Shown here piece by piece: positions 1-64,000 of a stretch of DNA of 64,000 bases. Under the pieces are notes generated by a model, which was not told where the DNA came from, made no database searches, and worked only from the letters and a program-made list of their open reading frames with translations. The DNA lies in contig NC_088302.1 of assembly GCF_032854445.1 (NCBI RefSeq), forward strand, positions 42,290,191-42,354,190, written 5' to 3'. Both the position numbers and the translations under genes were made by a program. Origin of the DNA: Liolophura sinensis (taxonomy: Eukaryota; Mollusca; Polyplacophora; Chitonida; Chitonidae). Each line of letters begins with the position of its first letter. Position 1 is the first letter of the stretch.

Positions 1-13
1 TATTTTTTGTTAT

Positions 14-213
14 GGCCGAGAGGGATAGCACGCCACCTCGGCAGAATCACCTGGGGTCCTCTCACCAATGCTAAGGCAATCAGTTCAGTTCCAGATCATG
101 CTGACTTTCTCTCCGGAGGTCTGTCAGCAACTTGCGGATGGTCGTTTTCCCAGGCCCCTGTCCGGTTTCCTTACACCAGTATGAAATATTCTTTAGTACA
201 GCGTAAAACACCT
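14..213 (+). repeat. tRNA-derived SINE, family 1
   Basis: Diverged copy read head to tail. It has the conserved body (CTCTCACCAATGC, TTGCGGATGGTCG) and the tail ATATTCTTTAGTACAGCGTA followed by AAACACC. The same sequence recurs more than a dozen times in the window in both orientations. The tRNA-like head is badly eroded here. Confidence 0.75.
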
Positions 214-1150
214 GGAACTAAGAGTACTTGACCTGTTGTTTCTCAAAACAAATCTAGCAGACTAAGGATTTCTGGGATGGCAAAGTAAAAGCATTCTATT
301 CAACTTTTAAGTTTTGACCTTTGTGAAAACTGGCGTTGTGTAATAGACTTTATGTCTTCAGGTGTAGTGTTTTTCACAGCAGGAATTAGAGACGATATAT
401 TTAATTCCATGTCCTAATTCCATATCCTATATCCCGCATCTCAGAGATTACTGATTTTACTACTTCACCGGTACATGTGTACTTAAACGCTTTCACTGGT
501 CGCAGGTTCAACACTTCTGGCTTCTCTTTTCAAACAACACCATTTGCAAGTCAGTGCATAACTAAACAGGGTGTTTGTTCTGTTTACATAACGAATGAGT
601 ATCGTGATATATGAAGGATCAGTACTTTTTTACCCACAGCTTGGTTCTCCACCATTGCGGGAAAGCTGGCTATAATGTTTTACCTAAAATCCATGGCGTG
701 ACGTGATGTGTAATCGACTATTTTCACTCTTTAGGGCCCGTGCAAGCAGCTGTACAAAACAGACACGCGCAATTCATTAAAATGCTTTTCTTCGCACTTC
801 AAACTATGTGGTCGACGAAAAAAATTTCGCCATGTTGTTAAAAAAAGTGAATAAAAGCCGCTTCACATAAGCGTGTACTCATTCGTTTCCAAACTAACTT
901 ACTTCTGCTTTATTGCAACAGAAATCACACAAATTATAAAATAGATAAATTCTGGCAACTGTATATGCACGAATCAGAATTCGGTGATTAAATTTGCTGA
1001 CCAACAAAGACAATGTTCATAACCAAAAAGCTGCCAAAAGAAAAATATTACAGTAAACTGCCCAAGAAATATAAGGGAGATGTCCTTTTTTATTTATTTA
1101 TTTTTTGATACGGCTATTTTTAGGTATTACAAAGGTAAATTGTGAAGTTA
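214..1150. other. no gene seen
   Basis: AT-rich sequence without a recognisable exon, RNA gene or repeat. Upstream exons of the protease-like gene that follows are expected to the left, possibly outside the window; none can be pointed to here. Confidence 0.5.
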
Positions 1151-1154
1151 TCTA

Positions 1155-1387
1155 TTTGATTTAATTGATTGGTGTTTTACGCCGAACTCAAGAATATTTC
1201 CCTTACTCGACGGCGACCAGCATTATGGTGTGTGGAAACCGGGAATACCCTTGACCATCCGCAGTTTGCTGACAGACCTTCCCACGTACGGCCGCAGAGG
1301 AAGCCAGCATGAGCTGGACTTGAACTCACAGTGACCGCACTGGTGAAAGACTCCTGGGTCATTACGCTGCGCTAGAGCGCTAACCAA
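1155..1387 (-). repeat. near full-length SINE, family 1
   Basis: Reverse-oriented copy: tail (GATTGGTGTTTTACGCCG) on the left and tRNA-like head on the right. The head includes a B-box-like GACTTGAACTCACAG (GAGTTCAAGTC on -) and ends near GCGCTAGAGCGCTAACC. Confidence 0.85.
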
Positions 1388-1398
1388 CAAATGAACAA

Positions 1399-1445
1399 GT
1401 GAACTGAAATATTCTTGAGTACGGCGTAAAACACCAATCAAACAA
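1399..1445 (+). repeat. SINE family 1 tail fragment, inverted to its neighbour
   Basis: Only the last 45 bp of the SINE are present (GAAATATTCTTGAGTACGGC then GTAAAACACCAATCAAAC). The orientation is opposite to the copy ending 12 bp earlier, so the two tails form an inverted repeat with arms of about 45 bp around a SINE body. Confidence 0.8.
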
Positions 1446-1680
1446 ATCAATGAATGATAATCAGTGTCACTTTTATCAGTTAGTTCACTAGATCAGGGGC
1501 GGATTTAGAAATTTGTAGGCACATACTAAATTATTACAAAAAGTAATTACAAGGATAAAACCATTAGGTTCAAAGAAACTTGGTTTTGTGTTTTCCGTTT
1601 GGCACTTGAGGAAAAAACTTTTTTTTCACATCTTCCCTAAATATTTGTCCTCCATCAAACACTGTGCGCTCTGTTTTTAG

Positions 1681-3395
1681 TGTCACATCTCTTGCTGTCG
1701 ATACCAGCCCTAAACCCTCCACGGATATCGGACCCTCCGAGGTCGTTCCCCCTAGTCCGGGCGAGGCATCCGTTGCTGCCCACGTAAGTCTGTCTGACGA
1801 TCAAACCAATTCCGGGAACGTCATCACAACATACTCTGCAATGTCCTCGGCTGATGACAGCTGCTATGCTCTTAACACCACGGACAGCTTGTCAGACAGA
1901 AATCTCCAAGAGGCGCCCTCTGACGGCAGCTCCTCGCACAACTCTAATTCCAAGTCCATTGATCGGAGCGAGACTACACCGTCGACATCCCGTCAGGGGG
2001 AGCTTTCTCCTTACATGCTCCAGAGAACACCAGCTTGCCTTCACACGGCACTGTCCTCCTTGAGGCCGAGGAAACAATCACGCCATGAAAAGAAAGGTGA
2101 GCTGAAACGTGTTAATCAACGTGAAAACCACAATGTCAAGGTTAGGGCGTTTCAGTTCTAGGTTATTTTGGGACCATGTATTTGTCACATTCAAGATGAC
2201 CACAACGTAACCGTTACCCTTGATAAATGACAAAAACAAAATCCTTAGGCTAATTGACTATTGTCTTCTGGTGACTCTAGTTCCAGATATTCTGCTGAAC
2301 GCAATCCAAATACCTCGTGGCTGATAGTACAAAATATCACCTGGTAAATAAAGCCTTACACCTTTCTTCATTGAAGTTCGAAATCCCATCACTTTTCGAG
2401 TATAACATTGTTTGGTAGGCTGAGTTTAAATATGTTTCCCCCGATTCAGCTTAAAATTAACACAGAAAACCTTACCTGTAATTCTACGCGAGGTATTACA
2501 CATATGCTTCATTACTCCGCGTGCGCATTTTTGGTGACGTAGTTTCGCTATGTATGTGAACGAATAACAATCTAAATGCCGTTATACTCAAGAGAGTTTT
2601 CTCTCAATAATCTTCTACTTTATTTTTACAGCTGTATCGTTCAAGGGTGCCCGACGCCTGTTCAAACCTCGTGGAGCTGTTCTTGGCACGCTTCACCATA
2701 ATTCAGCGGATAAAGGGCTCTCGTCATACAGAGGCTCCCAGTGCACGTCCATTGCCATGACCGCCATCATGGCGTCCAAGTCACTTCCGGTGCACACCTG
2801 GATAACGTCGGATATTGACGCCATTATACGATCAGGGGACAGGCTCCACGGGCTGCTGATGTCAGACATAGAAGCAAAAACCGGTGATAGCCACCTCTCT
2901 CTACACCAGGTACAATCCGGTGGGGAATATGTTTACACCATCCCTGCCCCCAATCCAAACCTCAACAGTTGGTTTCACGGCAACCCCGTGGCCCTACAAA
3001 TGAGCATGAGCAAATCTCTTCAGTTTCAGGGCAAGGTCGGAAGTCACAACGCATGCTCTAAAATGAACAAAACTGGGGATATTTCCATGGAGGACGCTCT
3101 AAGTCACATATTTGATTATGGGTATGATGGCGCATTGATCGCTGTGGGAGAATCCACGGGAGCGGTTATGCAAGATTTTAGAGGGAGCATTCGTTACTTT
3201 GACTCGCAAAGTCACAATAAACAGGGACATGCAGTTCGTAACGGTACTGCTGCCCTTCTGAAATTCCAGTCCATCCGACACTTTGTAAGCTACCTGAGGT
3301 GGAAAGAGAAGAACCCAGCGAGTGTATTTGAAATATTGGGTGTGACCTTCAAAGTCCTGGGGAGGTATGTCCTGAGTGATGGCCACGAGGATTAA
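1681..3395 (+). CDS. C76/OTU-like cysteine-protease-type domain protein, 3' part
   Basis: Two exons are visible: 1681-2096 (acceptor TTTTTAG, donor AAG/GTGAGC) and 2632-3395 (acceptor TTTTTACAG), joined in phase 1 and ending in TAA. The first begins inside a codon, so the N-terminus lies upstream. Exon one gives about 138 Ser/Thr/Pro-rich, probably disordered residues ending in a basic stretch (RPRKQSRHEKK). Exon two begins AVSFKGARRLFKPRG and runs into SYRGSQCTSIAMTAIM (candidate nucleophile Cys, codon 2742-2744), then DIDAIIRSGDRLHGLL, a central hydrophobic strand GYDGALIAVG, and FDSQSHNKQG, with GTAALLKFQSIRHFVSYLR near the end. This order recalls the deubiquitinase-type C76 domain and related OTU-like domains in many invertebrate and fish genes. 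That assignment comes from remembered motifs, not a search. I would expect His where Gln stands in FDSQ, with a His two residues later, so activity is uncertain. Cellular role unknown; it may be transposon-derived. Confidence 0.6.
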
Positions 3396-3706
3396 ACAGC
3401 CCTAACATCTCTTGCCACACACCTGAATAATCTTACTAACAGCCTTTCTTACAACTATACAGATGCTTTTAACTTTACTTTCGGATGGTATGTCTATGTA
3501 ATTGTGCTTTGTTTTCCTTTTTTTCTAGATGTTTGTTTGAGTTACACGTATCTCAAAAAGGCACACTGGTTTTGTAAATGTTCACCATGGTTTTTGTTAT
3601 TACGTGTGTGCAATACAGGCACAAGGTAAAAAAGCCCAGGTCGTCGTCGCATTGATTCTATTTCTTAATCATACATCTATATGTATGTGATATTCTTGTT
3701 AAGCTT

Positions 3707-3712
3707 AATAAA
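3707..3712 (+). promoter_or_regulatory. poly(A) signal AATAAA
   Basis: Canonical hexamer 312 bp after the stop codon of the protease-like gene, in an AT-rich 3' region. It is the likely 3' end of that transcript. Confidence 0.6.
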
Positions 3713-3884
3713 AGTACGCGAATAATATGAAAATAAGGTCGCACTAAGCTGCTTTATCACCGATAAAAAGGAGTGACATAAGCTAGTCTTAGTAAGGTGA
3801 CGAGAAGGAAACTGACAAACGATTCGCTAACTTATCCACTGTTATATGCTGGACGTATCATTTCCTATCAGTCAAGGTCTGCAT

Positions 3885-4090
3885 TGAATTATCACCATGG
3901 TTTCAGAGCCCTCTCATAGGTGATGACTGGGCTGCATGTTTTCGCCGATGATTAGATTGTGTTGAAATATCAGCATGTTTTCAGTGATTTTCGGGCTGTT
4001 TTGCAATATCAGCATGGAACTGGGATTATTGGACTGTGTTGAAATGCCAGCATGGCCTTCAGAAATACTGCCGCACACTTTAAAACATTT
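3885..4090. repeat. degenerate tandem repeat, roughly 50 bp unit
   Basis: The phrases GTGTTGAAATATCAGCATG, TTGCAATATCAGCATGGAAC and GTGTTGAAATGCCAGCATGG recur at about 50-bp spacing with strong decay. A related AATATCAATATGGCCTCCAG occurs near 4360. Confidence 0.5.
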
Positions 4091-5065
4091 GCTGTTGCTG
4101 CTGATTGAACAAACTGATATTTTCATAAATGTTTTCTTTTTTCCTGAAATCTGAAATCAGTTCTTCCAGTGTATTCCCTGCACACACACGATCCTCATCT
4201 ACAATAGAACAGCAAAAAATTTATATTAAAACGAAACAGCCACTGTGACAACATTCCCGAATACTGCAAATTATCTCACTTAGGTCCGATGTTGCCTCAG
4301 CTCCCTGATCCCATTCTCACACCAGAGCACTGTCCACTTACATGGCGACTGGTTCATGTAGGAATATCAATATGGCCTCCAGAATTCCCACTTCTAAACA
4401 ATATCATTGATAATAAGTCATAGCTAAAATGTCAACACAGTTTGGTAATCCTAACACCAGAATTATCACGGTCATTGATGAATGAGTTGTGTTTTAAATA
4501 TCAACAGTCTGGACTGTGATTTGCGCTATTCCCGCAAATGCTCGTACGTTCTCGCGTTACCTTTCGTTTAGCAAACAGTTCTGTAAAAAAATAGCGAAGA
4601 CATTACGAAAGCAACAACAACATGACTGCCGTTGTCGTTTTACAAGCTTTTAAAAACTTTTGCTACTAAAATATACTCTGCATATGAATTAACGCGAGAC
4701 AGACGTGATTCTTGAAACTAGGTATCTATTGATTTTGACGTCTGATTGAATGCGTCGAATCCTCTATATTTTTCCGTTACACTCCTGGGTGAAGCAGCCT
4801 AAATACATGTGAGCTTATCAGAAAAAAATTAGGACAATTATTTGTACATCTTTTACTAAGCTATTAGAGATAAACTGTTGTCATCATTAGAGTGGAAATT
4901 TATGGTAAGTTTACTGATTTGTGTCCAGATGACGATTTACAAGGGGATTACCCTCAACTATCCAGTATGCTTAACTGTAGCTAAACTATATAAATCCGCG
5001 TCGAAACCTGAACTTAACACATGTAGCTGCTATTTAGTAATTGATCTCTACGTGTGGGTTAGTTG
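4091..5065. other. no gene seen
   Basis: AT-rich spacer. Short open frames here lack coding character and splice context. Confidence 0.5.
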
Positions 5066-5068
5066 ATG

Positions 5069-5283
5069 TATTTATTTATTTGATTGGTGTTTTACGACAT
5101 ACCCAAGATTATTTCACTTTAACAACGGCAGCCTGGATTATGGCTGAAGCAAACCGGACAGAGCTATCAGAGCTATTAACCCATGGTTGTGGACAGATCT
5201 TCCCACGTACTGCCTGAGAGGAAGCCAGTATGATCTGCACTTTAACTAATGGCGACCACACTCATAAGAGGCTCCGGAGTCAC
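5069..5283 (-). repeat. SINE family 1, diverged
   Basis: Begins with a (TTTA)n-type tail then GATTGGTGTTTTACGACATA. It continues through ACAGATCTTCCCACGTACTG and GAGAGGAAGCCAGTATGATC to the GAGGCTCCGGAGTCAC head region. Confidence 0.8.
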
Positions 5284-6596
5284 TGTGGATTAGTCGATAT
5301 TAGATGCATGTAATCTGATTTGCCATGATCCTGCCGACAGTTTGTTTATTGTGTGCAAAGACGTGTACCTTTTTTGGTAAGCTTATCATGTGAATACTTT
5401 GTACCCATCTACCACGTGTTGTGATCTGGACAGAAATGAAGAAAGTAAAGGCTGAAGTCATTTATTCAGTAAAACAGCACATTTTTCTCAAAGAAATTTA
5501 GAGCTTTAATCATCTTAATGAAACTCACGATTTTTATTTACCGCCTTTGTGTCTTGCTTGTAGAACAAACGCTGTTGGCCCTGGGATTGCTTTTGCGTTG
5601 TAACAGACTTCAATACAGATATTTGTATACCAACTATAGCGCATTTTCCAGGACAATAGCCACATACCAATATACAACTTTCAACAAAAACTACCAAAAA
5701 AGCAAGAAAGTGCATAAAGTAAGAAATTAGGACGAATCCGTGTAGTCAGAACAGTCAACATTTTTAAATGTTGACAACATAATGATGAAATGCTCTAGAA
5801 GAATGAATATCCAAAGCGTGCACTAAGCTGTTGCTGTTAGGAAAAACGTGCATGTGTCACTTTGCACGCTAAAACTACCTCATGGGCTATATGCCTTGTT
5901 TATCTGACATGTGGATGTTCATTAACAAAACATTGATTAGCTCGTGGATTTAATAGACACCCAGCTACAGGCTAGCAACGTTGTTTGCATTTCACCTGTT
6001 TACGGAGGTTCGAAGACAATGAAATGATCGCGAGAGACGGGATTTGTGTGTGAAAGTAAAAATCACATTTTACTTAATTGGCTTCACACGTGAAATGTCT
6101 CTTCCATTTTCCCATTTGTTTACGGTACTCATTATTCATTCGATTGTTCTCATTTTAACATGATGCGTTGTTCAAAAGCAAAGTACAGAGCAGGGGTTTC
6201 AGTCAGCGTTGGCTTGTACAAGGAAGCCTTTGAATACTCATTGATTATTTACTGTGGAAAACAATAGCCCCTGTACCCCGGGATTTGTTCCGCAATTGAT
6301 GAGTCTTGTCAAAGCTATTAGCCACATATGGCCGCCGGGGCTGTCGGAGAAATCAATCAGCTATGATGGTGTTCACCTTGTTGAAGAACCTGAACAGATT
6401 TGCCTGTGATGTCAGTGTATGTCTTATCTGCGATTCCCGAGGGTTGAGCGCCACCCTAATAAGTGTCGCTGACAGGTGAAAGAGCTCAACCAAGGGCTTC
6501 TAGAGTTATGCTTTGAAGCAGAAGGACGACTCTTCATGGCATCTGTGTGTTTTTGACGATGGCCGATTAGATAAGGTGGACAGGGTTGGCGACATT
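5284..6596. other. 5' flank of AMT gene 1, no gene seen
   Basis: No coding exon is recognisable. The last 300 bp are richer in G+C than the flank (for example CCGCCGGGGCTGTCGG near 6330) and hold the likely promoter and 5' UTR. The ATG at 6597 is the first in frame upstream of the TM1-coding sequence; the frame stays open back to about 6513 without another ATG. Confidence 0.45.
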
Positions 6597-6735
6597 ATGT
6601 TAAACCGTTCCGCGTCTACAACAATATATCCTGTCCGACCCACGCCACTGTACGGCGACCCAAAGATGGACATAAGCTGGGACGATGCAACCTGGATCCT
6701 AACTAGTTCCTTCATCATCTTCACGATGCAGTCAG
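6597..6735 (+). CDS. amt: AMT gene 1, exon 1
   Basis: 46 codons plus one base: N-terminus with one N-glycosylation sequon (NRS), then WDDATWILTSSFIIFTMQSG, the first half of TM1. Donor CAG/GTAAGA, phase 1. Confidence 0.88.
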
Positions 6736-9700
6736 GTAAGAATGCTAAGCAACACTTAAACGGCGAACCCTGTTCTCTCTCCGCAAATCAAACAGCATGT
6801 TTTTTGGTGATCAATATTAGTATCGGTACATCCAGCGATTTGCCACCATGTTGGATAAGAGTGTAAAGGCTACTCGGTGTATCTATTTGATTCGTGTTTT
6901 ACGCCATACTCAAGAATATCTCCCTTATACGACGGCGACCAGCATTATGGTGGGAGGAAACTGGACAGAACCCGGGGAAACCGATGACCATCCACAGGTT
7001 TACTCGGTGTAATACATGTATTCCGGGTGAATGGTTTTCACAATAGCTGAAGTCTACGTTTGACTTATTAACATTGTTAATAATTAATCACCTGTTGAAA
7101 ACCAATTTTTATATTTACCTGGCTAAAAATTAGACAAAATGATCAGGTAAACCTGTAGATATTTACAAAAATGATCAACAGCTTGACCACTTCGCAGGAA
7201 GAGATATACTCACAGAGTAGTTGTTACTTGCTACCTTTTAACATTTACATGAACAGCTAGAATAAGATCCTAATGTAAACTGACAAGATGCGGTCTCTTA
7301 ACCGGTTACCTGTGTGCTATGGATTACTATGATATTGTCTTCTCTGTTCTGGTTTTACTCTCCAAGCCTAGTTCCTTGTACCATTTTATGTAATGTTATT
7401 CTAATTAGATGTTGCTGGATAGTGAGTGAGTGAGTGAGTGCTTGGGGTTTAACGTCGTACTCAACAATTTTTCAGTCATGTGACGACGAAGGAATCTGTA
7501 GGGTGCATGTACGTGTAATGTGCCTCCTTGTTGCAGGACGGATTTCCACCGCTCTTTTATTTTTAGTGCTGCTTCACTGAGAGATTGCCATATAGACTGC
7601 CTGGATTGCTGCATAGATTTCCACATACTTCAAAGGGCGGTCACACCAAAGTTAGATCTAGCCGGTGTTTCCACGCTGAATGATCTGAAGAAACGCCAAA
7701 TCTCAGTCTTCGCTGATGGTCATATGGTTGGGAAGAGAATTTGGTCAACGAAAAAGAGTGACACAGTCTAGCAATCGCTTTACGTATGGGACAGCGACTA
7801 GATGTTGTTGTTACTGTACATGTAGTGTCTAGCAGAAATGGAACTTTAGCCGGCGATGTATAGGAAAGTTTGTAAAAAATAAAATTTACCAGAAGACACC
7901 CACCAGGTTTCTGCTATGATATTTAACCCTACCCACTGCCCCAGGGTGATGGCCACTTGTGTTTGTGATATTAGACAAGTTAGGAGATGCCCTATATAGC
8001 CTCTGAATTGACAGTGAAAATGTTTGTTAACGCAAAGTAACTTTACCAACGTTCGAAAATACACACATTTTATGGGAAGTGTAAATAATAATAAAATAAA
8101 CGTGAAAAAAAAAGTTGTCTTGACAACATAAGTATCAATGAATATTTGATTTTGAATAACTATCTAAGCGATACACCGTACTCTCAAGACACTGTGTTAA
8201 ATAACAAATGACACGGCAATTGGACGTTGTGAAAAGTATATGTGTAAGGGCATCTGCTGGAAAGACTTGCATATATAGATTTGTACTCTGCATTATCCGC
8301 CATGAATAGAACATATTAAAATCGAAAGATCCACCACAGTCCATCAGCCACATTTTGGTCTGTATAGTCCCATCCTTCATACAGCACACTATTTGTTTTT
8401 GAATAATTTTGACATTATCCGGGGTGATAAAGCCTTGGTCGCCAAAACAAGCTAATGTAATTAAAAGTTACACTAAGAAAATTAATCTTTTAATTATAAC
8501 ATAAAGTCTGTTGTCTGAGTGATGCTAGAATGTATTTAGTTATTATAACGTAATACTGTGTCAAATTCAACATAATATCCTGTTATTCTAATAGAATATT
8601 AATGCTGAATTAATAGAATATGTGTGTCATATTTAACAAAATGATCTGTTGAAATCGCAGAAAACATTCTAACATCACTCAGAAAACAGACTGTCTTAAA
8701 ATCAACAGATTAATTTTTGAGTGTATATATAAATAAGAGAATTTTATACTCCATTTTCTTTATAAAAATATGGATATTCATGTATATACATGTACAGCAA
8801 TGTGGGCAGTGAATATGAGGGATTTTACACGCAGCTGAATATAGGCGACAATTTAAAAGAAAGTAGCAGGCTCCCTGTACAGACTTGTTCCTAACTACAT
8901 GTAGGTAGAGGAAATGTCTACTGTCAAGAGGTTTTTTGTTGGTCCAATAAAGTTCTTACTTTTATTGATTTACTTTTCATACTTCACTGTGATATGCACG
9001 TGCAATTCATAAAATAAATGTGCAAAATCCACAATTGTGATATATATCTTTCCAGCGTATAATTTGAATATTAAATGAACATTTAGGCTGAAATTTAAAA
9101 AAAAAATTGATGCTTCCGTATTAACACCCATTATAGAAAACATTTTTCTTGGTACTAATTAACATGAGTGTTCTAAATTGTCTATAATTATTTGTTAAAT
9201 TGTAATCGTGATATTTACTTCCCGTAAAAGCTAGATTTATGTCTGAAGATATTCTTGCATGTGTCCGATTAAAGATAGTCGAGAGTCACCTCTTGTGCCG
9301 TCATAATTCTGTAGTCTATGTAATGGGAGTTACTAATAACAACAAATAATATCATATTTAACGAACAACACGATAGCATTACGCATAAACTATACCAGTG
9401 TTACATGAGTATGCCAATGTATCCATTGTGATGACCTTAATTACATTAGTTTTACATGTAAATATGAACACCAGCCACGTAAACCTTTGTAATCACAAAG
9501 CTAAGTGTGCGAAGGGTGTACGGACATACGCCAGTGTCCTTGTTGTGAATTCAAGGCTGTTTAGTCCAATTCGTATCAGACAAACCAGAAGGGAGCACAT
9601 TTGTGTTATCTGTTTCTGTTTGTGAGTGAAAATCGTCCATCGTATCTAATACAACTCCGGTAGCCTATCTTTCAAAACATTTGTTGTAAAACTGTTTTAC

Positions 9701-12700
9701 TTATGTGATTTCTAGGGTGCTAATTAAGAGAGGTACACGTAGGGATAATTACAGATTACGTCACAGGATGGCTTCTGGAAAAGCACTGTGGGTAGGTCTA
9801 ATGTATGGATTCGGCAATGCTTTGCAGGGCTTGTCGGTACATAATATCGACAGGTCTTACGTGCATGACGTCACGCGGCAAGGGCTTCCCGGTCAACAAG
9901 ATAGGCAGATTAATGTTTTTTTTTAATGGAACTACCTGACGTAAGATTTTTTAAATGCAGTTTTCAGATTAACATAGCATAAATATTGTGTTTAGGGAAC
10001 ATTTAGTGTGAAAATAAAGTCGTTGGGATCTCTTTTACAATTGCATGTTGTCTGTTACAACATTTGTAACAGTTGGCTATAATTTGTATTTAGATGTTTA
10101 TAATTATATGTGGTATTTAGATATAGAGTAACAAGTTGTATCCACAGTAGCAGTACATGTATCTAAGAATTCAGTATTTTCATATTTTTGTTGTTATTAA
10201 CTTTTTTTTCTTTTTTCTTTTTGTATATAGGTGACAATAACCTAAAGTACGTAGCTCTCTGTGCCTATTTAGCGGATGAAAGCTGCGATAAGTCATCAAT
10301 CCCCTACACATTCAGATCTTATACTAGAACAAAGCCTTTTTATACATGCATACGCTATCCCTCTAGCCTCCATAAACTTTCCGTAATGATTTCCTAATGA
10401 TAGTTCTGGTAATGTTTGCCACATCAACGTGTTTCCTTTCATTTGTGTTACAATCTGGAAACGCGTCTTTGTGTTACTATTTACTATAGTAAAGATGTGG
10501 TACATTTACATAGTTAAATATCACATATTTACATAGTTTCAAGGTTTGAAGGCTGTTTATCGGATTTTTACACTTAATATATACAGGGTCGTGCTTACTA
10601 GACCATTTGTGTTTATTGAAAATATCGATTTATGTAAACATCTGACGAATTTATTATAATAAACATATCTTTTGGGTTACGGAGCATAGTGTTTAGTGAA
10701 TAATCATCAGGACGTGTTTCCAAACTGAAATATTAAAAAAAAAAGAAACATGTTTTAGTGTGCATGGCTATATCAGTTTTCCTCATCTCAGTATACCTCA
10801 GTTAGAATAAGCTTCGTGAAAAAAAGCTTCGCGCTTCATAGTGGTTCAAACATGTCTTTTTCAAACATGTTTTCCTATGGTAGTACATGTATCACGCCTT
10901 TTGAAAAACCTTTTGAAGAATTCTTTTTTTGGCTACATTTGGCTATATTAGTTTGTCTCTCTGTGTCTTACCAACTTAGGTGTTCTGTTTTTTCACAATT
11001 TCTGAATATGTGCCAAAAGGCTCCCAGCACTTCATCCCACAGCCCTCAGTCCACTCACCGCTTTCGACCAAAATCACCCCCACGCGCAATTTTTTTTTTA
11101 CTTGCTCTCACCCCAGAAGCTTTGCTCTATGTGCAGGATTCGGTCTGCTCGAGTCTGGTATGGTAAGCGCAAAGAACGAGGTGAATATCATGGTAAAGAA
11201 CTGCGTGGACGTTCTGTTCGGGGGTCTGATATTCTGGATGGTAGGGTTTGGCCTGGCCTTCGGGAACGGCCCCTATAGCAACGCCTTCTGTGGGGTCGGT
11301 TACTTCTTCCTACAGGTCGAAGAGGCGGAGATGGGGGTCGTGTTCACCTGGTTCATCTTCCAGATGTCGTTTGCCACCACTTCCACCACAGTAGTTTTCC
11401 GGTGCCATGGCGGAGCGCGCCAAACTTACCGCCTATATCGTCTTCTGTGTGTTCAACACGCTTGTCTACTGTTTTCCCGCCCACTGGGTGTGGGATTCCC
11501 GGGGATTCCTGCGTCTTTTGGGCGTGGTCGACATCGCTGGGGCGGGGGCAGTCCATTTGGTCGGGGGGTGCTCCGCTTTGGTGGCCACGCTTCTCCTCAA
11601 ACCACGCACGGGCAGATTTGATCGCCCCACCCGGCCCTGAAATGGGATGCCCCACTAACTCAATTGTTGGCATGTTCATGTTATGGTAAGTTAAATAAGA
11701 ATTCTTAAAAAAAATGTTGATTTCGTTTAGATTCAGTGCAAATTTAAAATGAAACCACCGAATTCACAATTAAATGGAAATCACCTCGAAATAATAAGCT
11801 GCACATTTTGTCATCGAATAGGTATAGCTAAATTCAGTCCCTTTGACGCCCATCACACACTTTGTCCAGTGTATGTACCAGTTAAGTCTTATTAGATACC
11901 CAATGGTAGTTTATGAGTAAAGGAAATTGGACAGAGCTCGAAGGAAAGTAAATGTGTTTGCAAATACCTGGAAAAAAACTGAAGCCACAAATGACTCAGG
12001 AGGAGTTGGTTTTTTGAACATGCGACTTCGCGGGAATGAATTTGGGCCCTTTCACACAGAAAAAAGTGACTTTGAACGCCATCGAACTACCTCTTAAGTT
12101 ATAACCTTGGATACTTAAATGAAACCATGTACTTCGATTTGAATGTACAGGATACTAAATCAATGCACTCAGCAGCCTCTGATATTGACAATTTCCAGCA
12201 TCGCTGATCAGGTTTTCATTAAAAACTGGGAATCTTCTTTGTGTTGCGAACAGTCAGCCCTTTTAAAAGGATTTTGTTGGTATATTCACGGATAGGCCAT
12301 TGACAGCAGGTTTAAATGGAAGTTCCATATGCCATCAGTGTGGCATTCAGGAAGATAGAGTGTCTACGAAAGAACTGTTCTCAGCGCTGAGTAGGTCATT
12401 ATTAGCGGCTTAAGGGCTTGTAAGGAATCCTTGCAGTCTACATAGCATCTCACTGACAACAAATCACAATGACAGCGGCATAAATCAATCGCAGGGAGAC
12501 ACAAGAGATTATGGAGGGGTAGGTTGCTAAACCGTACTCGATAACCTCAAGGCATTTATTTTATCGTGCTGCAATTTGCCAAGAATTCCGCTTCATTAAC
12601 AAAATCCAGGTAGCTTGTTCCCTGAATTGCAGTACATCTCGCTGAATATTGAAGACACGTTCTGTTATTATATGACAAGGTTTTAATACGTTGTGCTACA

Positions 12701-14784
12701 CATTTATCAGAAAGCCTGTTGCCTGAGTCATGCGAGAATGAATTCTATTATTGTAGCAGATTATTCTGTTAAAGGGGCCTACGTGACTCAGTAGGTTAGC
12801 GCAAGCGCAGCGTAACGACCCAGGCGCCTCTCACCAATGCGGCGCAGTGAGTTCAAGTCCAGCTCATGCTAGCTTCCTCTCCAGCCGTACATGTTAAGGT
12901 CTGCTAGCCACAGCTTTGCCTGGTTTCCTCCCACCATAATGCTGGCCGCCGTCGTATAAGTGAAATATTCTTTGAGTACGGCGTAAAACACCATTCGAAC
13001 AAATGAATGAATAAATAAATTTAACAGACTTCATGTTAAAATTGTGTAGGATAATATGGGTTTACATTCAGGTAAGTAACAAAGTATATTGTGTTACTGA
13101 AAACTCCAGTCTTATGTAAGAGGATACATCGAGTAGGTTGATTAAGATGGAAAATTTTGTAATTCAGTTGCATTTTCTTATCAGACAGATATGTTTTGAC
13201 AATCAGGGAATTTTGAATAACAGACGTAAAACAGTTTAGGCCTGTGTTTTGGGCTACTTCAGCTGTAATCAGACTTTAATGGCTCATCTTTGAGCCCCTC
13301 GAAGCCACGAGTTCAAATCCAGTTCTTGTTAGTCCAGTTGAAAATTTACCCTACTTCCAATTACGCTCACTCAACCAACGTTGGCCCACATGTTTAGTCA
13401 TCGCCAAGACGGACTCTGCGGACTGATGTTGTAATTATTATTTGTTTCATTTCATCGTGAACACAGGTGGGGCTGGTTAGGATTCAACTGTGGCAGCACT
13501 TTTGGGATTTCTAACGGAAAGTGGAAGCTCGCCGCACGGTAAGTAACTTCCTTTGATCTGACAGATGATATTGATTCTGGCTGACTGACCATGTCCATAA
13601 GTTCCGTAATATTTACCACCAGATATAACATATCAGGAAAAAACTTAACTGAAATGTAAAATATGCTTTCATTACAGAATATTATCGTGAGTCTCAGCTG
13701 GGTCAGATTTCAGCAATCTACCGATTTTTTTGTTGCATATCAATGTGCCTTAGGTCCTTATAGAAGAAAGAATGGCTTGCACTGACGAGCATTACAGAAG
13801 ATGATACATTAATTTAGAGGCTGGAAATTGTTTGTGTCTTAACGTTGAATATCGGCACGGCATCTGTATCTAAAGAGCGCGGGAAAATTTGCACTACGGA
13901 ATACTCCGGATTGTGAAGATGCCTTACAAATTTTCTATTCTGTTCTTTTGGTAATGATTAAACAATGGTATGTCTCTCGTGCTAATCCCTTAGATCGGCT
14001 GTGGCGACTGTGTGTGGTTCAATATCCGGAGGGGTAGCCGGTACGGGATGGAGGTAAGATTTGTCCGCAGTTATCTCCCTTGACCTCTGTGAGTGAGTGA
14101 ATGATTATGGTTTAACGCCATACTTAACAATTTTTCAGTCATATGACGACGAAAGAGTCCTTATAGTGCATATCCTTGTAATGCGCCTCCTTGTTGCAGG
14201 ATGCATTTCCACCGCTCTTTAATACAGTACTGCTTCCATGAGACGACTTACCGAAGGCAAGTAAGCTGCCCTTCCCGTGCCATCATACTGATATGGGTCA
14301 ACCAGCTGTTGCACGATCCCCTTAATGCTGAATGTCAAGCAAGAAAGTTACAACTTCCTCTTTTAACGTCTGGTGTGACCGGACCCATGACTGACCCTAG
14401 AATCTACTGTCCCGGAAGCGGACGTTCTACCAGCTTAGAAATAGATCCGTCATGGTTCTCACCAAGTTACATGCCTCAATAAGACAATGCCGTATGAATA
14501 TAAAATTTAACAATGTGTTTGAAATAAAGCGCTATGTAGGACTCTCGAAATGAATTTAGAAAATCTGTAAAGAAACATATTCGTGTACTTGTACAGGTAC
14601 ACAGACTGCCCTCCCCCCTCCCCAGCACCCCTCCTGTATTCGTACATTCATCCTTCCTCCCCCGTCCTTCTGTTTTTTACTGACCCTAATCGGATTTTTC
14701 AAGATTTTTGCAAGATTGATAGGACATGAGAAACGCTGGTCGTCTTGCAAAAACGTAACAGTGGGGCTGAAGATGGGGATGGTG

Positions 14785-14818
<34 letters not shown>

Positions 14819-17800
14819 AGGTAGGAGTGTTGTCTGGAAGTGGAGGCGTTATAAATGTTACAACTATGGCTACTTCGCTGTGAGAGATCACTGTAAACGG
14901 CTAAGGCTACTTATCTGTGCGAGATCGCTGTAATCACCCATAGCTACATCGCTGTACGAGATAGCGAACAATCAACGCTACTTCCTGTGCGAGATCACTG
15001 TAAACAACTAAGGCTAAATCGCAGTGTGAGATCACTGTAAACAACCAAGGATACGTCTATGTGTGAGGTAACTGTGAACAACCAACGGTACTTCCTGTGC
15101 GAGATGACTGTAAACAACTAATGCCAAATCGCTGTGTGAGATCACTGTGAACAACCAACGCTACTTCTCTGTGCGAGATCGCTGTAAACAACCAAGGCTA
15201 CTTTTCTGTGCGAGATCACTGTAAACAACCAAGGCTACTTCGCTGTGTGAGATCACTGTAAACAACTAAAGCTACTTAGCTGTGCGAGATCAATGTAAAC
15301 AACCAAGGCTACTTTGCTGTGTGAGATCACTGTGAACAACTAAGGTTACTTAGCTGTGCAAGATCACTGTAAACAACCAACGGTACTTCGTTGTTCGAGA
15401 TTACAGTAAACAACCAAGGCTACTTTGAACCAACGGTACTTCGCTGTTCGAGATTACAGTAAACAACCAAGGCTACTTTGCTGTGCGAGATCACTGTAAA
15501 CAGCTAACGGTACTTTGCTTTGTGAGACCAGTGTAAACAACCAAAAGCTACTTCTCTGTAATACCACTGTAAACAACTAATGCTACTTCCATGGGTGAGA
15601 CCAAACAACGAAGACTACTTCGTTGTGCAAGATCACTGTAAACAACCAAGGCTACTTTGCAGTGAGAGATCACTGTAAACAACTAAGGCTACTTAGTTGT
15701 GCAAGATCAATGTAAACAACTAAGGTTACTTAGCTGTGCGAGATCGCTGTAAACAACTAAAGCTACTTAGCTGTGCGAGTTCAATGTAAACAACCAAGGC
15801 ACTTTGCTGTGTGAGATCACTGTGAACAACTAAGGCTACTTAGCTGTGCAAGATCACTGTAAACAACCAAGGCTACTTTGCTGTGAGAGATCACTGTGAA
15901 CAACTAAAGCTACTTAGCTGTGCGAGGTCAATGTAAACAACTAAGGTTACTTACCTGTGTGAGATCACTGTAAACAACTAAAGCTACTTAGCTGTGCGAG
16001 ATCAATGTAAACAACCAAGGCTACTTTGCTGTGTGAGATCACTGTGAACAACTAAGGTTACTTAGCTATGCAAGATCACTGTAAACAACCAAGGCTACTT
16101 TGCTGTGAGAGATCACTGTAAACAACTAAGGTTACTTACCTGTGCAAGATCACTGTAAACAACCAAGGCTACTTTGCTGTGAGAGATCACTGTAAACAAC
16201 TAAGGCTACTTAGCTGTGTGAGATCACTGTAAACAACTAAAGCTACTTAGCTGTGCGAGATCAATGTAAACAACCAAGGCTACTTTGCTGTGTGAGATCA
16301 CTGTGAACAACTAAGGTTACTTACCTGTGCAAAATCACTGTAAACAACCAAGGCTTCTTTGCTGTGAGAGATCACCGTGAACAACTAAGGCTACTTAGCT
16401 GTGCGTGATCAATGTAAACAACTAAGGTTACTTAGCTGTGCGAGATCACTGTAAACAACTAATGCTACTTTGCTGTGTCAGACCAATGTAAACAACTAAC
16501 GGTACTTCGTTGTGTGAGACCAATGTAAATGTTACAACTAATGATACTTCGCCGTAAGAGACCACCGTGAATTTTACAAGGGACGCTATTTCACCGAGCG
16601 ACACCGCTGTAAATTTTACAAACAACGCTGTTTCCTTTGGTGAGAATTATTTGGAGTAATGAAAAGTGTACATCTACAGAGCTACACAAGGAATCTGAAA
16701 AGCTATTGACTGACATTTTCCTAAGATTAGGAACTTCGCCAACACTATACATAATCATAGAGTATCAGCTACACTGTGAATCACGTTCGTGAGTCTGAAA
16801 ATTAATAGACGAGGCTGATAGTAATCGTTTACCCTGGAATTCGAGTATAATCTTTATCTCCCTAACACTACACACGATTTCCACGCAATAAGTAGATTAA
16901 TGCTTTCTGTTCGCTGAGAAATGTTAATTATAACTGCGTATATTTTAGTAGTAGTATTATTTAGTCTTAGTATTTAATCTTGTCATCTGCTGTAAACGTT
17001 CTACAGAGTGTGAACACACTGATATTTGAATAAACTTGCTTTATTGTTTATAAAAATCTCATTATTCCATTGTGTTCCTTTCCCGTTAAAACCTCATTCC
17101 TTTTATCTACCCCATGTCTGTGGTGTGTGACATGTAATTTAAACTAAGACCCCTATGATATTCCTTGGATGTAAACTAATAATTTTCCCCTTTTATTGTT
17201 TGTATTTTCGTCTCACGTTTAGCTGGGTAGTGAATAAGAGAAAATACCTGATTCCAGACTTGATTAACGGTATCCTCGGCTCCTTGGTGTCTGTGACAGG
17301 TAAGGCTCTTAATTGATTATCTTTAATGATGAATATATTAACACACGCTTTAACTCAGGCGCAAGTTTCTTAGAAAGAACAGCAGCAAGGAATTTTATTT
17401 GTTTTCCCTTAGGCGTGAACAAAGGAACAGCGCGCATGATTCTTGTATAACTCATACTCTGTATGCATGACATGGCAAGTAACAAATCCATCAATTGAAG
17501 TATGAAAATAAAGTGGCTCTACTGAGATCGGTTTGGCATGAATGTGAATCAAGTGTATTTATCAAGGTGTTTTTCTTTGGAAAACGGCTATTTTGTCTGA
17601 TAGAAAAATATAGAAATGATACCAATTTTTGCTGTAAGGTTTGGCACCTAATGTGGCCATGGATCTACACCAAAGTTACGCCATGGCTACCACTTAAAGT
17701 GGATGCAACGTTGTATGCCAAAATAATAACCGCAGACGAAATGTTACTTCTACCCCATTCAGAATCAGTATGCCCTCGAGCTTAGTCAATACCTTGCATT

Positions 17801-19621
17801 GAAACTTTATTAATAGTAAATTCTCCGAGTCTTGGCAGGTTTAATTGTTTCTTTTGTTTTATGGAATGATTGTGTAATGTATTGCCCCGTGACAGGTATT
17901 TGTGCACTGGCTCGACCCTGGCAAAGCCTCGTCATCGGATTCATTGGGGGATTACTCTCTGTGTCCACGCCCTCTTTACTTGTCAAGCTAAAAATTGACG
18001 ACCCCGTCGGTGTATTTCCGGTTCACGGTGTCAGTGCCATCTGGGCGATGCTCTCCATTGGCCTGTTTGCCGACATGGTAACTTTTAAAAAATTAATCCA
18101 GGGAGATCATATAACTTTTTTCCTTTCTTCATTTTATCATTACAAATAAATCTGTCACTGTATTTAATCTTTTCATATTCTGAAGTGTCCACGAAATGGC
18201 TTAAATGTTGCCGATGTGAATTTAAGCCATAGTCCTTCCTTGATTCATTCATTCATATTCTGAAGAGTCTGCTGTGTACTAGTATGTTAAGTAAAATAAA
18301 AAAAAAATTGGACTTGAATCAGGCTTTACTAGAAGGTATCACCACCTTATATCAAAGACTGTATAGAAGCTTCTACATGAAGGGTGCTTTTCATTAACAA
18401 AATCAGCACAATGGATTATGAATATTTCATGATAAGCCCTATTCACATGCATACCTTAGCTAAACAATCTTTTGGTGTATTTGATGTCAGCACATTTTAT
18501 CTCATTTACCTCCGTTTTGCCCGCGCAGGACACTGTGCAGAACCTAACGTATGGAAGAGCTGGTCTGTTTGCAGGCGGAGGTTTCCAGCTTCTCGGGGTG
18601 CAAGCGTTGGGTGTGTTGACTATCGCCGCCTGGAGCATCATCTGTTCGTTTGTCCTTCTGAAGGTGGGTCTCTTATGTTAACCTTTAGCTGGATCGATGA
18701 ATGCGCCATAATCTATCTGCAGCGATCTTATCTGTTTGAAAAACACATCTGCCTTTCAGCGTCATAGCTTTCCGACCAATAACCAGACAGAACTGAATCA
18801 TTCCTTGAAGGTGTGACACAAATCAAACATGGAAAAGTATCATGATGGGCAAGAATAATTATTATAGTAAAAATCAAATTATGAACAGCTTCTTCCGTTT
18901 ATGGAAATCAGAATGTCTATTTAATTTTCGTAATTCTTTCTTTCGGATTAAAACAGATGCAGAATGAATATTTAGATTTCTTCCTGATGAAACTTCTGTA
19001 TCTGTACTAAATCTGTTCGAGACTACTTGTCTTTGCTCAGATTACGTGTCCTCTCCGAACAATTTTGTAACGATAACGAAATTTTATGAAATGTCTCCTT
19101 TGTTTTTGCAGACACTTGACCTCACTATTGGAATTCGCGTATCGCTGGAGGACGAACTGTTGGGAGCAGACTGGGTTGAGCACGGCATTCGCAGTGATTT
19201 CCCTCCCCCAGAATTCCCTCCACAGTCACCTGATGCTTCCACTTCTGTGCAGAGGCTTGGTATGAGAAGAGAAAGTTTAGGTCTGCGCAGGCGTTTCACT
19301 TCCAGTTCACTTCGGGATGTACCAAGGTTTGCACCAGACGACGATTTTCAAGAATGTGATACGAGTGTATCTCAAAGAAGAAAGAGTAAACCACGAGTGT
19401 CATTCGCTGATGAGATGGAGGAGTCTATCGCAGAGTACAAGTTGCAGAAAATGGCCAGGGCTGTGGGTGATGAAAACCACAGGGTTGTGCATGGTATGGT
19501 AAACGAAGGTTTTGACAATATTTCACTGTGCGATTCAGGCGTGTCGTCTGATGAGGACAAAGCCCAGAATGTAGGGGCGAAGAGACGACGAAGATCTGAT
19601 GCTGGGAGGCTTGAAGTGTGA
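6597..19621 (+). CDS. amt: ammonium transporter 1 (AMT/MEP family), eight exons, two frameshifts
   Basis: Ammonium/ammonia channel of the plasma membrane; about 574 residues if the two frame breaks are repaired. Coding exons: 6597-6735, 11137-11685, 13467-13538, 13994-14053, 17223-17299, 17896-18077, 18529-18663, 19112-19621, all with GT-AG introns and matching phases. Hallmarks in order: NRS sequon in the short extracellular N-terminus, SSFIIFTMQSGFGLLESG (TM1), KNEVNIMVKN, SFATTSTTVV (TM3), MAERAKLTAYIVF, CFPAHWVW, VDIAGAGAVHLVGG (pore Asp and first His), WWGWLGFNCGSTFG, VHGVSAIW (second His), and GADWVEHGI after TM11. A cytoplasmic tail of about 145 residues follows. Exon 2 has an extra base near 11395-11398 and a second break near 11635-11638 that creates an in-frame TGA. 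Splice sites and the rest of the frame are intact, so it is either a young pseudogene or a working gene with consensus errors. It lies tail to tail with the paralogue on the - strand at 32-55.4 kb. Confidence 0.88.
6882..7000 (-). repeat. SINE family 1, 3' part only
   Basis: TTGATTCGTGTTTTACGCCA through GACCATCCACAGG; the head half is missing. It lies in AMT gene 1 intron 1. Confidence 0.8.
7421..7585 (-). repeat. SINE family 2, 3' part
   Basis: Starts with (GTGA)n, then GGGTTTAACGTCGTACTCAA, CAGTCATGTGACGACGAAGG and CTCCTTGTTGCAGGACGG. It matches the complete copy at 61.0 kb but lacks the tRNA-like head. Confidence 0.8.
7586..8460. other. intron 1 sequence, nothing recognised
   Basis: AT-rich intron of AMT gene 1; no exon or repeat that I can support. 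Confidence 0.5.
8468..8726. mobile_element. small palindromic MITE-like element
   Basis: The left end TTACACTAAGAAAATTAATC and GTCTGTTGTCTGAGTGATGC are mirrored as ACATCACTCAGAAAACAGAC and GATTAATTTTTGAGTGTA at the right end. This gives arms of about 65 bp around an AT-rich core that is itself partly symmetrical. Diverged relatives occur at 12.7 kb and 52.7 kb. Confidence 0.65.
8826..8870. mobile_element. solo end of the long-inverted-repeat element
   Basis: CAGCTGAATATAGGCGACAA with flanking AT-rich bases matches the terminal sequence of the elements at 34.3, 46.2 and 63.6 kb (GCTGAATATAGGCGAC). No second end is seen nearby. Confidence 0.55.
8871..11136. other. rest of intron 1, no gene seen
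   Basis: AT-rich intron of AMT gene 1. A pyrimidine-rich stretch leads to the exon 2 acceptor TATGTGCAG at 11136. Confidence 0.5.
11137..11685 (+). CDS. amt: AMT gene 1, exon 2 (TM1 end to TM6 start), frameshifted
   Basis: 549 bp covering the end of TM1, TM2-TM5 and the start of TM6. Frame breaks lie at the TTTT of 11395-11398 (one base too many, where STTVVSGAMAER is expected) and at CCC 11635-11637 (two bases short or one too many before PEMGCPTNS, giving a TGA at 11638-11640). The - strand paralogue has an intron exactly where the first break falls; this exon has none. G+C is visibly higher than in surrounding DNA. Donor ATG/GTAAGT. Confidence 0.85.
11686..12773. other. intron 2 sequence, no gene seen
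   Basis: No exon seen. Around 12705-12773 (GCCTGTTGCCTGAGTCATGC and onward) there is a decayed half of the palindromic element family found at 8468-8726. Confidence 0.45.
12774..13020 (+). repeat. full-length SINE family 1 with tRNA-like head
   Basis: GGGGCCTACGTGACTCAGTA begins the head. An A-box-like TGACTCAGTAGGTTAGCGC and B-box-like GAGTTCAAGTCC lead into the conserved body. The tail is TACGGCGTAAAACACC and (AATG/AATA)n. It is inserted in the decayed palindromic element. Confidence 0.9.
13280..13440 (+). repeat. possible decayed tRNA-derived SINE
   Basis: CACGAGTTCAAATCCAGTTC looks like a Pol III B box. The downstream sequence does not match families 1 or 2. Confidence 0.35.
13467..13538 (+). 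CDS. amt: AMT gene 1, exon 3 (TM6)
   Basis: 72 bp, acceptor ACACAG, donor CACG/GTAAGT. Encodes the WWGWLGFNCGSTFGISNGK core. It has the same length and boundaries as exon 4 of the - strand paralogue. Confidence 0.9.
13994..14053 (+). CDS. amt: AMT gene 1, exon 4 (TM7)
   Basis: 60 bp encoding SAVATVCGSISGGVAGTGW between CCCTTAG and GAG/GTAAGA. The paralogous exon is also 60 bp. Confidence 0.88.
14089..14440 (-). repeat. near full-length SINE family 2
   Basis: GTGAGTGAGTGA tail, CTTAACAATTTTTCAGTCAT and ATGACGACGAAAGAGTCC, then ACTTCCTCTTTTAACGTCTG and the reverse-strand tRNA-like head CGGACGTTCTACCAGC. Confidence 0.85.
14788..14817. repeat. (GT)n microsatellite
   Basis: About 15 GT units in AMT gene 1 intron 4. 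Confidence 0.95.
14866..16630. repeat. 37-bp satellite array, about 47 copies, in AMT gene 1 intron 4
   Basis: The consensus unit reads approximately AAGGCTACTTTGCTGTGTGA then GATCACTGTAAACAACT. Units vary by point changes. There is at least one larger duplication (15376-15480, where a block is repeated with a partial unit between) and some fused or truncated units near 15540-15610. The array fades at both ends. Most units carry GTAAACAA, a forkhead-type core. Confidence 0.95.
16631..17222. other. intron 4, 3' end
   Basis: AT-rich. It leads through a T-rich tract to the acceptor CGTTTAG at 17222. No repeat or gene recognised. Confidence 0.5.
17223..17299 (+). CDS. amt: AMT gene 1, exon 5 (TM8)
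   Basis: 77 bp encoding SWVVNKRKYLIPDLINGIL and the following GSLVSVT. Donor CAG/GTAAGG. Equal in length to the paralogous exon. Confidence 0.9.
17300..17895. other. intron 5, no gene seen
   Basis: About 600 bp. The open frame near 17495-17785 has no family resemblance and spans ordinary intron sequence. Confidence 0.5.
17896..18077 (+). CDS. amt: AMT gene 1, exon 6 (TM9-TM10)
   Basis: 182 bp between GTGACAG and CATG/GTAACT. Encodes GICALARPWQSLVIGFIGG, KIDDPVGVFPVHGVSAIW with the second pore histidine, and SIGLFADM. It has no intron after DDPVG, where the paralogue does. Confidence 0.9.
18529..18663 (+). CDS. amt: AMT gene 1, exon 7 (loop and TM11)
   Basis: 135 bp between CGCGCAG and AAG/GTGGGT. 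Encodes NLTYGRAGLFAGGGFQLLG and the TM11 stretch ending SFVLLK. Confidence 0.9.
19112..19621 (+). CDS. amt: AMT gene 1, exon 8 (C-terminal hinge and long tail)
   Basis: 510 bp from acceptor TTTTTGCAG to TGA. Encodes the conserved hinge (ELLGADWVEHGI), then a hydrophilic tail of about 145 residues. The tail has a Pro-rich patch (FPPPEFPPQ), an arginine-rich segment, RRKSKPRVSFADE (an RVxF-type PP1 docking motif after a basic patch), acidic serine clusters (CDSGVSSDED) and a basic end (GAKRRRRSD). Confidence 0.88.
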   Translation, partial: TLDLTIGIRVSLEDELLGADWVEHGIRSDFPPPEFPPQSPDASTSVQRLGMRRESLGLRRRFTSSSLRDVPRFAPDDDFQECDTSVSQRRKSKPRVSFADEMEESIAEYKLQKMARAVGDENHRVVHGMVNEGFDNISLCDSGVSSDEDKAQNVGAKRRRRSDAGRLEV

Positions 19622-19856
19622 GGCTGTAGAAGCACTCTAATGCACTGTTAATATCCCAAATTCGATGGTCTAACGACACGGTTCGCGTCTGGAAGGTCTG
19701 GAAGTAAGTAGATGTCTAAACGTAGGCGTCAAAACGAACATTCGTATACCAGCCAACAAAAATGGACCTTCCAGGTCAATAATGGCAAGGCCAATTCCTA
19801 AAACAACGTCCAGGTTTAAAGCACATAAAGCATGTATTTAAGACAGATTCAAGCAA

Positions 19857-19858
<2 letters not shown>

Positions 19859-19942
<84 letters not shown>
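19859..19942. repeat. (AT)n microsatellite
   Basis: About 42 AT units roughly 240 bp after the AMT gene 1 stop codon. The open frames it creates are artefacts. Confidence 0.97.
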
Positions 19943-19944
<2 letters not shown>

Positions 19945-20055
19945 AAGCGTCATGTCCGACATTCGTATACCATTTGTTGTCCGTAAAGGGCGGTCCGAGT
20001 CGATACCCGCAACATTTCCATAACAACATTTAACACTAGCTCCCAAAGACAAAGG

Positions 20056-20308
20056 TATGTAAGAAATTATACAAATAAGAAGCAGTCAGTAGTTTTCAGT
20101 GATGTTGTGAAGACGCAAGGAATGAGTAAAATCAGTATCCAAATAGTGTACCAATTGAATTTACAGGTTGTCGGCAATCAAAACATCTCAGTTGTCCTTT
20201 GATTCCAGCTGTTCATATATCCAACGTGAGGATCTAATTCCACACGATTAATGCATGCAACTCCCAGACACAAGTGTGAAGCAGCCTGCCGGAGATTCGG
20301 AATAATCT
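20056..20308 (+). repeat. dispersed repeat R, copy 1 (left part)
   Basis: Matches 42655-42870 in order: TTTTCAGTGA, AATCAGTATCCAAATAGTGT, CTTTGATTCCAGCTGTTC and GAGGATCTAATTC. The match resumes at about 21168 (ACACTGTCCATATTTACTCA against ACTCTGTCCATATTTGCTTT), so about 860 bp are inserted between. Confidence 0.65.
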
Positions 20309-21167
20309 GTTGTTACAAACCCCTTCTTTAAACATTGCATTGTATTTTTTTTATTTGTCAGTGTCTGACCTACGTGTTTTCCTCTGTGTACGTTATAGCC
20401 TGCGCTGTTATTCAGCCACCCGTTCTCGAGGCTTCGGTGCTTATGAGTTTAGTGTCATCATAAATAGAGTGTACATTCTGGAAATATGTATTGGTGTTAC
20501 AAACATGTCTATCAATATGAGCGATGGAGTTGTGAAGCTCGCAGTCATTCATTCAAGTCCACTTGTGAGCAGTTATTTACTCAAGTCCACCGGAGAGCAG
20601 TCATACTTACTGGCATTCATTGTGAAGGATTTTGCTGGGTTTGGAGGAGTTGGCTTTCACGTCATTCGGCATTCGTCATTTGTACTCCATTTTCTGTACA
20701 GAGAACTTTGTGAGCTTGTGTTTCGTCATTTGCAATTTTTTGAGACGTTATTTTGGAGTTTGTATCGCTCATTGTCTCCCAGTGCAACTACGTACATTTC
20801 ATCCCAGTTTCCCTGAAAGTGATTTTGTGTATATTTCCAAGGAAACATACATTGGCAGCTCAACATCACATACACTACTGTCAGCCCGTCCGCCAAGGGA
20901 AGTTACACGTTCACAGGCAGTTGGGTAATAAACCATTTATAGGACTGTCATTCGTAGATTGAGGAATTCATCTTAATATACATATATGTATATTTGTAAT
21001 TATTTGTATTATTTGTATATTACTGTCAACTGTATTAATTGTTATATTTTGTTCAAATATATGTATTGAACTTATTCAAGCGTTTCCGAGTTTTTCTTTT
21101 TTTTTTTGGTCTTGTGTAAGGTCTATTGAGAGTTAAACAAACCAATTGTTTCTTATCTTTACTCTCC
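20309..21167 (+). mobile_element. insertion inside repeat R, possible solo LTR
   Basis: About 860 bp absent from the related copy at 42.8 kb. It starts near TGTTACAAACC and carries AATAAA at 20927-20932. I could not find a convincing target-site duplication or the exact right end. The open frames in it show no known domain. The AATAAA could also serve AMT gene 1. Confidence 0.35.
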
Positions 21168-21730
21168 GATAGTGGTACCCATACACTGTCCATATTTACT
21201 CACAAGGGATTTAAACTCATTATAAGACTGAAAAAAACTATTGGCGTTTATAGCCTATACCAAATGCCCGGTGAAGTCCATAGGCTTTGGTGAGTTCCGG
21301 TTTAGCCTTGCAAACACATCTGAAGGTGCTAGAAGTGTCCCATGCCACAGTTCGAGGAGCACATGTTTGAAGTGAGGTTAAGGTCTAAAACTGAAGTCGA
21401 CATGACAGATACCTTTCCCCCTCAAACTGAAAGAAAACGTACTGCACAGGTGACACTTTGTCACACAGATGCTGAGGCGAACGTCCACTTGTGAGCTGGT
21501 TTCATCGATGAATGATTTGCTTACTTTGTGATTACTGGCATTGTGAACACCTGACTCCTGAAAATGATAGCATATTTCACATTAATTAAACTGATTTCAT
21601 TTAAAAATACAATATATGCTTTCCTTTTTTAGTCATCGTATACAAGTATATATTCAAACGTGTAAATACAATTAGTTTAAATGATTATGATTAAATGCAT
21701 CAGTAAGCTCGTAAACAGAACAGCAATTAT
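21168..21730. repeat. right part of dispersed repeat R and spacer
   Basis: The first 70 bp match the 42.9 kb copy. The rest has no match that I can see in this window. Confidence 0.45.
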
Positions 21731-21814
21731 TAAATGATTGATTAATTAATCGATTAAGTTATGTATAACGCCGTGCTCAAGAACTTATGACTTGTATGAA
21801 GGCTGCCAGGCGAA

Positions 21815-21905
21815 AACGGGACTGTCCGGGGAAAATGGTAATACCGTACATTTTTTATTGTAACCGAGTTGTCCGCGGAAAATGGCAATACCGCACGTTT
21901 TTTAT
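21815..21905. repeat. tandem duplication, 44-45 bp unit, two copies
   Basis: GGGGAAAATGGTAATACCGT followed by ACATTTTTTATTGTAA is repeated as GCGGAAAATGGCAATACCGC followed by ACGTTTTTTATTATAA. It directly abuts the Tc1-like element. Confidence 0.6.
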
Positions 21906-23447
21906 TATAAACTACCGGGCAAAAGAAACGTATAACCTTGTTCAGCACCACAAGAAAGAGAAAGAAAGAAAGACAGTATCAACATGATAAGCATTATATT
22001 GCAATAAACCATTTTCCAAGTTCTGTTCAAAAATTCAAAGCCATATGGATATTACACTTGCTGTCAGGTCGAGTAAAGAAGGCATGGGGTAAATCTGAAA
22101 AATTACACAAATGCAAGTAAAGGGACTCCCTTAAAAAGGTGTACCTAATGTCCTATCATGTCATAAGACAGATCGTTAGTAGCGTGTGTGAGCACCCATT
22201 GCATCAATTAAAGCCAAAATACGTCTCCTCATGGAAGTTGTCAGCCGCCGGATGACGTCATCAGGAATTCTGTCCCACTCCTCAAATAAAGCCTGTTCGA
22301 GCTGTTGCCTGTTTTGTGTGTGTGTGGGGGGGGACGCGTTGTCTCAGACGTCGATCAAGATGATCGCACAGATGCTCTAAGGGATTCATGTCTGGCGATC
22401 GTGCTGGCCAAGGCAGTACGTTGATATCAACGGTGTCCAGATAATTTAGTACAACTTTGGCGGTATGAGGTCGTGCATTGTCCTGCTGCAAAAGGTACCC
22501 CTTTGCTGTTGATGCACGAATGGCACCACGACAGGTTCCAATATTTCATCTCGGTATCTTTGGCCAGTCAGATTTCCCTGGATGATGACCAATCTCGTTC
22601 TCACCTGTCCACAAATGCCGCCCCATACAAGCACCCCACCAGCACCAAAAGGGTGGACATTCTGAATGCAGTTTTGTGCCAATCGCTCTCGCCTGCGTCG
22701 ATACACACGAATTCGACCATCATTTATGAAGAGGTTATATCGGATTTCATCAGTGAACAGCACCGTCGCTGCCATCGACGTACAATTCTTGTCCAACGCA
22801 GCCTGTTTTGACGGTGTAGAGGAGTCAGTGCCATTCCACGGAAGGGGCGATAGGCTCTGATACCACTCACGCGGAGTCGTCGTAAGACTGTGCGTCTGCT
22901 GATGGGTTGTCCCAGTGCCGTTTCCGCCGTCACAAACCGGTTACGCAGGTGGATTGTGCGGATGTACCGGTCTTCGCCAGGTGTTGTAACACTTGGCCTG
23001 CCCGATCTTGGACGATCTTGTGTCCTGCCTGTTAGGCGGTAACGACCCAACAGTCTGCTGATAGTGGCTTGACTGCAATTGAATGTTCTGGCAATGTGGT
23101 GTTGGCTGGCCCCCATGTCGGCCATACCAGTGGCTCTATCACGTTCTGCTTGTGTGAGTCTCGGCATCTCTTAGATGTTTTTTTATGGTATTGCTCCCTT
23201 ACCATGTGCTACATCGGTATTTATACGGCGGTCATTATCGAGAATTTTCAACAGGGCCCGAAACTCTGTTTTTCCGATTTTTCATGATGTCTTACATCAA
23301 TTTCAATGAATCTCGTTAAAAAGTGACGTGTACACACGGTGCTTATGTGCAAACGTATTCGCACAACGTTCAAACTTATTCAACTTATTTTTCCATAGAA
23401 AAAACTGCATTTAAAAGTTATACGTTTCTTTTGCCCGGTAGTTTATA
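21906..23447 (-). mobile_element. Tc1/mariner-family element with 31-bp terminal inverted repeats
   Basis: Left end TATAAACTACCGGGCAAAAG continuing AAACGTATAAC; the right end (23417-23447) is its exact reverse complement, including flanking TA. Length is about 1.54 kb, normal for Tc1 elements. It contains one transposase reading frame on -. Confidence 0.92.
22176..23167 (-). pseudogene. Tc1-like transposase (DD34E), frame broken three times
   Basis: Starts with ATG at 23167 (MPRLTQAERDRATGMADMG) and has a paired helix-turn-helix region (SQHHIARTFNCSQATISRLL; DRPRSGRPSVTTPGED). The catalytic core follows with VLFTDE, then QQDNARPHTA and SPDMNPLEH, with 34 residues between the second Asp and the Glu. 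The C-terminus runs to a TAA at 22176-22178. The frame shifts near 22760-22790, at the GGGG of about 22490-22496, and at the G/GT-rich tract of about 22315-22335. The element could not make an active enzyme as read, although the termini look intact. Confidence 0.85.
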
Positions 23448-23484
23448 CACATATCCATGACTGGCGTTCTCCGCCAATTCCTCC

Positions 23485-23620
23485 TAAGGGCTCTGCCCAG
23501 TTTCCTTTTATCAATATGCTGGCTGCTGTCGCATAAGTGAAATATTCATGTTTACGGTGTAAAACACCAATCCAAATAAATAAGTAAATTTAACGCCGAT
23601 CCCAAGAACATTTAAACCTG
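23485..23620. repeat. SINE family 1 tails, tail to tail
   Basis: The + oriented 3' part (23485-23590: CTCTGCCCAGTTTCC, GTGAAATATTC, GTAAAACACCAATCC) is followed at once by a decayed - oriented tail (TTTAACGCCGATCCCAAGAA). Confidence 0.6.
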
Positions 23621-23639
23621 ATCTTAAAAAAGCAGGAGC

Positions 23640-23930
23640 TGGATTTGAACATGCTTAAAAATGTCAACCTGGATGTCCCAACCTTAGCTGCGCGTCACAA
23701 GGTACTAAGCTTAACTCTATGTCCCAGAGTATCAAGTCTAACTGCGTGTTCCAAAGTGTCAAGTTTGACTGGGTGTGTCAAATGTCAACCCTTGCATGGG
23801 TTTCCCAAATGTCAACCATGCATGCGTAACACAAATGTCGACCTAGCGTGCGTGTCTCGAATGTCAACATTGCCTGCGTGTCCCAAAGTGTAATCTGTAG
23901 GTGCGAGTCTCTGAACCTCGACTGGATGTC
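23640..23930. repeat. degenerate tandem repeat, about 30-bp unit
   Basis: GTGTCCCAAATGTCAACCTTGC-like units recur about eight or nine times with heavy decay (CAAATGTCAACCCTTGCATG, CAAATGTCAACCATGCATGC, CGAATGTCAACATTGCCTGC). Confidence 0.65.
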
Positions 23931-24639
23931 GCGAATTTTCTTCCTTTGCAAACGTATTTGTGAGGCATACTTTATATGAATCATAAAAATGTGCCCATGG
24001 GGCATACAATTCTTTGTTACAAGATACAGCCATGGACCAGCCACCTTACCAAAACATCAGACCAAGTTTGCCGCCACGGACTCATTATCAAACTGACCAA
24101 ACTTGCCGCTCCAGACAAGGGTAATCGTAAATCAATTTTTCGTGACTTTTCTTGTATCCCTAAATAATGCCATCTTGTGGCATTATACGAGAAAATAGCT
24201 GCATGGCCTTTGATAACAAAGATAAACTTTATTGATAATGTATGTGTGGCTAGATGGCTGAGACTGACACTAGCAATTATTCATGAATACACCTCAAATT
24301 ATAGACATGCCAGCCCACTGGCGCTTTTTGTGAAATACCTCAGATCGCATGTTACTAAGACTATACCCCGATTGTTCTCATCACCCACTCTCCCCCGTGG
24401 GGACAGGGTAGATGACATTGATAAAAAGAAGATGATGATAATACTGCGGTCAGAACAGTACAATATGTTCGGATGCTGTAGATATGTTTTAGTTTGAAAG
24501 GTGTACCACGAAATAGACTAGTATTGTAGTTTTTTAATCAAAGCGAGAGTATATTGGTTACTTTCTGTTTGACAGCTCTAATTTTAAGATAATCTCTGTT
24601 GTGAGTAATCCCTACAGGTACAATTCAATGGAAACACCA

Positions 24640-24985
24640 TGTCATCGTGACAAGAGAGCAGCTTCACACAATCAGGTCATGAAAGCAGCCAATTGTGACA
24701 CCAACTTGGTGTGTCATAAGCTCGCCATGACACAAGCCCATCTTGATGACAATAAAACATCTTGACACAAGCGCTTCGTGACAAAAGGTGTGCCATAATT
24801 TCGGTGTGCCCGTCGTGGCACAAACCATGCGTATCAAAATCACAACCTGACATACACCCCCCTCCCGACCAGACATAAACAAGTTGTTGCACTCTTTCAT
24901 GACGAACAAAAACGTTTCGTGACAGAAACCCTTCGTGACACAATCATGTCGTGACACATTCGTTTCATAATGCCAATGTAAAATT
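24640..24985. repeat. degenerate tandem repeat, about 20-25 bp unit
   Basis: Variants of CTTCGTGACACAA recur through the block (TCTTGACACAAGCGCTTCGT, TTTCGTGACAGAAACC, CTTCGTGACACAATC, GTCGTGACACATTCG). Confidence 0.55.
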
Positions 24986-26700
24986 GTCACACCAGGCAAA
25001 CAGGCGACTTCTACCGAACAGTTAAGGATAACAGATATCTTAACTGGTGGAGAATCTTAAGAGAAAATGGTTCTACGCCACTATCTCTTTTTATGTCCAT
25101 ATACCGTTTATGCGCGTTTCGACAAACTTTTATACTTTTGATTAGAAAATTGATAAAGTTTTGCTTAGATTTTGAAATTTACACTTTGTTATTGTATCTA
25201 TCTGAGGCTGATTCTCTGCCGTGCCGTACACTGGTCCTTCTGCTTTTAGAATTTATACAATTCATAAGTTAAAAGCTATGTTGGGCCTGCTGGATGAGTT
25301 ATCACTTAATATTAACTGGCCCCGTTTAGCCTTTTATTCTCATCACTCTCCCTCTGAAATGATCAATAAAAATACCGATACTGTAATAAAAACTACTAAG
25401 GCAATAACTTTATAGCGGTAGCCCTACCTCCAAAGTTAAAAATTCCTCTGTTTATAATACACCATGAATCCACCTTTGAATTGTGTTGACGGTAACTGTA
25501 TCCTTTCCGGATCATTTGCTATATGATTATTTGGTTGATAAATTATTTATTCCTCGCCTTCGAAACCGTTGCTGATACGCCAACAGACGGGACGGTTATC
25601 ACGGATAATCCATACTCAGTGAAGGCCTACTTCATCTCTAAAAGAGTTAATACAAAAGAAAACGTTACAATCCCCAGCTGGATATTGTGCCCAACGGCCA
25701 GCTCTGTACGGTAGAGATGACGAGTAGATGACATGCTTTCATGAGCGCTGGGCTGTCCAAGGCGCAAACGGAAAGATTGCTGCAACTGAAAGCAATAAAG
25801 GTGACAGAAATTAATAAGTGTATGATTGTTTTCACCGACAATCCTATTGAGTCAATAGGGAGATAAAGTGTGTTGCCGACGACGCGACCTGCGCGGCATT
25901 CACCTGACAATACATGGTAATTTCATCGCTGGCTCGACGAGAGAACAAGCTGCTAGGCGCTAATGGCGTCTCTTCAACTGCAATTATAACACCAGATGAA
26001 CCTATATGTTAGTGCAAAGCGGCCGATCGGTTTACAACGGGCTTTTCAAGCTTATCACCATTCTAATTCCCCAGAATCACCCGAGACAAGCTCTGAACCA
26101 CCTCTCAGCCGATAATCGCAATAACGATAACGCCGGAATCTGAAAATAAAACTTTACGAAGCCAGGTTAAAACTTCAGGTGAATCCATGTTTAGGTGTGC
26201 CTGTAAAACTTGAAATTAGCCAATCCTGTTTTAACGTTGTAATAACGGTGGATGTTTCCTTTCTTGAAAGTTACTGTAATTAACGTCTGTCGTCTCAGCT
26301 AGTACTAATCCCTCTTAATATATATGTTATACCAATCCCAGTGTAGTGCTTGTCTCTCAGGCTATAGTACCAATTGCTGCTTACCTGTTTACCCAATTTA
26401 TGTGTGTAACAATGCTTGTTGATTTCATAATGCAAACTTGATGTGATCAGCTGAAATGTTGTAATCCTGAGAGAATCGTCGTTCGACTCTCCACATCGCA
26501 GCACAGGCTAAGCGTAAACAATGCAAGCTCTGAAGTCCGTTGTTTATATGCATGCATGTTTGACAGGTAGGTCTGAAACTTGTATCTTAGAAAAAGATTA
26601 GTTTAACTTAAGGTAAGTGGTGCTCATTGAAGACTTCAAAACCAATACTCCATTATACGTATGAGCTCATCTCGATTAAAACAATATGAAAAAGCCAGGT
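24986..26700. other. intergenic, nothing recognised
   Basis: About 1.7 kb between the two AMT genes without a supportable exon or repeat. Confidence 0.45.
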
Positions 26701-26711
26701 AGGAACCTACT

Positions 26712-26782
26712 GGGGGACGTTGACTTGATGCCAGCTGGTTCCTAAGACTGAGGAACCAGCTGGTATCAAGTCAGTGACTTTC
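26712..26782. other. 71-nt hairpin, miRNA-precursor-like
   Basis: Arms 26722-26743 (GACTTGATGCCAGCTGGTTC and CT) and 26751-26772 pair along 22 bp with one mismatch around the 7-nt loop AAGACTG. The stem continues outward to 26712/26782 with G-U and Watson-Crick pairs and one internal mismatch, about 32 bp in all. Strand and transcription are unknown. A decayed palindromic transposon is the main alternative. Confidence 0.45.
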
Positions 26783-27093
26783 CTTATCTCAAATGGTCAT
26801 CTGTAACCTTTGTTAATTTATCTTAGTTAGTGTTTTACTTTTACTGTTCATGCAAATGCTGAAGTAGCAGTAACTTACACTGCCTTTAGCACATGCGATA
26901 AACAGAACTGGCAAAAATGCAGTGACGTTAATTGCAATTTATTAGATGTAACTGGATTAACTGAAGTCGTACATGTGGTGGAAATTACGCAGTCTACACG
27001 CTAGCATCCATCGGGAATGACAGGAGTGTCATCAGAATCAGGGATGTAGACAGCATGGAGCCCTTGGGCTGAGCATATTATCATCATACAGTA

Positions 27094-27293
27094 CAGTGAC
27101 TCAGGAAACGCTTACCAGTGCCATGAGTACAAGTCCAGTTCTTGCTGGATTCCTCTCCGATCGTAGATGAGAATATCATCCAGCAACCTCCGGATGGTCT
27201 TGGGTGACCCCTGGGCTGTGCCCGGTCCCCGCCCACCACATATAAGGGAGATATTCTTCAGTACGGCGTAAAGCACCAGTCAAAAAATAAACA
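27094..27293 (+). repeat. SINE family 1, nearly full
   Basis: GTGACTCAGGAAACGCTTAC, B-box-like GAGTACAAGTCCAGTTC, CTCCGGATGGTCTTGGG, GATATTCTTCAGTACGGCG, TAAAGCACC and an A-rich tail. Confidence 0.85.
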
Positions 27294-28255
27294 ACTGCAT
27301 ACATGAATGTCCTGGCCCATGTAGTTGAGATGATGGTAACGAGTATCAGGTCTTTGCTACTCATGCTGTTAGAGATAATAACTGAATGAGATTGCCAGGC
27401 TAATTGCAGATTTTCCTGTGTACGACAAGAGACTAAGCCAGCGAATCTGACTGATGAGAGTTTTGTGTTCGAAAAGAACAGCACTAACTCATTATTAAGT
27501 ATGAAACATGAATCTAATTCTGGGGAGCGTCTACGACATGGGAAGTAGCTTGTAAACACTTAAAATAATCACACCAGGAAGGTCTAGCTTGGGCATTAAC
27601 AACTGAAAATAGGCTTTTACTGTTTGTACCTGTTTGAGGAGATCAACTGTCCGCTAGATACAGTGGATTGCATATTATACAGATCAAGTTGAATGATGTA
27701 ACTATGTTATTTCTGTTTCGGAAAGGCGTAATGAGCTGCGGTGTTTGTCACGTTATAATAAAAGCATACCTTGAGACCGAAGCTATTGAACTTGTTAACT
27801 GTGTTATTGCGATCAAAACTGAGATAAAGGAGCCCAGAGAGAATAGTGTATCTGATATCCGTGAGGCGGTAATGGCAGCTGTCTGACTGACGGAATCAAG
27901 CGTGTCTAGGTTGTGCATTAGCTCATTTGTCATAATCATGCAAACTGGATGGAAAATAATTATTCTTCCAATATATAATCAAGGAGACAATTAAGGACTG
28001 GACAATTGTGCTGCGTAGTTTTTCGTGAGACTCACCTAAAAAAGCTGAAGCAACTTTTGACTGCCAGGTTTAAGAGTAATTAGCAATAAACCAATCGAAA
28101 ATCGAAAAGATATAAGTAAGATGATTTCCCTGCTCTCACCCTGCATGAATAATCGGGGATTATGTCATATTTGGGAATTATATAGGCTGTATATACTAAC
28201 TACCAGCTGGTAGCGAAAAAAAGACTATACACTTTAAAATACACAGATTTTAACC
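27294..28255. other. intergenic, nothing recognised
   Basis: Open frames at 27668-27939 overlap on both strands and lack family resemblance or splice context. Confidence 0.45.
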
Positions 28256-28259
28256 TGGA

Positions 28260-28600
28260 AGGCAAAAGTAGAAAAGTGGGAAGTTTGTTGGAGACTCGTC
28301 CTTTCGTCCTTCCGTTGTTTCGCTCTTTCGTATGTTTTATATGAATGAAAAGTCAAAAGAACAAAAGGACGCAAGAACAAAAGAACCAAAGGAAAGTACG
28401 AAAGGACGTGGCGAAAGTACAAAAGGGCGATATTTCACAATCTCGTTGTTTCAATTTGCACTTTCGTACTTTTGCCTGGTCCTTGTTTGTAGTTTTGCCT
28501 TGCACTTTTGCCTCGTCCTTTTGCACTAATTGCTGGCATAAATAGTAAGTAGAAAGGACGAAAGGACGCGTGGCTTTCGTACTTCATATGCTACTAAATT
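28260..28600. repeat. fold-back cluster built on CGAAAGTACGAAAGGACGAA-type motifs
   Basis: Both orientations of the motif occur within 340 bp: GTCCTTTCGTCCTTCCG, AGTACGAAAGGACGTGG, CGAAAGTACAAAAGGGCG, GCACTTTCGTACTTTTGCC and AGAAAGGACGAAAGGACGCG. They can pair into several alternative hairpins. Confidence 0.6.
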
Positions 28601-28629
28601 CATTTATGACAGTTATATTATGGAAAGAG

Positions 28630-28826
28630 ATGATTTGACTGGTGTTTCATGCTGTACTCAAGACGGCGGCCAACATTATGGAGTAAGGACACTGGACAGA
28701 GCCCGAAGAAACCCATCACCATCATTAGGTTGATGGCAGACCTTCCCACATACAGGGGGAGAGGAAGCCAGCGTGACCTAGTCTTGAACTCATATCGATC
28801 GCATTGGTGAGAGGCTCCTGGTTCAC
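28630..28826 (-). repeat. SINE family 1, diverged
   Basis: GACTGGTGTTTCATGCTGTA, GGCAGACCTTCCCACATACA, GAGAGGAAGCCAGCGTGACC and GGTGAGAGGCTCCTGGTTCA. Confidence 0.8.
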
Positions 28827-30205
28827 CAAGGAAAAGATTGAGATACATTTTATAGGTATAGCAACATCAGTGAATATCATAACGATAGCGGTGATGTCTG
28901 TACACACTTAATTTGTGAACTACAGTTTGACATTCGGACCTTGTTGAGAGTCTTGATTGATTGAACGCCCTGTTTACTATCCCATTACTCATATAAGAAG
29001 CAGTCCAGACTGAGAAAGTGACACACAAATGCAAACTAAAGGCATCAAGACACCGGATAGTCGATCTGTGAAGGTTGTATCAATACAGGCGTAAACGCAG
29101 TTTATCTGCGACAGGGCGACGGCTAGAACGGAAAGTGTTTTTTGCAAATGATTTGGAGAGGAAGACGCGGACACTAACAATCACTGAAAGTAATGCATAC
29201 CCTTCAGGATCTATTCGTCATAAAACTGTGACAATTAAAATCGGATATCCTATTCAAATTTTGCATTATGTGACAGTAATATGTAGGGAAAAATAGGCCT
29301 TTATGAGGTGAAGAGTTTCCCACGCCATCGGGTTGTAGATCGTGGATCTCCTGTCCAAGGAATAAGCTATAGCAAACATAAACGATGGCTTGCGAATGGG
29401 GGCTAGTGACAGCATCCATTCCATAAAGGAGATTCGGGTTTATTTCAATCTAAGGTGTTATATTTATAATGCTGTTTTTTCCTTCATTGAAACCCTAGGA
29501 TATGCCAGGCACCAATGGTCTTGGGATCAATTCTATGCTTGTTGGAGGGCTTGCTGTTTTAGTCGTGTGATCATAGATAATCATAATATCGAGCAAACAA
29601 GTGAACTGGCAACCATCAATATGGTATAACCACACAACAAAAAACAAACCAAGAAGGGTATAAAAACAACAGTGGAACATATGTCCTTGTTTATTAACAA
29701 ATTCAGGTCATACCACACATTAGATAGAAAAAAAGGAAAAAAATTACATATGTATGTTAGCCACAACTTTCGTAACATGTAGCATACATGTACTGACTTT
29801 ATGTTCATCGGGTGTATATGAAATACTGACTTGTAATAACACATTGCGGACGGCTTCCTTTCTTAACTCTCTGATCACAATGTAACTGTCTTTAGAGATA
29901 TGAAAATCCAATTATTGTCACTTCTACCTTTAAAGACAGTTCAGGTAAAAAGTCGTTGATACCACGACGTGTAAGTTAAAATTGAAAACGCCTTCCCGAA
30001 AAAGGCAAAGGAGAATACCTAAAACAGTGAACTTTGAGAAGCAAAAACAAACTACTTAATTTATATTTAATTGCTGGAAAGGCAGGACAAGTGTTTCCTT
30101 ATCCCCTCCCACAGAAATACCCTTACAGCCACCGCGCTGCACCCTATGAACGATGGCAGCGACAGCATAATGCTCATCAGTCCGCCGCCAAACCTGCTGC
30201 CTCCC
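28827..30205. other. intergenic, nothing recognised
   Basis: AT-rich. No exon or repeat that I can support. Confidence 0.45.
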
Positions 30206-30210
30206 ATCCG

Positions 30211-30322
30211 TTCTGTGCAGCTGGTTCTGTACAGCTGGTTCTGTACAGCTGGTTCTGTACAGCTGGTTCTGTGCAGCTGGTTCTGTACAGCTGGTTCTGT
30301 GCAGCTGGTTCTGTACAGCTGA
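30211..30322. repeat. 14-bp minisatellite, eight copies
   Basis: The unit TTCTGTACAGCTGG alternates with TTCTGTGCAGCTGG. The order of A and G variants is irregular. Open frames across it on both strands are repeat artefacts. Confidence 0.95.
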
Positions 30323-30439
30323 AAACAGGATGCTAAAGGCCAACGAACATGAGTGTTCGCCCACACTCTGGCGTGGTCTACAGACTCGCTTCTCTGAGGC
30401 GATTTCGAACCGTTTCAGCGGAAATCTGGTTATTATGGA

Positions 30440-30700
30440 GCCCGACTTTAGTTTTTGGCCTTGGATGACCTGAAACGGTCGAGGAGTTGGAGGAGGCGAT
30501 TATTGCGGTCTTGGCCAGGGGTCGTTACACGCGATCGTCGGGCATGCGAGTGGTTAGCTGTCGTGCCGAATTTTTCATGACGTCTTCTGTGACGACTAAT
30601 CGTTGACACATTAATGTTAAGGGCCCTGGCGATAGCCCAATGGGCCATGCCAGTGTCGAGCATGCCAATGGCGAGCTCTCGTTGGCCTTTGTGGCATCTT
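30440..30700 (-). pseudogene. Tc1-like transposase remnant (N-terminal HTH)
   Basis: GMLDTGMAHWAIARALNINV, STISRHRRRHEKFGT and SRVTTPGQDRNNRLLQLLDR correspond to the paired HTH and linker of Tc1-like transposases. The catalytic part and termini are absent. It is only distantly related to the element at 21.9-23.4 kb. Confidence 0.75.
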
Positions 30701-32019
30701 TGCCTTTTGTATTGTACAGGTAAGGAGTGTCAGCGTAGACCTTACAGATCATTGAATATTACAGATAGGGCCACACCTGTCTGACAGGTCAAAATGGTGA
30801 ATAGGCTTGAAATCGACAACGCTTTGGTTTTAGAGACTGAAATGTACACTGGTACTAGATTGACATAAATCTCACTATTATCTTGTGAAATGTTGCAAAA
30901 ACAAAAAAGCGTTACGTTTATATTTTTTTCAGTATATTTCTTATTGTAAAATAGGTTCACTAGAAATATAACCTTCTCGGAAAGTTATATCAACTATTGG
31001 AGCCAGTGACGACACCTCAACCCTTTTCGACTTTACACACTCATATTGTTACATTTCATCATTCAACCAGCTCCTACATTTAGAGCTATGATGCATTCAA
31101 AATGACGTTGAAACAAACCATTTCAATCCAAAAATATTGCCCAGATATCATTAATATATCTGGTGGGTTCCGGGGACCACCGTGGAATCTTATGTTATTA
31201 ATGCATTTTTCTTGGTTAGAAAAAATTCCAAAAAAGATAAATCAAACTATTCACCTGAACCGTTAATCTTTCATCTGATAAATACTTCATTCTAGGGCTT
31301 TCAGATTGCCTTCAAGGTTACTAACACAACGTGATTACTTGATGAAAGAAGAAACAGAAACAAACTCTTCTTCTCTACTCGACAATTCATGCTTTATAAC
31401 AAGTGCTTCTTATCACAGACGAACTTTTAAATAACCTAAAACTCTAGGACATGACAGCCTGATGACCTCTCATAAATGTAAACGCACAAACAGACCAGAC
31501 TTGGTTATATAGATTTCGATTAGATTTGCCGAATTGGACGTCAAATAAAAACAGGACAAACTATATTTCATGCGGTTTATAGAATTCAATAAATCGCACT
31601 GAACGCAGCTATGAAATACAGTCCCTCCTGTGTTTCCTAGCCTTGCACTAGGGGTTGAATCTGACGATTTGATATGACAAATCCCACCGTTTGAACGCAA
31701 CATAAGACGAGACCTCTTGTGGGATTACGTATTTAAATACATGGTTGCTGACATCCAAACATTCTTTAACCTTTTCACAACTGTAAAAACGTACAAAATA
31801 AATTATAGTATTGAAATTCTAGGACTTGGTGGACAAAGACCGTAACCACTTTAAACTATGTGCTTGGACAGAATGTAACACTATCGCTAGAAAGTTGGTA
31901 CAAAAACATACTATACAGCTGCATAAATTCTAGTCTTGAGTGTAAAGAGCACAGTTGGTGAACTACAGTTTCCCTGCCTTAAACAAGCCTAGTATCCTGG
32001 GATCCACATTCCCCAGCGG
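30701..32019. other. 3' flank of AMT gene 2
   Basis: No gene recognised. It includes the 3' UTR of the - strand AMT gene; I could not point to a canonical poly(A) hexamer within the first kilobase. Confidence 0.4.
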
Positions 32020-32814
32020 TCAAATATACGTCATTTCAAAATCTGGGGTCACATCAGGGCATTTTGAATGTGACACATGGTCAGATCCATTTGACGGCTG
32101 TTCTATGTTTATATGGAATTCGGTCGATGGTTCTCTGCTAAAACCGTAGCCGACATTGGCATATCCATTACTGATATGTCCATTTGTGGAACTGTTTTCC
32201 ATGCCATACTTAACTTGCAAGTATTCCGTCCTTTTGAGTTCCTTCAATGTTGAAGGTGAATGGATAGTGCTAATATCCTCGGAACGCCGTTCCGCGCTTT
32301 TGGAATGCTTTGTACTATTTTTTGAAGTCCTGAAGGGAAGAGATACTCGACTTTCTCGGCATAAGTTGGCGAAAAAACAGTCACAACAGGACACAGTATG
32401 TTTCAGTTTGGATGGAGAATAGCTTGGCGACGCGTTTCCGTTGATGGCATCCTCATGTTGCACATCGCCGTCTTCTATGTCCTCATCATCCGTTGGGAAC
32501 TGGCACCGTTTTCGGCTCTGCCTCTTCCCTAGTGACATTCTCCTCCGCCGTGACCCCAAGAACCTGTTTACCATCATCTCTTCCTCTTCACCATCGTCGG
32601 TGAGCTTGATCAAGCGCCCGGTGGATCGGTCGTAAATGCCCTCCCCAATGCCGTGTTCCACGATATCGGCCCCCAGCAGTTCCTGGTGTAAAGGGATCCT
32701 CAGCCCAAGGGTGAGATCAATTAGCTTCAGAATGACGAAAGATGTGACCAGGGTCCAGCCAGTCAGGCTAACCACCGTTAGGGCCTGCACACCCAGCAAG
32801 TAAAACCCACCTCC
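32020..32814 (-). CDS. amt: AMT gene 2, last exon (TM11, hinge, long tail)
   Basis: Acceptor TATTCCAG at 32815, stop TGA at 32020. Encodes GGGFYLLGVQALTVVSLTGW, then IDLTLGLRIPLHQELLGAD, VEHGIGEGIYDRSTG and the tail. The tail has an acidic patch (DDGEEEE), a strongly basic stretch with a PKA/PKC-like site (SRRRRMSLGKRQSRKR), a second acidic patch (DDEDIEDGD) and a Cys-rich hydrophobic patch (CCDCFFANLC) that could be lipidated or membrane-associated. TM11 and the tail share one exon, unlike gene 1. Confidence 0.9.
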   Translation of the reverse strand, partial: GGGFYLLGVQALTVVSLTGWTLVTSFVILKLIDLTLGLRIPLHQELLGADIVEHGIGEGIYDRSTGRLIKLTDDGEEEEMMVNRFLGSRRRRMSLGKRQSRKRCQFPTDDEDIEDGDVQHEDAINGNASPSYSPSKLKHTVSCCDCFFANLCRESRVSLPFRTSKNSTKHSKSAERRSEDISTIHSPSTLKELKRTEYLQVKYGMENSSTNGHISNGYANVGYGFSREPSTEFHINIEQPSNGSDHVSHSKCPDVTPDFEMTYI

Positions 32815-35800
32815 CTGGAATACGCAAAATAAAAACGGTTTACAAGCAAAGAAAAGTACATTATGGTCATGGTTAACTCTCGCCTGAGAAAGTGCACTTT
32901 GTAAAGCAAATAAATGTCATACAGCTAGTGTTATTGTTATTTGGTTTGAGTTTGGATTTATGGATGAAAGTATATACATTAGAACCAGAGGGCAAATGTG
33001 TCATAATACCTGAAACAATCCAGCGTGTTCGGTGCTGATGGCTAAGGCCTCTCCTAACATATCTTTTCTAGCGAAAAGTCCCACAGCCAAGAGACTCCAC
33101 ATTCCGGACAAAGCGTGAGTACCTACGCAACCTGAAATGTGCAATGTTATATGACATGTCGTTAAACACTTGTGCAATGTTAGTATGCTCTGTCCCGTTT
33201 CCTCCCACCATAATGCTTGCCACCTTCGTAAAGATGAAATACTCTTATATAAATAAATGAAATATTAGTACGTCCATCTGAAAAAAGCACTTTATAATTC
33301 TTTTCAACAGATGTAAACACAATAAAAAGTACCACCGCTGTCAGTCCAAATATTGAATCAGACTGTTAAAAAGAATTGCTAACCATTCCCGCTTATAGTA
33401 ATTCAGGTCGAAGCTGTTGTAACCTGTTGTCTATTCCCCCCTTTGCCATGAATGGTTTGTTTGCAAACTGGTAACATAGTACACTGTATGGATGTATTAC
33501 ACGAGAACAATGGTCAATCCGTGTTTGAACTGAGTTATCATTGCGCGGAAAACGGTACGCCATTCCGTCGACTGACATAGAACAGTACAAGTGTAGAATG
33601 AAAATCTCTATAACCAGCTGGTGATTGGCTTAATGGTAACACGTTCTACAGGTCATAGTTGCTTTCCTTGATGTGATATCAATATAAAGAATAATGAGTG
33701 GACAATAAAAACATTGATAGAAACAATTGCAATTGGGCATTTTATTTATCTCTTTGATTGGTATTTTACGCCGTACTCAAGAATATTTCACTTACAGGCC
33801 AGCATGATGGTCAGAGGAAACTGGGCAGAGCCCGGGGAAACCCAAAACATCGGCAGGTTGATCTGTAATTGCGCAAATCCAGCGTTTACCTGCACGTGAA
33901 TATAGGTAAACTGTTACACAAAGGGCATTTCTTAGCGTCGCGTGGGCCAGGGAGCACTTACCAACTGGATCATCCACTTTCATCCTATCCAACAGTTCCA
34001 CCCCAATGTTTGTGATGAGTGCTCCGATTGATCCGATTACTATTCCCTCCCACGGCTGCGCAAGCGCACAGAAAGCTGTAAGGATTGTATTAAGGATATC
34101 TCATAAATTTCATTTGGATACTGATTTTAAACATTTGGACAATCTGAGAAGCGAGGTGTTATATTTTACGCTATCAAGAGATACTGGTCATTTTATATCA
34201 CGCTGTTATATGTTATGAGACAAATCAAGCAGAAGAAATTACAACAACTTTCACACATGGCAATAACCTCTGTTATAGTCTATTTCTTTTAGAGAGTCGC
34301 CTATATCCTGTCTGTAAAATCAGTCATACTCGGAACCAAAATTGCCTTCAGTCAGTGAAACGTAACAACACAAGCTCTAAATATGGATATGTTTAAAGAT
34401 CATATTCTTGCTAGGGAAATGAAGTAAGAACACTTTTTCTAACTTATAATGTTAATGTTCATAAGCTCTTTCGACGGCAAGAACCAGTTGCCTCGGGTGA
34501 CGTCAAAATTATTCAAATACCAGTGGCATGCTGGGTATTGAGCGGAGTTCAACATGTTTTTAAGGAGTTTAACACCAGTTACCTGAACTGCTGCCAAGGT
34601 TATCGTAAACCTTGTTTCTGACACTGCTATATTTGAAATCGTTCGCACGTTTTAATATAATAAAACCTTAATAAATTAATTTTACTTTATCACTTGTAGC
34701 ATATGATCTCACGGCAGTATAGTTTTAAGGATAGATATCAGAAAATTAACGCAATCTAGTTATTCACAGAGACAGTAGTATAGGCGGTGTTATTGGATGG
34801 AATTTGTTCTAACCGCTGATTGGTGCAGCCATTGTAAAACAAAATAGTCTCCACACTCACGGTCCAGCATACAATTTGTTTTTTTTTTTTAAATAATTAT
34901 GACGTCACACGAGGCAATGCATTCCTGCTGTCGAAATTGAGCTTATGGAGTTTAACATTATCAAATAGAAAAAGTATTTTAACTGCAATTTCTTTACAAT
35001 AGTATGGACGTCCAACTCATCAATGTGCAGAGCTCAGATGGATACGTGACACTGGTAAAGGGCAATTTTGGGTACGAGTACGACTGATTCTACAGAGAGC
35101 TGAATATAGGCGACTATCTAAAATAAGCAGACCGGCAAACTCTAACAAACTGTATTACTGATAATACATATACATTATTCGCCAGCTGAATATTGTCTTA
35201 TGATGCACTGTACATGATACGTATTATATATACATATTTCATTCGTGCAGACCTATCTCTGATATCACCCAGTGTGGTTTAAGTGAAAATAAATTCATGC
35301 ATGAAAGAATATCTAAGTGGGAACAGAAGTGTATTCTTATCGTTAAATACTGGACCATGAGAGAGACTGCTTCAATATCGTTGACAACTGCTCAATAGTT
35401 GTGTAGTTCTCAAATCATGTCCTCTTCGCGTTTTACACATACAGGATTCCTCTCATATGAATTAATCTGAAGCTTTTGTCACCGAAGGCACGTCTACAGG
35501 CTAACGAACAGGACACATTTAATCCCCCAGACATGTCGTGAATGCCGATATGTTTATTCATTGTTATCTCCATTCCCACTAAAATAACCTCAAAAAGTAC
35601 TGTGGCAACTCCAGCAAATGACGCAAAGCGATTCATGAGTCAACATTTCGTGAGGTTTGAAAGTGATTTAAATAAAACCGAAATATTAATCAAATAATAT
35701 TTGTTGGCGTTGCTACAGTACTCTGCTTTATCGCCACACTGAAAACCAGCTACATATAATTTGCCTAGCCCCAAGCCATGGCAAGCCTGGGACGATCTTG

Positions 35801-38800
35801 GAGTTACATCAGGTTTACTGACCGTTCCAAATCCACCTGTGATGCCCACTATTACCCCAATAAACCATATAACCCGTGTCAAGCGTTCCCATGATGACAA
35901 CGTGTGGCCCCATTCACACTGTGTTATTCCTGGCTTACCCGTGATGCCGACCAAAGACCCCAGTACGCCATTAATCATATAGGCCACATCAAATCTGCGC
36001 TTCTTCAGAATGTAGCTGCAACAGTGATAATTTATACTCAATTGGTCTTTGTTAGTTGGTGTTAGTGGTAACCAAATTAAAGTAAAGTCAGTTACTTCTG
36101 ATATACACAAATATCTTCAAAGATAGCAATCGAAGGTCTGTCTGTGACCCGGCTACATGTCTCTTCTGCACCATATGTATCATTTATTTATTTATTTATT
36201 TGATTGGTGTTTTACGCCGTAAAACAAGAATATTTCACCTATACGACGGCGGCCAGCATTATGGTGGGAGGAAATCGGGCAGAGCCCGGGGAAAACCCAC
36301 GACCATCGGACGGTTGGTGACAGACCTTCCCACGTACGGCCCAAGTATATCATATTTTTGGAACAAATTTGATTGCATTACTTAGATGTGAGGAAAGATT
36401 TTAGATGCATATTAAAGTTAAGATTAGCCAAATCAAAAAATAACAGAGAATGCCTGTTTTGTTCAAATTTAACTCTATAAAAAACATAATTGCAGGTCAA
36501 ACTCCTTCTGCTGGTAACAAAGTAGCGAGCACCGGGCATATTAGCCGTTTGTCACCATAGGCATTGACAACAGTAATAACACCCTAAGTGGATGAAAGAT
36601 AGGTGATCCGTAATGGGATGCTAGAGGCCGGCTATTGACGGGTTGGGTAGTGAACTTGTGGTGAACTAATGGTAATTTAGTGCCATCCAACTGAGAAGCT
36701 TAAGTCCCATTGGTATACTCAGACCGTATATTTTAAGCTTTAAATTCGACTCACCTGAGGAGAATGCCTACAAAACCACCGCCCATGGATGCACATAGCG
36801 TGGAGACAGCGGATCTGAAAACACACAAATAAAGAAGCTCTTCAATGCTAAGAAATTCTCGCACAGAAAAACCGTTACAAACGTGATGAACACAGTTTGC
36901 TATTCATTTTCTTCAAAAGGACCTTTTGGATTCCAGGAAAGTCACTTGATGAGTAAAGATTATTACTTGAGCTTAAAGTGTTTCATCTCGATTCCATGCC
37001 TAGTAAGCCGTAACATAACAGATCGGAGGTCTATTATGCTACGGCTTAGCAGGCGTGGAACAGAGATTAAACACCTCAAGCGAATGGTGATAACATACTT
37101 TCACGATAACGATATTGTTTGCCAAAGAGTTCTATATTTCGCGCATGTTTTAGTTTCGAGGGACATTTCTTTGGGATCAGAAATAATCTCGATTTCTTGA
37201 ATAGAATTTTTATTTAGAAGATGGTAATTTGGCTTTGTCAGATATGTATTGTAATGATGCATATGACGCGACAGCAAATTCAAAATCTTTTGCAATTTAC
37301 ATATGTCTGCGAGAAAAAACACGCACTCGGAAGCTATCAGTTTAGAACCGATCCGATGAAAAGTAAAATTATGGTTAAGAATACCCATATTTGATATTTG
37401 GTAGAAAATATACAAATCTGGATTTCACTCTATTTTACAAAAGGAGAACAACCAGCCCATTAATATGACACTCCAGTCACGTGGGATATGTAGAACATAC
37501 AGAATTAAGACTATAAACTACATGACTGTTCTACGTAATAATTTATACATAAAAAACGAGATCTGCACGCTTGTGCATGCTATTTCTTAGCACACAATTA
37601 TGTCAATGGTAAATATTAATAAATTTATATATATATATTGTGTATATTTGCTTATTTATAAGGATTATATTGAGCTTGTATTGAGATATGGTAGAAAACT
37701 AGTTTCTAGATAAGCGACATTATGAAAGGCTTAAGTGCGTTGATTCTACATCCCAGGGTGCAGGGTAATATGCACATTTCCAAAGCTTCTCTCTCTCTCT
37801 CGTGTCTCATCGGTACGATCTGAACTTATTTAAAACCAGGAGAGATAAGCAGTGTGTGGCTCCCTCATACACCGGCTGTTGTTTAGAGGCATTGTGCAAT
37901 ACGCGAAACACTCGCCGGAAAAAATAGTTTCAGTATGTTAACATTGATTAACACCTGGAGAGCAAATAAACAAAACCACACACTGGTTACTGAAGTTACG
38001 GTTTTAAACATGTTTAGAATAAATGAATGAACGATCATGGTTTAATCCCACTTCGATAATATTGAGGTCATATCATGTTTCATGTTGTCCATCCATTTAC
38101 ATTGATGCTGGGGTTGAGGACAAAGTGTTTAACTCGGAATACAGAAGAGCTTCAGACTCGGCTTTGCTCAACCTACCGCTGCGTCGAGTCCTAACCGCTT
38201 GTGTGTGCAAAATAACAACACGACTCGACTGTCGTGTTCCAGTCGTTTACGTGTGCAAAGGTTCAATAAAAAGTTGGATAGCGATCAACGATTGGGACTG
38301 ACGACCGGTTGAGTTATGATGAGTCCTGTATCTCTAACTATACACAGATGCAGGTCAAATATCACCTCTATGTTTACATGAACAGTTGCAATAAATATCT
38401 AACTGAGATACTTTTATATTTTTTTCTTTATTTATGGCATGATATTATGTAAAATACATACATGGACCTTTCAATGCTCTAATACTACTGGACTAAACCT
38501 TGTTTTGGTTACTTCGCTTAAATATAAACATAAACTATGGTAAAGTCCTGGGGAAATACCTGGCGGCGAGTTTCCACTTCTGACCGGATATTCCAAACGT
38601 GCTGCCACAATTGAACCCAAGCCATCCCCACCTACAAACAAATTCACCATCAGTCTGTGATTTCACTGTTAAACAATGGCACGTTTAATCTATGATTAAC
38701 TTCAGTTTCAAATAAACTGACCACTGCACAGATAAATTGTCATGGTGCACAAAAGAACATTCTCTTACAATACGGCGTCAAGAAAGGATAGAGTAGGTCC

Positions 38801-41800
38801 GGGTGATAAATTTACTTTAGTGCGATGACGATAGTTCATATGATACAATGTCTTTTACATCCAACTTTCCAAGTTACACAATGTAAAAGTCAGAATGTCA
38901 GTAATCATGAAGTAAGCAACAGAACGTTATGTATCAATGATACCAAATGACGTTCATTTACCCATAACACCAAATGACGTTCATTTACCCATAACATCAA
39001 ATGATATTCATTTATCCTTGACACCAAATGACGTTCATTTACCCTTGACATCAAATGCCGTTTATTTATCCATTAAAAAGCACTTGCCATAGCATGAACA
39101 TTCCCAAAATAGCGTTCGTTGGAGAACCCATTTCTGGAGGATTTTTGGACTTGTATCTGTTGTGTCGGGGTTTTAACATCAACGTTGCTACAAACGCTGT
39201 CACTCCTCCGACTAAATGGACTGGTCCAGCGCCGGCAATGTCGACAGCGCCCATGTCCTGTAGCCAGCCTTTCGTCCCCCACATCCAGTGAGCAGGAAAA
39301 CAGAAGACAAACGTGTTGAACATAGAGAAGAAAATGTAGGACTCGAGTTTCGTTCTTTCCGCCATCCCACCTAAAACAGTTCCAAATAAGAGGGAAATCA
39401 AAGAAAGTGCGACTACTGTGCAAATGAAAGAAATCTTTTTCTCTTTTTGTTTAGCCATATAATTGGTAGAAAGTAACAAAAAGTGCCGATTACATCTTTT
39501 GTCGAAATGCAATACATAATATAACATGTAGAGGAAAGGCTACTCTCTGAATTAGTGGATAAAACAAATGGACTAGCTATTCAACGTTGGGGGCCCAAAT
39601 CGGTTCAAATCCATGTAATCTCCTGTATTTCACTCTACTTTCGGGACGTAGCTCAAACTTTCAAAATTGGTGAGGGTGAAGGTGTTTAATTTACATTAGT
39701 GACAGGACGAAACGAACCTCAATATTACACATCTGCATGTGACATGGTTATGTACTGATTAACTTAATTGGATAAATATGATATAAACAAATATTACAGA
39801 CTCTTGAGACTTAGACGTCCTTATTTTATACAGTTTGCACAAATATGTGTTTTAAAATCAAAACTGTCAGGATGCCACTGACCAAGTCGGCTAAGCTTTT
39901 TTTCATGAAAGATGATAAGCTCTTGATCAGTGAGGTGGTGGATTCGAGTCCAGCTTTCGACTCTGTCTTTGCTCAAGAAGATTTTTCAAGCAGGTATCTG
40001 GTGTTTTCCTCCGTTCAGGAACTTTACCACCGTCACATGAGTAAAACAGCCTTGAGAACAATGTGTAACATCAGCCTAATAGATAAATAAATAAGTAAAT
40101 TGCCAATCAAGTCACCCCAAAAACCAAGCCTTTGCCTAGGGGTTTATACCTAGCAGCCGTTCTGATCTTCGATGTAGACAGACTTACTTTAATCAAGTCC
40201 ACCGTATACCTATTAGCGTTTGCTACTGATCAAAACTCACAATGAACACACCACAAACACAAGCACGGATTTCCACAGGGCACTGCTAATTTCAGGTTCA
40301 TATTTAATAAAGGGAGGTAAATTTGGCCCATGGTGCCACAGGGGTATTTATGCTTCTCCGTTTTATACATGCTTAAAACAGAGATAATGCCAATTAGCTT
40401 TTTTTTTAATATATTCGTTTTTGACATGTTTTAACGGATATTGTTTTGCAGTATATAAACATCACGGGATGTACAAGCACTGTGGTCAAAACAGGAACGT
40501 TCTACGCCCTAGCAATAAAGTACTATAAACCGAAACATTCTGAAGACGTAGTCAATGTGGTATGAAGTCAGACAATTGTTATAAAGGAGTCTGGCTCAAG
40601 ACAAAAATAATTTTGATACTAAATGGACAAATATTTTACAGGATAACCAAGAGTTCTGGGAAAGGACAGGCTAGCTGTAAATCCATACTAATAGCCCTTG
40701 TAAGTATAATAACTACCAACTGTAACTATCTTATAAACATAGTAATTACTGGCTGATACTCCCTCATTACTGTCCCTGTCTTATTCTAATTAAATATTAT
40801 CTTTTCCTCTAGTTGCTCCTCAGAAAGAGTTCCCCATGATTTGAGGGATAGGTTTTTGGCTCCAGCCTCAGGTTTGGGGATTATCAAATACTCTGGTTAA
40901 ACCGACAGACTGCCAGAACAACGGAACAACACCCATCAAGCAGGCAAAATACAGCTTCCACATAAAAGACATCCATTAACTTCCACTTCCACAGAAATTA
41001 ACCTACATTCTTATCAACACGGATTTATAATCTTCCACTTCCACAGAAATCAAGAAAGTTTCATATCTCCCCCCCCCCTCCCCGAAAAAAATCCACGTCC
41101 ACGGTGATTTATCATCTTCCACTGCAATATCTGTTGACAATAATCAATTCCTATATCCTAAGAAGTTATCAAACTTCCAAGTCCGAGTAGTAATCAACGA
41201 ACGTTCATTTCCATCTGGGCTTTCAAGGAAATTTCCTAAAATACCGTGAACCATTTTCCACTAGGGCTTGAAAGATGCCTTGTGTGAATGGAAGGCGTAC
41301 TACCTACTGAAATATAATCAAAATGCTCTGCGCCTGTACGGCCGAAGATGTGGGACAAGCTCTATTGAACTGAACAGCCACCAAATAACAAGTAATTGGC
41401 ATAAAATGATCAGAGTAATTCAGTTCTAAATATTTCCGTCAACGGCTAATGGAGGCAGTTAAAGTTATTTTTATGCCGAGTTCTATAAAGAGACCATTCA
41501 CTAAAACTGATACTTTACGCTTGACTATAAAATGGGTCTTATTATTTCAAGGAATTTCTGTTGGTACAATTTTCATATTGGGCAGAAGAAAGTAAGATGA
41601 AATATAATGGCAACTACTCACTTCGCTCTTTAGCTCTAGCTAAACATTTTGTTGCCGTGTAATAATGACTTTCTGACACCTGCAAAACCTTTACAATGCA
41701 ATGCAACATTTCTTTTTACATATTGATTCTTCACGGGTCGGATTCTAGAAACCATATTGTGAAAGCTGTTTCATTCGGGAGGAACTTCCACACGTATTTA

Positions 41801-44800
41801 CCTGGAAAGTGCGATGGTTAGACCCTAGGTGAGCATTTAGTTTTTCTATATAACAGCACACAGTTTTTGTGTTTCATTCACGTATTTTGCGATTAAAGCC
41901 TTCACCTTTGAATTCACCTTCTATACAGTGGGTATCAAAACGTGCATAATTCTGTAGCTGTCCAAACACTACCGGTTTGCCCCAAAACGGGAACGCCAAT
42001 GTCCCATTGTGTAGTTAACTTGCCAGCGTAGTGGCCAAATGCAGTTTTATTATGTTGACCTTACATATGGTGTTTATCAAAAGCTGATACCTTTCAGAGA
42101 ATGGCACACAGATTTTATTATCAAACTGACGTTCCGATATTGATTTACTTTTGGATAGAGATGTTGATCAAATCCACTGGTGAAGTTCCACCGACCAACT
42201 CATTATCATCTGAATCTGAGCCATTTCCTGTAATTAGTCATATTTTCAGATGTAGACTGTCACTTTATAGCTGGCTTCCCTTAGCGCTTGCGTTAACAGT
42301 TGTCTATTCACAAAGCCCATACCCGCATCTATCAGGAAGCACAGGTAACGTCAAAACGTGGGTCAACAAATCTGCAGAGCAAATAGAATATACTGTGGCA
42401 ATAATTCCACTTGATCTGTTTTTGTTTTAATAACTGCTGATAAATATCTCCATGTCGTATACAGTGTAAAATACGAAACAGTGGGCAGATAAATTTAGGG
42501 GAGAAAATATAGGGTATACCTATACCTTCAGTATACCTACCATCAGAAAAAATGCACGACAATAATCGCTAGACCCATTACAGAACCAACGTTCACAGCT
42601 AACCACTAAAGAACTAGAAAAGTATATAAAGCAGGCAAATGGGGCGGATCCATGCAAAGAGAGACAGTCAGTAAATTTTCAGTGACGATGGAAAGGCGAA
42701 TGAAATAGATCAGTATTCAAACAGTGTTCCAAGTTAGTTTGTAAGTTATTGGAGATCAAAGTATGTATCTCAGTTACGCTTTGATTGCAACTGTTCCTAT
42801 ATCGAACGTGTCGATCTAATTCAGAGCAAGGAACATACAGTCAGTAGAACCTGCTTCTGAAGAATTAGACACAATTATGAAGTAGAGAGGTAGGGATCCT
42901 GGACACTCTGTCCATATTTGCTTTCAAGGGGAACTGTAATCACTGTAAAACTTAAGACACTTGAGAGGTGAAGGCATTTGCTGGAATATCAATTGACAAA
43001 CTATTTTTTGCAATGACAGGTTTTCAACTTGACTTTAATATGACTCATTTTAGTGGCATTAAAATTGGTAAGGCAAGTAACATTGACACCAAAAATGGCT
43101 TTCTTGAAAAATATTGCGCTTTTCAGTTTTTGTGTGTTTTTTATGATTGGCTTACAAAGGCTGAGCTTTGATTTGTATGTTATGAGCTAGATCTGAGAAC
43201 GGATTCAGTTTTACAAGCTTATCTTTGGAATACAAACCTGTATTCTGACTTTGCAAAAACCTGCACAAGAAGAGTGATCAGTCCAATCTAACAAGGCATG
43301 AAGGTGTCATGAATTCTGCTGAGGGTGTTCACACGGTTTCCAGTTGCGCAATACGCCAATAACGCCCGTCTAATTTATGGCCTTACAGTCTCTAGAGCTC
43401 ATGGGCAAAAAAATTTAAGAATCCAGAATTAATTCCGGAATTAAAATCAATACGCTTGTTTGGTTCCAGACTTGAACACGTTGAAGACACGCACGTGAAA
43501 CGTCTGATTTCCAGATCAGTAAACACACCGATTCAGAACGTTTGATATGGAAGCGAAGCAAGCGACATGGCCAACCGATCTCAGAACAATGGTGGGTAAG
43601 GTTTATGGGTGATAGAAGTCTGGCAGAGAAAGAGTGTAACCAGCCTCCTGATGAGTACAGCCATGCCATACTTTGCGAAAATCAGCTTTCGTTCATGAGA
43701 GTTCGTTGCTGGTACCAATAAATGTACAGCCAACAAGGTTTAAGCTTTATAGTGNNNNNNNNNNNNNNNNNNNNNNNNNNNNNNNNNNNNNNNNNNNNNN
43801 NNNNNNNNNNNNNNNNNNNNNNNNNNNNNNNNNNNNNNNNNNNNNNNNNNNNNNNNNNNNNNNNNNNNNNNNNNNNNNNNNNNNNNNNNNNNNNNNNNNN
43901 NNNNNNNNNNNNNNNNNNNNNNNNNNNNNNNNNNNNNNNNNNNNNNNNNNNNNNACGACAGAAGCTTCAATTGATTTTGTCAGAGTTGTTTACTCTGTAA
44001 CCTAATCAAACTTCCAGTAAAAGCCAAGGTATTATCGACTCTCATTTGTTCGGTGACCTGCTCATATTTCATTTCCACTTTGATCCTTTTGTATAATATC
44101 TGCGCAGACTTTTCGTAATAGATTTTATTCCGTAACGATATTCTTGGCTATAAATCCCAGATGCAGATCAAAGTAAAGCTAAATGCTTTGTTTCTATTTT
44201 AATATTGTCTCAATCAGCCAATCAGCATCGCTCTGTACAACAGCACGGGAACAATTTTACATGAGCCTCCTAAAACCAACATCAAAACTGAAACTTAGGA
44301 AACCAATGCTTGCCTTACATTAACAATAGCTTTCAAATAATCCATTGCAATATTACTTATCACTGGGATCAAAATGATTATTGAAGACCTAAATCTCGTG
44401 ATGTAGATGACGGCAATATAACGAATATCCTATATAATTCATAATGCGGCATAAATCATTCTTTCCGTGCTCAGTACTTCACAGGCTAGTTATAGTGCAT
44501 TAGAACTCGCCGCGGCGGGTCACCAAGCACTACTCACGCCGGCTGATCGAAGGTGACAAACACACTTACCGGAAACTATTGTGGTAGCTGTTGTGGCAAA
44601 GGACGCTTGGAAGAAGAATTTGGAATAAATCCATCCTATTTTTTCCTCCGTATCATGTGAGTTCACGAAGAAATCCCCCCAGCCGCAGAATTTGTTCACG
44701 TAAGGTTCCATCTCCCAAAGCTGAGACCGTAGCCAAACATCCAGTACGTCAGTCCTCCGAAAATCACATCTACTGCATTCTTCACCATAATATTCACCTC

Positions 44801-47800
44801 GTTCTTCATAGACACAGACCCGCTTTCCAGTAGTCCAAACCCTGCCAAGAGATCAGTCGAAACGTTTACGTAAGAATTAGACACAACAACGTACCAAACA
44901 CGTCAGTAGTATATTGATGCCCACACTATAATACGCTATTACCGGTACGTTCTTTTTCCGGCGCATAACAATGTCAAAAGTAACCCAAGAAAACTGTTAT
45001 ATGCATGACGCCGCATTTGGGTTTCAACTGGCGTCAAATCATTAGCTTTACGATACTGATTTTTTCTATTTCACAAATACCCTGCGGATGGCCTTTGTGT
45101 TTCCCCTTGTTCTGTCCGGTTTCCCCTCATCATAATGGCACACAATCGTATAATTGCAATATTCTTGCTTACGGCGCAAAAATACAAATCAAATAAATAA
45201 ATATTTTGTAGATAATCCAGGCAGTAAAAATAAATACGTTCGTAAGGACTTTTCAGGCTGTAATTTCTGCATTGCAAATTACATTTGTTTGGGTGGCAAT
45301 GCACTAAATGTCTAGATGGTGGTTAATCTGTCTTTTTGAAAATTAAATTGTGTACTAAAATCGACAAAAAATACCTAGATTTCGAAAGCTGTTTTGGTTT
45401 CTTGTTAATTTCTGCCTTTAGGACGACTTTCAATGCGTAAACGGGGAATGAAGTACTCATTCGTTACAAGAGAAGAGTGGTCAAGTCAGCCCGGAACCCT
45501 TGTGATCAATTGTTATTTGTACCTTTGGTATGACTTTTAGTGGGTAAACTGGGAATGAAGTACTCATTCGTAACCAGAGAACAGTGGTCAAGTCAGCTTG
45601 GAACCCTTGTGATCGATTGATATTTGTACCTTTGGTATGACTTTAATGGGTAAACAGGTAATGAAGTACTCATTCGTAACCAGAGAACAGTGGTCAAGTC
45701 AGCTCGAAACCCTTGTGATCGATTGTTATTTGTACCTTTGGGATGAATTTTAGTGGGTAAACTGGGAATGAAGTACTCATTCGTTACAAGAGAACAGTGG
45801 TCAAGTCAGCTTCGAACCCTTGTAGTCTATTGTCATTTGTGCCTTTGGGGTGAATTTTAGTGGGTAAACTGGGAATGAAGTACTCATTCGTTACAAGAGA
45901 ACAGTGGTCAGATCAGCTTGGAGCCCTTGTGATCGATTGTTATTTGTACCTTTGGTATGACTTTTAGTGGGTAAACTGGTAATGAAGTACTCATTCGTAA
46001 CCAGAGAACAGTGGTCAAGTCAGCTTGGAACAATTGTGATCTGTCGTTCATTTGTGTCTTTGGGTGTCTTTTACTGGGTAAACTGGGAATGAAGTACTTA
46101 TTCAAGAGAACAGTGGTCAAGTCAGATTAATTGGAACCGAGTCGCCAATGCGGGAGAAAGGGTTCCTCGTTCAGTAAGTGGTGAAACTATAGTCTACTTC
46201 CTTTACAGAGTTGCCTATATTCACCTCTGTGTAAAATCAGTCATAGTCCCTCCCAAAGTTGCCTTTAGTCAGTGACACGTAACAACACAAGCTCTACTGA
46301 TATGTTGAATATCCATATTGTTGCAAAGAAAATGCAGTCCAAATACTTTTTCTAATTCATAATATTTAACTCCATAAGCTTAGTTTCGACAACAAAAACA
46401 CATTGCCTACGCTGACGTCATAATTATTCAAAAGCAAGTTACATGTTTGGCAATGGGCGTAGAGAGTAATTTTTTTTACAATGGCTGCACCAACAAGCGG
46501 TTAGAACAAACTCCATGCAGTAATACAGTCTACATTATTGTCTCTGAAAATAGACACATCGCGTTAATTCCCTAACATCGATCTATAAATCTATACTGTC
46601 GTGAGATCAAATACTATAAAATATATTGCATTTATTAAGCTTATATTAGTCTAAAACGTGTAAACAATGTCAATTTCAGTAACAGGGTTTACAGTGAAGC
46701 CGATAGCAGTTTAGGTAACTGGTGTCGCCCTCCGCCAAAACATGTTGAGCTCCGCCAAAAGGTTTTTGAATAATTCTGACGTCACTCGAGGCAATGGGCT
46801 CTTGACACCGAGTTAATGGACTTTAGCATTATGATTAGAGAAAGTGTTATAACTTCATTTTCTTTGCAAAAATATGAACTTCCAATGTCTACGTGTAAAA
46901 CTTGCGTTGTTATGTGTCACTGACTAAAAGCAAATTTGGTAGCAAGTATGACTGATGTTATCGACAGCTGAATGTAGGCGACTGGTCCAAAAAAAATAGC
47001 ATTAGTTTTGCTATTCGTACAACAATTTGGAACATTAATTTATTCAGGCATTAAGGGCCAATGAAATAGCTCCTTGAACAGAATTACTTCAGTGGTGTAG
47101 TTTCGCAATTATACCCTTATTTAAAAAATAAACTCTCACAGACAGGGCTGTTTATTATATAGTTATTTCTAAGAGGATTAAGTATTTAAGCTTACGTGTT
47201 TCTGATCGCTTAAACTGGACAGACAATACATGTATACGGCCGTATGTTTACATCCGTCATGGGCTCATTAAATCAGCGGGGATAAGCGGAACAGAAAAAG
47301 ACAAAACGTGAATAATTTATCATTTTGACTTTTACCTAGAAAAGATAATAATCCCCAGCGGAAAGGAAGTCTTATGACGCAAAGCCCTTTGTTTTAACCA
47401 GCCTACCCAATACCCCATTAGTGTTAAGGTATCTTCAGAGAAAGTCGTTATGAGCTGTTTGTAAGGTATCCCTGATGAGATCGATCGATTCCTATAATCT
47501 CTTCTTCAGTTGTGCATCGATTGCCTTCTTTGCTTCATACAGTCCTTTTGTTGTCAATCCCCAATTCTATTTCACTTACCTACATCCATTTTGTGCATGT
47601 GACAATAGTAGCGTAAACATCTATTCTGGAAACCCCTTCAAAATCGATGTAAACCAGAGCTATTTATTTATAGTCTCGATACCGTGATGAAGTTGACTGT
47701 TGTTGTAAAAATGACACCAAGGAAAATGAGTACCGTATAAGACAAGGCAAAACAATGCCGAGCTAGAATACCTACTGCAGATTTCGATTTGACGGTCATG

Positions 47801-50800
47801 AAAACTGTGCCTTTATCGTCAAGACCCAAATTTAACAATGTCTCCTTGTGGGCAATTAATTGTGGGCAAGAAAACATGAAAAGACCCTCGACTTAAACCA
47901 TGTCCTAAATTTAATACAAAAATTGTTAACTTTACTGATCAATGGGGTTGTAAACCGTTGTCATTAGCACGGTGTAGATCTAGTAAATATCCAACATTTC
48001 CTTGGTACTGCCAACCTGACTCTCGAAATAAAAAATGCATTACTCAAGCAAATAATCGTTTCTTTTACCTTCAAGTAAGTTCTCAACTTAAACACCAGCG
48101 CGTTAAAAAGGGAGGCGTTATCTCAACTTGCAGTAAATCTAAAAGCAAAAGTCCAGACTGAACCGACTCTCGACTACCTGGCAGTGGGATAATTATTTGT
48201 CGTGCCAGGCCCTTTAGCTGGGAGAAATTTTAAAGAAGTGACATTGCTTGTAACTGGAAACTGTCAAATCCGATTTTTATGTTACATACCGTAGAAAAAA
48301 GGTTCTGTAACGGAACAGTGAAAAAAATACGAAGGCAACAACAATACATACTTCACATGATATCGATGAAGTCTGATTGCATCACTACAGCATGACATGC
48401 GCTTAACCGATTTCCCGTTCTACGGTATGATAGCGAGTTTATAAGTGAGGAGACTCCATTTGGCCAATCAGAATTTACAATGGTCTGGCGAGTTGTGCAT
48501 TTAAAACATTTTAACGGTTCCGTTATCTGGCTATGAACCGGACCTCTGATAACCCAAAACATACGAGGTCCTGCGAGATTAACTTTAAGCTGTCATCTGT
48601 CAGAAAAAAAAAACACAGATTAAACCTTGTGGGCATCACAGTATTTTAGAATCGTGAACAATTAAAACATTTTTTTCTTAAAAAAAGAGAATATGGGTAG
48701 CATGTTTTACAGATACAACCATTGCGTGTGTCATGTTCACTATGTACGAAAACTGTATACAAATAAACAATTATCATATATTTGCCATTCGCAGTTATGC
48801 TTCTGTGACGTTAAAGCAAAGGTCAAACAAGCACAACAACAAACGGATGTCTTTAAAAGCGTAATGGTACCTTTGGTTACCACATAGCACGTTTGTGAGA
48901 GAAGAGAGCTAAAACTATTGACGTCTTTCAAACCACATAGGTTATTCCACATAGGTCAACAACAAGGCATTCAAACCGTTCAACTCAATTATACTGCACG
49001 TTTGTCAACATGTGACTGATGGATATCCGATTGTTGACATAACTGATTCAAAGGAAACAATGCTTCGAGACTTCTATGATTAATTTATTTATTTGATTGG
49101 TGTTTACGCCGTACTCAAGAATATTTCACTTATACGACGGCGACCAGCATTATGGTGGGAGGAAACCGGGCAGAATCCGGGGGAAACCCAAGACCATCCG
49201 CAGGTTGCTGTGGACCATCCCATGTACGGCCGGAGAGGAAGCCACCGTGATCTGGACTTGAACTCACAGCGACCGCATTGGTGACAGGCTCCTGGGTCAA
49301 TATGTGCAAAATAAAGTACCTGTTTATGCACTTGAAGATGCACACTTTACCTAAATGTATTTACACAGATAGCCTAAAACTGAGAGGACTCGGTAAAGTA
49401 ATAGAGAAATTAAAATAATCAACTCTTAAAATCAATGATCAGTCTGGGCAGAACAAATACGTTTACACCTTCGTTTAAAAGATTGTTTGGGAATATAAAA
49501 ATGTTCATATATTGATGACGTTCATTAAATGTAGGTATTTTATGTAAACATATTACGTACCTAGAGCAGACAATTACTATCAGGCATACGGGTTGATGGA
49601 ACCGTTGTAAAGGACCCCGTTTTCATGCCAGACTTCATCATTATGGGAAAAATTAACGAAAAGCCCATTAATTATCCGATTATGACTTAATAATAGCATT
49701 GGTTTAGAAATTCGCGTTAAGGGAGTAATAATGTGTTCACCTATTCAAATGGTTATGCTTCCGGCGCAGATTTCATTTGCATTTACAGACAGTCATAATG
49801 AGATAGGGCATGTCTGAAGTGTGACAGGATTTACACCGGATCGCCTAACTGTGTGTCTCTGATAGCTTTATTACTGATTGCAAAATTCAAGCAATATGCA
49901 AACAAACTTAGACCATCACAGGATTAGCCAACAACTCCGTTGAAGTCAATTAATTCTATGCTATTTTAGCTTACAAAATCCAAAAATTGTTTCCAAGTTA
50001 CGTAAAAATTGAAACAAAAATTCGCTGATGATACTAATCAATATAAAAAAGACACCCGGGACGGAGTGTTGGATACTGAGTGGGGAATGAGGGTGGGGGG
50101 TATTATTCTCAGGCTCCTTGACCCTTGCCTAATTTGATAATTTAGTTTTAACGCTTGACACCTATCACACCTGACACCTAAATTTGAATAATTATTTTTT
50201 TGGTGTTTTAAAATCATTTAGGATACAATGAATTCCAACAATGGTGTTAAAAATACGTTGGTTATGTATTGCTGCCTTGTAAAACATTGGTTAGTGAACG
50301 AGTCACCTACGGGCAGTTAACTGGATGATCAGCTTTACACGATAACAAAAGAAGTCAACATTACTCAGGGGATCACTGAACTACTGGCTATGTTATTGCA
50401 TATCACATATCGCTTATATGCTCACTCACACCCAACCTTGTTATTCATGGGATATAAATGCGACGCTTGCAATATAAGCCTACCTGCTATCTCATTTCTT
50501 CACATGCATGTATAATAACGATACATGAATAATTAAGAATGCAACCGGAAATGCAACATGCAACGATTGTAAACCGTTTGACTACTCGTTAATGGCTCCG
50601 CTGGGATAAAATGCTAATGGTGATAGTGTTTACCCGTGCCGGACTCCAGCCTTGTGTGCCTGTATACATTTCTTACGTGATTATCATCTCAATATCCAAG
50701 CACAAAACGGATTGCCTGCGATTACAAGAGTAACAGATAAATTCCACACATAGATGCATGCATAGACGGGTGCAGATAACACTACGACACAAAGTGACGA

Positions 50801-53800
50801 GACAACCGCGTCATACAGTTACGAGATTTTCAACTTCATTTCTCAGCCATGGAATTAACGTTAGTTCGCCATAAATCTAATCGATCAATTCAACATAAAA
50901 ATAATGAGTTATATATACACCACAACAAAACTTGGCCGGTGACGTATATTGCATGGGGTATTGTTCCGTTTTAGTTTACCGCAGAGCTATTGTAATAACC
51001 CGGCACGGTAAATGTCGCTGCATACGCATGCGTGTTTTAAAAAATGCACACCTGGACCAAGAACAAGACGAACACCAACCCCAGCAATGAAAGCAACAAC
51101 AACAGCACCGTCAGGCCTTCAGTCAGTACTGAGACTGACTTGCTTAAGAAACACAAAGAATCTTTAGACGTGTGTCAATTGATTCTTTGGCCCATTAGTG
51201 ATTGGTGCATACAAAAACACCATGACGATTTGGGTAAATAATTTGTCTTTTAGTCAAGCTTCTTAACGTTTTTAGAGGTCGACAGAAATATTTGTGGTCT
51301 TTCCGCCTTGCTATTTCGGTGTAATATTAAATATCTTTACCTTTAAATCAAAATGATTGGTTAATTGAAACCAAGCGCTAAAATCGAAAGAAAACAACAA
51401 CAACAACAAATCATGGCTTACAGTACAAACATATATATGGAAGGATCAAAGTGTGCAATATACTTTTCGTTGTGGGCAGGTATTTCAAGTAACAAGCAAT
51501 AGTACCACGAAATAACTATAGGCCAACTGACATGCATACACTGGTTCCACTTGAACAAAATGTATAGATTTTAGTATAACGATGGAATCGCATGTAAATG
51601 CAAACCCAGGACATAAACACATTTCTGTGAGCTACACAGTCATTTAGCAACTGCTGACATCTGTCAGACAACCTTACTCTCAGTTTTTAGATATTTTTTT
51701 TATCAATCTATTAAGCAGATTTGTTTATGCCCGTGGGATACCAGCGTCCAATCTAACAGTTGTATAACTGTCATCGTGCGTGTCAAATGTGCCGTTTGCC
51801 GGGCACCTGGCTCGCTGTGCAGAAACAGAGCTTAAGGGGATAATTGTATTGTCAGCACAAGTACAAAGCCTTCCACTTTACTGTTAACCATCCATCAGAA
51901 ATTTTACGATAACATTTTGTTCCGAGTATGTACTATTCTCTCTCTGGAAACGCCCAAGGAAAGTAATTGGTGGATCGAACAAACGGAAACTAATGTCTGT
52001 GGCAAAGCAGGGGGTGATTTGAGATATCTAACAGGTAGCTTGTTGTGACTAATGGGTGTACAGGTCGGGTGTCAATATTCCCAGGTCCGACACTGGCCAT
52101 CCTACCCCCAGGGGTACTCGATGCTTCATTACGATCTTTATTTCCCGAGTAATCAAACCCAGAGACCCCACAGTGCTACAAGCACCATAACAAGGTGCTT
52201 TGGCACTCTTGTTTGTAGACAGATGAGCTAATTAACTCATCTGATCAGTGTGTGAAGAAGGTGGACTAATTTCTATTCATTAAAGACTATCCAAGAACGA
52301 CTCCTTTGCATTGCTTGAAGAACCTAGCTTTCGTTAAAAAACACCAGAAGTTGGTAAAAGGGAGCACCATTTCATAAGGATCACCAAAGTTCTACACAGA
52401 ACCCACTGAATAACGCTCACAAGTATATACCCTTATATAAAAACGCTAATATATGTATCAAAGTAACGCGTCCACATGTCCTTCGGAAACCACAACAGCT
52501 TGTTTACGTGCAATGCTCTGTGTGAAAAAAAATTAATTTGTCTACGTCAACTCTCATCACATAGTTATTCATCACACACTCTTTACTCATAGGTTCGTTA
52601 CGTCAGAGCTTTATTTACGCATACTCTCGAAAAAGAATTACGTGTTCAATTCAACATAATGTCTGAGTGACACTAGAATGTATTCCGTTATAGCAGCAGG
52701 TTATTCTGTCATTGAAGAAGCGTATTGTGTTAAATGTAGCACATGTGTTCTCTTCATTCACCGTGCAGATTGCATTAGACTAGCGCACTTGACAAACCTC
52801 CTGGCCTACACCTAGCCGACCAGAGTTAAATTATAACACGCCGTATTGTTTTATTATGACTGCTACTAAAAAGGCTGTGTATGAGAAACAGAAAAGAAAG
52901 CATTTCAAATACTTTCAGAGTTGATGCCAATATCTGTGAAACTTCTTAAACGCCACAAGTAAGTTATTTTAGCTGTAACGAATCACAAAAATGATCTTAA
53001 GAATAGCAAGGAAATGTCATGAGTAGTCCCACTGAAGTTGTACATCTGTCTAATGAATGACAGGTAAATGTCCCAGGCATACAATCTGTACTGTGATCAT
53101 TCACAACAAAGGGTTGAAGAGTGACAGGCTCATGACAGCGACCACCCTCTCACAATATACTACACCTACAGACGTCTGAAGACAGATATGTAAATGTTTA
53201 ACTGATGCCAAAAAACATTTGTATGGAGAGTAAAAAATACATATCAAGGGAAATCTTCAGTGTGATTCAGACCTCAATCTAATATGATTTAGATCATAAT
53301 CTCTAGCAAATCTTATCAAAATACAAGATATATGACTATAAGATGTATGATCGGTCTCAGCAAATACATTGGTTAAGAACTGCAGGTAAATGACAATAAA
53401 TACGCCACACCTTTGTGAAAAATTGAAGGTAAATGACAAATGCATAACAAATCTGCGAAGAATTATAGGAAACGGACAATACATACACAACACATTTTGT
53501 GAAGAATTGCAGGTAAAAAGCAATAATTACATATAACCTTTGTGACGAATTGCAGGTGAATGACAATAAATACCCATCACAGGTAAATGAGAAAAAAAAA
53601 ACATAACACCGTTGTGAAGAATTGCAGACAAAATACAATAAACACACATCGCCTTTGTGAATAATTAACGTGACGTTAATCATAACTCACGTAAACAGGC
53701 AAATGTCACTGACAGCCGTCAACAAAATATGACGTGTCATGAACAGCACATAAGCAGGGCAAAAATCATCACTCACATAAACAGGCCAATGTCACTGACA

Positions 53801-55408
53801 GCCGTCGACAAAATATGACATGAGCAGGTCAAAAACCATCACTCACGTAAACAGGCTAAAGTCAATGACAGCCGTCGACAAAATATGACATGAGCAGGTC
53901 AAAAACCATCACTCACGTAAACAGGCTAATGTCACTGGCAGCCGTCGACAAAATATGACATGAGCAGGGCAAAAACCATCACTCACGTAAACAGGCTAAT
54001 GTCAATGACAGCCGTCGACAAAATATGACGTGTCATGAGCAGCACATGAGCAGGAGAAAAACCACCACTCACGTAAACAGGCTAATATCAGGACAAAAAC
54101 CATCACTGAAGTAAACAGGCTAATGTCACTGACAGGCGTCGACAAAATATGACGATAATGAACAGCACATGAGTAGGGCAAAAATCATTACTCATGCGAA
54201 CTACAGGTTACTGTCACATATAAGGAAAGCAAAAATCCTCACTCCCTATGATACACCCCCATCGCATGCCTGGCGAACGACAGACAAAGACCTCAAAAAC
54301 CTTAGATATGGTATAGTGCATCGCCCGTTTGACAAAGTATGAAACTTCACATACCACGTCGCCTATATCACGGGCGACACGTGCATGCCCAATACATTTT
54401 AGTTACACATGGTATACCACATCATTCGTGTGACGAACAACAGGCAAACACCGCTTAAAACCTACTTTATGGTATATCGCTTCCATTGTCTGACAAACTA
54501 TGAAAGCTTCAACTGTGGTAAAACGCATCGCTCATCTGACAGGCAAAAACCCAATAAACCTCGATTAAAATATTCCTTATCGGCCGTCTGACGAGCAACA
54601 GACCAATTAAGCACCTCAATTAAGATACACGGAAGCAGCCATGTGACGATTGCCGCACAAATGTAAAAATAAACTAAGTTATCAAATACCTCGCCATAAG
54701 TTTTATAATTTTGTTTATTATATGCAGCATTTGACGAACCACACGGTGATGTAAAAAACGAAAGAACGCATTTGTGATACATAACATCACCTGTTCGTCG
54801 CACGAGAGGCAAAATAAACAATACCCCTCAAATATACATTGCATTTTGCATATATGGACATGTAAGAAAATCTCATTTATAAATGATATCACATGTTTGA
54901 TGAACGATAAGCAAATGCGGAAAAACCTGGTTATTAAGTTATGATTTACGGCATCACCTGTCGATCTGACGATTGGCAGGTATATACTGTCGGGTATTAG
55001 TATGGACCAAGTTACCAAATGGTGGACAGTTTTTATCTTTATTGTACAATTTGATGTCACATAGTAATTGTTCACCATACAATGTAGACATATTAATGAA
55101 ATATTCTTATAACATTGACAGGTGTGCTCTGTACAAAATTGTGCGTGATGTGATCAGCTAACGATATAATGCCGTAAGAGGTGCATGAGACTAGAGGTTG
55201 ATTTCGTCGTCTCATCGTGCGCTGGGCCCGAGAAAACAATGCGAACATACAAGTGTACAGAAAAATAGAGAGACTCACCAGATTGCATAGTAAATATGAT
55301 AAAGGTAGAGGAGAGTATCCATATTGAGTCGGATTGTGGGTCGGTGATTTCGGGGAGTAACGTGCTGTTCTCCACCGACCAAACTTCACTGATGTTCGAT
55401 CCATTCAT
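32020..55408 (-). CDS. amt: ammonium transporter 2 (AMT/MEP family), nine exons, one frameshift
   Basis: Second AMT channel, about 641 residues if one frame break is repaired. Coding exons in reading order: 55408-55279, 44841-44570, 39370-39088, 38631-38560, 36814-36755, 36015-35939, 34075-33962, 33131-33010, 32814-32020; phases agree throughout. Hallmarks: three N-glycosylation sequons in the extracellular N-terminus, SSTFIIFTMQSG joining GFGLLESGSVSMKNEVNIM, SFATTATTIVSG, AERTKLESYIFF, CFPAHWMW, VDIAGAGPVHLVGG (pore Asp and first His), WWGWLGFNCGSTFGIS, VGTHALSGMW (second His), and GADIVEHGIGEG. A cytoplasmic tail of about 200 residues follows. One base appears missing near 44711-44716. Intron 3 uses a GC donor. 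Intron 2 contains the 200-N gap, and introns 1-2 are rich in satellites. An alternative first exon lies at 57586-57724. Confidence 0.9.
33010..33131 (-). CDS. amt: AMT gene 2, exon 8 (TM10)
   Basis: 122 bp between TTTCAG and TTTCAG/GTATTA. Encodes CVGTHALSGMWSLLAVGLFA with the second pore histidine, and EALAISTEHAGLFQ. Confidence 0.9.
33187..33265 (+). repeat. SINE family 1 fragment
   Basis: GCTCTGTCCCGTTTCCTCCC and ACCATAATGCTTGCC followed by a diverged tail. In AMT gene 2 intron 7. Confidence 0.65.
33740..33870 (-). repeat. SINE family 1, 3' part
   Basis: TTTGATTGGTATTTTACGCC, AGAGGAAACTGGGCAGAGCC and CATCGGCAGGTTG. In AMT gene 2 intron 7. Confidence 0.8.
33962..34075 (-). CDS. amt: AMT gene 2, exon 7 (TM9)
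   Basis: 114 bp between CTTACAG and GTTG/GTAAGT. Encodes AFCALAQPWEGIVIGSIGAL, then ITNIGVELLDRMKVDDPV. The donor after DDPVG has no counterpart in gene 1. Confidence 0.9.
34281..35128. mobile_element. long-inverted-repeat (fold-back) element, copy 1
   Basis: About 850 bp. The left end TTTTAGAGAGTCGCCTATAT is mirrored by GAATATAGGCGACTATCTAA at the right. Inner arm features are also mirrored (GGGTGACGTCAAAATTATTC against AATTATGACGTCACACGAGG), giving arms of 230-280 bp around a unique core. No coding capacity. In AMT gene 2 intron 6. The core orientation is opposite to copies 2 and 3. Confidence 0.8.
35129..35938. other. intron 6 of AMT gene 2, no gene seen
   Basis: About 800 bp without a supportable feature. 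Confidence 0.45.
35939..36015 (-). CDS. amt: AMT gene 2, exon 6 (TM8)
   Basis: 77 bp between GTTGCAG and ACGG/GTAAGC. Encodes YILKKRRFDVAYMINGVL and GSLVGIT. Confidence 0.9.
36180..36343 (-). repeat. SINE family 1, two thirds
   Basis: (TTTA)n, TTTGATTGGTGTTTTACGCC, GCCAGCATTATGGTGGGAGG, ACAGACCTTCCCACGTACGG; the head is missing. In AMT gene 2 intron 5. Confidence 0.88.
36755..36814 (-). CDS. amt: AMT gene 2, exon 5 (TM7)
   Basis: 60 bp between TTTTCAG and TCAG/GTGAGT. Encodes SAVSTLCASMGGGFVGILL. Confidence 0.9.
36815..38559. other. intron 4 of AMT gene 2, no gene seen
   Basis: AT-rich. It has a short CT run near 37790 and, at 38025-38080, sequence weakly like the SINE family 2 tail (GATCATGGTTTAATCCCACT). 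Confidence 0.45.
38560..38631 (-). CDS. amt: AMT gene 2, exon 4 (TM6)
   Basis: 72 bp between GTTTGTAG and CCAG/GTATTT. Encodes the WGWLGFNCGSTFGISGQKWK core. Confidence 0.9.
38935..39062. repeat. tandem repeat of a palindromic 29-30 bp unit, about five copies
   Basis: ACACCAAATGACGTTCATTT followed by ACCCATA. Each unit centres on the near-palindrome AAATGACGTTCATTT. The array ends 26 bp from the GC donor of exon 3. Confidence 0.9.
39088..39370 (-). CDS. amt: AMT gene 2, exon 3 (TM4 to TM6 start), GC donor
   Basis: 283 bp from acceptor GTTTTAG to donor CTATG/GCAAGT, a GC-AG intron in an otherwise strong donor context. Encodes MAERTKLESYIFFSMFNTFV, CFPAHWMWGTKGWLQDMG, VDIAGAGPVHLVGGVTAFVA and NPPEMGSPTNAILGMFML. 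Confidence 0.9.
39875..40100 (+). repeat. SINE-like repeat, family 3
   Basis: Pol III B-box-like GGATTCGAGTCCAGC, GGTATCTGGTGTTTTCCTCC, and a tail ending AATAAATAAGTAAAT. The body differs from families 1 and 2. Confidence 0.5.
40101..42650. other. intron 2 of AMT gene 2, no gene seen
   Basis: AT-rich, with a C-rich run near 41072. The open frame at 42101-42430 lacks family resemblance. Confidence 0.4.
42655..42980 (+). repeat. dispersed repeat R, copy 2 (uninterrupted)
   Basis: Matches 20056-20308 and continues into sequence matching 21168-21235 without the 860 bp present there. Shared phrases include GATCAGTATTCAAACAGTGT, CTTTGATTGCAACTGTTCC and ACTCTGTCCATATTTGC. Confidence 0.65.
43755..43954. 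other. assembly gap, 200 N
   Basis: Exactly 200 N, so a placeholder of unknown real size. It lies in AMT gene 2 intron 2, between exons 2 and 3; no exon appears to be missing. Confidence 0.98.
44570..44841 (-). CDS. amt: AMT gene 2, exon 2 (TM1 end to TM3), frameshifted
   Basis: 272 bp from acceptor CTTGGCAG to donor TCCG/GTAAGT. Encodes FGLLESGSVSMKNEVNIMVK, VDVIFGGLTYWMFGYGLSFG, then after the break MEPYVNKFCGWGDFF and SFATTATTIVS. One base is missing near 44711-44716; a fourth G in the GGG run would restore the frame. As read, a TGA follows at 44696-44698. Confidence 0.88.
45081..45203 (+). repeat. SINE family 1, 3' part
   Basis: CTGCGGATGGCC, TTCTGTCCGGTTTCC and a diverged tail AATACAAATCAAATAAATAA. 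In AMT gene 2 intron 1. Confidence 0.7.
45420..46130. repeat. 107-bp satellite, about 6.6 copies, in AMT gene 2 intron 1
   Basis: AATGAAGTACTCATTCGT recurs at 45447, 45554, 45660, 45767, 45874, 45981 and 46088, with spacing 107 (once 106). Units also share AGAACAGTGGTCAAGTCAGC and TTATTTGTACCTTTGG. The last unit is shortened. Confidence 0.96.
46190..46997. mobile_element. long-inverted-repeat element, copy 2
   Basis: Left end AGAGTTGCCTATATTCACCT, right end CAGCTGAATGTAGGCGACTG. The arms mirror each other through CGCTGACGTCATAATTATTC and TAATTCTGACGTCACTCGAG. The core has ACAATGGCTGCACCAACAAG, the reverse complement of core sequence in copy 1. It follows the 107-bp array by about 60 bp. Confidence 0.82.
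46998..49080. other. intron 1 of AMT gene 2, no gene seen
   Basis: AT-rich, no supportable feature. Confidence 0.45.
49083..49299 (-). repeat. near full-length, well-preserved SINE family 1
   Basis: TTTATTTGATTGGTGTTTAC, ATTATGGTGGGAGGAAACCG, GGCCGGAGAGGAAGCCACCG and GACCGCATTGGTGACAGGCT. It is one of the least diverged copies, lacking the last part of the head. Confidence 0.9.
49300..53095. other. intron 1 of AMT gene 2, mostly unannotatable
   Basis: No gene. A decayed relative of the palindromic MITE sits near 52660-52745 (ATGTCTGAGTGACACTAGAA, CAGCAGGTTATTCTGTCATT). An Asn/Ser/Thr-rich open frame at 51044-51241 (+) has no supporting context. Confidence 0.4.
53330..53685. repeat. degenerate tandem repeat, about 55-65 bp unit
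   Basis: Units resemble TTGTGAAGAATTGCAGGTAA followed by ATGACAATAAATACACAACACC. Five or six decayed copies. Confidence 0.7.
53690..54200. repeat. 70-bp tandem array with an 86-bp long variant
   Basis: The unit contains GACAGCCGTCGACAAAATAT, GACATGAGCAGG and AACCATCACTCACGTAAACA. GCCGTC recurs at about 53715, 53801, 53871, 53941 and 54011. Long units carry a 16-bp insert (GTGTCATGAACAGCAC). Later units are rearranged. Confidence 0.93.
54201..54990. repeat. older degenerate tandem array
   Basis: Phrases such as GTGTGACGAACAACAGGCAA, TGTCTGACAAACTATGAAAG, CCGTCTGACGAGCAACAGAC and TCTGACGATTGGCAGG recur at about 50-65 bp. This suggests one old satellite family from which the neat 70-bp array arose. 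Confidence 0.55.
55279..55408 (-). CDS. amt: AMT gene 2, exon 1 (candidate a)
   Basis: 43 codons plus one base. The ATG at 55408 begins MNGSNISEVWSVENSTL (three sequons), then SDSIWILSSTFIIFTMQSG. Donor TCTG/GTGAGT, phase 1, fits exon 2 at 44841. The frame is open upstream to about 55486 but without an ATG. Confidence 0.88.
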
Positions 55409-57030
55409 TGGGCTGTTCCAAGGGTAGCTCCAAGACGCCCTCTGTTCCAGCGATTCGCCAACAACTGCCTCTACAGATATATGCACGCTCTATTTCAGAG
55501 TTCTACATACATCCATCGGCCATCCAGTGCAGCTGTGACAGTGGTATAGGTAAACCCGCTGTTTCTCTGGTCGGACAGAGGAGTTGCAGAGTTAATACAA
55601 GCTTATGTCTAGGCTGTAGGTATAACCAGCGTCGGTCTATAGCTCACGGTTAATCTGTGTCGGGACCAAGCGGTGCGCATGCGTGAGGTGAGTTCACTCC
55701 ACGGCCAGCAGGTGTCTTTATCTGTCATGTGACCTCCGGCACTTCGCTAATAATTAGTCTCCACAAGCTTTGACTTTCTTCCGCTACCACATCAACTTGC
55801 AAAGTTTGTCATCTGTATTCTGTCGCGTTATAAAACAATACATACAGATAGAGGAGTATTTCTTGTAGGGAAATAGGGGAATGTTTTTCTAATGAAAACG
55901 TTACTTCGGTTTGTGACGAGCATGCACGCGTTACAATTATTCTTTTCTCAAGGGATTATCCTTATAGACGTTCTTGACTTATTCGCATTTGAGACCTCGA
56001 TTTCATGTACATGATTTTGAAAAAGCCTACTGTACATGTCAGCTTGCATTATTGTGATTAAATTGTGACACTGGAGCCGCAAAAGTAGGGAATTTTACAT
56101 TATTTTTTCAATACACTTTGAAATCTAACCATCACGCCGTTTGTTGTTTTCTTCCCTTTAGTGGTGTCGGATTGCTCTCAGCAGAATTTCGACTTAGCGT
56201 AGACTGCTGATAGAAATATGAAGTGTATCCTTAATGGCCATATAGTTTAGGATTTGAAACTGGGCGTTTAGTATACCACAGAAAAACATCTTCATAACAT
56301 GAGTTCTAAATTACACACGATTGTTTCTCTCTTTTTTTTTGACATGTACATGCACCTGCACAGACTGTCATTTATCGGGGGCGGTCGAGTAGGGGGAGGG
56401 GCACCTGTCCACGTGCGACTACAGGCAAGGAACAACAAAGCGAGTCGTCTACAATCTGTTGTCGGTCAGCATTAGTCTCCGTTATTAGTTTTATACAGGT
56501 GAAATAAATAATAAACACGGAAAACACCTGCTATGCGACATCAGTGCATACACATCAGAGTAATACAAATATATATTCAAGGGAGACATTATAAATCTAA
56601 TAGTAGTAGCAAAATTGTTATAATCCACCCATCCATTAATAGTCTAGAAATAGTGTTTCACAGAAATTTTTAACACTGTATCTAAAATTTACCTAAGACC
56701 TTTGAGTGTTTGTTTCCTATGTTGTTTACTTGTCATTTTTTATTGATGTAAATTTTACCCGGCGCGCAACCGCTATGCAATGGTTTTCTCGTTAACATCT
56801 TGGTTTACCATGTGAAGTGAGGTGAAATTTGTTTGTAATTGGGCACTTGGTCGTCAAATCTAAACTCCAATGTAATATCCATCTTGACTGGGTTTCACAT
56901 ACCGGTTTCAAACCCATAATTTCCACTGCCTTCATATATGTGACAAATAAATTCATAAATACAAGGTCAAACAACCATGAAATAGATAAATAAGTGTTTT
57001 ATAAATATTTAAGTGTATGTGTTATTTCAC
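55409..57030. other. 5' flank of exon 1a, no gene seen
   Basis: The first 300 bp are relatively G+C-rich (for example GGTGCGCATGCGTGAGG) and may be promoter. No AMT exon 2-like sequence lies between the two first exons. Confidence 0.45.
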
Positions 57031-57033
57031 ACG

Positions 57034-57274
57034 CGGGGCCTCCGTCGCCAGCACGGCGCAATCACCCAGGAGCCTCCCAACAATGCAGTCCGTGTGAGTT
57101 CAAGTCACTAACTTCCTCTCCTGCCATACGTGGAAAGGTCTGTCAACAATCTGCGGATGACCGTGGAATTGCCCCTGACTGCGCCCCGTTTCCTCCCAAT
57201 AATTCTGGCCGCCATCGTATAAGTGAAATATTCTTGAGTATGGCGTAAAACACTAATCAAATAAATAAATGAAT
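57034..57274 (+). repeat. full-length SINE family 1
   Basis: GGGGCCTCCGTCGCCAGCAC head, B-box-like GAGTTCAAGTCACT, GTGAAATATTCTTGAGTATG, GCGTAAAACACTAATCAAAT and an (AAAT)n tail. Confidence 0.9.
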
Positions 57275-57585
57275 ATTTCACGTGTTTTGTGTGAAAGTTA
57301 TTCATATAATTACATAATTTATTGCGGTGGCAGAGCAATGTGTATGATATATGCGGTTCTACGACTGTCATACATCGATATTACGTCTGTCCGCATATAA
57401 CTTGATAGTACCCGTAATTCAAGCTCCAGGCGACAGATGGTGACATTTGGATTGAACAGACCATGGCTTTATAATGAAAGGAAAGATCATGGAGTCAAAA
57501 ATAGTTGAGAATTGAGAGTATAATAAATTACGGCTAGCTTTGTTTCAAAATCTGCTCTTGCAGCTGTAAACGCAGGTTTTCTTAC

Positions 57586-57724
57586 CCATGAGCATGGCGA
57601 AGATGGTGATGGTAGATTCAATAATCCAGATCGCATCACTGGAACTCGCGTCCCAGCCTGGGGATACGACGGCATAAACGGACGAGCAGTTTCCAGGCCC
57701 TGTTGATCCACAACGGCTGGACAT
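57586..57724 (-). CDS. amt: alternative AMT first exon (candidate b), or first exon of a third AMT gene
   Basis: ATG at 57724, 46 codons plus one base, donor ATGG/GTAAGA in phase 1. Encodes MSSRCGSTGPGNCSSVYAVV, then SSSDAIWIIESTITIFAMLM and G. It aligns with TM1 of the other AMT exons (IWILSSTFIIFTMQSG) and has one sequon (NCS). It has the same length (139 bp) as gene 1 exon 1. It would splice in phase to 44841, giving FAMLMGFGLLESG. The flank just upstream in transcription (57780-57910) is G+C- and CpG-rich, as for a promoter. No other exons of a third gene are visible. Confidence 0.68.
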
Positions 57725-57779
57725 GATCGCGAATACTCTCAGCCCTTGGAATGGCTGTGGTAAGGTATGACGCTAGCTG

Positions 57780-57910
57780 TTAATGCTCACCTGTGAGATG
57801 TTCTAACGTGACAGCCCGACAGACACGCCTCGCGTTACCGCACAACGGATTCCCCAACCGCGGTCGCTGCCATGGCCCCAGGCTGACCTTCACGCCGGCC
57901 GGTCACTGTC
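57780..57910 (-). promoter_or_regulatory. G+C/CpG-rich putative promoter of exon 1b
   Basis: CGCCTCGCGTTACCGC, CCAACCGCGGTCGCTGCC and TTCACGCCGGCCGGTCAC stand out from AT-rich surroundings directly 5' of the candidate first exon. No TATA box was identified. Confidence 0.35.
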
Positions 57911-59448
57911 GCCTCACACCAAGCGATTACTTAACACGTCCATTTTTGTTCATGATCAACATACTGGATCTAGCCCGGCTGCATGTTTTTCGAAAGTACA
58001 GGCCCATCATTTATGGATAGAATAAAGCATTAACTGAGGTAAACTGACAAGAGAGTGGATTTCGTGTTACCATTTGTCATCTATCGCACTATCTTCGCTT
58101 CCATGTTAAATACTGTTGTCTTTTACGTTCTTCCAAGCGAAGATCACGTCATTGTACAAGGTATTTAGTCCACTATTAAACACTTAAGTATCAGGCACAT
58201 GTTTGCTTGGTCAATCAACCCATGATGCACCTGGCCAATTGGTCGTTTTTACCACAGTGTAACCGATTTCTACTCATGATCTTTAATTTACAATACATAT
58301 AATTATTCATATACGTTCTTGTTAGACATGTTTGATCTACAGGAGTTACACTGGACATGTTAATTGCAAAAGCTAACACGGTACTCATCTGTATGATTAC
58401 ATAAAGCAAAGAATGCGGAATCAAACAGTGTTACTCGTATAGAAATCTGGAGTCTTCCCGCTGAGGTCTTACCCCAACATATGATACGCTTTCACTTGGC
58501 CGACATCCTGACGTTTAGCATGCCATTATTTTATTACATTTTCTTACCTGTACCATTCTCTGCTCACTGTTAATTTACCATCCTTTCGTGGATACATGTA
58601 TTACTGCTTTCATATGAACTATATTTATTCCCAAATCATATTTTTCCATAAGAGCTCTTTTCGAACGGACTGATTCGTTTTGTCAGGTCGTAGTCGCCAC
58701 TTATACTTCGGCTTCTCTCTACACACCACCACCCGTATCAAATGAGGTTGAATGCTGAAAATCCAGCTACGGTTCATTTTGTAGATGCTCTTCGTTTAGG
58801 AACTGGTCACACGACTGTGGGCATTCTACGGTAATGACGAGTATTGTTGTAATGCACGCTTTACTTACGTTTTCGTCTATTGCAACGCTGCACGCCTTGT
58901 GACTGCATTCGCAAGGGATTTATAAGCATTTGGATTTAGGTTATAGAAAAGGTCATTGAAGTCTTGATTCCACGTTTTATGTCTGTGGGATATGTTTCAC
59001 ACGCAGGGAGTACAGGAAAAATTTGTACACACCCAAGCTCATACATTAAGACGGATCCAACTTCAGTCAACCCTTACCTAATTTTAGTCATGGCGTACCC
59101 AACTTCAGTCATGCCGAAGCCAACGTTTAATTCATCAAATATTATCCCCAAGATCAATAGCTAATAGTGACACAGTCATGTATCTCGGTTTATATTTATT
59201 TACCTATAAAGTGTCTTGACCACATGAGAATTTGCAAGATCTGAAACCCTAAAACTTCTTTGCTCAATACTGCAAAGATTCGTAAATCCTCTTGTTAAAT
59301 GAACCGATGAACCCATTCTACTGGTGTTTCCATTAATGCATTAATCGTAATTTTCGTCTGACGCAATCTGGTTGTAATAAACACGCACATTTAAAGCCAC
59401 TCGTTCAACCATTTTAAGCGAAAGTATATTTTACCGATGTGCGTGGAG
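57911..59448. other. intergenic, nothing recognised
   Basis: AT-rich, no supportable gene or repeat. Confidence 0.45.
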
Positions 59449-59587
59449 ATTGCACCAGTCATTGCACTATACCTTTAATGCTGCATGCTAAGCGAGAAAG
59501 CTAGAACTTCCTCTGTTAAGGTCTTAACATGTGACTCTACGGCTCCCGAAGCGGACGCTCTCCCAACTGTGCTATAGGGGCCGATCC
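59449..59587 (-). repeat. SINE family 2, head half
   Basis: GCACTATACCTTTAATGCTG, GAACTTCCTCTGTTAAGGTC and the reverse-strand tRNA-like head GAAGCGGACGCTCTCCC, ACTGTGCTATAGGGGCCG. Confidence 0.8.
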
Positions 59588-59869
59588 TTCATGTTAAAGA
59601 AATTTATTGCATATAAAACTGAACCCATACCAGAACGATACACCACATAGAAGAAATTCCAGCAGCTAAAAGAATCAGAACAGAATGATCTTGAACAAAA
59701 ACTAAAGATGGAGTGTTTCTCTGGAAGCTTCTCTGGTACATATACGTACTTTTATCACACTTTATATCTGTCCATTGTTTTACACTTGTGTAGAAGATTT
59801 TGTACTTGTATTGCTTTATGAAATTCTTAAAAGTAATTTCTCAAAACTGACTTAACGTTTGCCGTATTT

Positions 59870-61027
59870 GTGATAATGAAAGACAGTTGAAACTATATTA
59901 TTTCAGATATTTGGATACGTTTTGGTAGAACTTTTGAGCATCAACAAAAGGTTAGAAAAATTTCTCTCAAAGATGAAAATCAAAGTCTAATAAACAATTT
60001 CATAATAAAAGCTATTGTCCTCATGTATGTGCCCTTTTCTGAATATCATAACTTTAGATTTAGTCACATTGACTATCCTTTGCCACCTGTCACAATTTTT
60101 GAATATAGGTAAAGCGTTCTACAACCCGTCGGCCGTATCCGGGACAAGAATAAAGTCATTTACATATAAAAGCAAAAACATCTTCTGCATATTAACATCT
60201 ATACCATCGGCTCCTTTAAGAAACAATTTATTTTTAGATCATTCAGATACACTGCAAATAAAAACAGAGATAAACACTCTCCTAGTCACACTCCTTGAGC
60301 ACGGAAAAAGACTTGCTTATATCATTATTTATTTTAACACAAGATTTTAAAGATGCATACATCTTGAGATGAATGCCAAATTCAGTAACTTCAACCGTAG
60401 CAAATCTCTAAAAATATAATCAAAGGCTTTTGTAAAATGTACAAAAGCCGAAAATAATGTTTCGTTATTATTCAATATTCGATTGATCAAACAATTCCAA
60501 ACAAACATATTATTAACTGTGCCAATTTCGGCCCTATATGATGTCTGCGCTTCCACATGTACACTATATTTATCTGCGCATGCGTTAAGCCGGTTGTTTA
60601 TTATGTGCGTGTAAAAAGTTTAGTTAGTTTTAAAAAAGATTAGTTAAAAGGGTGTATGCCGCGAAAATTCTCTGTATCAGTTACACTGCCTTTCTTATGC
60701 ATAGGAATAATATAACGTTCAGGCCAGGAATCAGGATAATAGCCACCGGACAGAACTGCATTGAATAACGCTAAAAATACAGGTTGAAGAAAATCTAGGC
60801 CATAAATAAAAAATATATTAAGTAAGTGATCAGGACCACTGGACTCATTTCTTTTCAGCTGAGATATCGCTAAACGAAGTTCATCATTTGTAATGCCATA
60901 TTTTAATTTATCAAACATTATTTGTATTTCTCCCTGCAATAAAATTACTCACATGTTCAGTGTCCTCGTCTGGTATAAAGAAAATTGGTGCCAGGATTAT
61001 TAATGGCATTGATAATGGTGTATGAAC
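59870..61027 (-). mobile_element. non-LTR retrotransposon (LINE), reverse transcriptase part, decayed
   Basis: On -: GITNDELRLAISQLKRNESS, GPDHLLNIFFIYGLDFLQPV, LFNAVLSGGYYPDSWPERYI and IPMHKKGS (RT blocks 0-1) at 60939-60650. Then RAEIGTVNNMFVW and LFSAFVHFTKAFD (block 3, the F.KAFD motif) at 60556-60347. Then GVRQGE-like and a YADD-like site decayed to YVND near 60160. Stops and frameshifts throughout make it inactive. Confidence 0.82.
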
Positions 61028-61416
61028 CACACTTCTAGAGTGAGTGAGTGAGTGCTTGTGGTTTAACGTCGTACTCAACAATTTTTCAGTCATATGACGA
61101 CGAAGGAATCCTTAGGGTGCATGTACGTGTAATGTCCCTCCTTGTAGCAGGACGGATTTCCAGCGCTCTTTTATCTAGTGTTGCTTCACTGAGACGACTT
61201 ACCGAAGGCAAGTAAGCCGCCCCGCCCGAGCCATTATACTGATACGGGTCAACCAGTCGTTGCACTATCCCCTTCATGCTGAACGCCAAGCGAGGAAGTT
61301 ACAACTTCCTCTTTTAAAGTCTTAGGTGTGACCCGATCAAAGATTGATCCTGGATCTACCGGTCCCGAGGCGGACGCTCTACCAACTGTGCTATCCGGGC
61401 CGGTCACACTTTTAGA
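61028..61416 (-). repeat. full-length SINE family 2 with target-site duplication
   Basis: The SINE occupies about 61040-61403. The tail is (GTGA)n on the left. The head on the right reads, on -, GGCCCGGATAGCACAGTTGG then TAGAGCGTCCGCCTCGGGAC, a clear tRNA-like A-box region. It is flanked by CACACTTCTAGA (left) and CACACTTTTAGA (right), a 12-bp target-site duplication with one difference. Confidence 0.92.
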
Positions 61417-62175
61417 AGCTTCCAGTATTTTCCCACATATGATAGTCTAAACTTCTTCGTTTCGGTACTTTTGAAAAGGCGCCTAACTTTCCGTATACTC
61501 TTCTACTCAGAATGAGCAGTCACTAGAGCAGTTCTGTTATATTCACTCTTTTCTCTCCTAAAACACTTTAATCTCTTATCAAATATTTCTCACTTAATAT
61601 CATATTCATCGTTGAACCATTCTGCCTAGTTCTATTTGGAGTTGGTTTATTAATTTTTCTGAAGGTCATACAACAGTCCCACGATACATTGTCAATGACC
61701 AAAAGAGCGTCTTCTATGGAGTTAGGGCACGTACCAGTTAATAGGCTATCTTGCGCCAGCATTAGTCTCGCTCTCGATTTGTCAGTTGATATCAATGGCC
61801 TAAAGTTGTCACACTCAGACCTATCCCAAGCATAAACTCTATAAAATCCACATCCATCACACACAAATGTGTCAGATTATATAAATTTTGTGAGCACAAT
61901 AAAGCTTAGTCTACAAGGCTACTGCCTGAAGTGTTAATATTTGTGCACTGTTCTATACGTTTATCCTCCCCACATCGGCCGTTAGCAATTATAAGCGATG
62001 ATTTTTTGGCCAAATCCAACAGAAGTCTAGCACTGATATTTATGTTTTTTAAATCTTGTGTCAATCTTTCAATCGGCACATTAAGAGTGTAATGACGAGG
62101 TAACGACGCAGAGTCAGGAGGATTATTTGTCCTGGCATTCATAACCCTACAAATTTTCCCCAAGACAGAGGACAC
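61404..62175 (-). mobile_element. LINE endonuclease part, decayed
   Basis: On -: DLKNINISARLLLDLAKKSS, LIIANGRCGEDKRIEQCTNI and TSGSSLVD followed by a stop, then ALLCSQNLYN. These are apurinic-endonuclease-type motifs (NGR.GED; SSLVDY..CSQ). The next block is VYAWDRSECDNFRPLISTDK and SIEDALLVIDNV. The same element continues left of the inserted SINE. Confidence 0.75.
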
Positions 62176-63603
62176 TCACTAGGCGACAGGTAGCTGGCAG
62201 CGCTATACTAGGGCCCGGCATGGTGGGGCAGAAGTTCAGGTAGAGCTATGCCACAGTCTTTTACTCAGTAGTAAGCGAGTCTTTGTTATGTTGTGCATAG
62301 TCTTGGCTGTGTGGTTATGTTATGTGCCGTAAAAATATCGACAATCTGGAATCCCATGTGAACTCCAGGATCAATGTAGGTTTCCAGATTTAGTTACAAC
62401 TGCTATAATTACAGTCTTGGTAATTTACCCTGGCGTGGACAAAGGCAGCACATTCCGCTGTGGACAACAGATAATAATAGGACTTCCATTAGTTAGTTAC
62501 CTATTTGTATTCCGTTTATAGTAAGCGCCGGTCTATCAGTAACAATTCCGCAGACCCGTGTCGTTGACCATATCATGTGATTTATTACCTGTATCACGCA
62601 TGTCAGTGGTACAGGTACAGATGGAAAAAGCCCTTAACAACGTGCGGTTAGAGGGGATGTAGTATAATGGTGACGTCCTATCTACAGATTGAATACCCAA
62701 TCACATCCAATTGCATGCTGTTAACCATCTCCATATTTAATTTCCTCGAACCCGTTTCCTGTAAGTGCACAGTTACGCGCTATGTCAGTCTGACCCACTA
62801 CCACCGGTCAGAAGGCATGGAGGCTTGAAAATCAGTGAGAACATTGTTCAGTGAGTACACTGGGGATGACAAAGCTGGTAATTAGTTGTTACTGCTAAGG
62901 TCAGTTACCGAGTGGGTAAGGCATGTATTTAAACTACCTTTTCCCTAAGGCCTGAGCGAACAGACTGGAAATTCAAGAAAACCACCCTAATAAGTACCTT
63001 TTGCAAAGAGTTAGAGTTGCCTGTGAAGGTGATACCATTCAAAATCTGTAACAAAGTTACAAGGATATTTTGCCATAGCATAACCTTCCCTTTAGAGATA
63101 CTTTTAATCAATGCTTTAAGTTGTAAGATTTTTGAGCACTGAAACAATGTGCTTAGGGTTGGTTTTTGATGAGGTTTTGCAGTTTCCTAATATTACATGT
63201 AGCTGTTTAGTTTTCAGAAATGAATCATAAGAAAAAAGCGGCGAATGTTCCTGCTCCGTTTTGGGCAAGATGGAACAGGAATTTTCAAGACTGTCGTAAC
63301 TTATTTTAAGCCACACAATCTCACCTACAGCCAAATCTAGTATCCACCATCCTGTACTGTTTTGTTGCTGACTAGATGTGAAGACAAGCTAGTCCATTGA
63401 CCTCTCTTTGACTGAAGAGGTCAAACTTCAGTACCAATCAAAATTGTCGTCTCAATCAAGAAATAAATGAAAAAGCCAACTGCATGGTCCAAAATACAGA
63501 AGCATCTATTCTCAGGGTCAATACTGAGCAGACTAAGACTAGGTATGTCTTCATATCTGTTAAGTGACAAACCGGTATTTAGGGAGCGAATAAGCGTACT
63601 ATA
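62176..63603. other. intergenic, unrecognised open frames
   Basis: Two overlapping - strand frames at 62929-63334 (for example MAVGEIVWLKISYDSLENSC) could be a decayed piece of a repeat; I do not recognise them. Nothing else is supportable. Confidence 0.35.
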
Positions 63604-64000
63604 TTAGTCTGCTTCTTTTAAGTTATCACCTATATTCAGTAAAAGCATTAATAACCAAAATTGCTTTCGTCGGTGACACCTCCAATACGACACACAAACT
63701 GAAACGTTTACATTATTTAACAAAGAAAATGCATTTGGGACAAAATTAAGTTCTAATTCATAATGTTAAGCGCCATAAGGTTGTTTTCGATACTTAGGCC
63801 TCATTACCTCAAGTGAAATTTCAATTATTAAAAAAGAAGTGGCATGTCGGTTAATTGGAGTGGAGAGCAATCTGTTTTATTATAGCTGCACCCTCAGCGA
63901 TTAAAACAACCTCCAGGCAGCAAGAAAACCTAAAATACTGTCTCTGCGAATGAACTACATAATTTTTTACAACAAAATTTCCTAATTTCGAGCACGAAGG
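63604..64000. mobile_element. long-inverted-repeat element, copy 3, cut by the window end
   Basis: Begins TTTTAAGTTATCACCTATAT and follows copy 2 through AAGAAAATGCATTTGGGAC, TTCTAATTCATAATGTTAAG and TAGCTGCACCCTCAGCGATT. Only the left arm and part of the core are inside the window. Confidence 0.75.

Follow-up and report, generated by a model that had tools for sequence, protein, structure and literature searches.

Two AMT first exons that have no body of their own, here termed 1b and 1c, lie upstream of AMT gene 2 on C8 of the chiton Liolophura sinensis. On balance, gene 2 probably now draws on promoter/first-exon units from lost tandem copies as alternative first exons, which would exchange its N-terminus and the outer part of TM1. 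The homology of these exons, the phase they leave, their intact open reading frames and donors, and the lack of any other detected AMT body in the stretch were observed in the assembly itself. Three points tipped the balance towards this reading: 1b is not the only intact orphan, since 1c also exists; 1b itself has kept its ATG, frame and donor; and a dead body still in place at low divergence would probably have been detected. The explanations weighed below overlap in part, and the probabilities attached to them need not sum to one.

An AMT cluster with six first exons and four bodies

The window is the whole stretch of 64,000 nucleotides, C8:42290191-42354190, and 159 kb of C8 were analysed in all. 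The source genome was first published as that of Liolophura japonica (PMC11068029), a name corrected to L. sinensis in PMC12441733. A PF00909 profile search of the genome found matching exons on C8, C6 and C1, and AMT gene 2 and its cluster neighbours match PF00909 exon by exon. Searching the 159 kb with HMMs for five body blocks identified four AMT bodies: E and D (both minus strand and outside the window), gene 1 (plus strand) and gene 2 (minus strand). Each of the five blocks was recovered for all four genes. Two blocks of gene 1 were split into two fragments each, and the match to the last block of gene E spans only 31 positions, close to the edge of the stretch. Against these four bodies, the same 159 kb holds six intact TM1-type first exons, namely those of E, D and gene 1 together with 1a, 1b and 1c. 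Each of the six encodes an N-glycosylation sequon and ends in phase 1, and those besides 1b are 130, 118, 118, 139 and 154 nt long. A DNA pattern for FTMQ-x-G followed by a phase-1 GTR gave nine matches in the whole genome, five of which correspond to the canonical C8 exons. Directly upstream of gene D exon 2, the acceptor and first part of exon 2 are repeated in tandem as partial copies (window-relative -17360 to -16990 on C8, outside the window, minus strand).

The features around gene 2, in window coordinates unless stated, are:

C8:42379300-42379417 (window-relative 89110-89227, outside the window), minus strand: orphan AMT first exon 1c, canonical, without its own body
57725-57924, minus strand: 200 nt preceding the 1b start, GC 0.595, 17 CpG, promoter-like by composition only
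57586-57724, minus strand: orphan AMT first exon 1b, running from its ATG to a phase-1 donor with the GT at 57584-57585
55279-55408, minus strand: gene 2 first exon 1a, canonical FTMQSG
44570-44841, minus strand: gene 2 exon 2, where 1a has its first acceptor, as 1b and 1c presumably do; frame broken by one base near 44713
43755-43954, no strand: 200-N gap in gene 2 intron 2, on the 3' side of exon 2 and therefore no place for a body between 1c and exon 2
39087-39370, minus strand: gene 2 exon 3, acceptor TTTTAG, start 39370, the lower coordinate marking where the coding match stops and not a mapped donor
33963-34082, minus strand: later coding block of gene 2, CALAQPWE...KVDDPV, a body-block match
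32650-32817, minus strand: last transmembrane block of gene 2, PF00909 positions 341-395, inside a 298-aa open frame

Structure and homology of exons 1b and 1c

Read on the minus strand, exon 1b runs from an ATG at 57724 for 139 nt (139 mod 3 = 1) down to 57586, where it ends ATGG and is followed by GTAAGA. This agrees with the preliminary description of an ATG-initiated 139-bp exon with a phase-1 donor. Its translation is MSSRCGSTGPGNCSSVYAVVSPGWDASSSDAIWIIESTITIFAMLM plus one base, and the ATG, frame and GT are all intact, without a stop or frame shift. Exon 1a (55408-55279) closes with SIWILSSTFIIFTMQS and one further base; in 1b, FAMLMG does stand where AMT TM1 has FTMQSG, as had been pointed out. 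A glutamate lies within the 1b TM1, and 1b alone among the six first exons has cysteines before TM1, two in number, at 5 and 13. Its donor, TGG/GTAAGA, was judged by eye to be the poorest consensus fit of the six. The GC and CpG content of the 200 nt before the ATG is the highest for 1b among the six; across the cluster, 0.78% of 200-nt windows reach GC 0.56 and 1.44% reach 14 CpG. This segment is thus promoter-like in composition, which is no proof of a promoter. A short upstream ORF, MAATAVGESVVR, in a GCCATGG context, is located 5' of the 1b start (57835-57873, minus strand).

A tblastn query with exon 1a, one residue of which was wrong, recovered 1b in the 159 kb of C8 with E = 7.9e-4. A TM1 profile was then built from the canonical first exons, with 1b left out and a phase-1 GT required. 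Exon 1b scored 48.0, compared with 79-87 for the five canonical exons and 25.2 for the next site, the best non-exon in the 159 kb. The maximum over 20 million simulated strand-bases (first-order Markov) was 33.25, which bears out the earlier claim that 1b aligns with AMT TM1. A TM1 HMM lacking the donor requirement gave 1b an E of 0.44, yet it was still the top match after the five canonical exons. Against PF00909, 1b joined to exon 2 scored 50.4 bits over profile positions 2-58, and exon 2 alone 43.5. The resulting gain of 6.9 bits compares with 13.6 for 1a, 15.6 for 1c and 14.7 for D, while three hand-made scrambles of the 1b TM1 joined to exon 2 scored 45.0-47.7 bits (gains of 1.5-4.2). The TM1 part of 1b alone (47 aa) had no Pfam match, and neither did that of 1a. 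Given the donor-free E of 0.44 and the small Pfam gain, the case for 1b depends on several features together: its resemblance to TM1, its donor and phase, and the strand and place in which it lies. On this combined sequence evidence, 1b is confirmed as a first exon homologous to the first exons of its AMT neighbours.

Exon 1c lies 31.4 kb upstream (5') of 1b. It translates as MFPNLTTPQQAGGKNSMVVSHDDATWILTSAFIVFTMQS plus one base and has the donor CAG/GTGAGT; splicing to exon 2 would require a 44 kb intron. Where two candidate first exons had been counted for gene 2 there are probably three, since 1c adds one.

Search for the missing bodies of exons 1b and 1c

The only N bases in the 159 kb are those at 43755-43954, so 1c, 1b, 1a and exon 2 are contiguous in that order and no body is hidden by a gap. 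Using the block HMMs, with tblastn also applied, no match to an AMT body block reached an E below 0.4 between gene 2 exon 2 and 104 kb. In particular, the block HMMs gave zero blocks below this value between 1b and 1a and between 1b and 1c, in line with the earlier statement that no second AMT exon set separates 1b from 1a. The weak body matches in the stretch from exon 2 to 104 kb all had E of at least 0.4 and were counted as noise, the lowest being to block C at 54406-54531 (E = 0.43). Decayed body remnants between 1c and 1a did not rise above background, and full deletion would leave none.

The sensitivity of this search was controlled by implanting gene 2 exons after random mutation, for four blocks with 30 trials each. 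At 0.1 substitutions/site, every implant was recovered (30/30 for each block). Recovery fell to 22, 27, 17 and 27 out of 30 at 0.2 and to 7, 13, 3 and 12 out of 30 at 0.3, and no implant was recovered at 0.5. Because the implanted exons belong to the HMM training rows, this estimate is optimistic. For both 1b and 1c, a recently dead body would probably still show up unless it had been deleted outright.

Beyond window position 56000 there are 97 ORFs of at least 70 aa, and Pfam searches on ten of these (eight strings), two of them beyond 1c, gave no match over the cut-off. As ten of the 97 were covered, another short-exon gene may exist between 1b and 1c. Also between 1b and 1c, at 60350-60948 on the minus strand, are open stretches that by eye resemble LINE-type reverse-transcriptase fragments, with no Pfam match over the cut-off.

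Constraint and age of exon 1b

Values of pS and pN were computed over 17 TM1 codons, and Fisher tests were performed on rounded counts. For 1b they were 0.98 and 0.29 against 1a (p = 0.0002), 0.53 and 0.36 against gene 1 (p = 0.30), 0.78 and 0.42 against 1c (p = 0.09), 0.72 and 0.36 against E, and 0.83 and 0.35 against D. Thus pN was below pS in all five comparisons and significantly so in one of the three that were Fisher-tested, over only 17 codons and with the constraint on the partner inseparable from that on 1b itself. The 1b TM1 is also the most divergent of the six, with pN of 0.29-0.42 to the others against at most 0.21 among the others. For 1c and E, pS was 0.60 and pN 0.04 (p = 0.0006). 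The proposal of two isoforms from alternative first exons in the preliminary description is supported in part. That 1b is a homologous first exon of fitting phase and lacks a body of its own is confirmed, but its use by gene 2 is weakened by the single significant test and by a TM1 far more divergent than those of its neighbours.

The survival of the 1b ATG, frame and GT was simulated under neutrality, assuming 0.08 frame-shifting indels per substitution. Survival was 0.36 at 0.05 substitutions/site, 0.135 at 0.1, 0.021 at 0.2 and 0.0012 at 0.36. Simulation of substitutions without indels gave 0.63, 0.41, 0.19 and 0.066 at the same distances, which is much weaker evidence. When the flanks of the six first exons were compared, no match between 1a and 1b was found beyond the stretch common to both extracts, and the duplication therefore looks old. 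A sister relation of 1a and 1b, suggested by a shared Ile and Thr in TM1, was dropped, the identities of 9/17 for 1b-1a and 8/17 for 1b-E (by eye) being too close to claim it.

The main rival explanation takes 1b, possibly together with 1c, for a relic orphaned not long ago: the body of a tandem copy was deleted lately and the first exon is yet to decay, being maybe silent or transcribed without use. The high divergence of the 1b TM1 is what relaxed constraint would produce, and the simulated survival at 0.05 and 0.1 substitutions/site is compatible with a recent death. However, as no body remnant exceeds background, outright deletion is required, for 1c as well, and 1c is too conserved for long drift given its pN of 0.04 to E. 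We regard this explanation as a serious possibility but lean against it. Exon 1b is unlikely to be long dead, but may be recently dead. The "dying third paralogue" suggested earlier likewise survives in a narrower form, that of a recently orphaned first exon with a deleted body.

The body of gene 2

Exon 2 starts at 44841 after TTGGCAG, and 1a and 1b present the same phase to this same acceptor. The junction of 1b with exon 2 would therefore be in frame, as had been predicted for the shared exon. An array of similar repeats around TGAGTACTTCATTCCCAGTTTACCCACTAAAA is found in intron 1 of gene 2, upstream of exon 2 (about 45430-46150, minus strand).

Within exon 2, a frame break of one base lies beside a G run (44704-44719, minus strand), owing to which no complete open frame runs through the gene 2 body in this assembly. 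Unless this break is an error, every gene 2 isoform would fail. It might thus be that gene 2 is dying as a whole, with the break real and all first exons feeding a broken body. Exon 2 of gene 1 likewise carries two frame breaks, beside short T and C runs (11393-11398 and about 11625-11638, plus strand), which may reflect error or decay. Against this explanation, the remaining gene 2 blocks are open, in frames of 157, 102 and 298 aa. Furthermore, since the breaks adjoin short one-base runs and the assembly is described as built on 14x HiFi (PMC11068029), assembly error is plausible. The death of the whole gene is accordingly judged improbable.

A further explanation, that 1b begins a whole gene copy which other haplotypes carry and the assembled one lacks, draws on the 1.24% heterozygosity and the removal of haplotypic duplications given in the genome report (PMC11068029). 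The contiguity of 1c, 1b, 1a and exon 2 without N argues against it, as does the single listing of 1b when the whole genome was searched with 1b joined to exon 2, and such a copy is very unlikely. Finally, a chance resemblance of 1b, for which the short TM1 stretch and modest Pfam gain might speak, was discarded on the TM1 profile scan with next to no probability left to it, because 48.0 stands against a best of 33.25 in 20 million simulated strand-bases and because the strand, phase and place of the donor are all right.

A proposed model of alternative first exons in gene 2

According to the favoured reading of alternative first exons, 1b would go back to an AMT promoter/first-exon unit that was duplicated long ago and whose own downstream exons were deleted later. 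The bodies of old tandem copies would have been lost, perhaps through unequal crossing-over, while promoter and first exon remained. Transcription from the putative 1b promoter would run on into gene 2. Exon 1a, as a first exon, presumably lacks a 3' splice site. The first AMT acceptor reached by a transcript from 1b or 1c should thus be that of exon 2 (44841), in frame, and splicing would need no new signal. The 1b product would then be an unchanged channel body with a different extracellular N-terminus and outer half of TM1, and 1c would act likewise from its position further upstream. With separate promoters, expression could differ by tissue or condition, and the front end supplied by 1b, with its two cysteines, might alter subunit cohesion in the trimer. 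Promoter activity, splicing and the effect on the protein are in this way what we infer from the arrangement of the exons. RNA-seq of five tissues is described for this species (PMC11068029).

Counted in favour of alternative first exons were the six first exons against four bodies, the recovery of implants, the homology of 1b over background, the phase and sequon common to all six, pN below pS for 1a-1b and 1c-E, the low simulated survival at 0.2 and 0.36, and the GC- and CpG-rich sequence upstream of 1b. Counted against were the divergence of the 1b TM1, the non-significant Fisher tests against gene 1 and 1c, the weak survival evidence without indels, the small Pfam gain, the poorest donor, the TM1 glutamate, the frame break in exon 2 and the 44 kb intron needed for 1c.

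A more elaborate and tentative form of the model, to which we attach a rather low probability, makes gene 2 a modular AMT locus in which units 1c, 1b and 1a feed one body. The choice of unit would swap the sequon-bearing extracellular N-terminus and the outer TM1 half, and the 1b cysteine pair could disulfide-lock trimers, yielding homo- and heterotrimers of differing stability. If alternative first exons are indeed used, gene 2 would illustrate how a tandem array becomes an alternative-promoter gene: bodies are lost, while their first exons and promoters persist and, since a first exon has no acceptor to splice to, take over the body that comes next. Its product, an animal ammonium channel whose N-terminus and outer TM1 can be exchanged, would also be a natural experiment on the role of that part in the trimer.

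Comparison with known systems

At the positions of the 1b Leu-Met (canonical Gln-Ser), solved Amt proteins have QA (8qj3), QL (6eu6) and VP (2b2f), so this pair of positions tolerates change; none of the three has a glutamate at the position of the 1b TM1 glutamate. In plant AMT1, N-terminal cysteines are reported to stabilize oligomers (Graff et al. 2011, LeAMT1;1, as cited in PMC10218248 and PMC7279009). Exon 1b resembles these in being the only one of the six to encode two cysteines before TM1; that they act in the same way is a guess by analogy. In fungal Mep2, the longer N-terminus touches the neighbouring monomer, and tail-less mutants are reported to have grown as well as wild type (PMC10794816). 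By analogy, the stretch before TM1 in 1b could touch an adjacent subunit.

Isoforms are described for an animal gene of the same superfamily, in that AgRh50a and AgRh50b of Anopheles gambiae are splice variants, one of them tissue-enriched (PMC4216128). These differ only at the C-terminus, whereas the swap in gene 2 would affect the N-terminus and outer TM1. Titles and abstract openings in the open-access literature searched, from which most subscription journals are absent, contained nothing on an ammonium transporter with an alternative first exon or promoter of this kind, and no chiton ammonium-transporter paper.

Like other animal AMT genes (Amt/Mep/Rh superfamily, PF00909), gene 2 would have the start of the domain supplied by its first exon, 1b doing so in the same phase as the others; the C8 stretch differs in its ratio of six first exons to four bodies. 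Alternative first exons are known in another transporter gene, SLC11A2/DMT1, with its exons 1A and 1B. Gene 2 would likewise use separate promoters and different 5' exons with one body, but its candidate first exons each encode the outer half of TM1 as well.
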